Of a stretch of 64,000 nucleotides of DNA, positions 1-64,000 are shown piece after piece. Origin of the DNA: Erigeron canadensis (Eukaryota; Streptophyta; Magnoliopsida; Asterales; Asteraceae); the NCBI RefSeq assembly GCF_010389155.1, contig NC_057763.1, positions 6,944,649-7,008,648 on the forward strand, read 5' to 3'. Each line of letters starts with the position of its first letter. The first letter of the stretch is position 1. The translations under genes were made by a program, and so were the position numbers. Below the pieces are notes generated by a model. It made no database searches, had not been told where the DNA came from, and worked only from the letters and a program-made list of their open reading frames with translations.

Positions 1-886
1 TAAATGACATTATTCTTACATTTATTATTATTAATATATAGCCGTTCCAAAAAAATAAAAATATAAAAACATATACTCATATATATAGTTCTTCACATAT
101 GGTCAAGGTCTACTCTAATTCTTAGTATGTTCCAAGTCACTTTTGAGAATAAAACTGTGTTACTTATATTTGTTATTCTTATAGCTATTGAAAACAAATT
201 ATTATATTAAACTCGAGGTTCTCGAGTCGAGCCATCTTGTAGCACTATCGAACCGAGCTTGGACAGGCATCATAAAAGCTTGGACAGTACTTCTTACAAG
301 TCGAGCCATCTTGTAGCACTATCGAACCATTTTGTCATAGGGAAAACTAATAAAGTGAAGTACTTTTTTAACCAGAAATCACGACTTGTAAGAAGTAGAC
401 AAGACATAATGTAAATTGATTAAATAGATACAATGATCAACATCTATATGCATTATATTAGAGGGAGGGATTGATAATGTTTTTGATGAAAAATCTAACC
501 ACCATGATGAACGAAATCCATGATTTTCTCATTCCCTTCTGACAGTTATTGTCACCAAGACTTTTTTTTTTTTTTCGCAAACAAAAGTTCACAAAATCAA
601 TAGAAGCAGAGCTGTAATCCTTTTTTTATGCAACATACTCAAACAAAAAGACTTATAATCAGTTATGTTAGCATTCTTTATAACGGTTTGTTCCCTCCTT
701 AAATTCTTGCCCATGTTAATTAATTTAGATCACATGATTTCAATGATGAAATTCTCAAAGTGTAATTATGCAGTAGTCGGTTAAGATTTCTGTTTTAACA
801 TATAACTGAAAAAAGAAAAACGAATTCACATTTACATTTTATATTATTTAAGAAAGTGAAATATGATGCATACCTCGGGCAGTTGA
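1..886. other. Flank and 3' UTR region downstream of the ADIP-like gene
   Basis: AT-rich sequence without a supported coding region. The part next to 887 should be the 3' UTR of the minus-strand ADIP-like gene; on that strand a donor-like CGAG/gtatgc follows the stop at about 874, so an intron in the 3' UTR is possible. A 29-base direct repeat lies at about 226-254 and 300-328 (see findings). The open frame at 856-1122 is the antisense of the last two ADIP exons and their intron, so it is not called. Confidence 0.5.
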
Positions 887-3800
887 TTAGGCGGAATCCC
901 TTTCAGAATTTAGAAGGCCACTCAGCCTCCTGCAAGAATACTAAACTATTCAGATCGTTATTCAGCCAAACAATTATAAATTTTCAAGCCATACCTTGGT
1001 TTCTCAGAACTTGCAACACGTTTCGACATGATAGATGCCTACAAATGATAACCCCACATCATTTCAACTACAAAAGAAAAGATGATACGAAAGAGAAAGC
1101 AATTCCAGAAAATCAAAGCTAACATACTCATTTAAGCAAACCCTAAAACCTTTTTTCGTTTTTTCCCTAGTCAATTCTAGTAATGTCATATTTGTTGCAA
1201 AACTCCAAAACCACAAGTGATGTGTAAATATATAACTTAAATTGCAATCATATTATATGCAAAATGTATTAATTTTAGTATACTAAAGCCAAGCTTGGTA
1301 CCTCACGGTCTTGCTAACAACTATACTCTGTCTCATCAAACCAATAATATGCATAGCTTGTTATGGAACTGAAGCCTTGACGCTCCATAATTCCACTTTA
1401 TAGCATGCATACTGCTTATCTGAATAAATTGCTATAGATATAAAATATAGGGAAAAGTTAAATTAAGTACTCCTTATTTTAGGGACCATTAGGGACACTT
1501 CTCAATCATTCATTTTTTACCATCTCCGACCACCACCACCATCACCATCATCTCCGACCACCACCATGATCCTCCGACGACGGCGACCACCGTTGCCACG
1601 ACTTACACATGTGTAAGTACAACATACTTACACATGTGTAAGTTATACAACCAACGGTGGACCACCACCACCATCATCTCTAACCACAACCATGATCCTC
1701 AGGCGACGGCGACCACCGCCACCACGACTTACACATGTGTAAGTTACATGTCCCTAATTTAAGGAGTCCCTAATCTAACCCATCTAACACTCCGATGAGA
1801 ACACTCTTAAAATAAGAACAGTGAGAACACTTAAAAACATCATTTTGATGCATTAAAAGTCTATAAAACTAACATAGTGCATAACTAATCATAACTATTT
1901 AAGTGTTTAACAGCACATTGATGCATCAAAATCGAACAAATCACGTTTTTTGTTTTGTGCATCCATCTTGGATGCATATTCATCAAAATGATGCATCCAA
2001 CAAAAAACATGATTTTTTCAATTTTGACGGATCAATGTGTTGTTAAACACTTAAATAATGATAATTAGTTATGCACTATGTCAGTTTTATGGACTTTTAA
2101 TGCATCAAAATATAGTTTTTAAGTGTTCTCACCGTGTTCTTATTTTAAGACTGTTCTTATTTGATTGTCCCCCGTATATAGCGGTAGGTTAGATTCTACC
2201 TACCCTCCACACTACAACTTAACATACTAGCGAGGATCGTATTGACATGTGAAAAAGTTACAAATGGCAAAAAAATATGCACAACACAGATTCACGACAT
2301 CATTTTCATCCACTAGAGCATAGCACAATCAGCACCTGTAAGTGCTAAGTAATGTTATTATGACCAGAAAGGGTACTTCAAACTAACCAAAGGAGCCAAT
2401 ATTGCGAAGACCTAAGTATATAATATTAGTGGGAGATCGGTTATCACTTATCAGTCTCCCTCCAGAATAACTGACTACTGACTATCCGATATTATTGCTG
2501 CTGATTGTTGCAATCAAAACAGAATTTAGAGAGAAAGAATTTCACACACAAGTCTGATTTTTATTTATGGATAAATGGTTATTTATATACAAAAATATGA
2601 GAAACTGGCTAACGGCTTTCCCACCTCCCATTATCCATTTGACACAACTAACCCCTCAAGAATCCTATTTTACATTTCTGACCCCAAACTCTATTTTTCT
2701 CTATTTTACATGTAACAATACCCTCCTCTTCTTGAGAATTTTGTCCTCAAAATTGGAAATGAGGAAATCTGCATTGCATGTCATCTAAGAATTCCCAAGT
2801 AGCTTCAGTCATAGGCAACCCCTCCCATTGAACCAACACCTTCACAGCAGCCTTTGTTCCTTTCTTAACCATGCCTCTATCCAAAACAGCTTTAGGTTGA
2901 AGCAACATTCTTGAACCTTAACCAATGTGGCAATAGCCCAGTGGTACCCGTCACCCATGATGCTTAGGGTCCATAGGGGAAGTCTTAAATGATGAGGGTT
3001 CGATCCTTGGGGATGCCCATATCCTGTGGGAATTAAGTGGAGGTGTTTCACCGACACCCAAAGCCTTACGGGGTGGTATAGGTGGGTATCCAAGCTAAAG
3101 GATACAAGGGGCAGGGTCCCTTCCTTCAACCCTAACATTCTTGAACCTTGTGGCAGAGGAGTAATCTGACCATGTGCTTGCTTCAAAAGAGACACATGGA
3201 ATGTGTCATGAATCTGGGCCTCTGCAAGCAGGGCCAATTTATAAGCAACTTGGCCATTCCTCTTCAAAATCATAAAAGGACCAAAGAATTTTAGAGAAAG
3301 TTTCCTATTTGAGTGATTTTTTAGTGTCTTCTGAGCAAAATGATACAATTTAACATACACCCAATCTCCCTCAGCAAATTCTCTATCTGATCTGTGCATA
3401 TCACTAAATTGCTTCATACGATTCCTGGCCATCTCCAAATTTTGCTTTAATTGTTGAATCATAACCTCTTTATCCCTGTACAAATCCTCCACTGCTTAGA
3501 CAGGAGTATCACCTGGAATGTATGGAATGTGAAGGTTTCGTTTAATACCAAACAATGCTTCATGAGGGGTCATTTTTATTGGTATTATACCACCATTAGG
3601 CCAAAGGAACTCATTTAACCCACTGCAGTGGAGAGTCCATACACATGCACCTAAGTTAGATTCCAGGCATCTATTCAAGACCACTGTCTGACCATCTGTT
3701 TGAGGGTGGTAAGAGGAGGACATAGCATGTTCAACCCCTTGTAGCCTGAGAAACTCCTTCCAAAAATTGCTGATGAAGAGAGGATCTCTGTCAAATACTA

Positions 3801-6800
3801 TAGTCAGTGGGCACCCATGTATTTTGAAGACATTATCCAAAAGAACTTGGGCTATAGAAGCAACAGTGTATATTTGGTCAATCTGTCCACCACCACCAAA
3901 ATTGTTTCTTTACCCTGCACTTTGGGCAAACCTGAGATAAAGTCCATTGATAAATAAGTAAAAATGGACTTTGGAATAGGGAGTGGCTGCAGTAATCCTG
4001 GAGAAGCCACTGACTCATATTTGGCCTTCTAACAAGTTAAGCATTCCTTAATGAAAGTTGACATCTTTAATGCATTTTTTCCAATAAAATAAATCCTTGA
4101 TCTTGGCTAAAGTTGGAATTACACCAGAATGGCCCCCTGCAGCTGAAGAGTGATGCAGAAATGATCATTTTCCTTAAGGACTCATCCTTTGGGATAATTA
4201 TTTTCTTCTTTCTCAGTAAAAAAGTGCCATCCCAAGATTTATGAGGGATCAGTTCTCCTCTCCATTTGTTAACCTTGCTATCAGCTTTTTACATTCCTCA
4301 TCAACCTGCCATGCTTGTTGAATCTCATCCCATAAAACAGGATTCACTGTACTAATAGCTAAGTGAAATAATGTGAAGCTTTCTACTCTTGAAAGTGCAT
4401 CTGCCACCACATTCTCTACCCTTTCTTAAGACTGATCTCAAAATCCTAACCCATTAATTTTGCCAACCATTTTTGTTGTAAGGGAGTAACAATTTTCTGA
4501 TATAGCAAGTGCTTCAAGCTTTGATGGTCAGTTTTAATGATGAAATGCTTTGAAGCCAAGTAATGGTGTCAATGCCTGACTGCCATGATGATTGCCAGTA
4601 ACCTTTTTTCATATACAGACCATGATTGTTGTCTCATTGTGAGTGCCTTGCTTAAAAAAGCAATTGGGTGTCCATTTTGCATTAAAACTGCCCCCATACC
4701 CTTGCCAGAAGCATATGTCTCCAAGACAAATGTAGCATTAAAATCTAGAAGTTTCAAAACAGGTGGCTTACTCAATGCTCCTTTTAGCTACTGAAATGCT
4801 TGTTGACCTTCTAAACTCCAATTAAATCCATCCTTCTTAAGCATATAAGTCAATGGTTTTGCAATAGTTCCAAAATTCCTAATAAACCTTTTGTAATATC
4901 CACATAAACCCAAAAATCCCCTCAATTGCTTAATTGTTGTTGGTAGTGGCCAATCTTGAATTGCTTGGATTTTCCTGGTGTCTGTAGCTACTCCCTTATC
5001 ATTGATTATGTGACCCAAATATTCTATCTAGTCTGCAGCAAAAGCACATTTAAATTTTTTTGCTTTCAAATCATTTTCCCTCATTATTTCCAAAACCACT
5101 TGCAGATCTTCTAAATGTTGTTCCCATCCCCTACTGTACGCTAATATATCATCAAAAAAAACCAGGGTACTTTTCCTTAACACAACTTTAAAGGTAGCAT
5201 TCATAAGAGCTTGGAAGGTGGTTGGTGCGTTGGTTAAGCCAAAAGGGAGGACCAAAAACTCAAAGTGGCCCTCATGTGTTTTGAATGTTGTTTTGTAAAT
5301 ATCATCTTCATGCATTCTCACCTGATGATAGCCTGATCTCAAATTCAACTTAGAAAAAATAGTGGCCCCTTGAAGTTCATCTAGCAGCTCCTTTATTAGT
5401 GGAATGGGGTATACATCTTTCACTGTAGCTTCATTAAGCCTTCTATAGTCAATACACATCCTCCAGGATCCATCTTTTTTCTTTACCAAGACAACTGGAG
5501 CTGCAAATGGGCTGGTACTATATCTAATGAAGCCACTGTTCAATAATTCTCTGGTCATGTTTTCTATAATATCCTTTTGTGCTCTCGGATATCTGTATGG
5601 CCTCAAATTAAGATCAATTTTCTCATCTTTGAGCTTAATTTTGTGGTCATTCTCTTTTGGGTGGCAATCCTTTGGGAATCTCAAAAATATCTACATATTT
5701 ATCCAGCAGATTATCCAAATTTTTATCCTCCTTGCATCCTTGAAGAACTAGCTGGTGCATTATGACTTCATTCAAAGGTTCTTGCAAAGTGAAAAGTTCT
5801 GCCTGCACTATTTTTTCCTTATTACTAACCCAATGAGCCATTTTTTCCATAGAACACAGTTGCACTCCTTGTTGACCAATGCCCTTCAAGGCTTCAATTC
5901 AAATTTCTGACCCCCAACCTCAAATTTCATTTGCATTCCCTACTTGAAATCTTTACAAAAGCTCATAAAAGACATACTCTTCCCATTTGCCACAGAAACT
6001 CTCACATCAGGGATTTGAATAGTTGGATAAACTAACTTGATTGCTAATGCCTCATTCATGAAATTGTGAGTTGACCCACTGTCTATGAGAATATGCAACC
6101 TTTTTGTACCCACTGACCCTACTACTTGTATAGTTGAGTAAGAAGGAATACCCATAATAGCATTTAGAGAGATTTGAGGGTCTCCCTGCACCAATTCATG
6201 CTCTACTATGGTATTTAACTGTTGCTCCACTGGACAAACCTCCTCTTCAAAGTCATCCATGACCTCCACTAAAAACAGTTGTTTTCTTCCTTTACACACA
6301 TTACTGTGACCATTTGTAAACTTTTCTTCACAATAAAAACACTCATTTTTTGCTCTTTTCTCTTCTATCAATTTACTACTAATTCTCTTAGGTACTGCCA
6401 CATTAGCAGTTGGTGGATTAGGCAACAATGGTTGTTTGCCTACACTAGTCAGGGTGTTAGTCTCGGTGTATGGTGACTTATAACCTGAACTAGAACCTGA
6501 ACTAGTGGAACCCCAAACTCTGCAACCTAAAGTCTTATTGGCTTGATTTTGCATTCTTGCTAATGAGTATGTTTCTCTAAAGATTTTTGGCTGAAACAAT
6601 CTAATGTGACACTTAATTTTTGGCTTTAACCCCTCAATGAATATGCTAACAGTATATTCTTCAGCCAGTTTTACTTTATTTAGCAATAAATCGAAAGCAT
6701 CACAATAATCATCCAACTCACCAGTCTGTGTTAATGCTTTCAAAGCCCTCATTGCATCTTCTACCACTGTCTGTGCAAATCTTGCAAAAATTGACCTTTG

Positions 6801-9800
6801 ATATTCATCCCAAGTGATGTCTTGCATTGTTTTACCACTTGATTTAATATATGCCAAATGCCAAGACAGAGCTCTTCCTTCTAAATGAGCAACAGCATAC
6901 CTCATCTTATAATTCTTAGGAGTTTCATCTAAATCAAAGAAATGCTCACATCTATACAGCCATCCCTCCACGTCATCACCCTCAAATTTCAGAAATTCTA
7001 CCTTTGTGAGACGGTTATTACCCCAACAGCCATAGTTTTCAAAAGCGAGCGCCTGTTACGCCTAGGCGCAAGGCGCTGGCGAGGCGTACCTCCAGCGCCT
7101 GGAACTCTAGGCCCAGTCGTCAATGAAAGAAGGCGGCAACGACGGTCAACTGTGGTGGTGAGCGGCGGTCAAAATCATCAAATGGGTCAAGATTCGACGA
7201 AATCATTCAAGATCCGGCCAAATCATGGCTAGATCTAATGTTTCCTGCACGTTTCCATCAAAAATTGTCTTCGATTCTTCTTTTCTAGTTTTCCGGTGAA
7301 GTATTATTCCGGTTTCTGTAATAAAAGAAAGAATATGTCTTTTTTTCTGAAACGGGGAGAAAGAGAGAGAAAAAGAGAGAAAGAGAAAGTGACAACTGAA
7401 GACTAGTTGCTTTTTGAAAAGACCCTTTGTATTATAATACCACCAAAATGTTAAATTACAAGCCTACTTTTTACTACTAATTATTATGTTATTATATATA
7501 TATATATATATATCTATTATATCTGTTTTTATTTATATTTGTAGTATAATAATTTCAAAAATATATTATATTTATAGTAGTCTAATATTTTCAATAATAT
7601 ATTATTTTTATATATAAAAATTCAATTCATGTTTTATCAATGACATTTGTTATCTTTTATTATAGTTTTTAATTATCTATAATTACATTTTATATTTTTT
7701 AATAATTTTCTACGCCTTTTTTTTCCCGGGCGTGCGCTTTTTTTGCGCCTCTCGTCTTCGCCCCATTTAGGGTCTTTGCGATTTAAGTTCGCCGTCGCTT
7801 TTGACAACTATGCCAACAGCCACCGGAATTGTTTTCACCGCCCTGAACCACCGCCCTCTGGTTCTCTAATATGGAGAAATTAGCTTCCCACAGCTTCTGC
7901 ATCTCGGTAAACATGTTCTTAAGTGCCAATAATCCTTCATGAGTGGTATTTGCAAATTGATCAACCTTAGAAACGTCTTTAGTCAATCTTTCAACTTCTT
8001 TATTACGTGTAGTCATTGTTTTTGATTTGTAGGTTATAATCGGTGTCCCCGATTGAAAAGAAGGAAACTGCTCGTCGAATTCTGGTTGAAATTTGAGGAA
8101 CCTATGATTCCGATGATCACCGGAGAAAGAGCTTCGCCGGAATTAATGGAGTCGTATCCAGAACCGTCGCCGGAGAAGATGCCGGCGGTTAGGGCTCTGA
8201 TACCAATTTGTTGCAATCAAAACAGAATTTAGAGAGAGAGAGAATTTCACACACAAGTCTGATTTTTGTTTATGGATAAATGGTTATTTATATACAAAAA
8301 TATGAGAAACCGTCTCTAACGGTTTTCCCGCCTCCCATTATCCATTTGACACAACTAACCCCTCAAGAATCCTAGTCTACATTTCTGACCCCAAACTCTA
8401 TTTTTCTCTATTTTACATGTAACACTGATATTTACCGATATCCCACAGATCAGTCAAAATATGGTCCAGATATAAGTGGGATATCTGTTTTCCAAATTTT
8501 AAAGATTTTTTTTTATCTATTTTTTAAAAAAAATTACTTTCTTCCAAACTTAAACACAACATAACAAACACTAATCCTTGCAAGTATCAACAGTTCAATG
8601 CTTATCTATCAACACTTTTAAGCTTGACTTTTGATTTTCTGTAATTTATTAATTATTAGTATATATAGGGGACACACACACATATATATATATATATGAT
8701 TTCGGGTGAAGCCTTAGTAGTCACTGGTGGTGGAAGAAAGGCTTTTAGTGGTCCAATGAAGGTTGAATCTTAGGAGATTGAAGATTGAGAAAGCTTTCTC
8801 TAGCAGGTAGAATTAGGAACTATAAGAAGAAGAGAAAGTCCTTATCCTTATTTATAAAGGATCGATTTGCCCAGAATCAGTCCTCCATCGTTGACAGATA
8901 ACTGGTTTTGGACCAGTGTAACTACATAGGGGAAGACAAAGTAGATGAAGGTATAAAACCTTTCAAACTATTAAAAACCTATTTCGTTTTCTATAAAAGC
9001 ACTTGCAACAGTGTTATATTACGTACCAGCTACAAACAAAACATGCTTGTGTTATAATTGTAAAATGGTATACATCATAGTAAGTACTAATAATCTGATA
9101 TCCAAATGGAACCCCATTCCCGAATACCCAAGTATTCAAAATAAGGTAAAACTGAAGACCAACAATACCTGTTCCTGGATAATACTCCTTGCTTCAACAA
9201 GTTGAGCTTCCAATTCAAGCTCTCTCTCAGTCGCTTCACAAATGACTTCCGTTTCTTTTTGTGCATCTTGTAGCTGACCCATGCGTTCCTTCCAGTGAAG
9301 AATAGAAATGTGCAAAAGTTAAGTGATTCTACTTATAACAATTATAGAGGAACATATACTATCAAAAAGAGGTTGACTACCTTTATTGAAGCAACTTTGT
9401 TTCGAAGAAAAGCTTCTATTTGCTCTCTACCCATTGAACTTGGTAGATCAAAGATATCCTAAAATTTATGAAACTGGTTACTATATTTCTCATTAAACAA
9501 CATTTATTGAACATAGAAACATTTTATTAAATCTCTTAATATAGTTTTGTACCGTCCTTCCTCCCAGTGGGGATTGAGACACATCAGTATCCAGCATTTT
9601 ATTCCCAGTGGAAGGATGTTTGGATGTGACGTTAGGGGCATTCAAGAAATCACGCATCTCCACCTGTAGCATTAATGTATATCAATAGGTCAAAACAATT
9701 ATTTTTAGAATAATATTTGACGGTAAAAATGAAACTTATATAACTGCTAGATAGTGAAGCACTGGTGCTATTCAAAATAAGTCGTGTTAACTGAGGTGAA

Positions 9801-12560
9801 CCATGTTACAACTTTATACCAATTCGTCTATAAGGAATGGTAAAAGCAAACTACATTAGTCCAAAATTTTATAACACATTAGGTCTAGGTCTAAAAGCAA
9901 TATTGTGCATTTACATGAATCAATTAAGAAACACGCCCCAGGAAAAAAAACAAAACAAAGGTATGGGAGGTAAGAATATGTTCATCCTTTTCTTCGTTTG
10001 ATGAAGACCACCAACAACTGATTGTTTCTTCAAATACACATACGTATGATAATTTGATTATCTCAATCATCTATCTAGTACACTGATACACCTGATATGC
10101 TTTTTATAGAGAATAAAGATTATAAAAACAAATACAAAAAACACAGCTAAACATGGTTTCATTTGCCATATGCTTTTGTTACTCTTCCACATTTTTATCA
10201 GAGAACTTTTGAAAGGCAACTTATTAACAACAGGCTGAGTTTTCTTTTTTGCCTAGTTATGGTCTTCACTTTTCAATGGGGAAGCTATAAATACTGGTTA
10301 TTGCCTTATAAACATGGTCATGACAAGCCAAAGCAAGCTACGTTCATATATTTTACTGTAAAAGATCATAAATTATGCTCCAATAAAGGTCTAAGCTAGA
10401 AAAAAGATCAACCATATTTAGCTTTAGATACATATATGACCTAATATGGACACATGGCAGCGGAAGTTTTTTTGTTAAAGGTTTGTTCCAAATTTTAGGT
10501 CTAATGGAAACTGAAATTGCAAAAAAAATATCAACATACCTGCATTGATCGTAACAATGCCCTCAAGTCAGTGTTTTCGTCAACCAATTCTTGATTTTTG
10601 GCTTCATATGCATCCACCTAGAATAGTGTAGAGTTACACAATCAAATTTGACGGTCTGCTATGTGTCTGTTAAGGTCGCCGGAAAAACAACCTTTTTCAA
10701 TATTTACATGAAACTATTAACATAATTATACAGCATACAGTCTTTTTATAGAAATCCTTATCCGTCATCTTTCCGTTCCAAGTCCCACGCTGTCTCCCTT
10801 CTTTCTGTTGGCAGGAAAAATGATTGTTAAAAAACTAAACAGTTTAAAGCATACATGTATTTGCAAATGCATTTATCATATTCAACAATTACCTTAAGCA
10901 AATTCATGATTTCCATGCCTGACCTCGATTCCTTCTTTTTCTCCATTGTAATTTGGTTTAGCCTTTCCTGCGATAGAAAGATGACCCTTCATCAATCATA
11001 TGTTATTTCTGTTGCATGAGAAGCAATACAGCAACTAATAAAAAATTCAAAAGACGGTCACAATAAGGACAATTTATCATACCTGCAACTTAATGTACTC
11101 CTTTTCCTTTTTCTTCATCTCATGTATCTGTTGGGTTCTAACTTGCTTTCATGACACAACATGTCGACCATTATAAGTTTTTTAAATATATATCACTGAA
11201 ACCAAAGTATATAGCTAGTTTGATGAATATGATGTGTACACCATACCTGACTTCCTATAACCATCTTTTGAAACTCATCTCTCTCCTGCTGTAACTTGTC
11301 AATTTGTGCTTTAAAACCTGCTTTGGCTTTTGCTTCCTGATCAAAACATACCATATGTAATGTCCATCAAAAGTGGCTTTTTCATTGTTAAGAAAAAAAA
11401 TTATTTAAAGGGTGTGATACCGTGCGGGTAATAGTCGCTATTTCCCTATCTTTTGCAGATATTTGGGACTCCAATCTCTCTACTTTGGCCTCTAACCTTG
11501 ATATGTCTGACAAAAGCCTGCAAGAAGATTCAAAGATGGCAAATTGTTCCAAAAAGAAAAAATGAAAGAGAATTTATATGTACACAACAGGAAAATTGTG
11601 CAATGTACAACTGTCAAGGACGTTAGGATTGCATATTGTTAGAAAAGATTAAATTAAGTTTGTTCAATATAGGCACATCCAGTGGTTGTTAAAGAAGAGT
11701 GTTGATATTAGTATAAAAGAAGCACTTATTCCGTATTCATCCAAAACAAAGAGAGCTTATTGCATTTATAAGACGCAATAAGTTATAAGCACTTAATAAC
11801 ACGTAATCCCAAACACCCTTTCCCGTATGTCACTCTTTACTACCCTAAGCTTAGTCTCGCATCTGAAGTTTTCCATGTTTCAACTTCCACACACACTTAA
11901 CTTATTTAGTCCACCCTCACATGATTCTAAAATTTGTCATATATAAGCAAGTTTCAAAAAGCATTACACATAATGTCATTACGAGTTCATCAAGTTAGTG
12001 AGCAAAAAGGAGCTATACCGTTGCCTCTGGTCACTAGCAGACTCACGATACTCGATATCACGTTGCCTTTGCTGCAACAACGAGTACATACAATTGCAAG
12101 TCCTCGCAACCGAAACCTACATTAGATTAAATAAATAATACTTATAAATAACAAAAAAAAAAAAAGTGAGCATAAGAAACATGAAATACGAACCGGATCA
12201 GTTGCAAAGAGATCGAGTGAAGCCGGGAATCCAAATGTGACTAAAGTCTGATTCAAATATTTGATACAATGATCCAAATTTCCGACATCGGCAAATGTAT
12301 GCTCACTGTAAATCAAAAATTGATATGAAACCCTAACTTACAGTATAATTATTTAAATTCAAAATAACTGTAAAAAATAAAAATTTACTACTGTAAAATA
12401 ATTACCTTGTTCCGAAGGCTGATTGTGTTGATGTCTGATTAGAGAAAAGAAATTAGAAAAAGAAAAATATTAAGATAAATGAAATAAAAAGATGAAGAAG
12501 AAGAAGAAATGTAATTACAGTGAGATCGAAGGAGTTTGGTGCATCAAATGATGATGACAT
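887..12560 (-). CDS. ADIP/SSX2IP-family coiled-coil protein, 15 exons, 381 aa
   Basis: Exons (minus strand, 5' to 3'): 12519-12560, 12406-12434, 12194-12305, 12019-12116, 11421-11517, 11247-11336, 11083-11145, 10893-10967, 10739-10804, 10540-10617, 9553-9663, 9381-9458, 9169-9288, 995-1038, 887-929. All have GT-AG borders and the sum is 1146 nt with an unbroken frame, [14 protein letters not shown] at the start and NSERDSA-stop at the end. Residues about 25-60 ([20 protein letters not shown]) and the next 150 residues, rich in E, K, R and Q, match my memory of the plant afadin/alpha-actinin-binding (ADIP, PF11559) family, relatives of animal SSX2IP and yeast Msd1, which act at microtubule-organising centres. 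The middle should form coiled coils. The oddity is intron 13 (1039-9168), which holds a whole LTR retrotransposon in the same orientation as the gene. Family assignment is by recognition; the exon model comes directly from the sequence, and the last two exons fit in phase but are the least certain. Confidence 0.85.
1456..1780. repeat. MITE-like element with imperfect terminal inverted repeats
   Basis: The left end (about 1456-1488, ...AAGTACTCCTTATTTTAGGGAC) is an imperfect inverted copy of the right end (about 1749-1780, GTCCCTAATTTAAGGAGTCCCT). Between them are two similar blocks, each with CCACC runs, ATGATCCTC, GGCGACGGCGACCACC and the palindrome ACTTACACATGTGTAAGT, which occurs three times in all (two complete copies and one short by a base or so). 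The element lies in intron 13 of the ADIP-like gene. No clear target duplication was found. Confidence 0.45.
1797..2160. repeat. Foldback MITE, long inverted repeat
   Basis: The left arm (about 1797-1960) and the right arm (about 1995-2160) are near-perfect reverse complements for roughly 160 bases each, with a loop of a few dozen bases near 1961-1994. Both arms share GAGAACACTTAAAAAC, TTTTGATGCATTAAAAGTC, AACATAGTGCATAACTAAT and TTAAGTGTTTAACA. It lies in intron 13 of the ADIP-like gene. The exact ends and target duplication could not be fixed. Confidence 0.7.
2506..2717 (-). repeat. 3' LTR of chromovirus
   Basis: 212 bases, direct repeat of 8209-8424, preceded by the target duplication CTGAT. 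It is the downstream LTR because the purine-rich tract lies just inside it on the minus strand. Confidence 0.95.
2718..2736 (-). promoter_or_regulatory. Polypurine tract of chromovirus
   Basis: On the minus strand AAGAAGAGGAGGGTAT directly precedes the 3' LTR, which is the expected plus-strand primer for reverse transcription. Confidence 0.8.
2747..5889 (-). pseudogene. Chromovirus pol remnant: RT, RNase H, integrase, chromodomain-like end
   Basis: Order on the minus strand: linker 5647-5889; reverse transcriptase 5028-5684 ([32 protein letters not shown], active site VFFDDIL); RT end and RNase H at 4569-5018 ([26 protein letters not shown]); integrase core 3496-3840 ([18 protein letters not shown]); integrase end 3150-3492; chromodomain-like tail [18 protein letters not shown] ending at the TGA at 2747. 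In-frame stops interrupt it at 5019-5027 and 4785-4787, a frame change lies near 5650-5684, the stretch 3841-4568 is badly decayed, and a SINE interrupts 2904-3149. Clearly non-functional. Confidence 0.9.
2920..3133 (+). mobile_element. tRNA-derived SINE nested in the chromovirus
   Basis: The 16-base sequence AACATTCTTGAACCTT flanks the insert on both sides (2904-2919 and 3134-3149) and is a target duplication. Inside, GGCAATAGCCCAGTGGTACC resembles a pol III A box and GAGGGTTCGATCCTTGG is a near-perfect B box, about 60 bases apart, so transcription would run on the plus strand, opposite to the host element. The right part is GC-rich and lacks a clear poly(A) tail. By chance the insert stays open on the minus strand, so a long frame reads through it. 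Confidence 0.85.
5940..8016 (-). pseudogene. Chromovirus gag and protease, split by a MITE
   Basis: The N-terminal part is at 7821-8016 ([18 protein letters not shown]..., coiled-coil-like). The main part is 5940-7022, which resumes as [20 protein letters not shown], the usual gag capsid start, and includes [20 protein letters not shown], a cysteine-rich knuckle ([16 protein letters not shown]) and the protease motif [10 protein letters not shown]. The two parts are separated by the hAT-like MITE at 7031-7812 plus its target duplication. Removing it would rejoin the family's usual gag layout. Confidence 0.88.
7031..7812. mobile_element. hAT-like MITE nested in gag
   Basis: The 8-base target duplication CCAACAGC is at 7023-7030 and 7813-7820. 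The ends are inverted repeats: CATAGTTTTCAAAAGCGA at 7031 and its complement, one base different (CATAGTTGTCAAAAGCGA), at the right end. The interior has no transposase. Inside each end are GC-rich GCGCC/AGGCG clusters. Eight-base duplications are the mark of the hAT superfamily. Confidence 0.88.
8192..8205 (-). promoter_or_regulatory. Primer binding site (initiator Met tRNA)
   Basis: On the minus strand TGGTATCAGAGCCC begins three bases after the 5' LTR end. This is the standard primer site complementary to initiator-methionine tRNA used by many plant retrotransposons. Confidence 0.9.
8209..8424 (-). repeat. 5' LTR of chromovirus
   Basis: 216 bases, about ten differences from 2506-2717, followed by the target duplication CTGAT (8425-8429). 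Confidence 0.95.
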
Positions 12561-12782
12561 TGTTCTAATTCGAGATTACTTTTTGAGAGAATTTGATTAG
12601 CCGGCGCGGGAATGCACGGAGAGGATGTGTGTGTGATTTTGAAAAGTGGTGGTCAGTGTGAAGGAAGTTTTTGATGGATCGGTGATAGATACAGATAGAT
12701 ATATGTCCGGAATACGCGGTCATTGGATTTGAAATTACTACTCTATCAAACTAACTACACTTTTAACATTTTAACATAAAGT
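12561..12782 (-). promoter_or_regulatory. Promoter and 5' UTR region of the ADIP-like gene
   Basis: Sequence upstream of the minus-strand ATG at 12560. On the minus strand ATTCCCGCGCCGG (about 12601-12613) resembles an E2F site, TTTCCCGC, with a mismatch at its edge. No clear TATA box was seen. The upstream limit is set by the mariner-like element at about 12787. Confidence 0.35.
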
Positions 12783-12786
12783 AATT

Positions 12787-14855
12787 CACCCCTTCCATTA
12801 AAAGTGTCCATATTCCTTTATTTATTTATCTCATTTCATATGTCCACTTTAAAAGTTTATTAGCCAAATTTCAAATTTACCTTTAAACATACAAACTTTA
12901 CATAACAAACAATTTTGATGGACCTACATAATGAAAAACAACCAGAAAATATATATTCTTTACTTATCAAAATTAAAATGTGGGTACATTCATTTTGCAT
13001 GAATAACATACAAGGTCAGGACATTCGATTCATTTTACACGAGTAAAGATACAGAATATCATCAACTTTCTTTACATGATGAAAAGACTTTCTTTGCTCC
13101 ATATGCTTCTTTTTCCATTTCGCTGCTGACCCAAATGCGAAATTACTTTATCAATCAAATTGGTATCACACTTGATTTGCAACGCTAACTTTCCTATATG
13201 TGGTGTTTGATAATGGTTGCTACCACGTACCTTCATGATTTCTTTCCTACATGTTTGTAGAGTTAAAAAGACATTGTTTAGCTCATGTGATGACATTTTG
13301 TAGAAAGAGGTTTGGACCGCATGAACCAACTCATCGATAGATCCCAAAACTTCTTTCTCTTAAAGTGACTAAATTGCGCGGAAAAAACCAAGATCTAACA
13401 CATTTAAATCTGGGCTATCTAGAGGCTGAAAACGGAGTCCAATATCAAACCTATCTCGAGACGCTTCTTGTATAAACTCTTCATATATCGTCGACATTAA
13501 TATGTGGCTTCGCACTATCTTGTTGAATGAAAATTGGACCCATATGACCTTGTGTCCATCTATTCCTAATAGCCGGTAGCACTTTATCAATTAGCCATGA
13601 GCCATGACCTCGTTACTTCTTTAGTCACCGATAAGATAGGCTTAGTTTCTTAAGTTCCCGCAACACGATTCTTACTTGAGCGTTTTGTAGGTTCTAATTT
13701 GGTGAAAGAAAAGATACCTATCTTGCCCAAAAAAATTTCATTACCCAACGCATCAAATCTTGGTCGTGCAACAACAACTGAAAACATGACCTTTGTGATA
13801 AATTTTTTGGATTTACATGTTCTTATTGGCTCATCCTCACCGGGTACAAGGTAGTAACGTTTTGATGGTTTTGACGTGTAAAACCATTTTTCATCAATGT
13901 GAACAACGTTATACATATCATAAAATGAAGGAGTGGATAAAGATTAGGAAATCATAGATAAACAATATTCTAACCTTGCTTTTTTATTTTCATCCGTCAA
14001 ATTCGGCTTAATAGCGTTTGTGTGCGGTCGAAGCTCACCTTCCTTTATTCTTCTATGCACTGTGGATTTTGAAACATTGATTGCTTCGATCGGATATTGG
14101 TTCAGTGACATAGTGGTATTTGTGCAACTTCATCGAAATTGAGTTGTATCCTATTTTGTTTAACTACATACGGTTTCGTTGAAGACACATCGACCATGTA
14201 TCCATGAGAGACTTGAAATCTAGCTCGATGCCAAATACGTATGACGGTGCGAGTAGATACGAAAAAATGTGATGCCACATCGCTTATAGATCCATGTTTA
14301 AGTTTACATTCAATACTTTGTTGCAATAAGGCTTCATATATGGCTCGACGTTGGGCATTAGTTAAGTTGGGTTTAATGTTTAAGTTGATATGGTTATCCA
14401 TTCATGTTAAAGAGATTGAATAGAAAAGTTAGTTTAGTAAAAGATTCTGACATAAACTTTGAAAGAGACAAATGGGTTTGTACACAATTTGGAGGTATAT
14501 CTACAATTGAAACTTGAAAGACTAATTTATCTGTAAACTTATTTGGGCGATAACTATGGAATATCAAAAGATAAGGTTTCGTTCCAAAAAATCAATTGTC
14601 AATCTCACAAAAAAATGGTTTTGGCGGGTAACAATGACACGAAAAGTCTGAGACTTCCAATAGTTGAATTTTTAAAAGAAGTCGTCAGTGTAAAAATTTA
14701 GTAGGGTCATAGACATTTCTTAACATTTTAACTCAATGGATACTATGGGTTTGTTAAGGGTAATATTGTCATATGACAAAAAAAATAACAATCATTCATT
14801 CTACCTAAAAATATGTGTTTTTCAAACTAGGACAATTGTGAAGGGGCGGAGGGGG
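12787..14855 (-). mobile_element. Mariner-like element (plant MLE) with degraded ends
   Basis: The right end at 14855, read inward on the minus strand, is CCCCCTCCGCCCCTTCACAA preceded by TA. The left end (about 12787) reads CACCCCTTCCATTAAAAGTG. Both resemble the CTCCCTCCGTCCC termini of plant mariner/Stowaway elements. Between them lies a mariner transposase pseudogene. Confidence 0.75.
13072..14401 (-). pseudogene. Mariner-like transposase, frameshifted
   Basis: The N-terminal part (14102-14401) has a helix-turn-helix stretch ending in STRTVIRIWHRAR. The catalytic part (13650-13916) has NVVHIDEKWFYTSKPSKRYY, the usual first aspartate motif, and ends near KRSSKNRVAGT. In another frame near 13510-13550, FIQQDSAKPHI supplies the second aspartate, and DSPDLNVLDLGFF near 13390-13425 the third, fitting the DD39D pattern of plant mariner transposases. 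The C-terminal piece at 13072-13347 contains SIDELVHAVQTSFY. Several shifts and stops break it, so it is a dead copy. Confidence 0.85.
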
Positions 14856-15049
14856 TATTATTTTTTATCGGTGGTGGTGACTATTTTGATCGGTGGTGGT
14901 GACTCTCAAGGAAAATATTGATCGGTGTTATTTAGAGGGGTGGTTCATGTGTGTTCAATGTGGTGCACAAATGAACACCGCTACGGTGTGGTGTTGTGTT
15001 GCTTAGAAGTACGTCGTGTGGCTTGAATGTTCAGTGCCCCCACCCACCC

Positions 15050-15059
15050 ATATACATAC

Positions 15060-15094
<35 letters not shown>

Positions 15095-15101
15095 TATATA
15101 T
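15050..15101. repeat. (CATA)n and (TA)n microsatellite
   Basis: Seven or more CATA units run into a TA run, ending just before a MITE. Confidence 0.9.
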
Positions 15102-15239
15102 GGAATAACGAATAACTTAGATGCTTCCAAAGGTAAATTAGGGTTACAAACGTATTTTCACAAAAGCTGGGGGACCGGAAATATAAATTCATCTTACAAA
15201 TTTACTTTTAGGTGCTTCCAGAAGCATATTGGTTATTCC
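15102..15239. repeat. Short MITE with GGAATAAC ends
   Basis: It begins GGAATAACGAATAACTTAG and ends GGTTATTCC. Inner parts ATGCTTCCAAAGGTAAA and TTTACTTTTAGGTGCTTCC are also inverted copies, so the whole 138 bases can fold back. No convincing target duplication. Confidence 0.55.
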
Positions 15240-15283
15240 CATTAATTTTATTTCAACAAAAGGATTTTAAGGATTTATATAAA

Positions 15284-15415
15284 GATATAAGTACCATGAA
15301 ATGTAACAAACTTTGTAACAAATTTAAAGATTATTATTTACAATGAACACAACTTTAGTTATTTCATACTATAGACATTCGTCCAAAGTTTGTTACATTC
15401 TAAAATACTTATCCC
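15284..15415. repeat. Mutator-type MITE, short copy
   Basis: Ends are inverted repeats (ATGTAACAAACTTTG near the left end, CAAAGTTTGTTACAT near the right end, the right end finishing in CTTATCCC). It is flanked by the near-identical 9-base sequences TTATATAAA (15275-15283) and TTATATAAG (15416-15424). The right part, ACTTTAGTTATTTC and ACTATAGACATTCGTCC, matches the longer copy at 51490-51780. Confidence 0.75.
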
Positions 15416-16722
15416 TTATATAAGTATAAATGAGATTTCATTTATAAACATTTAAAGAATAAATTTTAAGAATTATTGAAAGAACGCAAAAATAGTTACG
15501 TTGACAAGCGCATTAATAAATAATCGTATAGATATTTTTAGTTTTGGCCAAGAAAATATATAAACCGTATTTCTATTAGGATTAATTGCCCGTTCTTCAA
15601 CATCGTCATCATCAATCTTTTTATGTCATAAATCGATCACCAAGCCTAGGTGAGTTTCATTGATCCTTTTTTAATATTTTGGGCTAATAATGCACAACTC
15701 TTTTTATGGACATGATTGTTTAAATATCTATGCTTACATTGATACTATACTCTTGATTGAAATCCCCTATTGAACTTGAATCGAAAAATTACAACGCGAA
15801 TACTATAAATAGTATTGAAATTACAAGTTAGTCACGCTAACTTGTCTAACATATATATAATATTTGAACTATATCGTGCCTGCATTGAGTATTGGTATCA
15901 CAAGAGGGGTATAAAACAACATATATTATTGTTAAGGTATTCGGTTTCAAGCTATAAACATAGGGTTTACATACATTTGTTGAATCTATATATTTTATGA
16001 TATATATATATATGTATGCATGCGCTATCATTAGAGAAAATCTTATGATCTATATATAATATATGAACTCATCAATTTTATGTTGCGGTAATTTAACGTG
16101 TATTCTCAAATAATTAAGCTATTATGATGCATATACATGATGCATACTTGTGGAGTCACAACATATACTAAAAGAAAACAAATTAGAGATATCTAGTGAT
16201 ATATGAAAGAATCTCATTTGTACTTCTTGAATGCTCATTTTCATCTTTTGTAAGAATAAAGTATTATGATAAAGAAAATTTTAAAAAACGTCTCATTATA
16301 AAGGTCGATTATTATAAGAGATTCATTGTCCAAAATAACTAAAGTCAATATAATAATGTACTGATCATGATATTTTTTTCTTTTTAGTTTACCTTTTTCA
16401 TTTGACTTTTGTTATTAAAAATATAGTAATAATGATGTCTTGTTACTTTTTTCTTTAAATATATTATTGTATTTGATTATCTTTTTTACAATATGATATA
16501 CATTTTACTTTTTATTGCAATTGAAACACTGAAAATATAATAAAATCTGTCACACACAACCTTATATAATTATACGTAATAGTAAAGGATATAAATAATA
16601 ATTGATAATAAAATATTTTATATCATTTTCTTACAACATTAATACAAGTTCTCACACCTACTGAATTATGTCTAGGAAATTTAATCTAGTTGTACGCATT
16701 GTCTATGCAAATAAGGATTTTC

Positions 16723-17211
16723 TCATGTCCGCTCGAATGCGTATCTAGACCGTTGTGGATGCATAGGAGGTATCGAAAAATCTCCTTGTAACACCAGTCT
16801 CACGAAATGATTACCATTGAAGCGTGCAATTACGCAAATATTATGCGGTTGTGAACTTGGTGGGCTAGTAAAAAGCGGTAAGCACGTTGTATAACCTTCT
16901 TAGCTAAAAAAAACAACCACCACATTATACCTTGATGCAATGAGTAACCAAGTGTCTGGCATAATCATTCAATATAATGGATCTACAAATCCTTTTTTAA
17001 AGTGATTCAACATATACTGAAGTGATTGTACGCCTTCTTTGTTAAAAGTTGAAGTATATCTTGCATAATGCACAGATAACGCATTCAATAAATCCATACG
17101 AATTTGACGTCAATCATCTTGATGATGACCAATGCAAATAGTCGTCGCTTTAAATCCACAATTTCCATCTCCTCGTACATTTTTGAACCTATTTATATAG
17201 ATAAAAAGTAT
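16723..17211 (-). pseudogene. OTU-like cysteine protease domain remnant
   Basis: On the minus strand NVRGDGNCGFKATTI carries the D-G-N-C catalytic cysteine motif of OTU-type proteases (about 17150-17180). It is followed after stops and shifts by MPDTWLLIASRYNVVV and NGNHFVRLVLQGDFSIPP with the catalytic histidine (about 16760-16830), ending in a stop at 16723. This order matches OTU domains known from plant MULE transposons. The upstream part is cut off by the LTR piece starting at 17212. Whether it came from a MULE or a host OTU gene cannot be decided here. Confidence 0.7.
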
Positions 17212-18185
17212 TGATGTGCAACATCGAGTTTTAAATTTATAAACACGAAATACCCTAAAACTGACTACTACACTCTCGGGCAGTGGACCCATTTGTATAT
17301 AGTATAGCTAAAAAGTAAGTCCGAGGTCGTTCGCAGGGATTGATTTGAAGTAGTTGTTGCTAAAGTAGTTTTAGACACAGGGTGGAATCGTAACCGAATT
17401 GCTACCGAACGTTGACAGTTTGCAATTAAAGAAATTTAAATGACAAGACGATTAAAAGTAAAGAAATTTCAGACAATTTAAATAAAGATCATCCACTTCG
17501 AATTCACTTGACTTTAACTATGATTGCACACGTTTAAGGACAAATTCTAATTCTTTAGAGTTGACAAGCTAATTGTGAACGGATAAAAATGCTCACGTGG
17601 TACCACCAACCGCTCGCAAATCACCCAAACACCTAAATTGCTAGTTTAATTACCCAAGCCGATACCACCGATGCCCAGAAACTTTCCCAACAATTAGTTT
17701 GCTTGATTATCCAATTATCAATTGTGCCTATGTGAAAGAAAACGTGGTACCACCAACCGTTCCTAAACACATCTACCGATTAACTCCTATTATAGATTTG
17801 ACATTCACCATCATACCATGAACTGGTGACAACCGACCATAGACAATCGAGTTGAAACGATAAACCTATTCACCTAGTACCACTAACGATGAATACATAA
17901 ACCATTAACATCAAAAGGATAAATCACAAGGAATTAATTGATAAAGATTACGACACAACGATAATTTAATCAACTCTTGAATTAAAATATTGCAATCATA
18001 TCATTCGTCAAGTTTCATCGAAGTGGATGATTAAAAATCTAGCCACTCATGCTAAATTGAAAGTAAATAGCAAGATAGAAATAGAACATATTGTACCAGT
18101 AAGTTTTTGAATAAAAATTGCAAGACAGAAAAGTAGATACGATCTAGATGGGTGTTCTTGAATCTTCAATGAATCCAAGGAGAAC
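17212..18185 (-). repeat. Partial Athila-type LTR
   Basis: It begins TGATGTGCAACATCGAG and is alignable with the left two thirds of the Athila LTRs at 20721 and 34599: TTAAATTTATAAAC, GGGCAGTGGACCC, CACGTGGTACCACCAACCG, GTAGATACGATCTAGATGGG. It breaks off at about 18185, so the U3 part with promoter and palindromes is missing. It is a deletion junction with the next element. Confidence 0.8.
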
Positions 18186-18186
18186 T

Positions 18187-20396
18187 TTAAACAGATGGAC
18201 CTTCACTAGTTCTCCTTCTCTTAGCAATGGAAGAAATAGGTTGTTTGTCTTCAGCATCAACGTTTAATCTTTCTTCAATGTTTTCCTTGAACTTGATGAG
18301 ACTTTGCAGCACATAAACCCATCCTTTTTCAACCTTGTTCTTTTGTTGCCGAGATTCCAAAAGTCTCAACATCTCCACCTGCTCAGCATGCCCATACTGA
18401 TGAACATCTGGATTCTTAGTTGTAAGCTTTGGTCTATTAAAGTATTGAAGTGTAACCACAAAGTGCCTTTCACCAGGTTTGAGTGCCACTTTGATCTCTG
18501 TGATTCTACCTGGGTGATATTTCCGCTAAAGGACTGCAGATAGGAATGCACATACCTCAAATTCATTTGTTACTTTGAACTGGGCAGTGCTCAGTTTTTG
18601 TACAGCAGCTCGTATATCTTCAGTGGTTGGTTCATTGGGTTCCAACCAAGTCCTCAGATTTACATCCCTTGGCAAGGGTTTTGGCTTTGATTTTGACTTG
18701 GACTTGGATGGGTTCAATACTTGCTTAACAACTTTCGTGATATGTTCCATTCTTTTCTGAATCCCTTCAGTTCTCACTTCCTTAGCCTTCTCCACTGATA
18801 TGTTTAAGCATATGGCATCATGCGCAACTTCACCATCTCTGTAATGTTTGTCCAGTTCCACTTCCAAGACTTCTTTTAAGGCTTCAATGATTCTGAGATC
18901 AGCCTTAACCTTAATATATTCAGCAGATGTCATACCAAGAAGTCTTGAATCACTAGCATCAAGCAAAACTGGGGGGGCAATGTTTTTCTATCTTGGGCCT
19001 GGTTAACCCTCATTTGTTTCTTTCTTTCTTTGATTGCATCCCCAATACTTGCAAGTTTCTTGCTATCATCCTCTGAAACTGGAAGAAGCTGATCAACATT
19101 GCCAGTTTCTAAGATTTGCATATCAGTGGCCGGCTTGGCAGATTCATCAGTTATCTTTTCTTTGCCTTTGCCATCATTCCCCCTATCAACAACATCTTCA
19201 AATTCTTCAATATGTCCACCTGCTTCAGTACTGGTGGCAACAACGACTCCACTCATCTGCTAGCTAGCATCAATACTAGCTACAGCAACCACAATCTCTT
19301 TTCCTGAACCTGGAGTTTCAATCACAGACTGGGGTGCATGAACAGATCTTTCCCCATTGGCAGCATCTAGTCCTTTCCTTATGGCTGCAAAATCATCGTG
19401 ACTAAATGGTAAGCGATCTAGAGGCTGCCACGATCCCATGTTCTTGCACTCCTTGAAAACTCCACAAATCATGCGAATTGTCCTCCACAGATAATTAATC
19501 TCTTGAGACTGAACCAAAATATTGCCATTTGTCTCAGCTTGGCTAGCCTGAATAGCTTTAAGTGTAACAAGATCATCTGGAGAGAGCCCAGTTGCAACAG
19601 CTTCCTTAACAATTTCCTTCTCCTTCTCCTTGCCAGCTTCAGTTGTCAGGTGTTCAATAGCTTGAGTGTGATCAGATACCTTGGTGGCCAAACTATCAAG
19701 ACTGCCCCTCAACCGATCGATCTTAGATGTGATTGGAGTGAGATCAACCTGGGGCGTGACAATCTTGGTGATCTCAGACATCACTTTTTCCATGAGATGT
19801 TCTCTGGTAGCCAAGGTATCATCAATCTTTTGACCAACTGAAGAGGCCAACTGGTTTCCAAGCTCAATCACGTGTAGACCAGGTTTTGCAATAAGTTCTT
19901 GAACCTGTCTTTCAAGTTCCTTCAAATCAACCTCTGAAGATCGGACAGTGTTGCTCAGCAAGATGTCGATAGATGTAGTGACATTGGATTTGGTCAAATC
20001 AAAGGCCTCCCTTAACGATGTTGCAAGTTAATTGGAGCTTTTGACCAAATCATTGAGCTTGTTGAACACCAAGTCCTGATTTTCAGAAAACTTATTAATT
20101 CCCAAATCAACCACTTTAACATTTGTCTGGTGCTTCTTGTGGTATTTGGAAAGGGACTTGGTGTTTTTGTCCAGTGTCTTTTGAATATCCTTCACCCTTG
20201 TAAGGAGGTTTGAGATATCGGCCTGGAAAGACACAAGCTGGCTGTCCAGTGACGGAGGGGAAGATGTCACTGGACCAGACCAGATAGAGACTGGAGAAAC
20301 TAGAGGAGGGTTAGTATTAATAACATTTGGAGTGACATTAGGATTAGTTTCATTATTAGGACCAGAACCATTCTCACTTTCAGTACCAGTAGCCAT
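18187..20396 (-). pseudogene. Unrecognised retroelement protein of about 730 codons, broken
   Basis: The start MATGTESENGSGPNN lies 40 bases after the primer site, the position of gag. The frame runs 20396 to 19260 and on to about 18970 with stops at 20025-20027 and 19257-19259. A frame change near a run of seven G at 18970-18976 follows, then it continues 18966 to 18187 with a stop at 18523-18525. Visible features: a proline/serine-rich N-terminus, coiled-coil-like stretches (KDIQKTLDKNTKSLSKYHKK; DLKELERQVQELIA), a lysine/serine tract (SKSKSKSKPKPLP) and a basic C-terminus AKRRRTSEGPSV. No capsid motif or zinc knuckle was recognised. Function unknown; structural protein by position only. 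Confidence 0.6.
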
Positions 20397-20436
20397 TTAA
20401 GCAGACCTAGGTTATAGAATTGATTCAACTCAACCT

Positions 20437-20452
20437 GTCTGCTTTGATACCA
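20437..20452 (-). promoter_or_regulatory. Primer binding site, methionine-tRNA type
   Basis: On the minus strand TGGTATCAAAGCAGAC starts two bases after the LTR end at 20455. It differs by one base from the common initiator-Met site TGGTATCAGAGC. Confidence 0.75.
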
Positions 20453-20454
20453 CT

Positions 20455-20720
20455 TGTGAGTCCCAACTATTTCTAGATGGATACTGAAGACACCTCTATG
20501 TCAATGTTGAGATTTCTATGCAATACGTTCACTGTATCTGGACGTGACCAGTGACAGTGAACAGTATACCAGGTTAACTGGATGAATACTTATTAAGGTG
20601 ACAACAATAAGTAAGTAAATACAATGCAATAATATAAAGTACAAGAATGTAAATAACGGTGAGACAATATGTATTTTTCAAGTGTATTTTATTTATGGCA
20701 TAAACAAAATACAAGGTTGT
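20455..20720 (-). repeat. Inner part of a split 5' LTR
   Basis: This is the LTR end (CTCACA on the minus strand) of the methionine-primed element. It continues after two nested insertions at 36238-36254 and 40211-40905, giving about 970 bases when the insertions and duplicated target bases are discounted. The Athila target duplication GTTGT ends it at 20716-20720. Confidence 0.75.
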
Positions 20721-22416
20721 TGATGTGCCAAATCGAGCTTTAAATTTATAAACTAAAACTACCAAAGAACTCGCTATTACGCACTCATGGGCAGTGGACC
20801 CGATCGTTTGTAATATAGTTAAGAGGTAAGTCTGAGTTCGTTCTCAGGGACTGTGATATGATTAGTTGCTTGCTAAATGGTTTGGAAAACGGGTGTTGCT
20901 TCGAAATTCCTTTTTGACAATTAAATAAATTGGTTTGTAAAATGATTGCGTAAATTTAAAAGAAAAATTCAGACAATATAATTAAAAGTCATCCACCTTG
21001 ACTTCCCTTGACTTCAAATGTGATTGCATTTGATAAAGAACAAATTCTCTAGAGTTTAAAAGATAATCGTGACAAGATTAAACTTCTCACGTGGTACCAC
21101 CAACCGTGAACAAATTATCAAATCACCTGACTACTAGTCGAATTACCCAAGCTGGTACCACCAAAACCAAGACAATTCTTCTAACAATTAGTTTTATTGA
21201 CTATCAAATTATCAATTGAACCTATGTGACAATAACATGGTACCACCAACCGATATCAATCACGTTGACAAAATTAATCTTTTCTTAAAATGATATTCAC
21301 TATCATACCATGAACTAGTGATAATTACTTATAGACAAGTAACCGTTTTAAAATCACATACACATTCAACTGGTGCCACCAACGAAGAATCATATGCAAC
21401 CAATATCGAAATTAATTAAATGAAAAGAATTAAAATCATCAAGATCACGGAACAACGATAATGAAATAAACCCTTTTGAATTAAAAATATAGCAATCACA
21501 TTATCCGTCTAGTTTCATCAAGGTGGATGATTAAACAGTTAGCCACTCATGATCAATTAACACTAATCAATAAAATATAAAAGAAACATGATGTACCAAT
21601 TGTTTGAAGAAAATAAATTGCAAGACGAAAAGTAGATACGATCTAGATGGGTGCCCGTAATATCTTCGATGAGTCCGCCTAAGTGAAACATTTGATTGGA
21701 GAAGGAAGAATCCTGATAGAGCAGCTCCTAGAAAGAGTTTGGATACCTTGAAATTCGTGCCTAGGGTTTATATTTATACCCCTTCAAAATCTGATGCAGA
21801 AACAAGTCAGGATGTGTTCTCCCGTGCATCCACTGCGGCGCAGTGGGTCTTGACTTCTCCCCACTGCGGCGCAGTGAGGTATTGGTCGATTTGACTTCGG
21901 CTGACTGCGGCGCAGTGGCTTATTGACCACCACTGCGGCGCAGTATGAATCCACGACCCCTTTTCATCTTTACTTGACTGCGGCGCAGTCAACTCCTAGC
22001 CATCCCCACTGCGGCGAAGTGGGGATTTGTCCATAAAATTCCGTGGATCAGGACTGCGGCGCAGTGGGCTTGTGCATCCCCACTGCGGCGCAGTCAAGAG
22101 CTTGTATAGAACCAACTTGTTTTGGTCTCGATTACTTGCAAGCTATGCCGTCTCGTCTATTCAAATCAACTATCATCAACATAACGTACTTTCTGGCCAA
22201 TAATCACCTGAAAATGTACCAAATGGACGCGCAACCTGTTTAGAGCCTGAAAACACTAACAAACACCATAATTTAAGAAAACATATAGTAGAATGGCCAA
22301 TAGTAGAATGGCCAATAATGCATACAAATCCCCCCAAATGCATACAAAAACGACTTAAAACATATAGTAGAATGGCCAATAATGATGTGGGTAATGGGTA
22401 TAAATTAGTCACATCA
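20721..22416 (-). repeat. Athila 3' LTR
   Basis: 1696 bases. It differs from the 5' LTR by a short partial duplication near its right end (about 22258-22330, where AGAATGGCCAATA and AAATGCATACAAA recur) plus point changes. It has a TATA-like GGTATAAATA (minus, 21771-21780) and an array of eight palindromes at 21832-22094. Confidence 0.93.
21832..22094. repeat. Array of 8 palindromes ACTGCGGCGCAGT in the 3' LTR
   Basis: Copies start at 21832, 21863, 21904, 21932, 21977, 22008 (GCGAAGT variant), 22053 and 22082, so spacing is 28-45 bases. Each is ACTGCG-G-CGCAGT, with flanks that usually extend the pairing (CCCC/GGGG-like, TG/CA). The array begins about 50 bases upstream of the TATA-like box on the minus strand. 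Confidence 0.95.
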
Positions 22417-22432
22417 AATCCCCCCACACTTG
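22417..22432 (-). promoter_or_regulatory. Athila polypurine tract
   Basis: On the minus strand CAAGTGTGGGGGGATT directly precedes the 3' LTR start TGATGTG. Confidence 0.85.
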
Positions 22433-24737
22433 AGCATTGCTTGTCCTCAAGCAAATCCAGAATTTAAGAAAAAGTAATCCTTGACAACCAAACTATCAAA
22501 CACATGACAAGTATCAAAAAGAAGCAACACCAAGCATGTCAAATGACAGAAAATAGGTGAAGCAGTTTTAATCTTAAATAAACTCGAAATGTTTGACAAT
22601 ACCTGAACAATCCGCAAGCCACGATAATCAACTAAGCATAAATGAAAACAAACGATCCTATCAATATCATTCTACTCCAACAAACTTACTTTTGGGGTCG
22701 AATATATGAAGAATCACTCATAGCTCAGTTGTGATGTATATTCTTTTACCATAGGCTTGAACCAGGATCGTCACTCCACCATTAAGGCTCAAGGATCAAG
22801 TACATTGTCAAAATAGGCATTAAGGGTTGGTGTATAGTTAAACTAAGACTATGTATATGAATATGTAAAATGGAATTTAGGGATAAAGGTTGATGATAAT
22901 CGTGAAAAAAATGAAAAAGGATATAACGTATATGTTAAGTGTACAAAATAGTTTAATACAAACCCATACCATTGATTGCCAACAAACCACCAACCCAAAG
23001 CTGCCATCCCGCGAACACAACCCCAAATTAGCCAAGCAAAACCCGACACCATTGTGGTGTATCAACATCAAACAACTTCAATCCACTAAGTCTTCCATAA
23101 ATATACAACAAATCTTCTAAACATATAAAAAAAATCGAGAAATACTTACTAGTAGCCCAAGTTCTTTTTTTTTTTTTTTATCTTTCCTGTTTTTCAATCT
23201 TCTTCCCTTTTTATTCTTTTTGAACTACTTTTACTCTACTAGCAAGCACCCTCTTACAGTGATGAATTATGTCCAATTACTTCACATTTTTCGTTTAAAC
23301 AATCCAAGATATCTTCAATAACTCGACCAAATGACATATCCTTATAGACAAGAATAACCTTCTAGACAATTCATTGAAGCTCTCCCAAACTACCCAAACA
23401 AACCAATGACAATCAATGATCCTCCATTAGACTATCGGTATAGTGAGGTATAGTTTACAAGTATAAATGGGAATTTACAATGGAGTTGTTAAGTTACAAG
23501 GATGTGTAAGTGTGTAAATGTACAAAGAAAAACGAAAAATTGTATGTATATGTGTATAAGGTTGTATAAGGGTATGGATATACAAAAGAAAATTGAAAAG
23601 AAGGAAAGAAAAAGTATAGGTCAAACCTAAAATGCCAATTTGTCATCCAATGTACTCGTCACGATCACCAGGCCAAGTTCTAGAATCAACACATCACCGG
23701 TATACTCTTATCAAGAAAAGAACCCGAAAATGGCTTAGAAATACCTCAAACACGCACATCTTAGTGCAGGGCATCAAAATGAAAACCCTTACCCCTGAAT
23801 TAATCCAAGAGCCTAAGCGAGGGACGTATTTACGAAGCAAACAAACCAAAACCGTCACCTGACACACTATATATGAAATGATGAAATCTCACAATTGGGT
23901 GTTTTGGATATATATGAGTATGCAAGTAATGTTATCAATCCCGAAGGACTAGCCAAATAACCGTTCAGGACACACTTCGCCAATTAAAAATTTTTGTCAA
24001 GGAAACAGTTTGTAGTAAAATTGCTTATTAAGTAATCAGTTAAGTGTCAAAAGCAATTTACCACAAGGACAAGTTCAACTGAAGTTTAAAAATTAATATC
24101 AACTTCTATTATCCCGTCAAGTTGATAGTACCAGTTTCAAACATGCACATCACAGTTAAGAGTTCAAAAGAGAGACTCAAACCCCTAGATGGAATCCAAA
24201 GGCCTACGAGAGGGACATATCAACAAAACTAATAGAAATCTGAGTGACAAAGCAACAAAAGTGACATACCCGGTAGCTTAAACCTATTTGCCACCCCCCC
24301 CCCTCACTTAAGATGGACAATGCCCCCAATGTCCATATTTGGTCAAACAAAGGTAAATAGGGGTAAGTGACATAGAAAAATAAAAGCACATACCGGAATG
24401 AGGACACATTTCGTTTTGAATCAAATTATCGACCCCGTGTTACAAATGGCACTTCCGAAATAGGAAGGATACTTTGGTTGGCGGGATAAACAACTTGTGC
24501 CAAAACGGAAGGTGCGAGAGTAGTGTGTGACATAGAAATACAAATAAGGTGCAGAACTTACTGCCAGCATATGCACACCATAACAATCAATAATATCGCC
24601 ATAGAAAATAGATGGGAAGGAAATCCAAAGGGTTCCCCCCACACTTGAATTGCACTACAGCTATCAACTACCTGCTCACTTTGCATCAGAAAACTCATCA
24701 AAATATCAAGCATCCAATTATTATACCGTTATTCAAA
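22433..24737 (-). other. Athila 3' untranslated region
   Basis: About 2.3 kb between the third gene's stop and the polypurine tract, without a supported frame on either strand. It is AT-rich with short polypurine and polypyrimidine runs. TTGAGGACAAGCAATGC lies just inside the polypurine tract on the minus strand, and the related element at 37817 has the corresponding TTGAGGACAAGTAAAGC. ACTTACTGCCAGCATATGCACA, shared with 39659-39680, shows this region is conserved between the two elements. Confidence 0.65.
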
Positions 24738-24766
24738 TCAACCAAAAGAAAAAGAAAAACAACCAC

Positions 24767-26406
24767 TGATGTGCAAAATCGAGCTTTAAATTTATAAACT
24801 AAAACTACCAAAGAACTCACTACTATGCACTCACAGGCAGTGGACCCGATCGTTTGTAATATAGTTAAGAGGTAAGTCTGAGTTCGTTCTCAGGGACTGT
24901 GATATGATTAGTTGCTTGCTAAATGGTTTGGAAAACAGGTGTTGCTTCGAAATTCCCCTTTGACAATTAAATAAATTGGTTTGCAAAATGATTGCATGAA
25001 TTTAAAAGACAAGTTCAGACAATATAATTAGAAGTCATCCACCTTGACTTCCTTTGACTTCAAATGTGATTGCATTTGATGAAGAACAAATTCTCTAGAG
25101 TTTAAAAGATAATCGTGACAAGATTAAACTTCTCACGTGGTACCACCAACCGTGAACAAATTATCAAATCACCTGACTACTAGTCGAATTACCCAAGCCG
25201 GTACCACCAAAACCAAGACAATTCTTCTAGCAATCAGTTTTATTGACTATCAAATTATCAATTGAACCTATGTGACAATAACGTGGTACCACCAACCGAT
25301 ATCAATCACGTTGACAAAATTAATCTTTTCTTAAAATGATATTCACTATCATACCATGAACTAGTGATAATTACTTATAGACAAGTAACCGTTTTAAAAT
25401 CACATACACATTCAACTGGTACCACCAACGAAGAATCATATGCAACCAATATCGAAATTAATTAAATGAAAAGAATTAAAATCATCAAGATCACGGAACA
25501 ACGATAATGAAATAAACCCTTTTGAATTAAAAATATAGCAATCACATTATCCGTCTAGTTTCATCAAGGTGGATGATTAAACAGTTAGCCACACATGATC
25601 AATTCACAATAATCAATAAAATAGAAAAGAAACATGATGTACCAATTGTTTGAAGAAAATAAATTGCAAGACGAAAAGTAGATACGATCTAGATGGGTGC
25701 CCGTAATATCTTCGATGAGTCCGCCTAAGTGAAACATTTGATTGGAGAAGGAAGAATCCTGATAGAGCAGTTCCTAGAAAGAGTTTGGATACCTTGAAAT
25801 TCGTGCCTAGGGTTTATATTTATACCCCTTCAAACTGATGCAGAAACAAGTCAGGATGTGTTCTCCCGTGCACCCACTGCGGCGTAGTGGGGTTGAGCCT
25901 TCCCTCACTGCGACGCAGTGAGGTGATCTTGACTTTGACCTTCTTGTGACTGCGGCGCAGTGGCTTGTGTGGCCACCACTGCGGCGCAGTGTGAATCCAC
26001 GGCCCCTTTTCATCTTAACTTGACTACGGCGCAGTCAACTCCTAGCCATCCCCACTGCGGCGCAGTGAGGTTTTGTCCATAAAATTCCGTGGATCAGGAC
26101 TGTGGCGCAGTAGGCTCGTGCATCCCCACTGCGGCGCAGTCAAGAGCTTGTATAGAACCAACTTGTTTTAGTCTCGATTACTTGCTAAGCTCTGCCGTCT
26201 TGTTCATTCAAATCAACTATCATCAACATAACGTACTTTCTGGCCAATAATCACCTGAAAATGTACCAAATGGACGCGCAACCTGTTTAGAGCCTGAAAA
26301 TACTAACAAACACCATAAACGCGCCAAATGCATACAAAAACGACTTAAAACATATAGTAAAATGGCCAATAATGATGTGGGTAATGGGTATAAATTAGTC
26401 ACATCA
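24767..26406 (-). mobile_element. Solo LTR of the same Athila family, nested in the larger copy
   Basis: 1640 bases starting TGATGTGCAAAATC and ending GTCACATCA, flanked by the 5-base duplication ACCAC at 24762-24766 and 26407-26411. No internal region is attached, so it is the product of LTR-LTR recombination after a separate insertion. It has a TATA-like box (minus, about 25817-25826) and its own palindrome array. Confidence 0.93.
25876..26140. repeat. Palindrome array in the solo LTR
   Basis: Eight copies at spacings like those of the other LTRs. Several have single changes (GGCGTAGT, TGCGACGC, CTACGGCG, CTGTGGCG) that break the pairing, more than in the outer LTRs. Most look like C-to-T or G-to-A changes at CG or CHG sites, as methylated DNA decays. 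Confidence 0.93.
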
Positions 26407-28183
26407 ACCACAACAATGTTTCATCACCCCGTAGGGTGGATACAAACCAACCAAACGAAAATTAAAAAGGAGGTTACCGTAATCGAAGAAAGAACCAACC
26501 ACCTGCTCAGCAAACGTCAGCTCAGAAGCTCCGGTCTGACTCACGTCCATACCTGCATAAGTACCTGTATAAGAACCAAAACGAACTGGCATATCCGGTC
26601 CCAAGGTACCTGGATCGTGACTGGGAGGCTCCTCAACCACATGCTCGGGAGGAAAGTAGAAACCTCCACCAACTCGCTGATGTGGGATAAACATGGCGGG
26701 AGGACGATAATCTGGAAGATCCATGGGTGGGCTAAAATCCTGCCCTCTCAACTGCGCCTCCCACATTGGTAACGGCGCAAATCATATACGACTCTCCCAA
26801 GTCCAGAACCCATCATAGTCATATCCCCACCAACCTGCTCCCTAAAACTATCCATACGACCGTGAAAAGCCTGCTGATCAGCGTACATCCTCTCTACCAC
26901 AGACTGAAGAGACGTAAAATCAATACCTACTGGAGCCCGCCTCCTAGGCTGCTCCTGTGGAGCATCCCCCATCTCAACATCCTCAGCTCCCTCCATAACC
27001 GGAGGCGGTGCAACAAACCCAGTATCATCCAGCAGCCTAGAGTTCTCCGTCTGCGTCATCTTCTTCACAATTTTGGCCCTCACCAACTCGGCCTCAGTCA
27101 AAGTCTCCTGAAAGATAGGGGGCGAAAGATCGGTCTGGCACTCATCAGTGTCAAAAATGCCCATGCGCCAATAGATCATAGTAACAAAGTACCCCGAAAC
27201 CAGCTCCCAGTCAGAGTGGTTCCACATCCTATCTAACACAACAATGGGGGCCAAAGCAAATCTCCTAGGCGCCCCTCAGCAAACAACTTCATCAGCCAGA
27301 GATCAGTCTGGTACGCCTTGTCCCAGTGAGTGGACCGCTGTACCAGAAACCTGACAATCATGCGATGAAGCATCCTCAATCGCACACTTCTGATCTTAGA
27401 AACACTGCCTGACCCCCCAGACGGCCAAGCTTCTCCACCAGTAATCCGAGTCCAGTACTGAGGAATGGACTCACCATCAAAGGCCTGCTTAACATATAGG
27501 CCCTGTCTCAACAAACCCCGAAACTTGTTGCTCCTCAACTGGTCCAGGGTGTACATCCCAATATAATAGCCAAACTAGGCAATAGATATCTTCCTCCCAA
27601 CACCCCCACATTGGAAGGTCACATAGCGCTCCTCAAATATATCCTTCACCTTATTCAACTCCTTCGTCACCTTCAGAGTTGAATAGAACTCCAAACACAA
27701 CTCCCTATACACAGGCTCCTGGTTGTTGAACACGTTGTGCCACATATCACTCACAACCAACCTATCCCCGACCTGAGCCTCTATCCTAAACTACCCGTTA
27801 ATGTCAGCTTGAATGCCGAAATGCTGGGTGGCAGTGGGAGCAAGATATCTAGGTGGACAGACCACCTTCTTGTGGATGGAATACAACTCATTGAGAAAGT
27901 TGTTCTTGTGGGGTTGTTTAACCCTGTTAAACTCCAACCACGTATGCTTCTCATTCATCTGCCCTGGCCAAAATTTGAGTGTTGGCGCTTCTACTGCCTC
28001 CCGAGAAGCTTTGGCTTGTTTCTGGGCCGACCCGCTTCCTTGGCCCTCCTCGATTTGCTTCCTCTTGTCAGTTCCTGAAGCATCCTACAAGCACAAATCA
28101 TAAGACAAATAAACATGTTAAACTTGGAATACAAACCAGGAACCGTATTAGAATCAAAGAAAATTCATGCAGGAATGTGCCCC

Positions 28184-28379
28184 ACTGCGGCGCAGTGGAC
28201 ATCCATACCCCCTCACTGCGGCGCAGTGAGGCTAAGTCTCCAGTTGGCCGAGGATTACCACTGCGGCGCAGTGGTCTGAGGCAACCCTCACTGCGGCGCA
28301 GTGGGGTTCCGAACACGTGGGGGTCACGAGCTAAGGACTGCGGCGCAGTGGATCAAACCCACCACCACTGCGGCGCATT
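28184..28379. repeat. Internal palindrome array 1 (6 copies), inside the intron of the third gene
   Basis: Six ACTGCGGCGCAGT copies (the last ends GCATT) between 28184 and 28379. Flanks include CCTC/GAGG and CCAC/GTGG pairs that extend the hairpin. The array lies wholly within the intron 28085-28721. Confidence 0.93.
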
Positions 28380-28960
28380 CACTTGAAGTTCTGGGCAGGT
28401 TCTTTTTGTTCATCATGAAATTCCAGAAAAAGGGAGCAATATTCCAACTAAATATCAATCTTTCAACAATTTATAACTACAACAACGTCCATTAACCTCC
28501 CCCACACTTGTTCATCAAAAAGCCCCAATTTTTTTTAAAACCCTAGGTTTGATTTAGACTCAAATCCGGATGAACAAGTGTTAGACTCGTGAAATTGAAC
28601 ACTACATTATCATCCACACCCCTTAATTAACAAAACCCACCAAACAATTCAACAATTACACCCTAAAAATCAAGAAATTAAAATAAAAAGATCAAAAGGA
28701 GAATAAGCAAGAAAAACTTACATTCTTTCCCATGGTAGTGATGGATAGTTGATAATCTAAGAAGAGAAAGAAAAAAGAATGCAAGAATTTGGTGGATAAG
28801 GGGAAATTTTCGGATTCAAGGGTGTTCTTGGGGAGGGGTTCGGTTTTTGCCTTAGAGAGAAAAAGGGAAAAAGTTTAGATTTGAATATATGGTTAAAACA
28901 TCCCCTACTTTCCTTTTTTAGTTAAACACCCGCTCCCCCTCTTGACCAGTCCACACGCCT

Positions 28961-29152
28961 ACTGCGGTGCAGTGGGCTAAGGCTTTCCTCACTGCGGCGC
29001 AGTGAGGCCTTGAGCAATTCATGCCGAGCATTTGGACTGCGGCGCAGTCCTTCCCTCACACCCCCACTGCGGCGCAGTGGGGTGATGGTCAATAAAGGCC
29101 GTGGAAACTGACTGCGGCGCAGTCGAGTTTACTACCCCCACTGCGGCGCAGT
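28961..29152. repeat. Internal palindrome array 2 (6 copies), upstream of the third gene
   Basis: Six copies between 28961 and 29152 (the first reads ACTGCGGTGCAGT), about 230-420 bases upstream of the minus-strand ATG at 28733. Flanks again pair (GG/CC, CCTC/GAGG, CCCC/GGGG). Confidence 0.93.
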
Positions 29153-29359
29153 GGAGGAATTTTTCAAAAAAATTTGTTTTTCGGTTTTAAACATAAACTT
29201 ACCTCAATCGCTTCACACCACACTTGAACCTGCACATTCTTGACAAAACAAATTAAACCTATCTAACGAAATTAAAAGCAATTTGACAAAACAAAATCAA
29301 ACACGGGTTGCCTCCCGAGAAGCGCTTAATTTATTTACGAGTCGTGAGCTAGACTCGAT

Positions 29360-32300
29360 CACCATTTCAAGTTTGTGAATCAAAAATGGGGATTTCTTCA
29401 ACCATCCCCTCCTTCTGTTCTTCTTCCAAATACAATTTGAGCCTATGTCCATTGACAATGAAAGACCCATTCCATCCCTTTTAAACAATTCGACATAACC
29501 TCCCGGATACACATGTTTAATTACAAAAGGACCTATCCATCTAGAAGTTAATTTCGGTTGTTTGATTTTAAACTTTGACAAGAACAACAAAACTTTTGCA
29601 CCAACCTTAAATTCCTTCCTACGGATCCTTTTATCATGGTAAATCTTGGTCTTTTCTTTGTAAAGTCAGGAATTCTCATAAGCTCCCAATCTAAGCTCAT
29701 CGAGCTCATGGAGTTGCAACAACCTAAGTTTACCGGCCTCCATCATGTCTAGATTCAAATTTCTCAAAGCCCAATACGCCTTATGCTCTAATTCAATCGG
29801 TAAATGACAATTCTTACCATAGAGCAACTTATATGGCGTCGTGTCAATAGGCGTCTTAAAAGCGGTCCTAAATGCCCACAAGGCGTCATCTAACTTTTTT
29901 GACCAAACCTTGGGGTTATCCCCGACCGTTTTTTCCAAAATTCTTTTCAAAGCCCTGTTGGTGTTTTCCACTTGACCATTGGTCTATGGGTGATAAGAAG
30001 TTGAAAAGTAATGATGAACACCATACTTCTTAAGAACCTTATCCAGTTGATGATTAGCAAAATGTGTTCCACGATCACTAATTAAGGCTCTAGGGCAACC
30101 AAACCTACTAAACAACTGTTTCAAGAACTCAATGACTACCCTCGCGTCATTTTTAGGTAAAGCCTTGGCTTCGGCCCACTTGGACACGTAATCAACAACA
30201 ACTAGGATGTACTGAGACTTGTTAGACGGTGGGAATGGTCCCATGAAGTCTATGCCCGCAATATCGAAAACCTCACATACCTGAATCCCTTGCTGTGGCA
30301 TTTCATCCCTTTTTGTGATGCTTCCTTGGCGTTGGCAAATGTCACAGGTTTCAACCAACGTTTGGGCCTCTTTGAAGATATTCAGCCAATAGAAACCTGC
30401 ATCAAAAACCTTTCTACCTGTAACTGACGGACCATAGTGACCTCCGGTTGTCCCGTAATGGCAAGCATCCACAATCTCCCGAGTTTCAGCTCCCGCAACA
30501 CATCTCCTGACCATACCATCTGCACAAATTCGAAACAGATATGGGTTATCCCAGTAATAATGCTTAGCATCCGATATGAGCTTCTTCTTCTGTTGACACG
30601 AGAAATCATTTGGTATTTCACCTGCAACCAAATAATTAGCAATGTCAGCAAACCAAGGACCTTCATCAGAACTAGAAATGACATTCAAATATTCATCGGG
30701 GAAGTGATCCTTAATCTCCCCATCCTGAAGCTCCTCCCGGTTTGGGTCCTCCAACCGGCTCAAATGGTCAGCTGCTAAGTTCTCGGCACCTTTCTTATCC
30801 TTGATTTCGATATCAAATTCTTGCAACAATAGAATCCATTGAATCAGTCTAGGCTTTGCATCTTGCTTAGAAAACAAATGCTTCAAAGCAGAGTGGTCAG
30901 TGAAAACAACAGTTTTACTTAGTACTAGATATGACCGAAACTTATCAAATGCAAAGACTAATGCAAGTAACTCCTTCTCTATAGTAGTGTAATTTTGCTG
31001 GGCGGGATTCAAAGTTTTACTAGCATAGTAAATTGGCTTGAAATACTTATCATCCCTTTGCCCAAGCACCACACCTACAACATAGTCACTTGCATCACAC
31101 ATCAGTTCAAACGGCAAATTCCAATCCGGTCCAACCATAATGGGAGAATTGGTTAACTTATCCTTCAATACCTGAAAAGCACTTAAACAAGATTCATCAA
31201 AAACAAAAGGGACGTCCTTCTCCAACAAGTAGGTCATCGGACGAGTGATCTTAGAGAAATCCTTAATGAATCTCCGGTAGAAACCGGCATGGCCAAGGAA
31301 ACTACGTACCCCTTTCACATTGGAAGGTGGGGGTAACTTGGCGATCACATCAATCTTGGCCCTATCAACTTCTATTCCGGCTCTAGACACCTTATGACCA
31401 GGACAATTCCCTCGGTCACCATGAAGTGACACTTCTCCCAATTCAAAACTAGACGAGCCTTTTCACACCTAGTCAACATCTTATCTAGGTTATGCAAACA
31501 TGACGTAAAAGAATCCCCAAAGACCGAGAAATCATCCATGAAAACCTCCATTGAGGTTTCAAGCATGTCCTGGAAAATAGCTATCATGCACCTTTGGAAG
31601 GTGCCCGGGGCATTACACAAGCCAAAAGGCATTCGCCGGTAAACAAATGTACCAAATGGGCATGTAAAAGTGGTCTTTTCTTGGTCTTTCGGGTCGATGG
31701 GTATTTGGAAATACCCGGAGAACCCATCCAAGAAACAAAAATATTCATTTCCGGCAAGTCTTTCCAACATTTGATCAATAAATGGGAGGGGAAAATGATC
31801 CTTACGGGTGGCATCATTCAACTTACGGTAATCTACGCAAACCCGCCATCTCGTGACAGTCCTAGTGGCCAAAAGTTCATTATTTTCATTTTCAATGACC
31901 GTCATGCCCCCTTTTTGGGAACACAGTGGACGGGACTTACCCAAGAACTATCAGCTATAGGAAAAATGATCCCTACATCTAAAAGCTTAATCACTTCCTT
32001 CTTAACCACCTCCTTCATATTTGGATTAAGCCTCCTTTGTCTCTGGACAACGGGCTTAGCATCATCAACAAAATCTATCTTATGAATGTCGGTGGTTTTC
32101 CAAGCAAAAGCCCGCTTATGAGCTTTAAGCACGGCTAAAAGGAGATTTTTCTCGTCACTCGAAAGTGCGGATGAGATAACAACGGGTAAAGAGGATTTAC
32201 CTGCCAAGTAAGCATACTCCAAGTGGGCAGGCAATGGCTTGAGTTCCAGATCAGTAGGGGGTACATCAACCGAATTTGGTACCCTTGAGCTTCCATCAGC

Positions 32301-32552
32301 AACCACCTTTTCGAAGTTCTCATTTTCTGGAGGTGTCTCATCCATATCAAGCGCCATCACCTCTGCAAACAAATCTTCATCACCAATATCTCCACCTCCT
32401 AAGCAAGCGAACTCTTCATCAACTTCCGTTTCAATGAATTCCTGAAATTCTTGATCCAAAGCATCATCAGTTACATCTATCCTGAAACAAGATTCATCAG
32501 TCGAGTAAGAATGCTTAATAGATTGTAACAAGTTCCTTGATAAACTTCGCAT
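29360..32552 (-). pseudogene. Athila pol: RT, RNase H, integrase; protease missing
   Basis: Minus strand order: pre-RT linker 31944-32552 with acidic stretches; reverse transcriptase 31372-31944 (WRVCVDYRKLNDATRKDHFP, YRRMPFGLCNAPGTFQRC, active site VFMDDFSVFG); RNase H in 29984-31441 (MCDASDYVVGVVLGQRDD, TTIEKELLALVFAF, VVFTDHSALKHL); integrase with the zinc-binding H/C region ending VETCDICQRQG, then IDFMGPFPPSNK and LISDRGTHFAN, then [12 protein letters not shown] after an in-frame TAG at 29981-29983. Another stop is at about 29663 and shifts lie near 31920 and 31410. The domain that should precede the linker, an aspartic protease with D-S/L-G-A, is absent. Non-functional. Confidence 0.92.
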
Positions 32553-34422
32553 AATTCAGCATTCCCTGTATCAAATCAACTAAAGGCACATTAATATGAA
32601 CATTTTTAATCATGTTAACAAATTTATCATATTGTTCCTTCAATTTGGCCTTCCTCAACCGCTGTGGAAATGGAACCTTAGGCTTATATGGCTTAGCCTC
32701 GGGTGTCACCGCCGGTTCCGGTGGGGTAACCGGAGTCTTCACAGTCGGTTGATCTTCCATCACAATCTCCTCATCAACGTCTTCAGCTTCCTCATTTCTT
32801 GTATCCTGCACATCTAAAACAACAACATTAGGATTAGGAGGAGGAGCATAGGATCTACCTGTACGAGTAGTAATGGCCTTCGCCTGCTCATGACGAACAG
32901 GCGGTGGAGTGTACTTTTGACCACTGTTGGACCCTTGGTTCTGCTTCGAATTCTGTTGAGTGTTACTAGGCAAAACACCCTGGGGCCTAGTTAGAGAAGC
33001 CATCCTACTTTCAAGATCTTTAAAGTTAATATCCTGATTTTTGGCATTCATCTCCACCTTGCCATTAATCCTATCTAGCCTCTCACTCAACTCCCTAGTA
33101 TCCTCCCTTATATTCTGGATACTTGTGTTTGTCTCAATCTGATTACTCATCATCTGTTTCATCATCTCTCTCAGCTCGGCATTAGGATCGGTAATAGAAG
33201 AGGAAGAACCTGATCCTTGGCTTTGCTTAGTCTCCTGCTGCTGTGGCTGACTTTGATAGTTGCTCTTTTGCCACCTGTTACCAGAAAAACGAGAAGTATT
33301 AGCAGGAAAAGAAGAGTTATAAGAATTGTTACCTGATGACCGATTCTGAAAACCGGTGTTCCTCTGAAAACCTCCTTGCTGATCCTGAACAAAATTGACA
33401 TCTTCAGGTCCCCGGTTGGGACACTCTTCAGAATAGTGCGTGTCTCCACAATGATCACATCCATCAGCTAGCACCTTCACATCTCACTCTAGATATCCAA
33501 ACCTCGATTCTTGGTTAGCAAACCCCTTATCCATCCTTGCCGATAAAGCCTGAATCTCATCAATTACACTAGAACTATTGCTTCCATCTGCCCTAGCAAC
33601 CTTATTTTGCTTGAATCGGCTCTCATTCTTCATAAACCTCTTATCATCCATGGTCGCATTATCCTTCATTTGGAGTAATCTTGCTAAAACTCCACCAAAA
33701 GCATATCCCATCTCTCTTTTAGATGCCTTGGTCAATCCATCAAAGAACAACTCAACATACTTCTCCTCGGTCAATTCATGACCCGGACAATTCCTCAACA
33801 TTTCTTTAAAGCGGATCCATGCATCTACCACATCTTCCCTATCTTTTTGAATGAAAGACCTAATCAAGTTTTCCAATTGCCTTTGAGTTCAAACCGAGTA
33901 AAACTCACCAATAAACGCTTCCTTGAGTTGATCCCAAGTTGTAATCGAATTCTCGGGAAGATCATTAAACCAATCTTCGGCTTCCCCAGTAAGAGTGATA
34001 GGAAAGGTTTCAAGTTTCACGGCATTCATTTGGTTTTGGCCATATTGGTATAGTCGTGCCACCTTCTCAAACCTCTTCAAGTGCTTATATGGATCCCACT
34101 TCTTCTTTCCATCAAACTTTTGCTCCTCGATGCTCTTTAGATGATTCGGTTTCAAATTAAAGTTTTGATCAACCGCCGGTGTTCTAATGGTGGAACCATG
34201 AGCCAAAGGAATATTGCGGGCTCGGTCTCGATACTTGATGTCATTCGGATCTCTTGGTGGATTTTCACCCATCTCTTCTTTTACAAGTGCAAGGTCAAAG
34301 AATTCCTCTAGATAGAAGCCTTCTTCGTCCCAATCTGGTGGTGCCGTGTAGTTGATCCTACGTCTAGGTGGAGTTTTTAGTGGACTAAAAAGAGGTCTCC
34401 CCGAAGAACGCAAAATCATCAA
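32515..34422 (-). pseudogene. Athila gag, one frame broken by two stops
   Basis: It starts at 34422 (MMILRSSGRPLFSPLKTPPR). The capsid-like region has NHLKSIEEQKFDGKKKWDPY, LTGEAEDWFNDLP and DQLKEAFIGEFYSV. A TGA at 33886-33888 and another at 33481-33483 interrupt the same frame, which continues as QLENLIRSFIQKDREDVVDA and then CDHCGDTHYSEECPNRG, a CCHC-type knuckle. A basic, proline-rich tail follows and it stops at 32515 just after MLNYAKFIKELV, where Athila proteins normally run on into protease. It would coat genomic RNA in an intact element. Confidence 0.9.
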
Positions 34423-34575
34423 CTATTACAGTATCCTGCAAAACACAACTAACACCACACGTCAAATGCACCTGTGATAATTCAATAAAACAAGTCTAAA
34501 CTAATAAAGCAAATAACTTCCTCACCGGTGAGGAAGGGTCAAACCACTAAATAAACAACTAAATCGGCTCACAAT

Positions 34576-34592
34576 CCTCGGCAGCGGCGCCA
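34576..34592 (-). promoter_or_regulatory. Athila primer binding site (Asp tRNA type)
   Basis: On the minus strand TGGCGCCGCTGCCGAGG follows the 5' LTR after a few bases. It resembles the complement of the 3' end of tRNA-Asp (TGGCGCCGTTGCCGGGG type) with two or three changes, the usual primer in Athila elements. Confidence 0.85.
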
Positions 34593-35645
34593 AAAACTTG
34601 ATGTGCTAAATCGAGCTTTAAATTTATAAACTAAAACTACCAAAGAACTCGCTACTACGCACTCACGGGCAGTGGACCCAATCGTTTGTAATATAGTTAA
34701 GAGGTAAGTCTGAGTTCGTTCTCAGGGACTGTGATATGATTAGTTGCTTGTTAAATGGTTTGGAAAACGGGTGTTGCTTCGAAATTCCTTTTTGACAATT
34801 AAATAAATTGGTTTGTAAAATGATTGCATAAATTTAAAAGAAAAATTCAGACAATATAATTAAAAGTCATCCACCTTGACTTCCCTTGACTTCAAATGTG
34901 ATTGCATTTGATAAAGAACAAATTCTCTAGAGTTTAAAAGATAATCGTGACAAGATTAAGCCACTCACGTGGTACCACCAACCATGAACAAATTATCGAA
35001 TCACCTAACTACTAGTCGAATTACTCAAGCCGGTACCACCAAAACCAAGACAATTCTTCTAACAATCAGTTTTATTGACTATCAAATTATCAATTGAACC
35101 TATGTGACAATAACATGGTACCACCAACCGATATCAATCACGTTGACAAAATTAATCTTTTCTTAAAATGATATTCACTATCATACCATGAACTAGTGAT
35201 AATTACTTATAGACAAGTAACCGTTTTAAAATCACATACACATTCAACTGGTACCACCAACGAATAATCATATGCAACCAATATCGAAATTAATTAAATG
35301 AAAAGAATTAAAATCATCAAGATCACGGAACAACGATAATGAAATAAACCCTTTTGAATTAAAAATATAGCAATCACATTATCCGTCTAGTTTCATCAAG
35401 GTGGATGATTAAACAGTTAGCCACACATGATCAATTCACAATAATCAATAAAATAGAAAAGAAACATGATGTACCAATTGTTTGAAGAAAATAAATTGCA
35501 AGACGAAAAGTAGATACGATCTAGATGGGTGCCCGTAATATCTTCGATGAGTCCGCCTAAGTGAAACACTTGATTGGAGAAGGAAGAATCCTGATAGAGC
35601 ATCTCCTAGAAATAGTTTGGATACCTAGTTTACGAGTTAGGGTTT

Positions 35646-35655
35646 CCTATTTATA
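35646..35655 (-). promoter_or_regulatory. TATA box of the Athila 5' LTR
   Basis: TATAAATAGG on the minus strand, a perfect plant TATA box, about 54 bases downstream of the palindrome array. Transcription would be expected to start about 30 bases further on, near 35615. Confidence 0.75.
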
Positions 35656-35708
35656 CCCCTTCAAAATTTGATGCAGAAACAAGTCAGGATCTGTTCTCCC
35701 GTGCATCC

Positions 35709-35971
35709 ACTGCGGCGCAGTGGGTCTTGACTTCTCCCCACTGCGCGCAGTGAGGTATTGGTCGATTTGACTTCGGCTGACTGCGGCGCAGTGGCTTATG
35801 TGACCACCACTGCGGCGCAGTATGAATCCATGACCCCTTTTCATCTTTACTTGACTGCGGCGCAGTCAACTCCTAGCCATCCCCACTGCGGCGCAGTGGG
35901 GATTTGTCCATAAAATTCCGTGGATCAGGACTGCGGCGCAGTGGGCTTGTGCATCCCCACTGCGGCGCAGT
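35709..35971. repeat. Palindrome array (8 copies) in the 5' LTR U3
   Basis: Eight copies of ACTGCGGCGCAGT in 263 bases (one shortened to CTGCGCGCAG), same spacing as in 21832-22094. The array occupies the U3 promoter-proximal zone. Confidence 0.95.
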
Positions 35972-36237
35972 CAAGAGCTTGTATGGAACCAACTTGTTTT
36001 GGTCTCAATTACTTGCTAAGCTCTGCCGTCTCGTCCATTCAAATCAACTCTCATCAACATAACGTACTTTCTGGCCAATAATCACCCGAAAATGTACCAA
36101 ATGGACGCGCAACCTGTTTAGAGCATGAAAACACTAACAAACACCATAAACGCGCTAAATGCATATAAAAACGACTTAAAACATATAGTAGAAGGGCCAA
36201 TAATGATGTGGGTAATGGGTATAAATTAGTCACATCA

Positions 36238-36254
36238 GTTGTTGTGGAACCAAG
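36238..36254 (-). repeat. Middle sliver of the split LTR
   Basis: Seventeen bases between the two Athila insertions. They begin with the target duplication GTTGT of the left element and end with CCAAG, the target duplication of the right one. The sliver proves two independent insertions into the same LTR 12 bases apart. Confidence 0.85.
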
Positions 36255-37816
36255 TGATGTGTTTAGTCTTAAATTTATAAACACGAAATACCTAGCTACT
36301 AACTACTACACACTTGCGGGCAGTGAACCCGTTCGTATGCAATATAGTTGACTTGGTAAACCGAGGTCGAACACAAGGACTTATTAAGCAAATGTTACAA
36401 TAAAGTGATTCAGATTAAAAGGGGGTTTTGTGACCGAATTGCCACGTTGCAAAAGTTAGTAAGAAAAGTCAGTAATCCCGTAGGATTAATCACAAGAGAA
36501 TATTTGTTGTTGAATTTCGAACAATAATTTAAAAGGACACCCACTTGGATCAACTCACATGCCAATCATCGGGTCTAAACATTACTTGCATTTGTTGAAC
36601 TACTCAAAAGATAGACAAGACGAACTTCCATTATACTTGACATTTTAATTGCTCCATATATAGTTATCGCTTCCGCATTTAATTTCTATTCAAAACAATT
36701 AAGCCTTTAGATCCTGAGTTGATTTTTACGATTTAACCTGTAAAAGCTTTCTTCCGAACTACTTATTCACCTAATCAGATTCCTCTATCATAAGTGTTTA
36801 CACATTCAAAATGAGTTTAATTGTTTAAAATCTTTATCATTAGTTTCTTCCGAACTCCAACGACTTTAGGCTAATTATAGACCGATCAACCTTTTCATAA
36901 ACCAATTAACAATGACATAGATTTCTTCCGAACTTCTAATTACGATTATCAATCAATAAATATAAAAGATGAAAACAATATTTAAACTCAAATAAATATA
37001 GATCTTCGATTAAACGTAAAAACCTTGTTCAACGTTTGCAAGTAACATTCACAACGACTCTATGACATGTTCACTACCCAAGCGGGTGCAAATAAGATTT
37101 AGCCACTCATAATAACCGAGGAAACACAAATAATATTAAAAGAAATGATATTGTACCGATAGTATTGATGAATTCGGAAAGAAATAATGAATCCTTGAAT
37201 AGAATTTGATATTCTTGAACAAATAGATGATAGAAATCGACCTACAAGAGCTTTCCAGTTTGTTCTTCGCATTTCTAGGGTTTTCTAAGTGGTAAAAAAG
37301 AGATAATTTCCCGTCCTTAATGAATAAAAAAGAGTATATATATGAATTCAGCAACTAACGGCCGTTAGGGAGGTGTAACGGCCGTTACACGGGCTAACTG
37401 TCCAGATTTTGCAACTTTAGTCCTTCAGACTAATGTCCGTCAAGATATTGTTACACCATCAGTCCTTTCAGCTACTAACGGCCATTAATCAGATGCTTAA
37501 CGCCAGTTAGCGTGGACATGTAATTCCAACTTCTTATTAACGGTAGTTAAGATTTGTTAATGGGAGTTAAGTGCTGAAAGTCATGGATTCTTCATTCAAA
37601 CATCCTTTTTCCGTTATGTCTTTCACCCGTAACTTGTCCGCACATCATTTCATCATCTCTTATGTCATTTTTTTTTGCCATTTTCATCCATCTTGCATGT
37701 CATAAACCTGAAACCACTAACGCATACCATAAAGCATCGAATATACATGCAAATGACTAACAATTACGTATTACCTAAAAATCATGAGGGAAATAAGTAT
37801 ATATTTAGTCACATCA
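36255..37816 (-). repeat. 3' LTR of the second Athila-like element
   Basis: 1562 bases, TGATGTGTTTAGTC...AGTCACATCA. On the minus strand a TATA run (GAATTCATATATATAC, about 37335-37350) has an array of TTAACGGCCGTTAA-like palindromes immediately upstream (37355-37570). The R/U5 side has TTTCTTCCGAACT repeated about every 70-140 bases. Confidence 0.88.
37355..37570. repeat. Array of six TAACGGCCGTTA-type palindromes in LTR U3
   Basis: Units at 37355 (CTAACGGCCGTTAG), 37375 (GTAACGGCCGTTAC), 37476 (TAACGGCCATTA), 37498 (TAACGCCAGTTA), 37537 (TTAACGGTAGTTAA) and 37557 (TTAATGGGAGTTAA). The first two are perfect with paired outer bases; the others are decayed. Position relative to TATA matches the other family's array. 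Confidence 0.85.
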
Positions 37817-40175
37817 AATTCCCCCATACTTAAGCTTTACTTGTCCTCAAGCAATTCCAAGTTGAATAACACAAATTACCTTAGTACATAATGGAACCAC
37901 ATTTCAGTAATCAAAAAGAAGCTCAACCATAATAAAAAATGAGAATAGATGGTTATGCAGTTTTAATCTTAAATGAAAACCGGAATGTTTGACAATAATT
38001 GACTGATATACAAGCCTTAATAACACGACTAAGCACAAATGAAACGAAAAAATGATATCTCGCCTATCCTACTCCAACTAACTTACTCTTGGGGTTTGAA
38101 TATTTGAATAATCACTCAATGCCAAGTCGTGATGCATACTCTTTTAACCATAGGCTTGTACTAGGTTCGTTCCTTCATCGCCAAGGCGCTAGCGCCCTAT
38201 AACGTCGTCTAGTCCACAAACAATCCCATGTCATTAGTTGCCAACGGTCTAAATTCCAAGAAGTCATCCCGACAATATCCCCCAATAGAACGATCCTAAA
38301 AACAACACCATTGTGGTGTATGACAATCAAACAACTTCTTCCGCCTAACTTCCCATGTTGGCTTAAACAAACATGCCAACTTAAACACAATAACCAAATA
38401 ATACAATTTAAGAACATTTCGTTGTTATTACGATGTACCAACTTCAAATATGATTTAACAAAAAGGAGAAATACCAACTGACAGCCCAAACTCTTTTTTC
38501 ATTTCTTCTATATTTTTTTTCTTTTTCTATTTTTATATTCTTTTATTATTTTTTTTGTGAGCTACTTTTACTCTGACTAATTGGTATTCAAGTGACAAAT
38601 CATTTAATATATATATATATATGCTAAAATGAACAATTCGGAATCGATTCAAGATCATGACGAAATCAAACTACCCCCATTGGATTAGAATATCCCAACC
38701 CGACATAACAAAACCAAGCCCAAATCATCTACTAGCAAAGGCAACCAATGACCCACCAGGACTTCGACTATCGATATGGCTAGGAAAGGTGTATATTTGG
38801 GTGGATTTAATAACAAAGAACATGCTAATGACAACATGTTTTCTATTGTTTCTTGCACTAAAAGCGAGTGCAACATAAGGGTTTTAAACAGGTGATTCAC
38901 TAACCAGTGTAGTTAGCTACTTAGCACATTACAAAACATGCACATATAACAAATTTTACGAAACAAGGGGTGAACATACAAAAAGCAAAGGTTTAAATCC
39001 TAATTTGCCTCTTCAACATATAGAAAAATCATGGAACGATCAACCAGGACAAGTTCTAGAATCAACACTATCACCAGCACACTGTTAGCAAATGAAATAA
39101 CTCGGAAATAGAAAATCAACCTTAAACTTACACATCATAGTTCAGAGCACTAAAAAAGACCCTTACTTTCGGATAAATCCAAAAGCCTATGAGAGAGACA
39201 AATTTACAAGGCTAATAATTCCAAAATCGTAACACCTATCATACTAGCAATGAATCAATAATCTTACAATTTGGGTGTTTTGATGCTTTGAGCGTGCTAG
39301 CAATGTTATTAATCTAGAAAGGATGTCACGTTAATCAGTCAAAACACATTACACATATTAAATTTTTGTACCAAGGGTGTAGTTACATTGCTCATTAATA
39401 TATATAATTAGGTGACAAAAGCAATTAACTACAAGGACAAGCATGCAAAAGTTTAAAATTCTTCTAAAACTACCCGACTTTTTCCTATTTACCACCCCCC
39501 ACACTTGAGTTGGACAATGCCCTCAATTTCCAATGAACTAAGGCAAACTATAGGAAATAGGGGAAAGTAAACAAAAAGAAAATCAAGAACAAGAAAAACT
39601 TGTCGGGTATAACGGTGTTCCATGCTTGAATGATGCCATCAAGAATATTGTGCTGAACTTACTGCCAGCATATGCACATGACAATCAACTTGCTATCAAC
39701 ATGAACACACAGATCAACGCAAACAGGAATACCAAACAAATTGCATAACCATAACCATCATCAAAAAGTTTATTGAAAAACGCAAACAAACAGAAAAATG
39801 CAAAACTAACATATAAATAACAAAATAGAACACACGGGTTGCCTCTTGAGAAGCGCTTAATTTATTAACGAGTCTTTAGTTAGACTCGAATCCCAAAGAA
39901 TTACCATGTTGGGGTTTCTAACGCCCCCACACTTAAAGTGTTGGGCGATCTACCCTTAAATAGTGAAAAAACAGTCCACTTTCACCTTTGTCAGACTCCA
40001 ACTGTTAACTTCACCAAGACATAAAAAGTCTGGTGGCCTACACGAGTAAGGTGAAAAATAAGTGAACTTAAACTTTAACATTACCCATTCTTTAAAATTC
40101 ACCTTTTTAAAATCTCCATTCACATAATCTATCACATCCATTTTTAAATCCATGAAATCTACCCAGTTCATCAAA
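37817..40175 (-). other. Internal remnant of the second Athila-like element
   Basis: AATTCCCCCATACTTAAG at 37817 is the complement of its polypurine tract. The rest is non-coding 3' region, with TATAT and T-rich runs near 38500-38620, and the post-integrase piece near 39840. A 72-codon minus frame at 39956-40174 abuts the LTR remnant but matches nothing I recognise. Confidence 0.6.
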
Positions 40176-40210
40176 TCATGAGGGAAATAAGTATATATTT
40201 AGTCATATCA

Positions 40211-40905
40211 CCAAGATAATACACGAATTGTAACTATCCTAACAACCTATGAAATACAATTGATCTAAACTCGGAAATCCTCTTAACAATCGAAACACTT
40301 AAAGTTGTGAAATGTTTCTTTTAGCGATTGAGAGAATATTGCACAAGTTCACCAAGAATATTGCATGTATGTGTTTTGCAAAGTTAGTTTCTTGGTTGTG
40401 CAAGGACCTCTATTTATAGGCAAAGGTTTGGGCATTGGGATCCCAACTTTGACATATAAATGGTTGACAGTATACACGAATTATTATTTATTTCTGTGTA
40501 TACTTAATAAAGTAAGACAAAGTGTTACTTTATTCAACCACTTTACATCCTTGTACTTTTTACCACAGACAAGGTTATTGTCCGGGTAAAAGGATGTAAA
40601 GTAAAAAGGTCCTCCTCGTAATTAGTGTAAAGCTTTGTAAGTGCTTTACACTGATGATCTCCATTTCATTGATCTGATGAGAATGTCAACTGGGCTTCGC
40701 TGCCATTGTCATTCTTTGTCTTCCACTTGATGTCTTCGACTTCAATTGGAATGTCTTCAGGTGTGTTCTTCAGATCTTAACTGGAGGAAGTCTTCAGTTG
40801 CATAAACTGTACATTGCAACTGGACTTCTAATATTTTCAGACAATTCTTCTGCTCTCCAGATGCAACTGGAGAGGCTCCAGTTTTCAGCAAAACTGGACC
40901 TAACA
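40211..40905 (-). repeat. Outer part of the split 5' LTR of the methionine-primed element
   Basis: On the minus strand it starts TGTTAGGTCCAGTTTTGCTG at 40905 and runs to 40211, where the second Athila-like element interrupts it. It continues at 36254-36238 and 20720-20455. It contains the perfect palindrome AACTGGAGAGGCTCCAGTT (40865-40883) and several further AACTGGA motifs. Confidence 0.7.
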
Positions 40906-41118
40906 CCTTCCTTTCACAAACATTAACTCAGCCAAAAATCCACCCAACGGTATCCGAAGACCCTATATATATATATATATATATAAAGATTTATAGTTTT
41001 TCTAACTTTTTTTTTTGTAGAATTCTATCATAAAAAAAGAATGTTTTGGTCAAAAATTCTAGAAACGTATCACGATATTTTAAATAAACCATTCTATTGA
41101 AGTCTCTAGTCGTTGCAG

Positions 41119-41602
41119 GGGAAGTGGTACAAAATTCAAATTGTTGTTCAAAAGTTTGACCGAGTATACACCCAAATTAGTGGTTCGAACTATCAAAGTG
41201 GTTCGTATGACATCAATTTATTTAGTCATGTTAAGAGTGAGTACGAGTCAACCAGTCGGGAGTTTGTATTTTTGGAAGAATTGACAGTTCTTGAGGGCAT
41301 CTTCGCAGTGGGATGTAGTGAAAAATTGGGGTTCGACAGGTAGTCATTGTAAGCCGAGTTCTAGTTTAGCAGGTCAGCAAAGCCAAGGGTCATCATGTGC
41401 GGGCAAGTCTATGGATGACGAAGAAGAGGAGCCACAACCGGCTAAAAAGGCCTCACGTGCGGGGTCGTCACGTAAGGGCAAGTCTACGGATGACAATGCG
41501 TACAACATAGCGTTGGAGATACTTGAACTTAAAAAACAAAATCAATATTATAAAGATTTGAAAATTTTGGCAACCGACTTATCTCATCTCCCACCGGCCT
41601 AA
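41119..41602 (+). pseudogene. Fragment of a plant NAM-associated C-terminal (PF14303-like) protein
   Basis: After a splice-acceptor-like GTTGCAG, the frame reads GKWYKIQIVVQKFDRVYTQI, then after a shift between 41290 and 41343 SSQWDVVKNWG and a serine/lysine-rich linker, ending in NAYNIALEILELKKQNQYYK and TDLSHLPPA-stop. This order matches the plant family often annotated as No apical meristem-associated C-terminal domain, common in transposon-derived contexts (Harbinger-type). The 5' part is missing, cut by the nest that ends at 40905. Probably a dead copy. Confidence 0.6.
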
Positions 41603-41859
41603 TGACATGTGACGTAGCAAATGAACGTACCATTCATAAAAAAATACGGATATGATGGCGTCTAGTTTTAGTTTTAATTGTATTTGTAGTTTTAATAAAA
41701 TTAACTTTTATTATTAACTTTATTATATAATCTAAATAATATATATAATCTGCATAATATATATAAGAAAAAAAAAAGAATACCCCTCCGAATGCCCAAC
41801 TTCAAAAGAATGTAGAGAAATGTCCCTCATCTTTACTCTCTTATACCTCTTTTTATTTT

Positions 41860-42108
41860 AGGTAATTCTACCTATGAATTACCAGAATTACCTTTGACTT
41901 TTTATGTTTTACCCTTAATGAATTATAGTTTACACTCTAAACCTTTAATTTAATAATTAACAGCCCTTATCTTCTAAAAATCTCCAGTATCACAATTACA
42001 TGAACCTACACCACTTGACACCGCCACCACCACCAATAATACCATCACCGACACTACTAAGCTGCCTTTCTCACCACCACTACATTACGCGGGTACCATG
42101 CTCTTACA
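41860..42108 (+). repeat. Helitron-like non-autonomous fragment
   Basis: It shares CATTTA/ACATGAACCTACACCACT, (CACCAC)n and the terminal-looking ACTACATTACGCGGGTACCATG with the copies at 54869-55124 and 55128-55410. GCGCGGGTACCATGCTAGT-like 3' ends are known in plant Helitrons. Here the final CTAGT reads CTCTT. Confidence 0.45.
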
Positions 42109-42985
42109 CTGTGTTCTTGAGATTAATTTATAAAAGAGAAAAAGAAATTAGAAGATAAACTTGGATATTTTCAAATCACCCCAAATATGGGGAGAAAATT
42201 TTTTTAAATAAAAACAACTAAATTATCCCTTCAAATCATATCATTTCATTTCCCTTCTATCCTAAAAATTAAACTCAAGAACACAACTAATTTTATAATC
42301 CATTTTATTCCTTTCTTTTCTTTTCTTAAAAAAAAAAAAATTAACAATACAGTGTTAACTAGTAAATCTCACATGATTTGCTTTCACAGGGGAAGGGTCA
42401 TTCCCATGAATGTTTTGATAACAAAGAAAGAAAGGGGCCTTAAAAATGTTCATTTAGCTTGTGTTCTCGACTTTATATGTAAAGGAAGGGGAAAAAAGAG
42501 AAAATAGATAAATGGAAGAGAAGGAGTGGATTTTCCTTCCTTTCAAATCATCCCAAAAGTGGAAAAAAAATATCTTACACAAAATCTATAAAATTCTCTT
42601 TCCAAATCTTTTCCCTTCTTTTCTCTTCTTCTTTTAAATAAAACTCAAGAACCCAAATATTTTTAAAATCCTTTACAATCTTTTTCTTTCCCTTTAAAAC
42701 AAAACTCAAAGAACATACCCTTATAAGCCTGTGTTCTCGAGTTTATATGTAAAGAAAGGGGAAATAAGAGAAGAAAGATGAATGGAAGAGAAGTGGTGGA
42801 GTTTCCTTCCTTCCAAATCATCCCAAAAGTGGGAGGAAAATATCTTTAACAAATTCTATAGAATTCTCCTTCCAAATCTTATTCCTTCTTTTCTCTTATT
42901 CCCTTAAATAAAACTCAACAACCCAAATATTTTTATAATCCTTTACGATCTTTTCCTTTCTTTTTAAAAAAAAAAACTCAAACAA
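42108..42985. repeat. Three adjacent MITEs of one family
   Basis: Units at about 42108-42295, 42458-42720 and 42726-42985. Each begins TGTGTTCTCGAGTTTATA-like and ends in its inverted form (AAACTCAAGAACA-like), with shared GGAAGAGAAG.GGTGGA, CAAATCATCCCAAAAGTGG and TTCTCTTCC blocks. The second and third lie only a few bases apart and are most alike. Confidence 0.65.
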
Positions 42986-43073
42986 CATAACCGTTTCTTG
43001 AACACATACTCCCCTAGCCTTTCATTTTTCCCTCTTTCCTTCCGCCGTGGTAATTGATTCATTCACCGCCGTC

Positions 43074-46000
43074 ATGAACTCCATACGCCGAGCAATCACC
43101 GTGGAACGTAACCGTCTCCTAAAACTCTCACTTCCATCAATCATGACTCACCAAAAACACAACGCTTCATCATACACATACACTTCTAAAAACATGTTAA
43201 GAAATAAGTCATCACCAAAACCTAAATCCCCAAATTCAAACGACACCGTTTTGAAGAAACAAGTGACGTGGGCAAAACCTAGTGAGATACCGTGGCAAGC
43301 GAAAGTAGTTAATTCGGTTAATTTAATTGGGAGGGTAAAAATTCCTGTACAGTTTGAAGCTTCAGCTGACGGTAAAAAATGGGCTGGTACTATTATTTCT
43401 CAAGATGATCATCAACCTTCTTCTTCTTCTTCTATGCCTTCTTTTTGGTACTAATTTTATTATTATTTTTGAAATTTAAATTATTGTTATTGTTACTTTT
43501 TTTTTTTTTTAGTATTTGAAATGTAGTTGTAGTTAAAAATATGTAGGGGTGTTTCAACTGTTTTCGGGGCCTAAATCGTACTTGTAAATTGGAGTTAGGA
43601 GCTTTACTTAGTAATACTTGAGTATACTAATTCTTAGGATGACACATTTTTGGCTTATTTGTTTACGACTCGTCTCAATCTTTTTTAAGATTCAAAAACG
43701 GCCTTACATACATGCATAATAAATCAGGGGTCTAAAGCCAAAGCTTTTAGTAGCCTTACTCTTGAGACACCCATGTTAGCATGTGCCCTTTTTTGTTAAT
43801 TTTAAAATGGCGTGTGTATATACGAAGGAGATTTTTGTCTAGTCAAGTCATTTAAAGTATGTTACGCGTCGCAATGGTTACATGAAGACCAAGATTGTTG
43901 AAGGAATCATCAAAGGGTTGTACAATCACTCATTAATTTGAAGACCATTGTGTTAAAACGTGGAGGGCTTCAAAAGATAAATGCTTTATTGTATTTATTA
44001 TAATTAGAATAGAAAAAGGAAATTACATATTCACTTATTTCAGAAAAGTACTCTTAGATGCACTATATGACTTTCTTGTGTCATATTTGAAAGATATCGA
44101 ATGATATTGTAGTAAATTTAATCATATGGTTGGGCATCGAAAAAACATATAGGACTACAAATATGCATATAATATTGTATGAATTTCGTAAAATAAGAAT
44201 TGCATGAAACTTATTAAAAAGCATACAAAGCTTTTTAAGAATATATAGCATGACTTGCATCAATTTAAAGAGCTTAAAAGGCCTAATCTTTTTTTTGGTG
44301 TTTTCTGTAATTTTGAGGTGTATTTTTTAAGTTTTTTTCTCCTTTTCTTTTTTAGAGAAGTCGGAAGTGTGTAAAAGTAGAATAATAGTATCTGATAAAT
44401 AAGTAAACTGAGAGGAATTCCTGGTGAGGCTACCCAGGGAGAGTCGAGCCTTTGGCATTGATGTACTTTTATAAAAACATATATAGGTGAAGGTTATATT
44501 GGGAAAATACCAAAGATTGCATGCTCAAATAGTGCAACTAAAGTATTATTTGGTGAATAAGTGATCAAAATGATCAGTTAATCAATTTTTCCCAGCAGTG
44601 TAGATTTCTTTTTAAGGGGCCTGTTTTTGTGATTATGGCACAGGGGCAAGGAAACCCATTGGAAGGCAGGATATATATTTGAGTAGCATAGAGTTATAAC
44701 TAATATGCTTAGTATCTAACATAGTATAATTGTTCGGTTTGTTTGTGGTGGTCTGCTGATCTTATGGCCGTGATGCTTCTTAATCTTGTTGTACAAGAAA
44801 TTTAGTCACATTCGTTCTTAAGTAGAAGGTAGACCTTGATATGGATGTGATGGGAATGGGTACTCAGTTTTGGCGATTTTGAATTTTGGATTTGAGCTTG
44901 TTGTGTTTTACATGCTGTTGCTGTTATGGATGAAATGTAAAAATGAACACATGTGAAGAATAATGTTATTGGATAAAAAAGTGCTTCATATTATGTTTGC
45001 TTTGTATTTCAATCCATATAAATCATCCAAAATCTTTTATTGTGGAAGTGATATGTCAGAAACCAGGCATGATGGTCTGAAAACCTTTATCAACTGCCGT
45101 TTATAACTTGTGCTGATGTCCTGTATCACAATGTTAGATGACATTAGCAGTCCGATATTTCAGGTGTGCAAGTTGCTTCCTATATGAATGGTCAAATGCA
45201 TTTGTTAAGTTCCATAATCTGGGAGTTTGCGAATTAATTAAGTAAAACCTTAAGGAGTTAAGGTGGATACCTTGCCATGCATAGTATCCTAACAGACTTT
45301 CTAGATAGGCACGAGGCATCAAATAAAAAGTGTGAAACATTCTTCTTTGATCCATGAAATATATATAGTCTAAATAGGTTTACTCCGATTTCTAAATGTG
45401 ACTTAAATATATGTGTGCCCTTTACGTGGTAATAAGCTTATATGTATTGCATGTAATGTGTACAATGTCTTTTGTTATCTTTAGCATATACACGGTTTTG
45501 GTCTGTTTATTATATGTTTGTTTTCGTCTGTGATACAGGATTCCAGTTATATTTGAAGGTGACCTGGCACATATTGCAATGTCCCACTTGAAGGAAAAGG
45601 ATTTTGTGCATGTAGTTGGTCATTTAAGTGTGGATGTTCCACCATTTAAATTAAGTGAAGCTCAAGCTAATGTCCAGGTACAGTGATGGATCAAGTGATT
45701 TGCATATGTGAATTTTTAATTTGCTGCAGCTTGAAAGTTTGTGTATGTATTGATATGGTTGCTGATATGCAATTTCTAAAGAATCCATACTGCAATCTGC
45801 TCTTTGTAGACTGTATTTTGGTGTCAATGATGTGATAGAACCATACATGCACTTCAGTTTGGTCCAATTATATAAATTATTTTGTGATTATCATTATCAT
45901 TATACCTAAGATAGAAAAAGTTGATAATATTAGTATTAGTAATCTTACTGCCACCTTAGTATCATTTAAAATCTTTTATTTGTTTTTGAAAAAGAGTAGA

Positions 46001-49000
46001 CCTGAGCAAAACATGCATACATTTTTTTGCTGATATATAATGTGTTCTTGCTATAGAATGTTGGGTGTTAGATATACCGATTTTGGATATGATTTTTTCT
46101 TTAGCACTTTGCCAACAATTCAATCTCACGAAGCTTGACAATGTCCACCCTAAAGCTTATATCTTTCAGTCAATCAAGGAAACAATGTGAATCAATGAAG
46201 GGTATACAAAAGCTTCTAAATTGATAGAAATTGATGTCCACTTGTACAAGCACCAGAAAAGGATTATTTGAGAATTTATAATCGTTCTAACCTTTTCTGA
46301 TCCTTCTCTTTCTGTATCGTATTACTAACTTTACAACCTTGGTCAAGTATATAGGTAATGGCTCATAGCGTAAATTATGTTCAAGAACCTCAATCAAAGC
46401 AAGCATCTACTCCAGGTGAACTCTTTATATAACATTTTCATTCATCTCTTTGTATATTGATAGAAAGTGAGAAGCATTGCCGAAGCTTCTGGCAGTTTGT
46501 TTTTCATGCTGATAAAGGAAATAAGTACATATAACAACATACCACAAGTTGGGACCATGATGAAAGAACACATCCAACTATGCTGGAGCCGATGAATCTC
46601 TAAATCTTTTCATGTAAACTTACAGTGATGATATATTTCTCATGTACATAATAAGATGTTTCTTCTGAAAATGCAGTCGTATTATCGTAGTTTCTAGCAT
46701 CTTGAATGGTCAGTAATGCTAGAAACGTTGAGGGAATCTCACAATCTGTTACATGTATGTTGAAACTAGTTGTGCTTGTTGACCCTGTCTTTTTGTCTTC
46801 TCGTACAACCTAAATTTTTATGTATCTAGACTGGGAGCAGAGTAATCATTTGGAGATCTGGAAACGTCTGAAGTGTCAATCATGATTTTGATAAAACATC
46901 GGACATTGTTAATGCATATCTAAACATGTAATTAAGAAGATCAGTCAAATGATAAGCTCTGTTATATATCACTAAAAGTAGTTTTTGTTTTCTGAAAAAA
47001 GTACCTTTGGCAAATTTAACACTGGTAGACTATTTGATTTTATGGACATGAAAGGTTTGCATGAACTTCTTGCTTTTGTTTCATAATGGATGTGGAGGTG
47101 GTTAATGTGTGGGGTTAATTGGAATGGGTTTACAGATTGCTTTCAAACCCAAAATACTAGGTGTACCCTATACCTAAATAATCAGATCTCTTTTAATTTC
47201 ATCCTTCTTCCCTCCCGAGTAAACTTCTCTTGCAACCCGCCTTCATCTCCATCTTCTGTTTTTTACCGAAACTTCTAGTCATTAATACCATTCTGCTTTG
47301 TTCATCATCACTCAGACTTCCAGCACCAACCTGCATTTCTAGTTGGCAATTTGGCATTTTTTTTGCCAATGTGATTATTACTTTTTGATAACTTGTGTAG
47401 AGAAGATATATCATTTTCTTTTGTTATTCAACCCTGAGGACTTTATTATACAAGACTTTATTCTTCGCTTTTATATAAAAAAAAAAAAATTGGCTTTCTT
47501 TTTCTCTTTTCAGATTTTAGAATGATTCCGGTAAAGGCCTGAACGACTTCTATACTACTTTATCCAAAATATATAAAGTTCATAGTGGTTGGTTGCTTAT
47601 TAGACGCAACTATTTCTGCAATGACCTACTTCTGAAGGATTGTTCTCCGTACCTTCTGCATATAGGTTATTCTTCAGATACTTATGTAAAGAAGTGACAG
47701 ACTCATTTTGGTGTGAAATTTGAAATCTGGAACCGCCCATCAAATGAAACAACACTATTGTAAATGGAACCTAAATATCATAATAATTTCGCTTACAGCC
47801 TATTATTAGAGCTGTTAGAATATCTAACGGTCGGTAGGCCATAAGCCCAATGGGCTGTAGGGGTTTCCAGAATATTCATTTAGTGTATGTACGCATTTAT
47901 ATTGTGTGTGTGTATTGTAGCAGTATACTTGTATGGATATAACACAACAATAACATCTCAGTTATGACTTCAGTCTTTTATATGTTTGTAGCGTTATCTA
48001 CGGTGATTTTTGGCTGTAAAATATGGTATATATATTTATGTCTATTTGTTGCATTATACTTGTATCGATACAACAAAACAATAACACGAATAGTTATGAA
48101 TTGAATTCAGTGTTTCATATGTTTGTAGCATTATCTATGATGATTTTTGGCTGCAAATTATACTCCGCCTAACAAACCAATTCCCACCTCAAATGTGTTT
48201 TAAAGATAAACTGGTTTAGGATGGTCCTTGGCATGTTAAAGCAAATCCTAATAACTTGCTAAATGAGATGACAACTTGCGTCTTTGTAGGCATATAACGT
48301 ATTAAAGTAGCTTCTTTCTAGTATTTATGGTTGTTTTGACCAAGTCTGTTACTCTATTTTTATCCTACATTTTGTTGTAGATTGTATATTGATACACTGC
48401 TTTATATGCAGCCGTTGTGGAGAATAATGTTTCTACTGAACAATCACTGAAGGAACTTGACACCATGTCTATACAGCCAGACACATCAGAGGTTAGAGAT
48501 CATATAAGCAGAATTTGTCTTTTATAAGTTTTTATTCAGTGGTATCTATATTCACCACCTTCACTCAATCTCTCTGTCAGAAAAGAATGATGGATGTAGC
48601 ATCTGAAGAAGAGAGTTATGTACAGTTACTCAATGATGCTGAATCTTACCCGTTTTTTACACCAAAGGAAACAAAGCTTAATCATGAAGTTGATAAGAAG
48701 AAAAGCCATGGTATGCTATGCATTTTATGTATTCACTATTCTTGGGGTGTGTATTGATTTACAGTAGTTGGTTATAATGTATGGGGATTGTCTGATTAAC
48801 TAGAGGAATTTAATAAGTTTCGGATAATCCCTTTTATACCTGATGCACCAGAAACGATTATCTAAGTGTAGAATAAGATTACTTATATATGAATATATCT
48901 CTTATTAAATTTTGTTTTCGAGATAGTTTTGTTTCCTTTTTGACAACGTCTGTTTTTAATTGTCACAAGAATGTAATTTAATCTTTTTGAATCATCAGAA

Positions 49001-50756
49001 GTTGATAAACACTCAAATGGTTATCTGACTATTACAACTTTAAACAGCATAAGCACATACACATTCTATTTTATATAGCTCATTTTACCGTTATTGATTA
49101 TCTGATGCTGGTAATGGTATCCTGAATGACAATATCATTTATGTTTACAGGCTGGTGGAAGGATCTTGTAATGAATACCAAACAATGGTTGGATAATCGT
49201 GAAAAAAAACAAAAGGGCGAGGTAATTATTTCAATTAATCTACACTTATATATAATACTATTAGTCTATTACCATTTATTAGTGTGAGTGTCTGCTTATG
49301 ATGCTTAATTCATCAGGTTAAACCTAATTACCCAGACTTCAAACACAAAAATACTGGTGCGGGACTGTGGCTTGACAATGCACCGGCGGAAATTTTACAA
49401 GACCTAGAACAGTTATTTGGTGCTCTTCCTAGAAAGGCCACAAGTGTTGATAACAGGCCTAAAAAGCAATTTGAGAATTCTTCGGGTATGGAATCATAGT
49501 CTAAATAGAATCATGATCTAAAGATATCATTAACCATAGCCTATAAATTATAGAACCCCTTATTTCAGTCGATTTTTAGAATTTAGTATTTATTGATTTA
49601 ATGCGGTCGGTATAGGTGGTACTTTTACTCATTATCCTTGATTTAAAAGAATTTGATGTTTTTTCGTATTCATTGTAATCATATGGTATCTTTTAACCGT
49701 TCTGGTAACATGTTTATTGGCTGCAATGTAGATGCTGATTCTTGGAAAGATTTGCTGGAAAATCCTTCTAGATGGTGGGATAATAGATTGGATAAGGTAA
49801 ACCATCCCCCCACCCCCACCACACACAAATTCAAATAAGAATGGGCAGGTTGGGTGGGCCAGAAACCCTTTAAAAAGGGCACCCTTTGGCCAGGTTGGTA
49901 TAAAACACCTTGATCTCCCTAGAAAAGTTTTTCCAACTTTCTTTTTCTGGCAGTTTTTTTGGAGAAAAATGTAAATCTATTTACTATCTCCACTAAAACA
50001 GTGAAATTTTAGAAAATGTGTGCAAGTCCTTTTATCTTTAAATCTGGCTAACATTTGGCTGTAATTGGAACACAACACCGATCCCATCAAAGGAGAGGTA
50101 TGGGGGAGGTGGGATCTAGACTGCCGCACCTCTACCCGAGGGTAAAGAGACTCTTTCTGCAACATCCAGCAAAACGCAAAAGTGTGTTATAAAAAAAGAT
50201 GCATGCAAATTTTAACGTGTGTATATGAAAAATAGCATATGACAGGAGGAGAAAACATACCTGCATATGGCAAACAAAGGGTGGTATCTAAACCCATTAC
50301 TTTGCATATAGCTGTAATTGGAAAAGTGGGAGAAACAGCAGTGGATAAGTGTAGAAAATTGTGATTTGTTTTTTCTAAATTGTAGATATAAATTGGATAG
50401 GTGGTTTTTATTTTCCATACAATGTTCTGAAAATAGCTATATGAACACGTTTTCTTTTTCTGATGTTTTGACAACTTCTTCAGAAAACAACCGACTTTTC
50501 TATAAATGAATATCCCCTTCATATCCCAAATGTGATCATGTTACTTGTTTTATTCTTCTTTTTTGTATGCATGTATCATGATAACAAGTTTTGTTACTTC
50601 ACCCAGAGAAATATAAAAGGACCAGACTTTAAGAACAAGGAGTCTGGTAAAGCACTATGGTTAACAAGTGCACCCGAGTGGGTATCATCCAGCTTGCCAC
50701 CTTTGAAAGCTAAAAGAGTTGATCTGGATACGCCAAAAAACACATGGGCGTCATAG
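43074..50756 (+). CDS. Organellar single-stranded DNA-binding protein, OSB family, 9 exons, 412 aa
   Basis: Exons 43074-43447, 45539-45677, 46355-46415, 48412-48491, 48581-48710, 49151-49221, 49317-49485, 49732-49796, 50607-50756; all GT-AG, 1239 nt, frame intact. Residues 1-60 are rich in R, K, S and lack acids at the start (MNSIRRAITVERNRLLKLSL), as in a mitochondrial or plastid transit peptide. About 73-175 is an SSB-like OB fold (WQAKVVNSVNLIGRVKIPVQ, FVHVVGHLSVDVPPF). Two plant-specific PDF motifs follow at about 262-305 (KQWLDNR ... NYPDFKHKNTGAGLWL) and 343-386 (SRWWDNR ... KGPDFKNKESGKALWL). OSB proteins bind single-stranded organellar DNA through the PDF motif and restrain recombination. 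An in-frame GTG upstream at 43047 is not the start; the first ATG is 43074. Family assignment is confident, the paralogue number is not. Confidence 0.9.
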
Positions 50757-51489
50757 TAATATCAGCAGGTGACAATACATACTTTTGATTTTTAGTTATC
50801 TTCAATTTATAAAGTTATCTAGTTAACACCTTGATAATAAAGCGTTACTTGGCACTTTCAGAGATATCTTTTGAGCTCAAATCTGATGCAAGAACTCTCT
50901 CCCAAGATAACTGGCTTTTAAGTACATCAGAGGAATAGTTTTCCTACCTCTATATTTCTAGACCGAGGGTTCTTTTTAATGAGCTTTTAAAGATCCTAAA
51001 TTTGTCATTTTGCATGTTTGCGCATCTTCTTTGCAGCATTTTTTATTTCATTGTCAACAAAATGTCATCACCTTTTCCTGGGCTTGTTTTCTCTTCATAG
51101 TTCTTGCAGATTTTCCCATAGCCATCACTTTCTGATTGTATATAAATGGTGAAGCATGTTTCTCACTTATGTGGAATGCATAATCTGATAACGTCTTGGT
51201 CTTCTCACTTCATTCCAAAAACGCATTATTGACACAATTATGTTAGCTAGTATCCAGTTTTTTTGCACTAGGTCAAAAGACCTTTTACCATATGAAGGGC
51301 AAGCCTTTTGAACCAATTTGTGTGGTTATTAAAAGAAGTGGTATCTCATTACCTAGTAGCATCGTGAGATCTCATTAGATTAATGTCTTTGATCACGACA
51401 AGTAGGACCACTAGACACTAGTCAAACTCGCACCACACAAGTGGAAAAGATGGAGGCTTGTGCCGTTTGAATACGTATCAATAAGGTAA

Positions 51490-51780
51490 GGGATAACTAT
51501 TTTGAAATGTAATAAACTTTGAACGAAAGTCTATAGTAGGAAATAACTAAAGTTATGTGTATTGTATGTAAACAACTCGAAAATAATGTTTATTGTATGT
51601 AAGAAAATGTGTTCAACCAATTAAAATCAGACAAGTAGCACCTCTATATGGTTGTCACATATGTTTTTTTACATACAATAAATATTTTTTAAAGTTGTTT
51701 ACATACAATACACACAACTTTAGTTATTTCTTACTATAGACATTCGTCCAAAGTTTGTTACATTTCAGGATACTTATCCC
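51490..51780. mobile_element. Mutator-type MITE with exact 9-base TSD
   Basis: ATAAGGTAA flanks it at 51481-51489 and 51781-51789. Arms of about 110 bases are inverted copies: GGGATAACTATTTTGAAATG at the left against GGGATAAGTATCCTGAAATG for the right read inward, and both contain TATTGTATGTAAACAACT. A shorter relative is at 15284-15415. Confidence 0.88.
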
Positions 51781-52002
51781 ATAAGGTAATACAGTAAATG
51801 TTTTAGACTTTTAGGAGTGTCATTTGTTTTTCGTTTTTAGATTTTTTTTATTATGGTTTGTAAACAGATAAACCGATGAGATTTTGTTATTGGTGAAGGT
51901 GAAAGCTCTTACTTAAATGTAGGCTGTCTAACTAGGTTATCTTGGGGCCTTTTTGAAATCCTTTTATGATCACTCCAAGATCGTACCTATTTGAATCTAA
52001 GA

Positions 52003-52296
52003 GGGTGTTTGGCTTAACTTATTTTAGAAGGCTTATGGTTTTTTGGTTATTTTTCTTAATATAAGCCTATTTAAGTATTTGTTTTAGTTTTTTAGCTTAT
52101 AAAAGCCATTTTTTAAAAGCCAAAAAACAAAGCTTTTATAACAAAAGCTTAAAATTTCCTTTCCTTTTTCTTTCAAAAGTCAAAAGCTAATCCAAACACT
52201 AAAATAAAAGCTTATAAACTTATTTAAAAAAGGCATAAGCTACTTATAAAATATGAGCATAAACAACAAAATAAAAGCTAACCCAAACACCCCCTA
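52003..52296. repeat. MITE with GGGTGTTTGG ends (hAT-like)
   Basis: The left end GAGGGTGTTTGGCTTAACTT and right end AAGCTAACCCAAACACCCCC are inverted repeats. The interior is made of AAAAGCTTATAA-type inverted pieces. The terminal motif is typical of plant hAT MITEs; the target duplication is not clear. Confidence 0.65.
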
Positions 52297-54356
52297 AAAA
52301 TATCTCATACGGTTAAGCAAGTCAATCATCGTTATTTTTATTTTTAAAGTTTATTTGCCATGCAAAAATCTATCTAAGCCATCTGTTTGGTTTAATCAAC
52401 ATGACTTGAAAAGGCAAGCAATATAAATGAACCAAATAAATACGAATAATTTAAGAACAAATAATCGAACATAAAAGTATGTTCATTTTCGTTAGTTTGT
52501 ATTTATAAACGTACGCAACTGAACGTAAAGAAACTACGATGTAACTAATATATAATTAGAAACTTTATGATGTTAAAAAAATTTTCTTTTAAAAAGGAAG
52601 TCTAAATATTATACGAATATAAATGCATGAAAAAAAACCAAACATATACTAACGAATCATAGAACGCTAACGAGCATACATTTAATTGAATGAGCGTCAT
52701 TTTTGTGTTTATAATTTTACGTTTAACAACCATTCATGAACATTTCTTCAAACGTTTAGCTTGGTCACCACCCCAAAATGACAAAATTTCCTCGTGACTT
52801 AGACTTCTAGGAAGGTCTCCATCTTTGTCCTTTGATTTGTTTATGTATTTCTTATTCTGACTTGTTTTTCTATTACAGTGAATATTCTATACAAGTTAAT
52901 CAAATGTTTTTTTTTTATTTTAAGGCCACTTGTATAAATAGATTAAGGAAAAGATATAGCAAAATGTTATTAATTAATTAATACATTAAACGACAATCTT
53001 AACCAAAGGGGCATTCTATTAGATACGTGCACCTGCGTGCAAAACATGTTCACTCTATATGGTATGGTATATGTAAGGTCGTTAAAATTTTATTAATTTT
53101 ACAACAAAAACGTGACATTCTATTAGATACGTGCACCTGCGTGCAAGCATTTTCCACCTTGTTATTGTGATTAGTGAAGTTATAAAATTCCCATTTAATC
53201 ATAATTTGAATTACTGTATCAAATAAACTAAAAGCAAACTGAAAAACCTTTTTATCAATCATTTAGGTTAAGGTAAAAGAAAGAAAAAAAAAAAGGTTAA
53301 ATTGGCATGAAGGTGGAATTTCCCTTCTGTAATCATACACATAGATAAACTACAGATAAAGGAGGGAATGTTGATCAATTCTTTGTTTTTGTCACCTTTG
53401 TGGATGTATTTTAGCTAAAGTTGAATATATATAATAAAAAATTATTATAAGTAATAATATCGAAGTGTTAAAAAACAAAGTGATGAAACTGTACTCCTGT
53501 TTTATATATGTTGGATGCCTAACCGAAACAATTATATTAAAATCTTTATATTAAATAAAATAAAATTGTTATGACATCACATTTTACAAAAATGTCCAAT
53601 TTTTTTCTTAAAATTAGTTCTTTTTTATTTAATTTATTTATGATGTCAAAAACACATTCCTAATTAAAGTTTATTTCATTTTTATTTTGTTATTTTTGAT
53701 GTCTTTTTTTTTATTTATTTTCTTCTGAAAAATCTAATATTTTATACATGGGACTTTTATATTTTCATCATATAAGTAATTTTATGATAACATAATTTTA
53801 AACTTTTGGCATATCATACAGGTTAATAAACTAATTAAATTTATTTGAAACATAAGATATAATATTACGAGGTTATGAATACCGCTGGACTGTCACAACT
53901 TAAATATCAAATATATGTTTTTACAAAACTTTTATTACTATTCCCGGGTTAAACCTAGGATACTTAGCTAGTTCTTTTAATAAAAGAAAAATGTTCTAAT
54001 TCGAATATGCGATGTCAACTTTTTTTTCTTTTTAATGTCAATTTTTTGCTGTTATCCGTTAGTTTTTCCCCAAAATAATAATTAAACGTTAATTTTCCGA
54101 TTGAACCCGAGACCACAAAAGAAACAAAATCTCCACCGATAATTAGATCAGCTCATGTGACAACATCACGGTAGTAGGATGATTAGAATGAATCAAGAGA
54201 GCATCTCGGTAGTGAACTTGAGTTTGTTATAGTGATCTATGTAATATATTAGAAATTTTTGACTAAATTAGTTATGTTCCCCACATGAAACAAGTGATAA
54301 AAATGTATCTAATAATTATATACAGTACGGGCCTTTTAAACAATATTATTATAAGG

Positions 54357-54713
54357 TCGCGTTTGGTTCACAGAATCTGATGGAATTTGATGGAATTGGA
54401 ATTGAATTTCATTCCTTAGTGCGTTTGGTTGTACAAAGAAGAGGGAATCTCATTCCATAAAAATGTAAACATTCCATCATTTGATGGAATCTCCATTCCT
54501 TTGGATGGATGAAGGAACATTCCATAAGAATGTAAACATTTCATCATTTGATGGAATCTCCATTCCTTTGGATGGATGAAGGAATTTCATTCCTTCCATC
54601 ACTTGAATTTTCAAAAAATCAAAAACATTCCGTCAAATTTCATTCCTTCAAATTCCAATTCCTTTCAAAAATTTCATTTCTTCCCAAAACATTCTATGAA
54701 CCAAACGCGGTTT
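54357..54713. repeat. MITE with internal tandem duplication
   Basis: Ends GTCGCGTTTGGTTCACAGAAT and ATTCTATGAACCAAACGCGG are inverted repeats. Inside, a block of about 64 bases (ATTCCATAA.AATGTAAACATT ... TTTGATGGAATCTCCATTCC ... GGATGGATGAAGGAA) occurs twice in a row (about 54463-54590). The TTATAAGG/TTATGAAA flanks could be a decayed 8-base duplication. Confidence 0.65.
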
Positions 54714-54868
54714 ATGAAAGTCATGAAACATCCATAGATGTTGTTGGCCTACTAAACGATGCGACATGTTCTAAAATGTCGACAAAAACATAAAATTAAT
54801 CAACATTACAAGTTCTTTTCGTTTTTAAGTTTATCTATATTTCTATACTTCTATATTTCTATCTATAC

Positions 54869-55410
54869 TATCTTATAATAATTATCATATTCTCTTTCAT
54901 AAAAGTGTTAGATGGAAAATTGCTATTTTACCCTTTATAAATTAATTTACATCATTAATCCTTTATCTTCTAAATTATATCTACTATCACTTTACATCAA
55001 TTACATTTACACAAATTAGTTACACAGTTGCACCCACCATGAACAACACCACCACGGCCACTGTCACCACCACCAATCGTCGTCACCACCAAACCGCCGC
55101 CGCATCGCGCGGGTACAGTGCTTACTACTACATAAAGATTATACACTTTTGTTGAAAAGTTAGAAAAAAGAGAGATGCAAAATGACCATTATACCCTTAA
55201 TGAGTTAACTTACACCAATGGTCCCTTATCTTGTAAAATATCTCAATACCCCTTTAGATGAATTACCTTTATATCAATTACATTTACATCAACCTACACC
55301 ACTCGACACTGCCACCACCACCACCAATAGTCGCGCAATCACCACCTGTTGCCGACACCACCAGACCACCATAACCATCACCACCGCATTACGCAGGTAC
55401 CATGTTAGTT
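54869..55410 (+). repeat. Two Helitron-like non-autonomous copies in tandem
   Basis: Copy 1, about 54869-55124, starts TCTATACTATCTTATAATAA, a common 5' Helitron start in plants, and ends GCATCGCGCGGGTACAGTGC. Copy 2, about 55128-55410, ends GCATTACGCAGGTACCATG followed by TTAGT. Both have CACCACCA-rich interiors and TACATTTACATCAA-type blocks, also seen at 41860-42108. Assignment rests on the end motifs only. Confidence 0.5.
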
Positions 55411-55605
55411 ATTATTTACATCAACCTGCAGTCCCGCACCACTAACTAAGTGGGAGGGCATCACTGTACATCACAATGTTACATAAACTCAAACTTATAC
55501 CATTCGTCCTAATAAATGGACAAACTTTTTCCTCTATTTCTATATGAAAAGAAACCATATACTTTCATCTCATGGACAATACTATTTATATTAATGTCGA
55601 CAATG

Positions 55606-56040
55606 TTAAATCTCTTTTTGTTCAGAGCCTTCCATATACACCAACATGCCACAAATATGATACCTTTGAAGATCCCCTTTCGTCTTTTTCACAATTCCAA
55701 CCGATTTATGAATTTCAAAAAAGTCTCGTATCAACAAAAATAACAGACGTGGTACCTTGCACAATATATACCAATCTAATGCTAAATTGAGGCTGCCACT
55801 CGACATCTAAGTAACAAGTGATCCAAAAGATTCTTCCTGGCCTTACCAAAGTCGGCACATGAGAGACCGAAAATGGCAATTGCGAGCTACCATTGTGGGA
55901 ATTCTATCAATACCACCTGCTACATGAAGATATTTCATTTTTTGACACCCAATTGGACCATTTAAACAAAAATTTACCATTGTAGTCGATGTCATTTCTA
56001 AAATTTCTTTTAACCTTTTTAACACTGACTCTCTATCTTT
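55606..56040 (-). pseudogene. LINE reverse-transcriptase C-terminal fragment (zf-RVT-like)
   Basis: On the minus strand RIPTMVARNCHFRSLMCRLW followed, across shifts, by the expected cysteine/histidine stretch, WYILCKVPRLL, FFEIHKSVGIVKKTKGDLQ and a frame-shifted CWCIWKARN-like end. This order resembles the zinc-binding region at the end of plant LINE reverse transcriptases. No polymerase domain is left. Confidence 0.5.
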
Positions 56041-57487
56041 TTCCCCATATTATAAGTAAATGGGTAAACAAAGTAGGGATGGATACATGTGTTTAATTTC
56101 CATCCATGGAGGTTTTGATAGATTTCCAATTGAAAATTTTAAATTGAGAATCTATTATGTGACGAGGCTCTTTACCTGACTCTGTTTAAAATAATGTATA
56201 TTAAATCTCTCGATGTTCGCGAGTAATTTACACTTAAAACAAATTAATAAACAGGCTATGCTTTCTTTTTTAGGTTATTAGATGATTACAATTTTTTTAA
56301 CCCAAATTTATACATCATAATTGGGTAATTTACTACGAGTAGTTATTATAATAGCTTTTATCATGACCATTTCTAAAATATTACCTAACAATACATCATA
56401 TGTATTAGACCTATAGAATTCACAAGTTTATGTATTTTGAAGCTAAGCTATGCTTTCCTATGTCAAATTAATGTCTTTTGATGATAAGCTATATTATAGT
56501 TTTTTTTATTTTATTTAAAGGTGTGGATCATTTATTCTTAAAAAGGGATTTAGTTACGTTGTCTTAATCGGGTTTGGGCTAAAGAGCTCCCTCACTACCT
56601 TATAGAAGGAAAATCACCCAATTAATTTGTTCAAAGGCACAACATTTAATTAAAAAAAACTTTGCTCGCTCAGCAAGACTTAAACCTGAGTTTTGTATCA
56701 CTGACTTGTGTGAGATATCTTGTACCATTGAGCTATTTTTTTCTTGAACAACGAGTTAGTAGTTAGCAGTTAGCGTCGAAATACCACACTGACATCCAAT
56801 TGGGCAGTATGCGGTGCTCGAACCATGCATGCCTGGAATGAAACCCATGACTCTCGAAACTCCCCCCCTAATAATCCACTCTTACAAATGTAAGAAGTGA
56901 AATTCACTGCATGAGCTATTTGTGAATGCAAGACTTAATCCTGAGTTTTGTATCAATAACTTGTGTGAGATATATTGTACCACTAAACTATTTTTTTTTT
57001 AATTTTTTTTTGGGGTATCGTTGGGCTATTTGTTTGTTGGTTAAGCTATATTATAGTCGTTAAGCCAAATATAAGTATCAAAGCTGTAGACATAAAAGTT
57101 AAAATCGATTACCTATACATAATTCTTGATTTTGTTGTGAAATAGTCAAAGTCTCGTTAAACAACATGTACAACTTTTGTGAATGCATAAACTACATGTA
57201 CACATATGACACATGTACTTATAGTAAATATCAATTAAAAATAACACTAACTATAATCACTAATATTATTTGGTGTAATCCGTATATTATTTTTTTTTAT
57301 AGTTAAACATTATCAATTTTATCTTTAAACTTTGCATTGTGAAATAATATAAAAAATAATGTCTGCTCGATTTTATTTTTTTGTTTATATGCGATTGATG
57401 GTAAACATTTGATGGCGATAATATACATTTTTAAAATCAAATTATGAAAGTTAAAAAGGTTAACCATTGTCAATTATGGGTGTGTTG

Positions 57488-57732
57488 ACCAATAAGCTAG
57501 TCTGGTTTGGTAGGCGTTACTTCCATCTCCACATATAAAACCCCCCACACGCATCTCCCAACTACACCACCAACAACACCAACACCTTTTTAGAGAGAGA
57601 GAAAACACACAAAAAGAAGAGAGAGAAAGTTTATTTTAAAAAATTTAAAATAAAAAAAATTCAACAAACTTTCTAATATCTTTCTCTCTCTTAATAACAT
57701 TTTTCTCTCTCTAGATCAACAATAAACAAGGA
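57488..57732 (+). promoter_or_regulatory. Promoter and 5' UTR of the P450 reductase gene
   Basis: CCAAT at 57488-57492 and TATAAAA at 57534-57540 are about 45 bases apart. A GA-rich then CT-rich leader (AGAGAGAGAGAAAACAC, TCTCTCTCTTAATAAC) fills 57590-57715 before the ATG at 57733. Transcription likely begins near 57565. Confidence 0.65.
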
Positions 57733-60700
57733 ATGCAATCTGAATCAGTTGAAACGACGACGTTTGATATAATTTCATCAGCTATTAAACAGAAAATTAT
57801 AGATACAGAAAACGTATCTAACACCGCCGGAGGAAATTCAACCATGCCGTCTGTATTTGAGATGCTTCTAGAGAACCGTGAGCTGCTGCTGATAGTTACT
57901 ACTTCCGTTGCCGTTTTGGTAGGCTGTTATGTCGTTTTGATGTGGAAGAGATCTTCCGACGAGAAAAAATCCGGCGGCAAGGATTTTCAGCCGCCGAAGA
58001 TCGCCGTTCCGAAGAGAGAAGTTGAAGAAGATGTTGATGACGGTAAGAAGAAGGTTACTATTTTCTTCGGAACTCAAACCGGAACAGCTGAAGGTTTCGC
58101 TAAGGTAAATCCACCAATCAGAAGCCTCAATTTACTTACATATTAGTGAAATACAGTTGTTCAGAAAGTCAATTGACCAATCAGAAGCCTCAATTTACCT
58201 TATTAGGATAAAATAGTTGTACTTGAAGCCAATCGGCCAATCAGCAGCTTTAGTTTACCTAAAATTGGATATATATATTATTTGTATATATATACACATA
58301 GATAAAGTATTATTGTTATTATCATAGATTGTTGTATATGGATCGATTTTGTAGATATTGAATAACTGATTAAGTTAATGATTATATTTGAAGGCACTTT
58401 TTGAAGAAGCTAAAGCGAGATATGAAAAGGCGGTGTTTAAAGTGGTTGATATGGTGAGTGTTGACTTTTTTTATACAAGTTATGATGCGTAGTGTACAAC
58501 TTGTATATATAGAAGTGTTTGACTTATGGATGATGACGATGATGATAAATGCACAGATTATTATAATTATAATATATTTCTTTATGTTAGGATGATTATG
58601 CTGCTGATGATGAAGAGTATGCAGAGAAACTAAAGAAGGAGACATATGCTTTCTTCTTTTTGGCTACGTAAGTTTTTGTGTTCGTTTTTTATATGTTTGA
58701 AGGAAATAATTTGATTATATAAGATTGTGGATCGCCGTATCCACGTCCGTAGGATAATGCTTGTGATATTGATCATCGAAATAAATGAAATTAAAATGTG
58801 AAAGATGTAGGAAGTTGTTGACTACATATGGATTGAATTCTGTGTGATGATTTGTTGTGTAGATATGGAGATGGTGAGCCGACTGATAATGCTGCTAGAT
58901 TTTATAAATGGTTTAGTGAGGTAAATGTTAGTATATGCATATGTAGAGTAGATCGATGTTTTAAGTCTAGCGAGGATGTTGGTTTTGATTTATAATTTGA
59001 TGCTACTTGTATAGGGGGATGACAAAGGAGTTTGGCTTGAAAAACTTCAATATGGTGTATTTGGTTTGGGTAACAGACAGTATGAGCATTTCAACAAGGT
59101 AATGTTACATATCATGCCACTTTCTTAATGTTCACATTTCAGCTAGCATTATCAATGTTTTGATTAGGCTAATTTATGTTGATTCTTTTGGTGTATGTAG
59201 ATTGCTATAGTGGTCGATGAGGGTCTCACGGCGCAAGGTATGTTAATTTCCATGCTAAGTTGTATCCGTTTGTTTATAGTAGTAAACTATGCTGGTTAAG
59301 TATTTGCGCACGTTTTTACCAAACTGTTACCTGTAATTCGCCCCTTTCCAGTTTACTATTTTGTGCATGTTCTGGCTAACCTAAGTTTTATACTAGCGTT
59401 CCCAATGTCACATTGTTTCATCACTGAGTGCAAATAATAGTTAGAAATCATGATGCTTCTATATTATTGATTTGAAGGTCCAGTGCTTATTATCTAAAGA
59501 TTATGGTTTTCATCAATCTTAGGTGCAAAGCGCATTGTTCCAGTTGGCCTAGGAGATGATGATCAGTCAATTGAAGATGATTTTACTGCATGGTATTAAA
59601 GAAACACTTGACATCTTTCTTAAAATGTGAAGGCTGCTGGCGATTCACGAGTATATCTGAGATTGGATTTTTAATCAATTATCTGTCAATGATTCTACAG
59701 GAAAGAGACAGTGTGGCCTGAATTGGATCTATTGCTTCGTGATGAGGATGACAAAGCCGCTGCTACACCTTACACAGCTGCCATTCCAGAATACCGAGTT
59801 GTGTTCCATGACAAACCTGGTGCATCTGTTGATGATCATATTCAAACAAATGGTCATGCTGTTCATGATGCTCAACATCCAGTCAGGTATTAGAAATGTT
59901 CTATGGCTCAGTATTAAATCTTACCCGTATACGACTTATACGTATTTTTTACATAACATTATTCTGGTCTCCTCTTACAGGTCTAATGTGGCTGTCAAAA
60001 AGGAGCTCCATACCCCTGAATCTGATCGCTCTTGCACTCACCTTGAATTTGATATTTCTAACACTGGACTGTCGTAAGTTATTGCTATTGAACTGCTTTT
60101 GCATGTTCTATGCTCAAGAAACGATACAGAATTATAAATTGATTTTTTTCTAGTTATACCTACTAATTTTATTTTTTTTAATAATATTTAGATATGAAAC
60201 TGGGGATCATGTTGGTGTCTACTGTGAAAACCTAATTGAAGTCGTGGAGGAAGCTGAGAGATTAATTGGATTACCGGCAGATACTTATTTCTCCTTACAC
60301 ACGGATGATGAGGATGGAACACAACTTGGTGGATCGTTACAGCCTCCTTTCCCTCCATGCACTCTAAGAAAAGCATTGACTAGTTATGCAGATGTGTTGA
60401 CTTCTCCCAAAAAGGTGACATTTAGTTATTTAAATTTTGTTACATTTTTGGTAAGAAGCTATACATAACTTTGCTTGTTTGTATATGTATTCCAGTCAGC
60501 TTTGCTTGCTCTAGCTGCTCATGCTTCTGATCCTACTGAAGCTGAGCGACTCAACTTTCTTGCATCTCGTGATGGCAAGGTCTGTGTTTCTTTTATAGCT
60601 CAAGACATAGGACTTGTACTGTTTTTGTTTATGCAAACTAATCTTTTGTTTATATCTTCTTTTATTCTTCAGGATGAGTATGCTCAATGGATTGTTGCAA

Positions 60701-62113
60701 GCCAAAGAAGCCTTCTTGAGGTCATGGAAGCTTTTCCATCAGCTAGGCCTCCACTTGGGGTTTTCTTTGCAGCTGTTGCCTCACGCTTACAGCCTCGATA
60801 CTATTCTATTTCTTCCTCCCCGAAGTAAGTAAATTCCGACTGATTTTCAAATATTTGGTACATTTCTAAAAGGCTTCACTTTTGCCCCATGAATGTTTCA
60901 TATGGTTAACCATCTTGCAATAATTTATTGTCACAGGATGGCACCAAACAGGATTCATGTTACTTGTGCATTAGTTTATGAGAAAACACCAGCAGGTCGT
61001 ATCCACAAAGGAATCTGTTCAACCTGGATGAAGGTACCTCAGTCTCACAATTCGAAACTTCGAAATCTTAAGTTGTTTTCAGTCATTTGATTCAGTTTCA
61101 TGGTTTATTACAGAATGCTGTGCCAATGGAGGAAAGTCAAGATTCTAGTTGGGCACCCATTTTTGTTAGAACATCTAACTTTAGACTACCTGCTGACCCT
61201 ACAGTCCCTGTTATCATGATTGGCCCTGGAACCGGATTGGCTCCTTTCAGGGGTTTTCTTCAAGAGAGATTAGCTCTGAAGGAAGCCGGAACTGAACTCG
61301 GGAAATCCATTTTCTTCTTTGGATGTAGAAATCGCAAAGTTGTAAGTTCAAACTAAATTTGTTTTCTGGAAATTAGTTGATTCACTCAATATTATTTGTA
61401 TTTAATTTGTAACTTTTTTGAAATTTTAGGATTTCATATATGAGAGTGAATTGAACAACTTTGTTGAGAGTGGAGCTCTTTCGGAGCTTGATGTTGCTTT
61501 CTCCCGTGAAGGCCCCACTAAGGAATATGTGCAACATAAAATCACCCAGAAGGTTGGTGAAACAAGCAACAGAAAATGCCATTCAATTTATGATTTTGTA
61601 ATGACATTAGCTTGTATAAAGTTTAATATAAAATCTATTCTTCTATTTGACAGGCTTCAGATATCTGGAACATGCTTTCGGAGGGAGCGTATTTGTATGT
61701 ATGTGGTGATGCTAAAGGCATGGCTAAAGATGTACATCGCACTCTTCATACCATTATACAGGAACAGGTATTTTTGACTCCTCAAATTTTCTGTATCTGA
61801 GATCTATGATGGCCTTTTCTAGTAATGGGGCCTATTTTGACAAATCGGCTTTTATATGGTCAAAACAGCATACCATTGTGTAATTTGTGTCTATCATCCG
61901 AAGTTGACTTTCAAGTTTAAACTTTTCTATTCTTGGGTGCTATTAATAAACATTGAAAGAAAATGTGATTGTGTGTCTTAATTGTTTGGTCTTGGTTGAC
62001 GTTTTGTTAACATCAATTATTGTTGATTTCAGGGATCTTTAGACTCTTCTAAGGCGGAGCTTTATGTCAAGAATCTACAAATGTCAGGAAGATACCTTCG
62101 TGATGTTTGGTAA
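57733..62113 (+). CDS. CPR: NADPH-cytochrome P450 reductase, 17 exons, 712 aa
   Basis: Exons 57733-58104, 58394-58453, 58591-58667, 58863-58920, 59015-59098, 59201-59237, 59523-59592, 59701-59886, 59981-60073, 60192-60414, 60496-60579, 60673-60824, 60937-61033, 61114-61341, 61430-61552, 61654-61767, 62033-62113; GT-AG throughout, 2139 nt. A membrane anchor is at residues 51-71. FMN site [14 protein letters not shown] at 111-124, [11 protein letters not shown] and [11 protein letters not shown] follow; FAD site [10 protein letters not shown] at 490-499 with GICSTWM; NADPH site [12 protein letters not shown] at 568-579, then [14 protein letters not shown] and [14 protein letters not shown]; the conserved C-terminal VW is present. 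It passes electrons from NADPH via FAD and FMN to ER cytochromes P450. The long serine/threonine-rich N-terminus suggests the class II (stress- and phenylpropanoid-linked) plant type. No lesion seen. Confidence 0.97.
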
Positions 62114-63040
62114 TCCCTTGAAGACAACCGATAAAAAACGTGGAAAAAAACAAAAACAAGAAAAGATAAATAAATTAGATTTTGTTGAGGATATCTACTT
62201 GAAATTAAACAAGTTGGTGATAAAATATATTTTGATCTCTCATTTTACATTTACAGTGATTCGAATTCTTTTACTACATAATTTTTTGGTTCTTGTAATT
62301 TTTAAAGCTATAATACACAGCTATGTATTTCCATTAATGTATTTATTAACTACTTGCCACATCGTTGCATGCCATCTTTACCAAGTTTAGAGTCCATAGT
62401 TTTGAAGCAATTCGTTTGGCCGGCACTATTAAAAGAACATTATGTGGCATAATTCATAAATGATCAGTATCAAACTATCAATATTAATTTTAAAAAATAC
62501 CCTACGAATGGTCCCTTTGTGGGGTTAAATTGTGCAACCTATCTATCTTTCCATTTGGACGTAGAAACATCTGTTATTGGACATGTACATATACACAGTT
62601 GTACTTTGTACACATCAACAACAGACAGAAAGAAAGTACACCTAAATACCCTTTTAGTCTAAGTTAATAAAATTACAAAAGTTCTCACCAACTTAACCTT
62701 TACACTCTATTCTTGAGTAGTTAATTTTTACATGGAAATAAAAGGAAAAGATAGATAAATTAAGGTTTTTGGTATTTTTGAGATTTTTAACCAAAAGAAA
62801 AGAATGGAAAAGAAAAGGAAATTTAAGAAATTTTGGCTAAAAACTTTCCGCTCAAATTGGCCAGAAAGAGAAAAAAACCAACCTACAGTCAAACCTCTGT
62901 AAATTAATACTCGATAAATTAATACCTCGATAAAATTAATAATTTGTCCAGACCCAACTTAATAGAACTAATGGAAATCAACACTCGATAAATTAATTGT
63001 AATGTATGCAAATTGTGTAGTGAACCTTTATGAGAAATAA
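62114..63040. other. 3' flank of the reductase gene
   Basis: 3' UTR and AT-rich spacer. At about 62900-63000 CTCGATAAATTAATA-like units occur several times (ACTCGATAAATTAATACCTCG, ACTCGATAAATTAATTG), probably a decayed MITE. No gene seen. Confidence 0.5.
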
Positions 63041-63284
63041 TGGAATGTAGGTATTTGAAGGAATGTAGGTATTAGAACTACTATTAATTATGGTGCAAAA
63101 GGTTAAGTTTTATTCCATGTGGGGGGTTTATATAAGCATATAAATTGCACTTAAACCCCCTCTCATAATTACAAATAAGTACATGGCTAATTACATGATA
63201 AACCCTTATCTAAAACATAATAGACTCAAAGGACAACATAATTACTTAATTACAAAACGTGCACTACAAAATATAAAGCTAACA
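63041..63284 (-). repeat. Probable 3' LTR of a Copia-type element
   Basis: The right edge is firm: on the minus strand the purine tract CTAAGGGGGAGAT is followed by TGTTAGCTTTATATTTTGTAG, the usual Copia junction. The left edge (TGGAATG at 63041) is a guess from the TG/CA rule. A TATA-like TATATAAACC lies on the minus strand near 63130. Confidence 0.5.
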
Positions 63285-63297
63285 ATCTCCCCCTTAG
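63285..63297 (-). promoter_or_regulatory. Copia polypurine tract
   Basis: CTAAGGGGGAGAT on the minus strand directly before TGTTAGC. Confidence 0.7.
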
Positions 63298-63311
63298 TGC
63301 CGTTTTGTGAT

Positions 63312-64000
63312 TGATCACTGGTGGGCTTTCTTCTTTTTCCTTTGACGTCTATTTCTTTTCTTCGTTGAAGATTCTGGCTTGTCTTTGAAAAAGGTTTGTG
63401 GCTTGAATGCTCTTTTCTCATATTGGCTCTTGGCTTCCTTCCAGTACTTTCTTGGTATGAAATGATATCTTGGATCAGCAGGCCGGTTGGGTGGTTCAAT
63501 GATGTTGTCGGCGAAGTTGACAGGAGGCATGTTGTGCAGACCAGGCTTATTGTTTGGCGAATAAATTACCCAAGACCCTTCAGGTACGTGAATGACGCCT
63601 GTTTGTTCATTTGGAAGCCTTGCTGCAATGATGGTTCTCGATCTTTCTCTATGTTCAAGCCTTGATTTGAACCTTTTAATCACCTTCAATAATCTTCACT
63701 TTTCTTTGTCCGACTCTTCAAATTCTTGTAGACTTTCAATGACTCTTAAGCATTGTCTGAGTGTACCATCAGAATACTTGCATAGCTCGTCGAGTCGGAT
63801 GAATATCTTATGCCCCTGATCACTGATGAATACAACTCCTCTTGGATTATCAAATACAACCCCGATATGAAAATTATCAAGATTTATGCCCCTTATTCTT
63901 TGGATGGGAATGGTGAGGTTCACTTTCTTCCTTCTCTTTTCGATGCCCAATTGGAAGTCTCTTTGGGTTTGACTGAGTATAAGACTATCCATATATCTCT
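63312..64000 (-). pseudogene. Retroelement-borne protein tail, broken by one stop, runs off the window
   Basis: One minus frame covers 63992 to 63315 with a single TGA at 63693-63695. It reads DFQLGIEKRRKKVNLTIPIQ and FIRLDELCKYSDGTLRQCLR, then after the stop a basic region ending KKRNRRQRKKKKAHQ. The DFQLGIE...VNLT and DEL.K.SDGTL motifs recur, as I remember, in tails of Asteraceae retroelement proteins. It lies just before the polypurine tract, so it is the last coding part of the element. The beginning is outside the window. Function unknown. Confidence 0.55.

What the first reader, a model, noticed from the sequence alone, without database searches (positions are those of the whole stretch)
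35709..35971. Palindrome array ACTGCGGCGCAGT directly upstream of the TATA box in Athila LTRs
Seen: eight copies of a 13-base odd palindrome (ACTGCG-G-CGCAGT) in about 263 bases in each of three LTRs (21832-22094, 25876-26140, 35709-35971), spaced 28-45 bases, all in U3 and ending about 50 bases from TATAAATA. The spacers differ from one another while the palindromes stay the same, so this is not a simple tandem repeat. Flanks extend the pairing in several different ways (CCCC/GGGG, CCTC/GAGG, GG/CC, TG/CA), which looks like compensatory change. Inference: the units are selected as a dimeric protein-binding site or as hairpins, and act as promoter or silencing-control elements.
Basis: partly seen in the sequence, partly recalled or inferred. 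Interest (0 to 1): 0.87.

Follow-up and report, generated by a model that had tools for sequence, protein, structure and literature searches.

The report
Palindrome arrays at retrotransposon promoters
A plant retrotransposon carries evenly spaced rows of one 13-letter DNA palindrome beside its main promoter and again beside a predicted second, internal promoter, most likely as docking sites for a paired regulatory protein, an arrangement already described in a different retrotransposon lineage.

Summary
The window holds 36 units of ACTGCGGCGCAGT in five arrays: 28 exact, 7 with one substitution, 1 lacking the centre base. Three arrays (8 units each) lie in LTRs, 51-53 bp upstream of TATAAATA. 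Two more (6 units each) lie inside the element: one between pol and a predicted internal promoter of the env-like gene, one in that gene's predicted intron. In all five, centre spacing alternates about 30/45 bp. Between arrays, spacer interiors are near chance identity, while palindromes differ at 7 of 455 positions and spacer lengths are held. This favours a sequence-specific, spacing-constrained protein-binding module over hairpins selected only for pairing. Flank pairing exceeds shuffles only modestly (p 0.012; 0.058/0.022 stratified), and no unit has two changes. A related neighbouring LTR has another palindrome (TAACGGCCGTTA, 7 units, mostly degenerate) in the same position. Palindromes upstream of the LTR TATA box and of ENV are known as Sirevirus (Ty1/copia) RM boxes; here they sit in a Ty3/gypsy, Athila-like element of a probable Asteraceae host: a new variant of a known kind. 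The family-wide genome test never ran.

The parts
20721..36237 (-). Athila-like LTR retrotransposon, TSD ACAAC at 36238-36242 and 20716-20720; reads right to left; carries a nested solo LTR
   Evidence: LTR pair by self-BLAST; TG..CA ends and matching 5-bp TSD read; gag, RT, RNase H and integrase Pfam hits
34599..36237 (-). 5' LTR
   Evidence: followed by PBS-like TGGCGCCGCTGCCGAGG from 34592 downward
35709..35971 (-). array 1: 8 palindrome units in U3 of the 5' LTR (unit 35740-35751 lacks the centre base)
35648..35655 (-). TATAAATA, 53 bp after the last palindrome
20721..22416 (-). 3' LTR of the same element
   Evidence: preceded by a purine-rich tract (GTGTGGGGGGATT)
21832..22094 (-). array 2: 8 units in U3 of the 3' LTR; TATAAATA 53 bp downstream
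24767..26406 (-). nested solo LTR of the same family, inserted in the env-like region, TSD GTGGT (24762-24766, 26407-26411)
25876..26140 (-). array 3: 8 units in the solo LTR; TATAAATA 51 bp downstream
28961..29152 (-). array 4: 6 units between the pol stop (29297) and the predicted env-like internal promoter
28885..28890 (-). TATA-like ATATAT, 70 bp after array 4, followed by a CT-rich leader (predicted internal promoter)
   Evidence: prediction
28722..28733 (-). predicted env-like exon 1 (ATG at 28733) ending at a GTAAGT donor
   Evidence: prediction read by eye
28085..28721 (-). predicted intron, GT..AG, frame-compatible with the env-like ORF that opens at 28084
   Evidence: prediction read by eye
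28184..28379 (-). array 5: 6 units inside the predicted intron
26407..28084 (-). env-like coding region, broken by stops and frame changes
   Evidence: weak Transposase_32 (PF20167) match of one of five pieces, E 0.1, below cut-off
29297..31947 (-). pol part with RT, RNase H, integrase in Ty3/gypsy order
36255..37816 (-). LTR of a related family (C)
   Evidence: shared 3' end by BLAST; ends and shared start read by eye
37356..37569 (-). family C array: 7 units of TAACGGCCGTTA with at most 3 mismatches (2 exact), centres 20/55/45/22/40/20 bp apart; ATATAT 12 bp downstream
   Evidence: 2000 shuffles of the region: mean 0.16, maximum 3

Best explanation
The array is an upstream activating module built from paired palindromes (two sites about 30 bp apart, pairs repeated about every 75 bp). 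Each palindrome is the target of a sequence-specific, probably dimeric DNA-binding protein, and the 30/45 spacing fixes how neighbouring dimers sit on the DNA. The element uses the module twice: at the LTR promoter (gag-pol RNA) and at a predicted internal promoter of the env-like gene, with a third copy in that gene's predicted intron, perhaps acting as an intronic enhancer. Shown: the arrays, their spacing, their position relative to TATA-like sites and the gene order. Inferred: the internal promoter and intron, protein binding, activation rather than repression, and a host rather than an element-encoded protein. The likely binder is a host transcription factor; GCGGCG inside the palindrome equals the reported AS2/LOB-domain (LBD) site, which is a lead only.
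For: Array 51-53 bp upstream of TATAAATA in 3 of 3 LTRs, and another array 70 bp upstream of a TATA-like site between the pol stop and the env-like ATG. Alternating about 30/45 spacing in 5 of 5 arrays. Spacer interiors near chance identity between units (0.486 against 0.458 shuffled, 45 pairs; 0.526 against 0.520, 21 pairs) but lengths held at 15-18 and 28-34 bp, while units differ at 7 of 455 positions. Solo LTR against 5' LTR: palindromes 3/103 changed, spacers 29/160, Fisher p 0.00016. CpGs in LTR palindromes intact in 47 of 48 copies against 106 of 126 in LTR sequence outside the array, p 0.009. No unit with two changes. The related LTR C has a different palindrome array in the same position. 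Literature: Athila6A of Arabidopsis has an internal ENV ORF promoter and an intron (PMC4977677, passages); Sirevirus palindromes sit upstream of the LTR TATA and of ENV (PMC2829016, passages and sections 9 and 20); LOB domain binds GCGGCG (PMC10118128, passage).
Against: Palindromes are not more conserved than the rest of the LTR between the two insertions (3/103 against 59/1374, p 0.80; for the 3' LTR against the solo LTR 5/104 against 38/1374); the contrast arises because spacers are unusually variable (29/160, p 2e-9), so exchange of array segments could mimic constraint. Untrimmed spacers, which include the flanks, are more alike than shuffled (0.601 against 0.515 and 0.561 against 0.533), so some common descent shows. 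The centre base has the same orientation in 34 of 35 full-length units (one C-to-T), which a symmetric dimer would not require. The intron array has no TATA-like site in the 144 bp after it that were scanned. Only two independent insertions of the family were seen, both in one window. There are no expression, binding or methylation data.
Confidence: 0.55

Rival explanations
1. Structure rather than sequence: transcribed palindromes fold into hairpins that feed Dicer or shape the RNA, so the arrays are silencing triggers or RNA elements, as argued for maize Sireviruses.
For: RNA of arrays 1, 4 and 5 folds far better than shuffles (z -7.4, -5.7, -4.2; 0 of 200 shuffles as good each; arrays 2 and 3 were not folded). 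Flank pairing is above shuffled. In maize, excess small RNAs map to palindrome clusters of Sireviruses (Bousios 2016 as cited in PMC10760457, passages).
Against: Any palindrome folds, so the z-scores follow from the motif itself. No unit has two changes. The 30/45 spacing is not needed for hairpins. In Arabidopsis, DCL3-RdDM targets showed no correlation with palindromes (PMC4977677, passage; stated there as data not shown).
Confidence: 0.15
2. Mutational: a decayed minisatellite of about 75-bp dimers, kept alike by template switching or gene conversion that starts in the palindromes, with no function.
For: The dimeric period is common to all five arrays. Residual spacer likeness: untrimmed spacers exceed shuffled on average, and the first b-a spacers of the LTR and pre-env arrays are alike (0.71 against 0.54, z 4.0). 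LTR differences cluster around the array and the TATA region. In the sister LTRs the array is less changed than the rest (2/262 against 52/1376, p 0.008). Recombination among Athila families is documented in Arabidopsis (PMC2410132, passages).
Against: Exchange should carry spacers along, yet spacer interiors between arrays are near chance identity while spacer lengths persist. Three separate sites in one element keep the same geometry. It does not explain placement upstream of two TATA-like sites, nor a different palindrome in the same position in LTR C.
Confidence: 0.18
3. The palindromes are targets of a protein encoded by the element itself (for example the env-like ORF product) that counters silencing or autoregulates, like VANC proteins of VANDAL transposons, whose short target motifs form arrays in non-coding regions and differ between related families.
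For: Different motif in the same position in related families A and C. An array lies beside the extra ORF's own predicted promoter. CpGs retained in the palindromes. VANC precedent (PMC5735166, passages; PMC10398659, passages).
Against: No DNA-binding domain was recognised in the five pieces of the env-like ORF scanned against Pfam, and the two pieces searched found no homologue. Next to the family C LTR there is no ORF of 150 aa or more up to 43001, so a C-specific protein would have to act in trans.
Confidence: 0.1

Closest known systems
Sirevirus RM boxes (Ty1/copia; PMC2829016)
   Same: Palindromic repeated motif, 8 or more copies, clustered upstream of the LTR TATA box, with further copies upstream of ENV and in two elements at the start of ENV; CpG-bearing region; motif differs between families
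   Different: Here in a Ty3/gypsy element, whereas the paper calls the RM Sirevirus-specific (its comparison was with other Ty1/copia elements); no CGG-CCG inverted core; alternating 30/45 spacing; a TATA-like site and splice donor predicted beside the env array
Athila6A internal ENV promoter and intron (PMC4977677)
   Same: Athila element with an internal promoter for the env-like ORF and an intron
   Different: No palindrome array is mentioned for Athila6A in the passages read; the sequence of that promoter was not seen here
VANDAL/VANC motif arrays (PMC5735166)
   Same: Short motif repeated in non-coding TE DNA, motif differing between related families
   Different: A DNA transposon (recalled); the word palindrome does not occur in that paper's held text; a TE-encoded binder is shown there and unknown here
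MSA elements bound by MYB3R in G2/M promoters (PMC8964727)
   Same: Family C palindrome TAACGGCCGTTA is two inverted AACGG cores; the SCL28 promoter holds four MSA elements in both orientations
   Different: Applies to LTR C only; no binding data

Membership tests
Sirevirus (Ty1/copia) | copia gene order and Sirevirus RT | tested here: not met
   RT, RNase H and integrase lie in Ty3/gypsy order (RT in 31375-31947, then RNase H and integrase in 29987-31462, minus strand)
Sirevirus-type RM box (architecture) | palindromic motif in at least 8 copies clustered upstream of the LTR TATA box | tested here: met
   8 units per LTR, 51-53 bp from TATAAATA
Sirevirus-type RM box (architecture) | extra copies upstream of ENV | tested here: met
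   Array 28961-29152 between pol and the predicted env-like start
Sirevirus-type RM box (architecture) | CGG-CCG inverted core | tested here: not met
   Core is GCG-C-CGC on the coding strand; Tnd-1 of the paper also lacks it
Sirevirus-type RM box (architecture) | CpG island over the cluster | tested here: inconclusive
   Array plus 45 bp each side: G+C 0.54-0.55, CpG observed/expected 0.75-0.83, which passes the usual thresholds (recalled); but the rest of the LTR, at G+C 0.34, has a higher ratio (0.84-0.97)
Athila lineage (Ty3/gypsy, OTA clade) | gypsy gene order without a second RNase H (which marks Tat) | tested here: met
   one RNase H region; no Pfam match in the two pol pieces downstream. 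Absence of a match in broken pieces is weak evidence
Athila lineage (Ty3/gypsy, OTA clade) | tRNA-Asp primer binding site | tested here: inconclusive
   TGGCGCCGCTGCCGAGG from 34592 resembles the tRNA-Asp type as recalled; PMC1142308 gives tRNA-Asp for Diaspora and Calypso (passages), but no tRNA was aligned
Athila lineage (Ty3/gypsy, OTA clade) | extra sense ORF 3' of pol | tested here: met
   Broken env-like ORF 26407-28084; Athila ORF-1 (PF03078) not matched, which PMC6317226 reports for 16% of Athila elements (passage)
Athila lineage (Ty3/gypsy, OTA clade) | place in an RT-RH-INT tree | not tested
   No lineage-labelled reference set was at hand; the listed relatives carry no lineage names
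VANC-type anti-silencing array | binding by an element-encoded protein causing loss of methylation | not testable with these tools
   Needs ChIP, EMSA and bisulfite data

The most novel reading that the evidence does not exclude
Palindrome arrays are a general, convergent two-promoter control module of env-bearing plant retrotransposons: copia Sireviruses and gypsy Athila-like elements both mark the LTR promoter and the env promoter with the same family-specific palindrome, read by a cognate dimeric protein, possibly element-encoded and anti-silencing, with motif and binder turning over together between families (ACTGCGCCGCAGT in A, TAACGGCCGTTA in C).
Probability: 0.15. Interest if true: 0.8.

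Novelty: new variant of a known kind. Interest (0 to 1): 0.52.

Why it matters
If the reading holds, two retrotransposon superfamilies have independently reached the same layout: one palindrome array at the LTR promoter and one at the env-like gene. That would suggest that the env-like gene of plant elements, whose role the Sirevirus paper calls highly controversial, is transcribed and co-regulated with gag-pol. The alternating 30/45 spacing and the swap of palindrome between neighbouring families give a concrete, cheap test (one probe, one pull-down) for which protein reads these arrays and whether it activates or silences.

Tried and rejected
Searches for relatives with arrays elsewhere: the search for related loci with one pol piece in viral contigs gave 18 pattern matches, none confirmed by tblastn; a double-palindrome pattern gave 0 matches in viral contigs and 0 in genome contigs. 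Neither collection is one of plant genomes, so these say little. Two of the env-like pieces gave no homologue (no candidate; 116 candidates, none at E 1e-5 or better).

Rejected: 'simple tandem repeat' (Tandem Repeats Finder at score 50 reports no array there; spacer interiors near chance identity). Rejected: 'chance'. Rejected: 'Sirevirus member' (gene order). Rejected: the palindrome as a shared element of all LTRs in the window; in an unbiased scan for clustered exact palindromes the 300-bp windows with 4 or more all lay on family A arrays, and the family C pair appeared among neighbouring palindromes. A full-text search for the motif found neither 13-mer in any paper; 9 papers held an 11-base core, by title none about transposons. 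No comparison with DAP-seq motif libraries was possible.

Full report
What was checked. The window (64 kb, 36% G+C) holds 35 matches to ACTGCGNCGCAGT with at most two mismatches, against a shuffled mean of 0.49 (maximum 3 in 100 shuffles). With one unit that lacks its centre base (35740-35751) there are 36 units: 28 exact, 7 with one substitution, 1 with a deletion.

The element. Self-comparison finds three LTR copies, 92.5-94.6% identical. Reading their ends shows that 34599-36237 and 20721-22416 share the target duplication ACAAC and are the two LTRs of one element read on the minus strand. 24767-26406 has its own duplication GTGGT and is a solo LTR nested in the first element. Pieces between the LTRs carry gag, RT, RNase H, integrase zinc-binding and integrase core matches, the pol domains in Ty3/gypsy order. 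Of 7982 relatives of one pol piece (7986 candidates scored) the best 120 were shown, 49-77% identical; the named ones are Tanacetum, Helianthus and Smallanthus entries, and the closest, at 77%, is unnamed. The host is therefore probably an Asteraceae species. The Athila assignment rests on gene order, the lack of a second RNase H match, the PBS-like stretch and the extra 3' ORF; no tree was built.

The two arrays outside LTRs. On the coding strand the order after the pol stop (29297) is: array 29152-28961; ATATAT at 28890-28885, 70 bp after the last palindrome; a CT-rich leader; ATG at 28733; a GTAAGT donor four codons later; array 28379-28184; a TTGTAG acceptor ending at 28085; then the env-like frame that opens at 28084. 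So one array stands upstream of a predicted internal promoter and one inside a predicted intron. Promoter and intron are read by eye, but the paper on Athila6A of Arabidopsis describes an ENV ORF promoter and an intron (PMC4977677, passages). The env-like frame is broken by stops and frame changes and was searched only in pieces: one weak match to Transposase_32 in five pieces (E 0.1, below cut-off); no homologues for two pieces.

Geometry. Centre-to-centre spacing on the coding strand is 29-45-31-45-28-41-31 (3' LTR), 29-45-31-45-29-42-31 (solo LTR), 29-45-31-45-29-40.5-30.5 (5' LTR), 29-45-30-45-30 (pre-env) and 30-47-30-45-31 (intron). Every array is thus a row of pairs. In the 5' LTR, pre-env and intron arrays (20 units, 10 pairs) the first unit of a pair has a G-rich right flank in 10 of 10 and a C-rich left flank in 7 of 10; the second unit has varied flanks (counted by eye).

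Constraint. Among those 20 units, spacer interiors (4 bp trimmed at each end) are barely more alike than shuffled: 0.486 against 0.458 (45 pairs, mean z 0.40) and 0.526 against 0.520 (21 pairs, mean z 0.73). Untrimmed spacers, which include the flanks, are more alike: 0.601 against 0.515 (mean z 1.71) and 0.561 against 0.533 (mean z 1.43). A few pairs stand out, the best being the first b-a spacers of the LTR and pre-env arrays (0.71 against 0.54, z 4.0; all). Spacer lengths nevertheless stay at 15-18 bp and 28-34 bp. The 35 full-length units differ from the consensus at 7 of 455 positions: 6 in the arms, 1 at the centre, never two in one unit. Between the solo LTR and the 5' LTR palindromes differ at 3/103, spacers at 29/160 and the rest at 59/1374; palindromes against spacers p 0.00016, spacers against rest p 2e-9, palindromes against rest p 0.80. 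Between the 3' LTR and the solo LTR the figures are 5/104, 28/159 and 38/1374. So palindromes are not more conserved than the LTR as a whole at this short distance; the spacers are more variable. Differences cluster around the array and the TATA region, which suggests exchange of segments. Against expectation for a hot spot, the two sister LTRs differ less in the array (2/262) than elsewhere (52/1376, p 0.008). CpG sites in LTR palindromes are intact in 47 of 48 copies, against 106 of 126 in LTR sequence outside the array (p 0.009; the 5 spacer CpG positions, 10 of 15 copies intact, were left out of that comparison). These sites and copies are not independent.

Flanks. For the 20 non-homologous units the first four flank positions hold 44 Watson-Crick pairs against 33.8 when right flanks are reshuffled (p 0.012); contiguous extension, over up to seven positions, is 35 against 21.7 (p 0.007). 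Shuffling only within the two flank classes gives 44 against 38.1 (p 0.058) and, over four positions, 33 against 23.2 (p 0.022). Taken singly, the pre-env array is significant (p 0.007 for pairs) and the other four are not (p 0.15-0.41). The picture is a fixed 13-bp sequence with weakly dyad flanks.

Structure. As RNA the arrays at 35700-35980, 28950-29160 and 28175-28385 fold with z -7.4, -5.7 and -4.2. This follows from the palindromes themselves and does not discriminate between readings.

Turnover. A related LTR next door (36255-37816; shared 3' end by BLAST; shared first bases by eye) carries TAACGGCCGTTA in the same position: 7 units with at most 3 mismatches in 214 bp, against a mean of 0.16 and a maximum of 3 in 2000 shuffles of the region; centres 20, 55, 45, 22, 40, 20 bp apart; ATATAT 12 bp downstream. 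Two of the 7 are exact and 5 are degenerate (3 to 5 of 6 dyad pairs kept), so this array is decayed. Its half-site AACGG is the MSA core bound by MYB3R (PMC8964727, passages). The family A palindrome contains GCGGCG, reported as the AS2/LOB-domain site (PMC10118128, passage). Both are leads, not tests.

Mechanism. The best reading is a spacing-constrained upstream module read by a dimeric, sequence-specific protein at two promoters of one element. Rivals are hairpin or small-RNA function, a functionless decayed minisatellite, and an element-encoded reader of the VANC kind (PMC5735166, passages).

Known context. Sireviruses (Ty1/copia) carry palindromic RM boxes upstream of the LTR TATA box and, in env-bearing members with RMs, upstream of ENV, called there a Sirevirus-specific feature (comparison with other Ty1/copia elements; PMC2829016, section 9 read). 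The authors took this as support for an internal env promoter that they could not conclusively identify (section 20 read). The 2016 maize paper on these palindromes is not held. In the searches made (open-licence papers only) I saw no report of such arrays in Athila or other Ty3/gypsy elements, but most listed papers were seen as listings only. Papers on Athila or its kin that I searched for the word: PMC1142308, PMC6317226, PMC3276544 and PMC2410132 hold 'palindrom' nowhere; in PMC11963269 (Retand) the occurrence shown was a reference title.

Limits. One window, two independent insertions of the family; own-genome search unavailable throughout; no expression or methylation data.

Noticed in passing
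21092-21382, 25138-25428, 34970-35260, 17598-17886: A second repeated motif downstream of the TATA box in family A LTRs: TGGTACCACCAA (core palindrome GTGGTACCAC in some copies), four copies per LTR at matching positions, some with one mismatch; three copies (one with two mismatches) in the partial related LTR at 17211-18176.
   Followed up: partly
36748, 36844, 36922: The family C LTR has a different repeated motif, TTTCTTCCGAACT, three exact copies in the part of the LTR downstream of its TATA-like site.
   Followed up: partly
35537-35737: 5' and 3' LTR of one insertion differ in a block around and just downstream of the TATA box, where the 3' LTR matches the solo LTR instead, suggesting exchange between family members.
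   Followed up: partly
40171-40210: A fragment like the start of the family C LTR (GACTAAATATATACTTATTTCCCTCATGATT) recurs here, suggesting an internally deleted or fragmented family C element (by eye).
   Followed up: no
42456-42989: A 270-bp unit in two tandem copies, 87% matching, just before an ORF at 43002.
   Followed up: no
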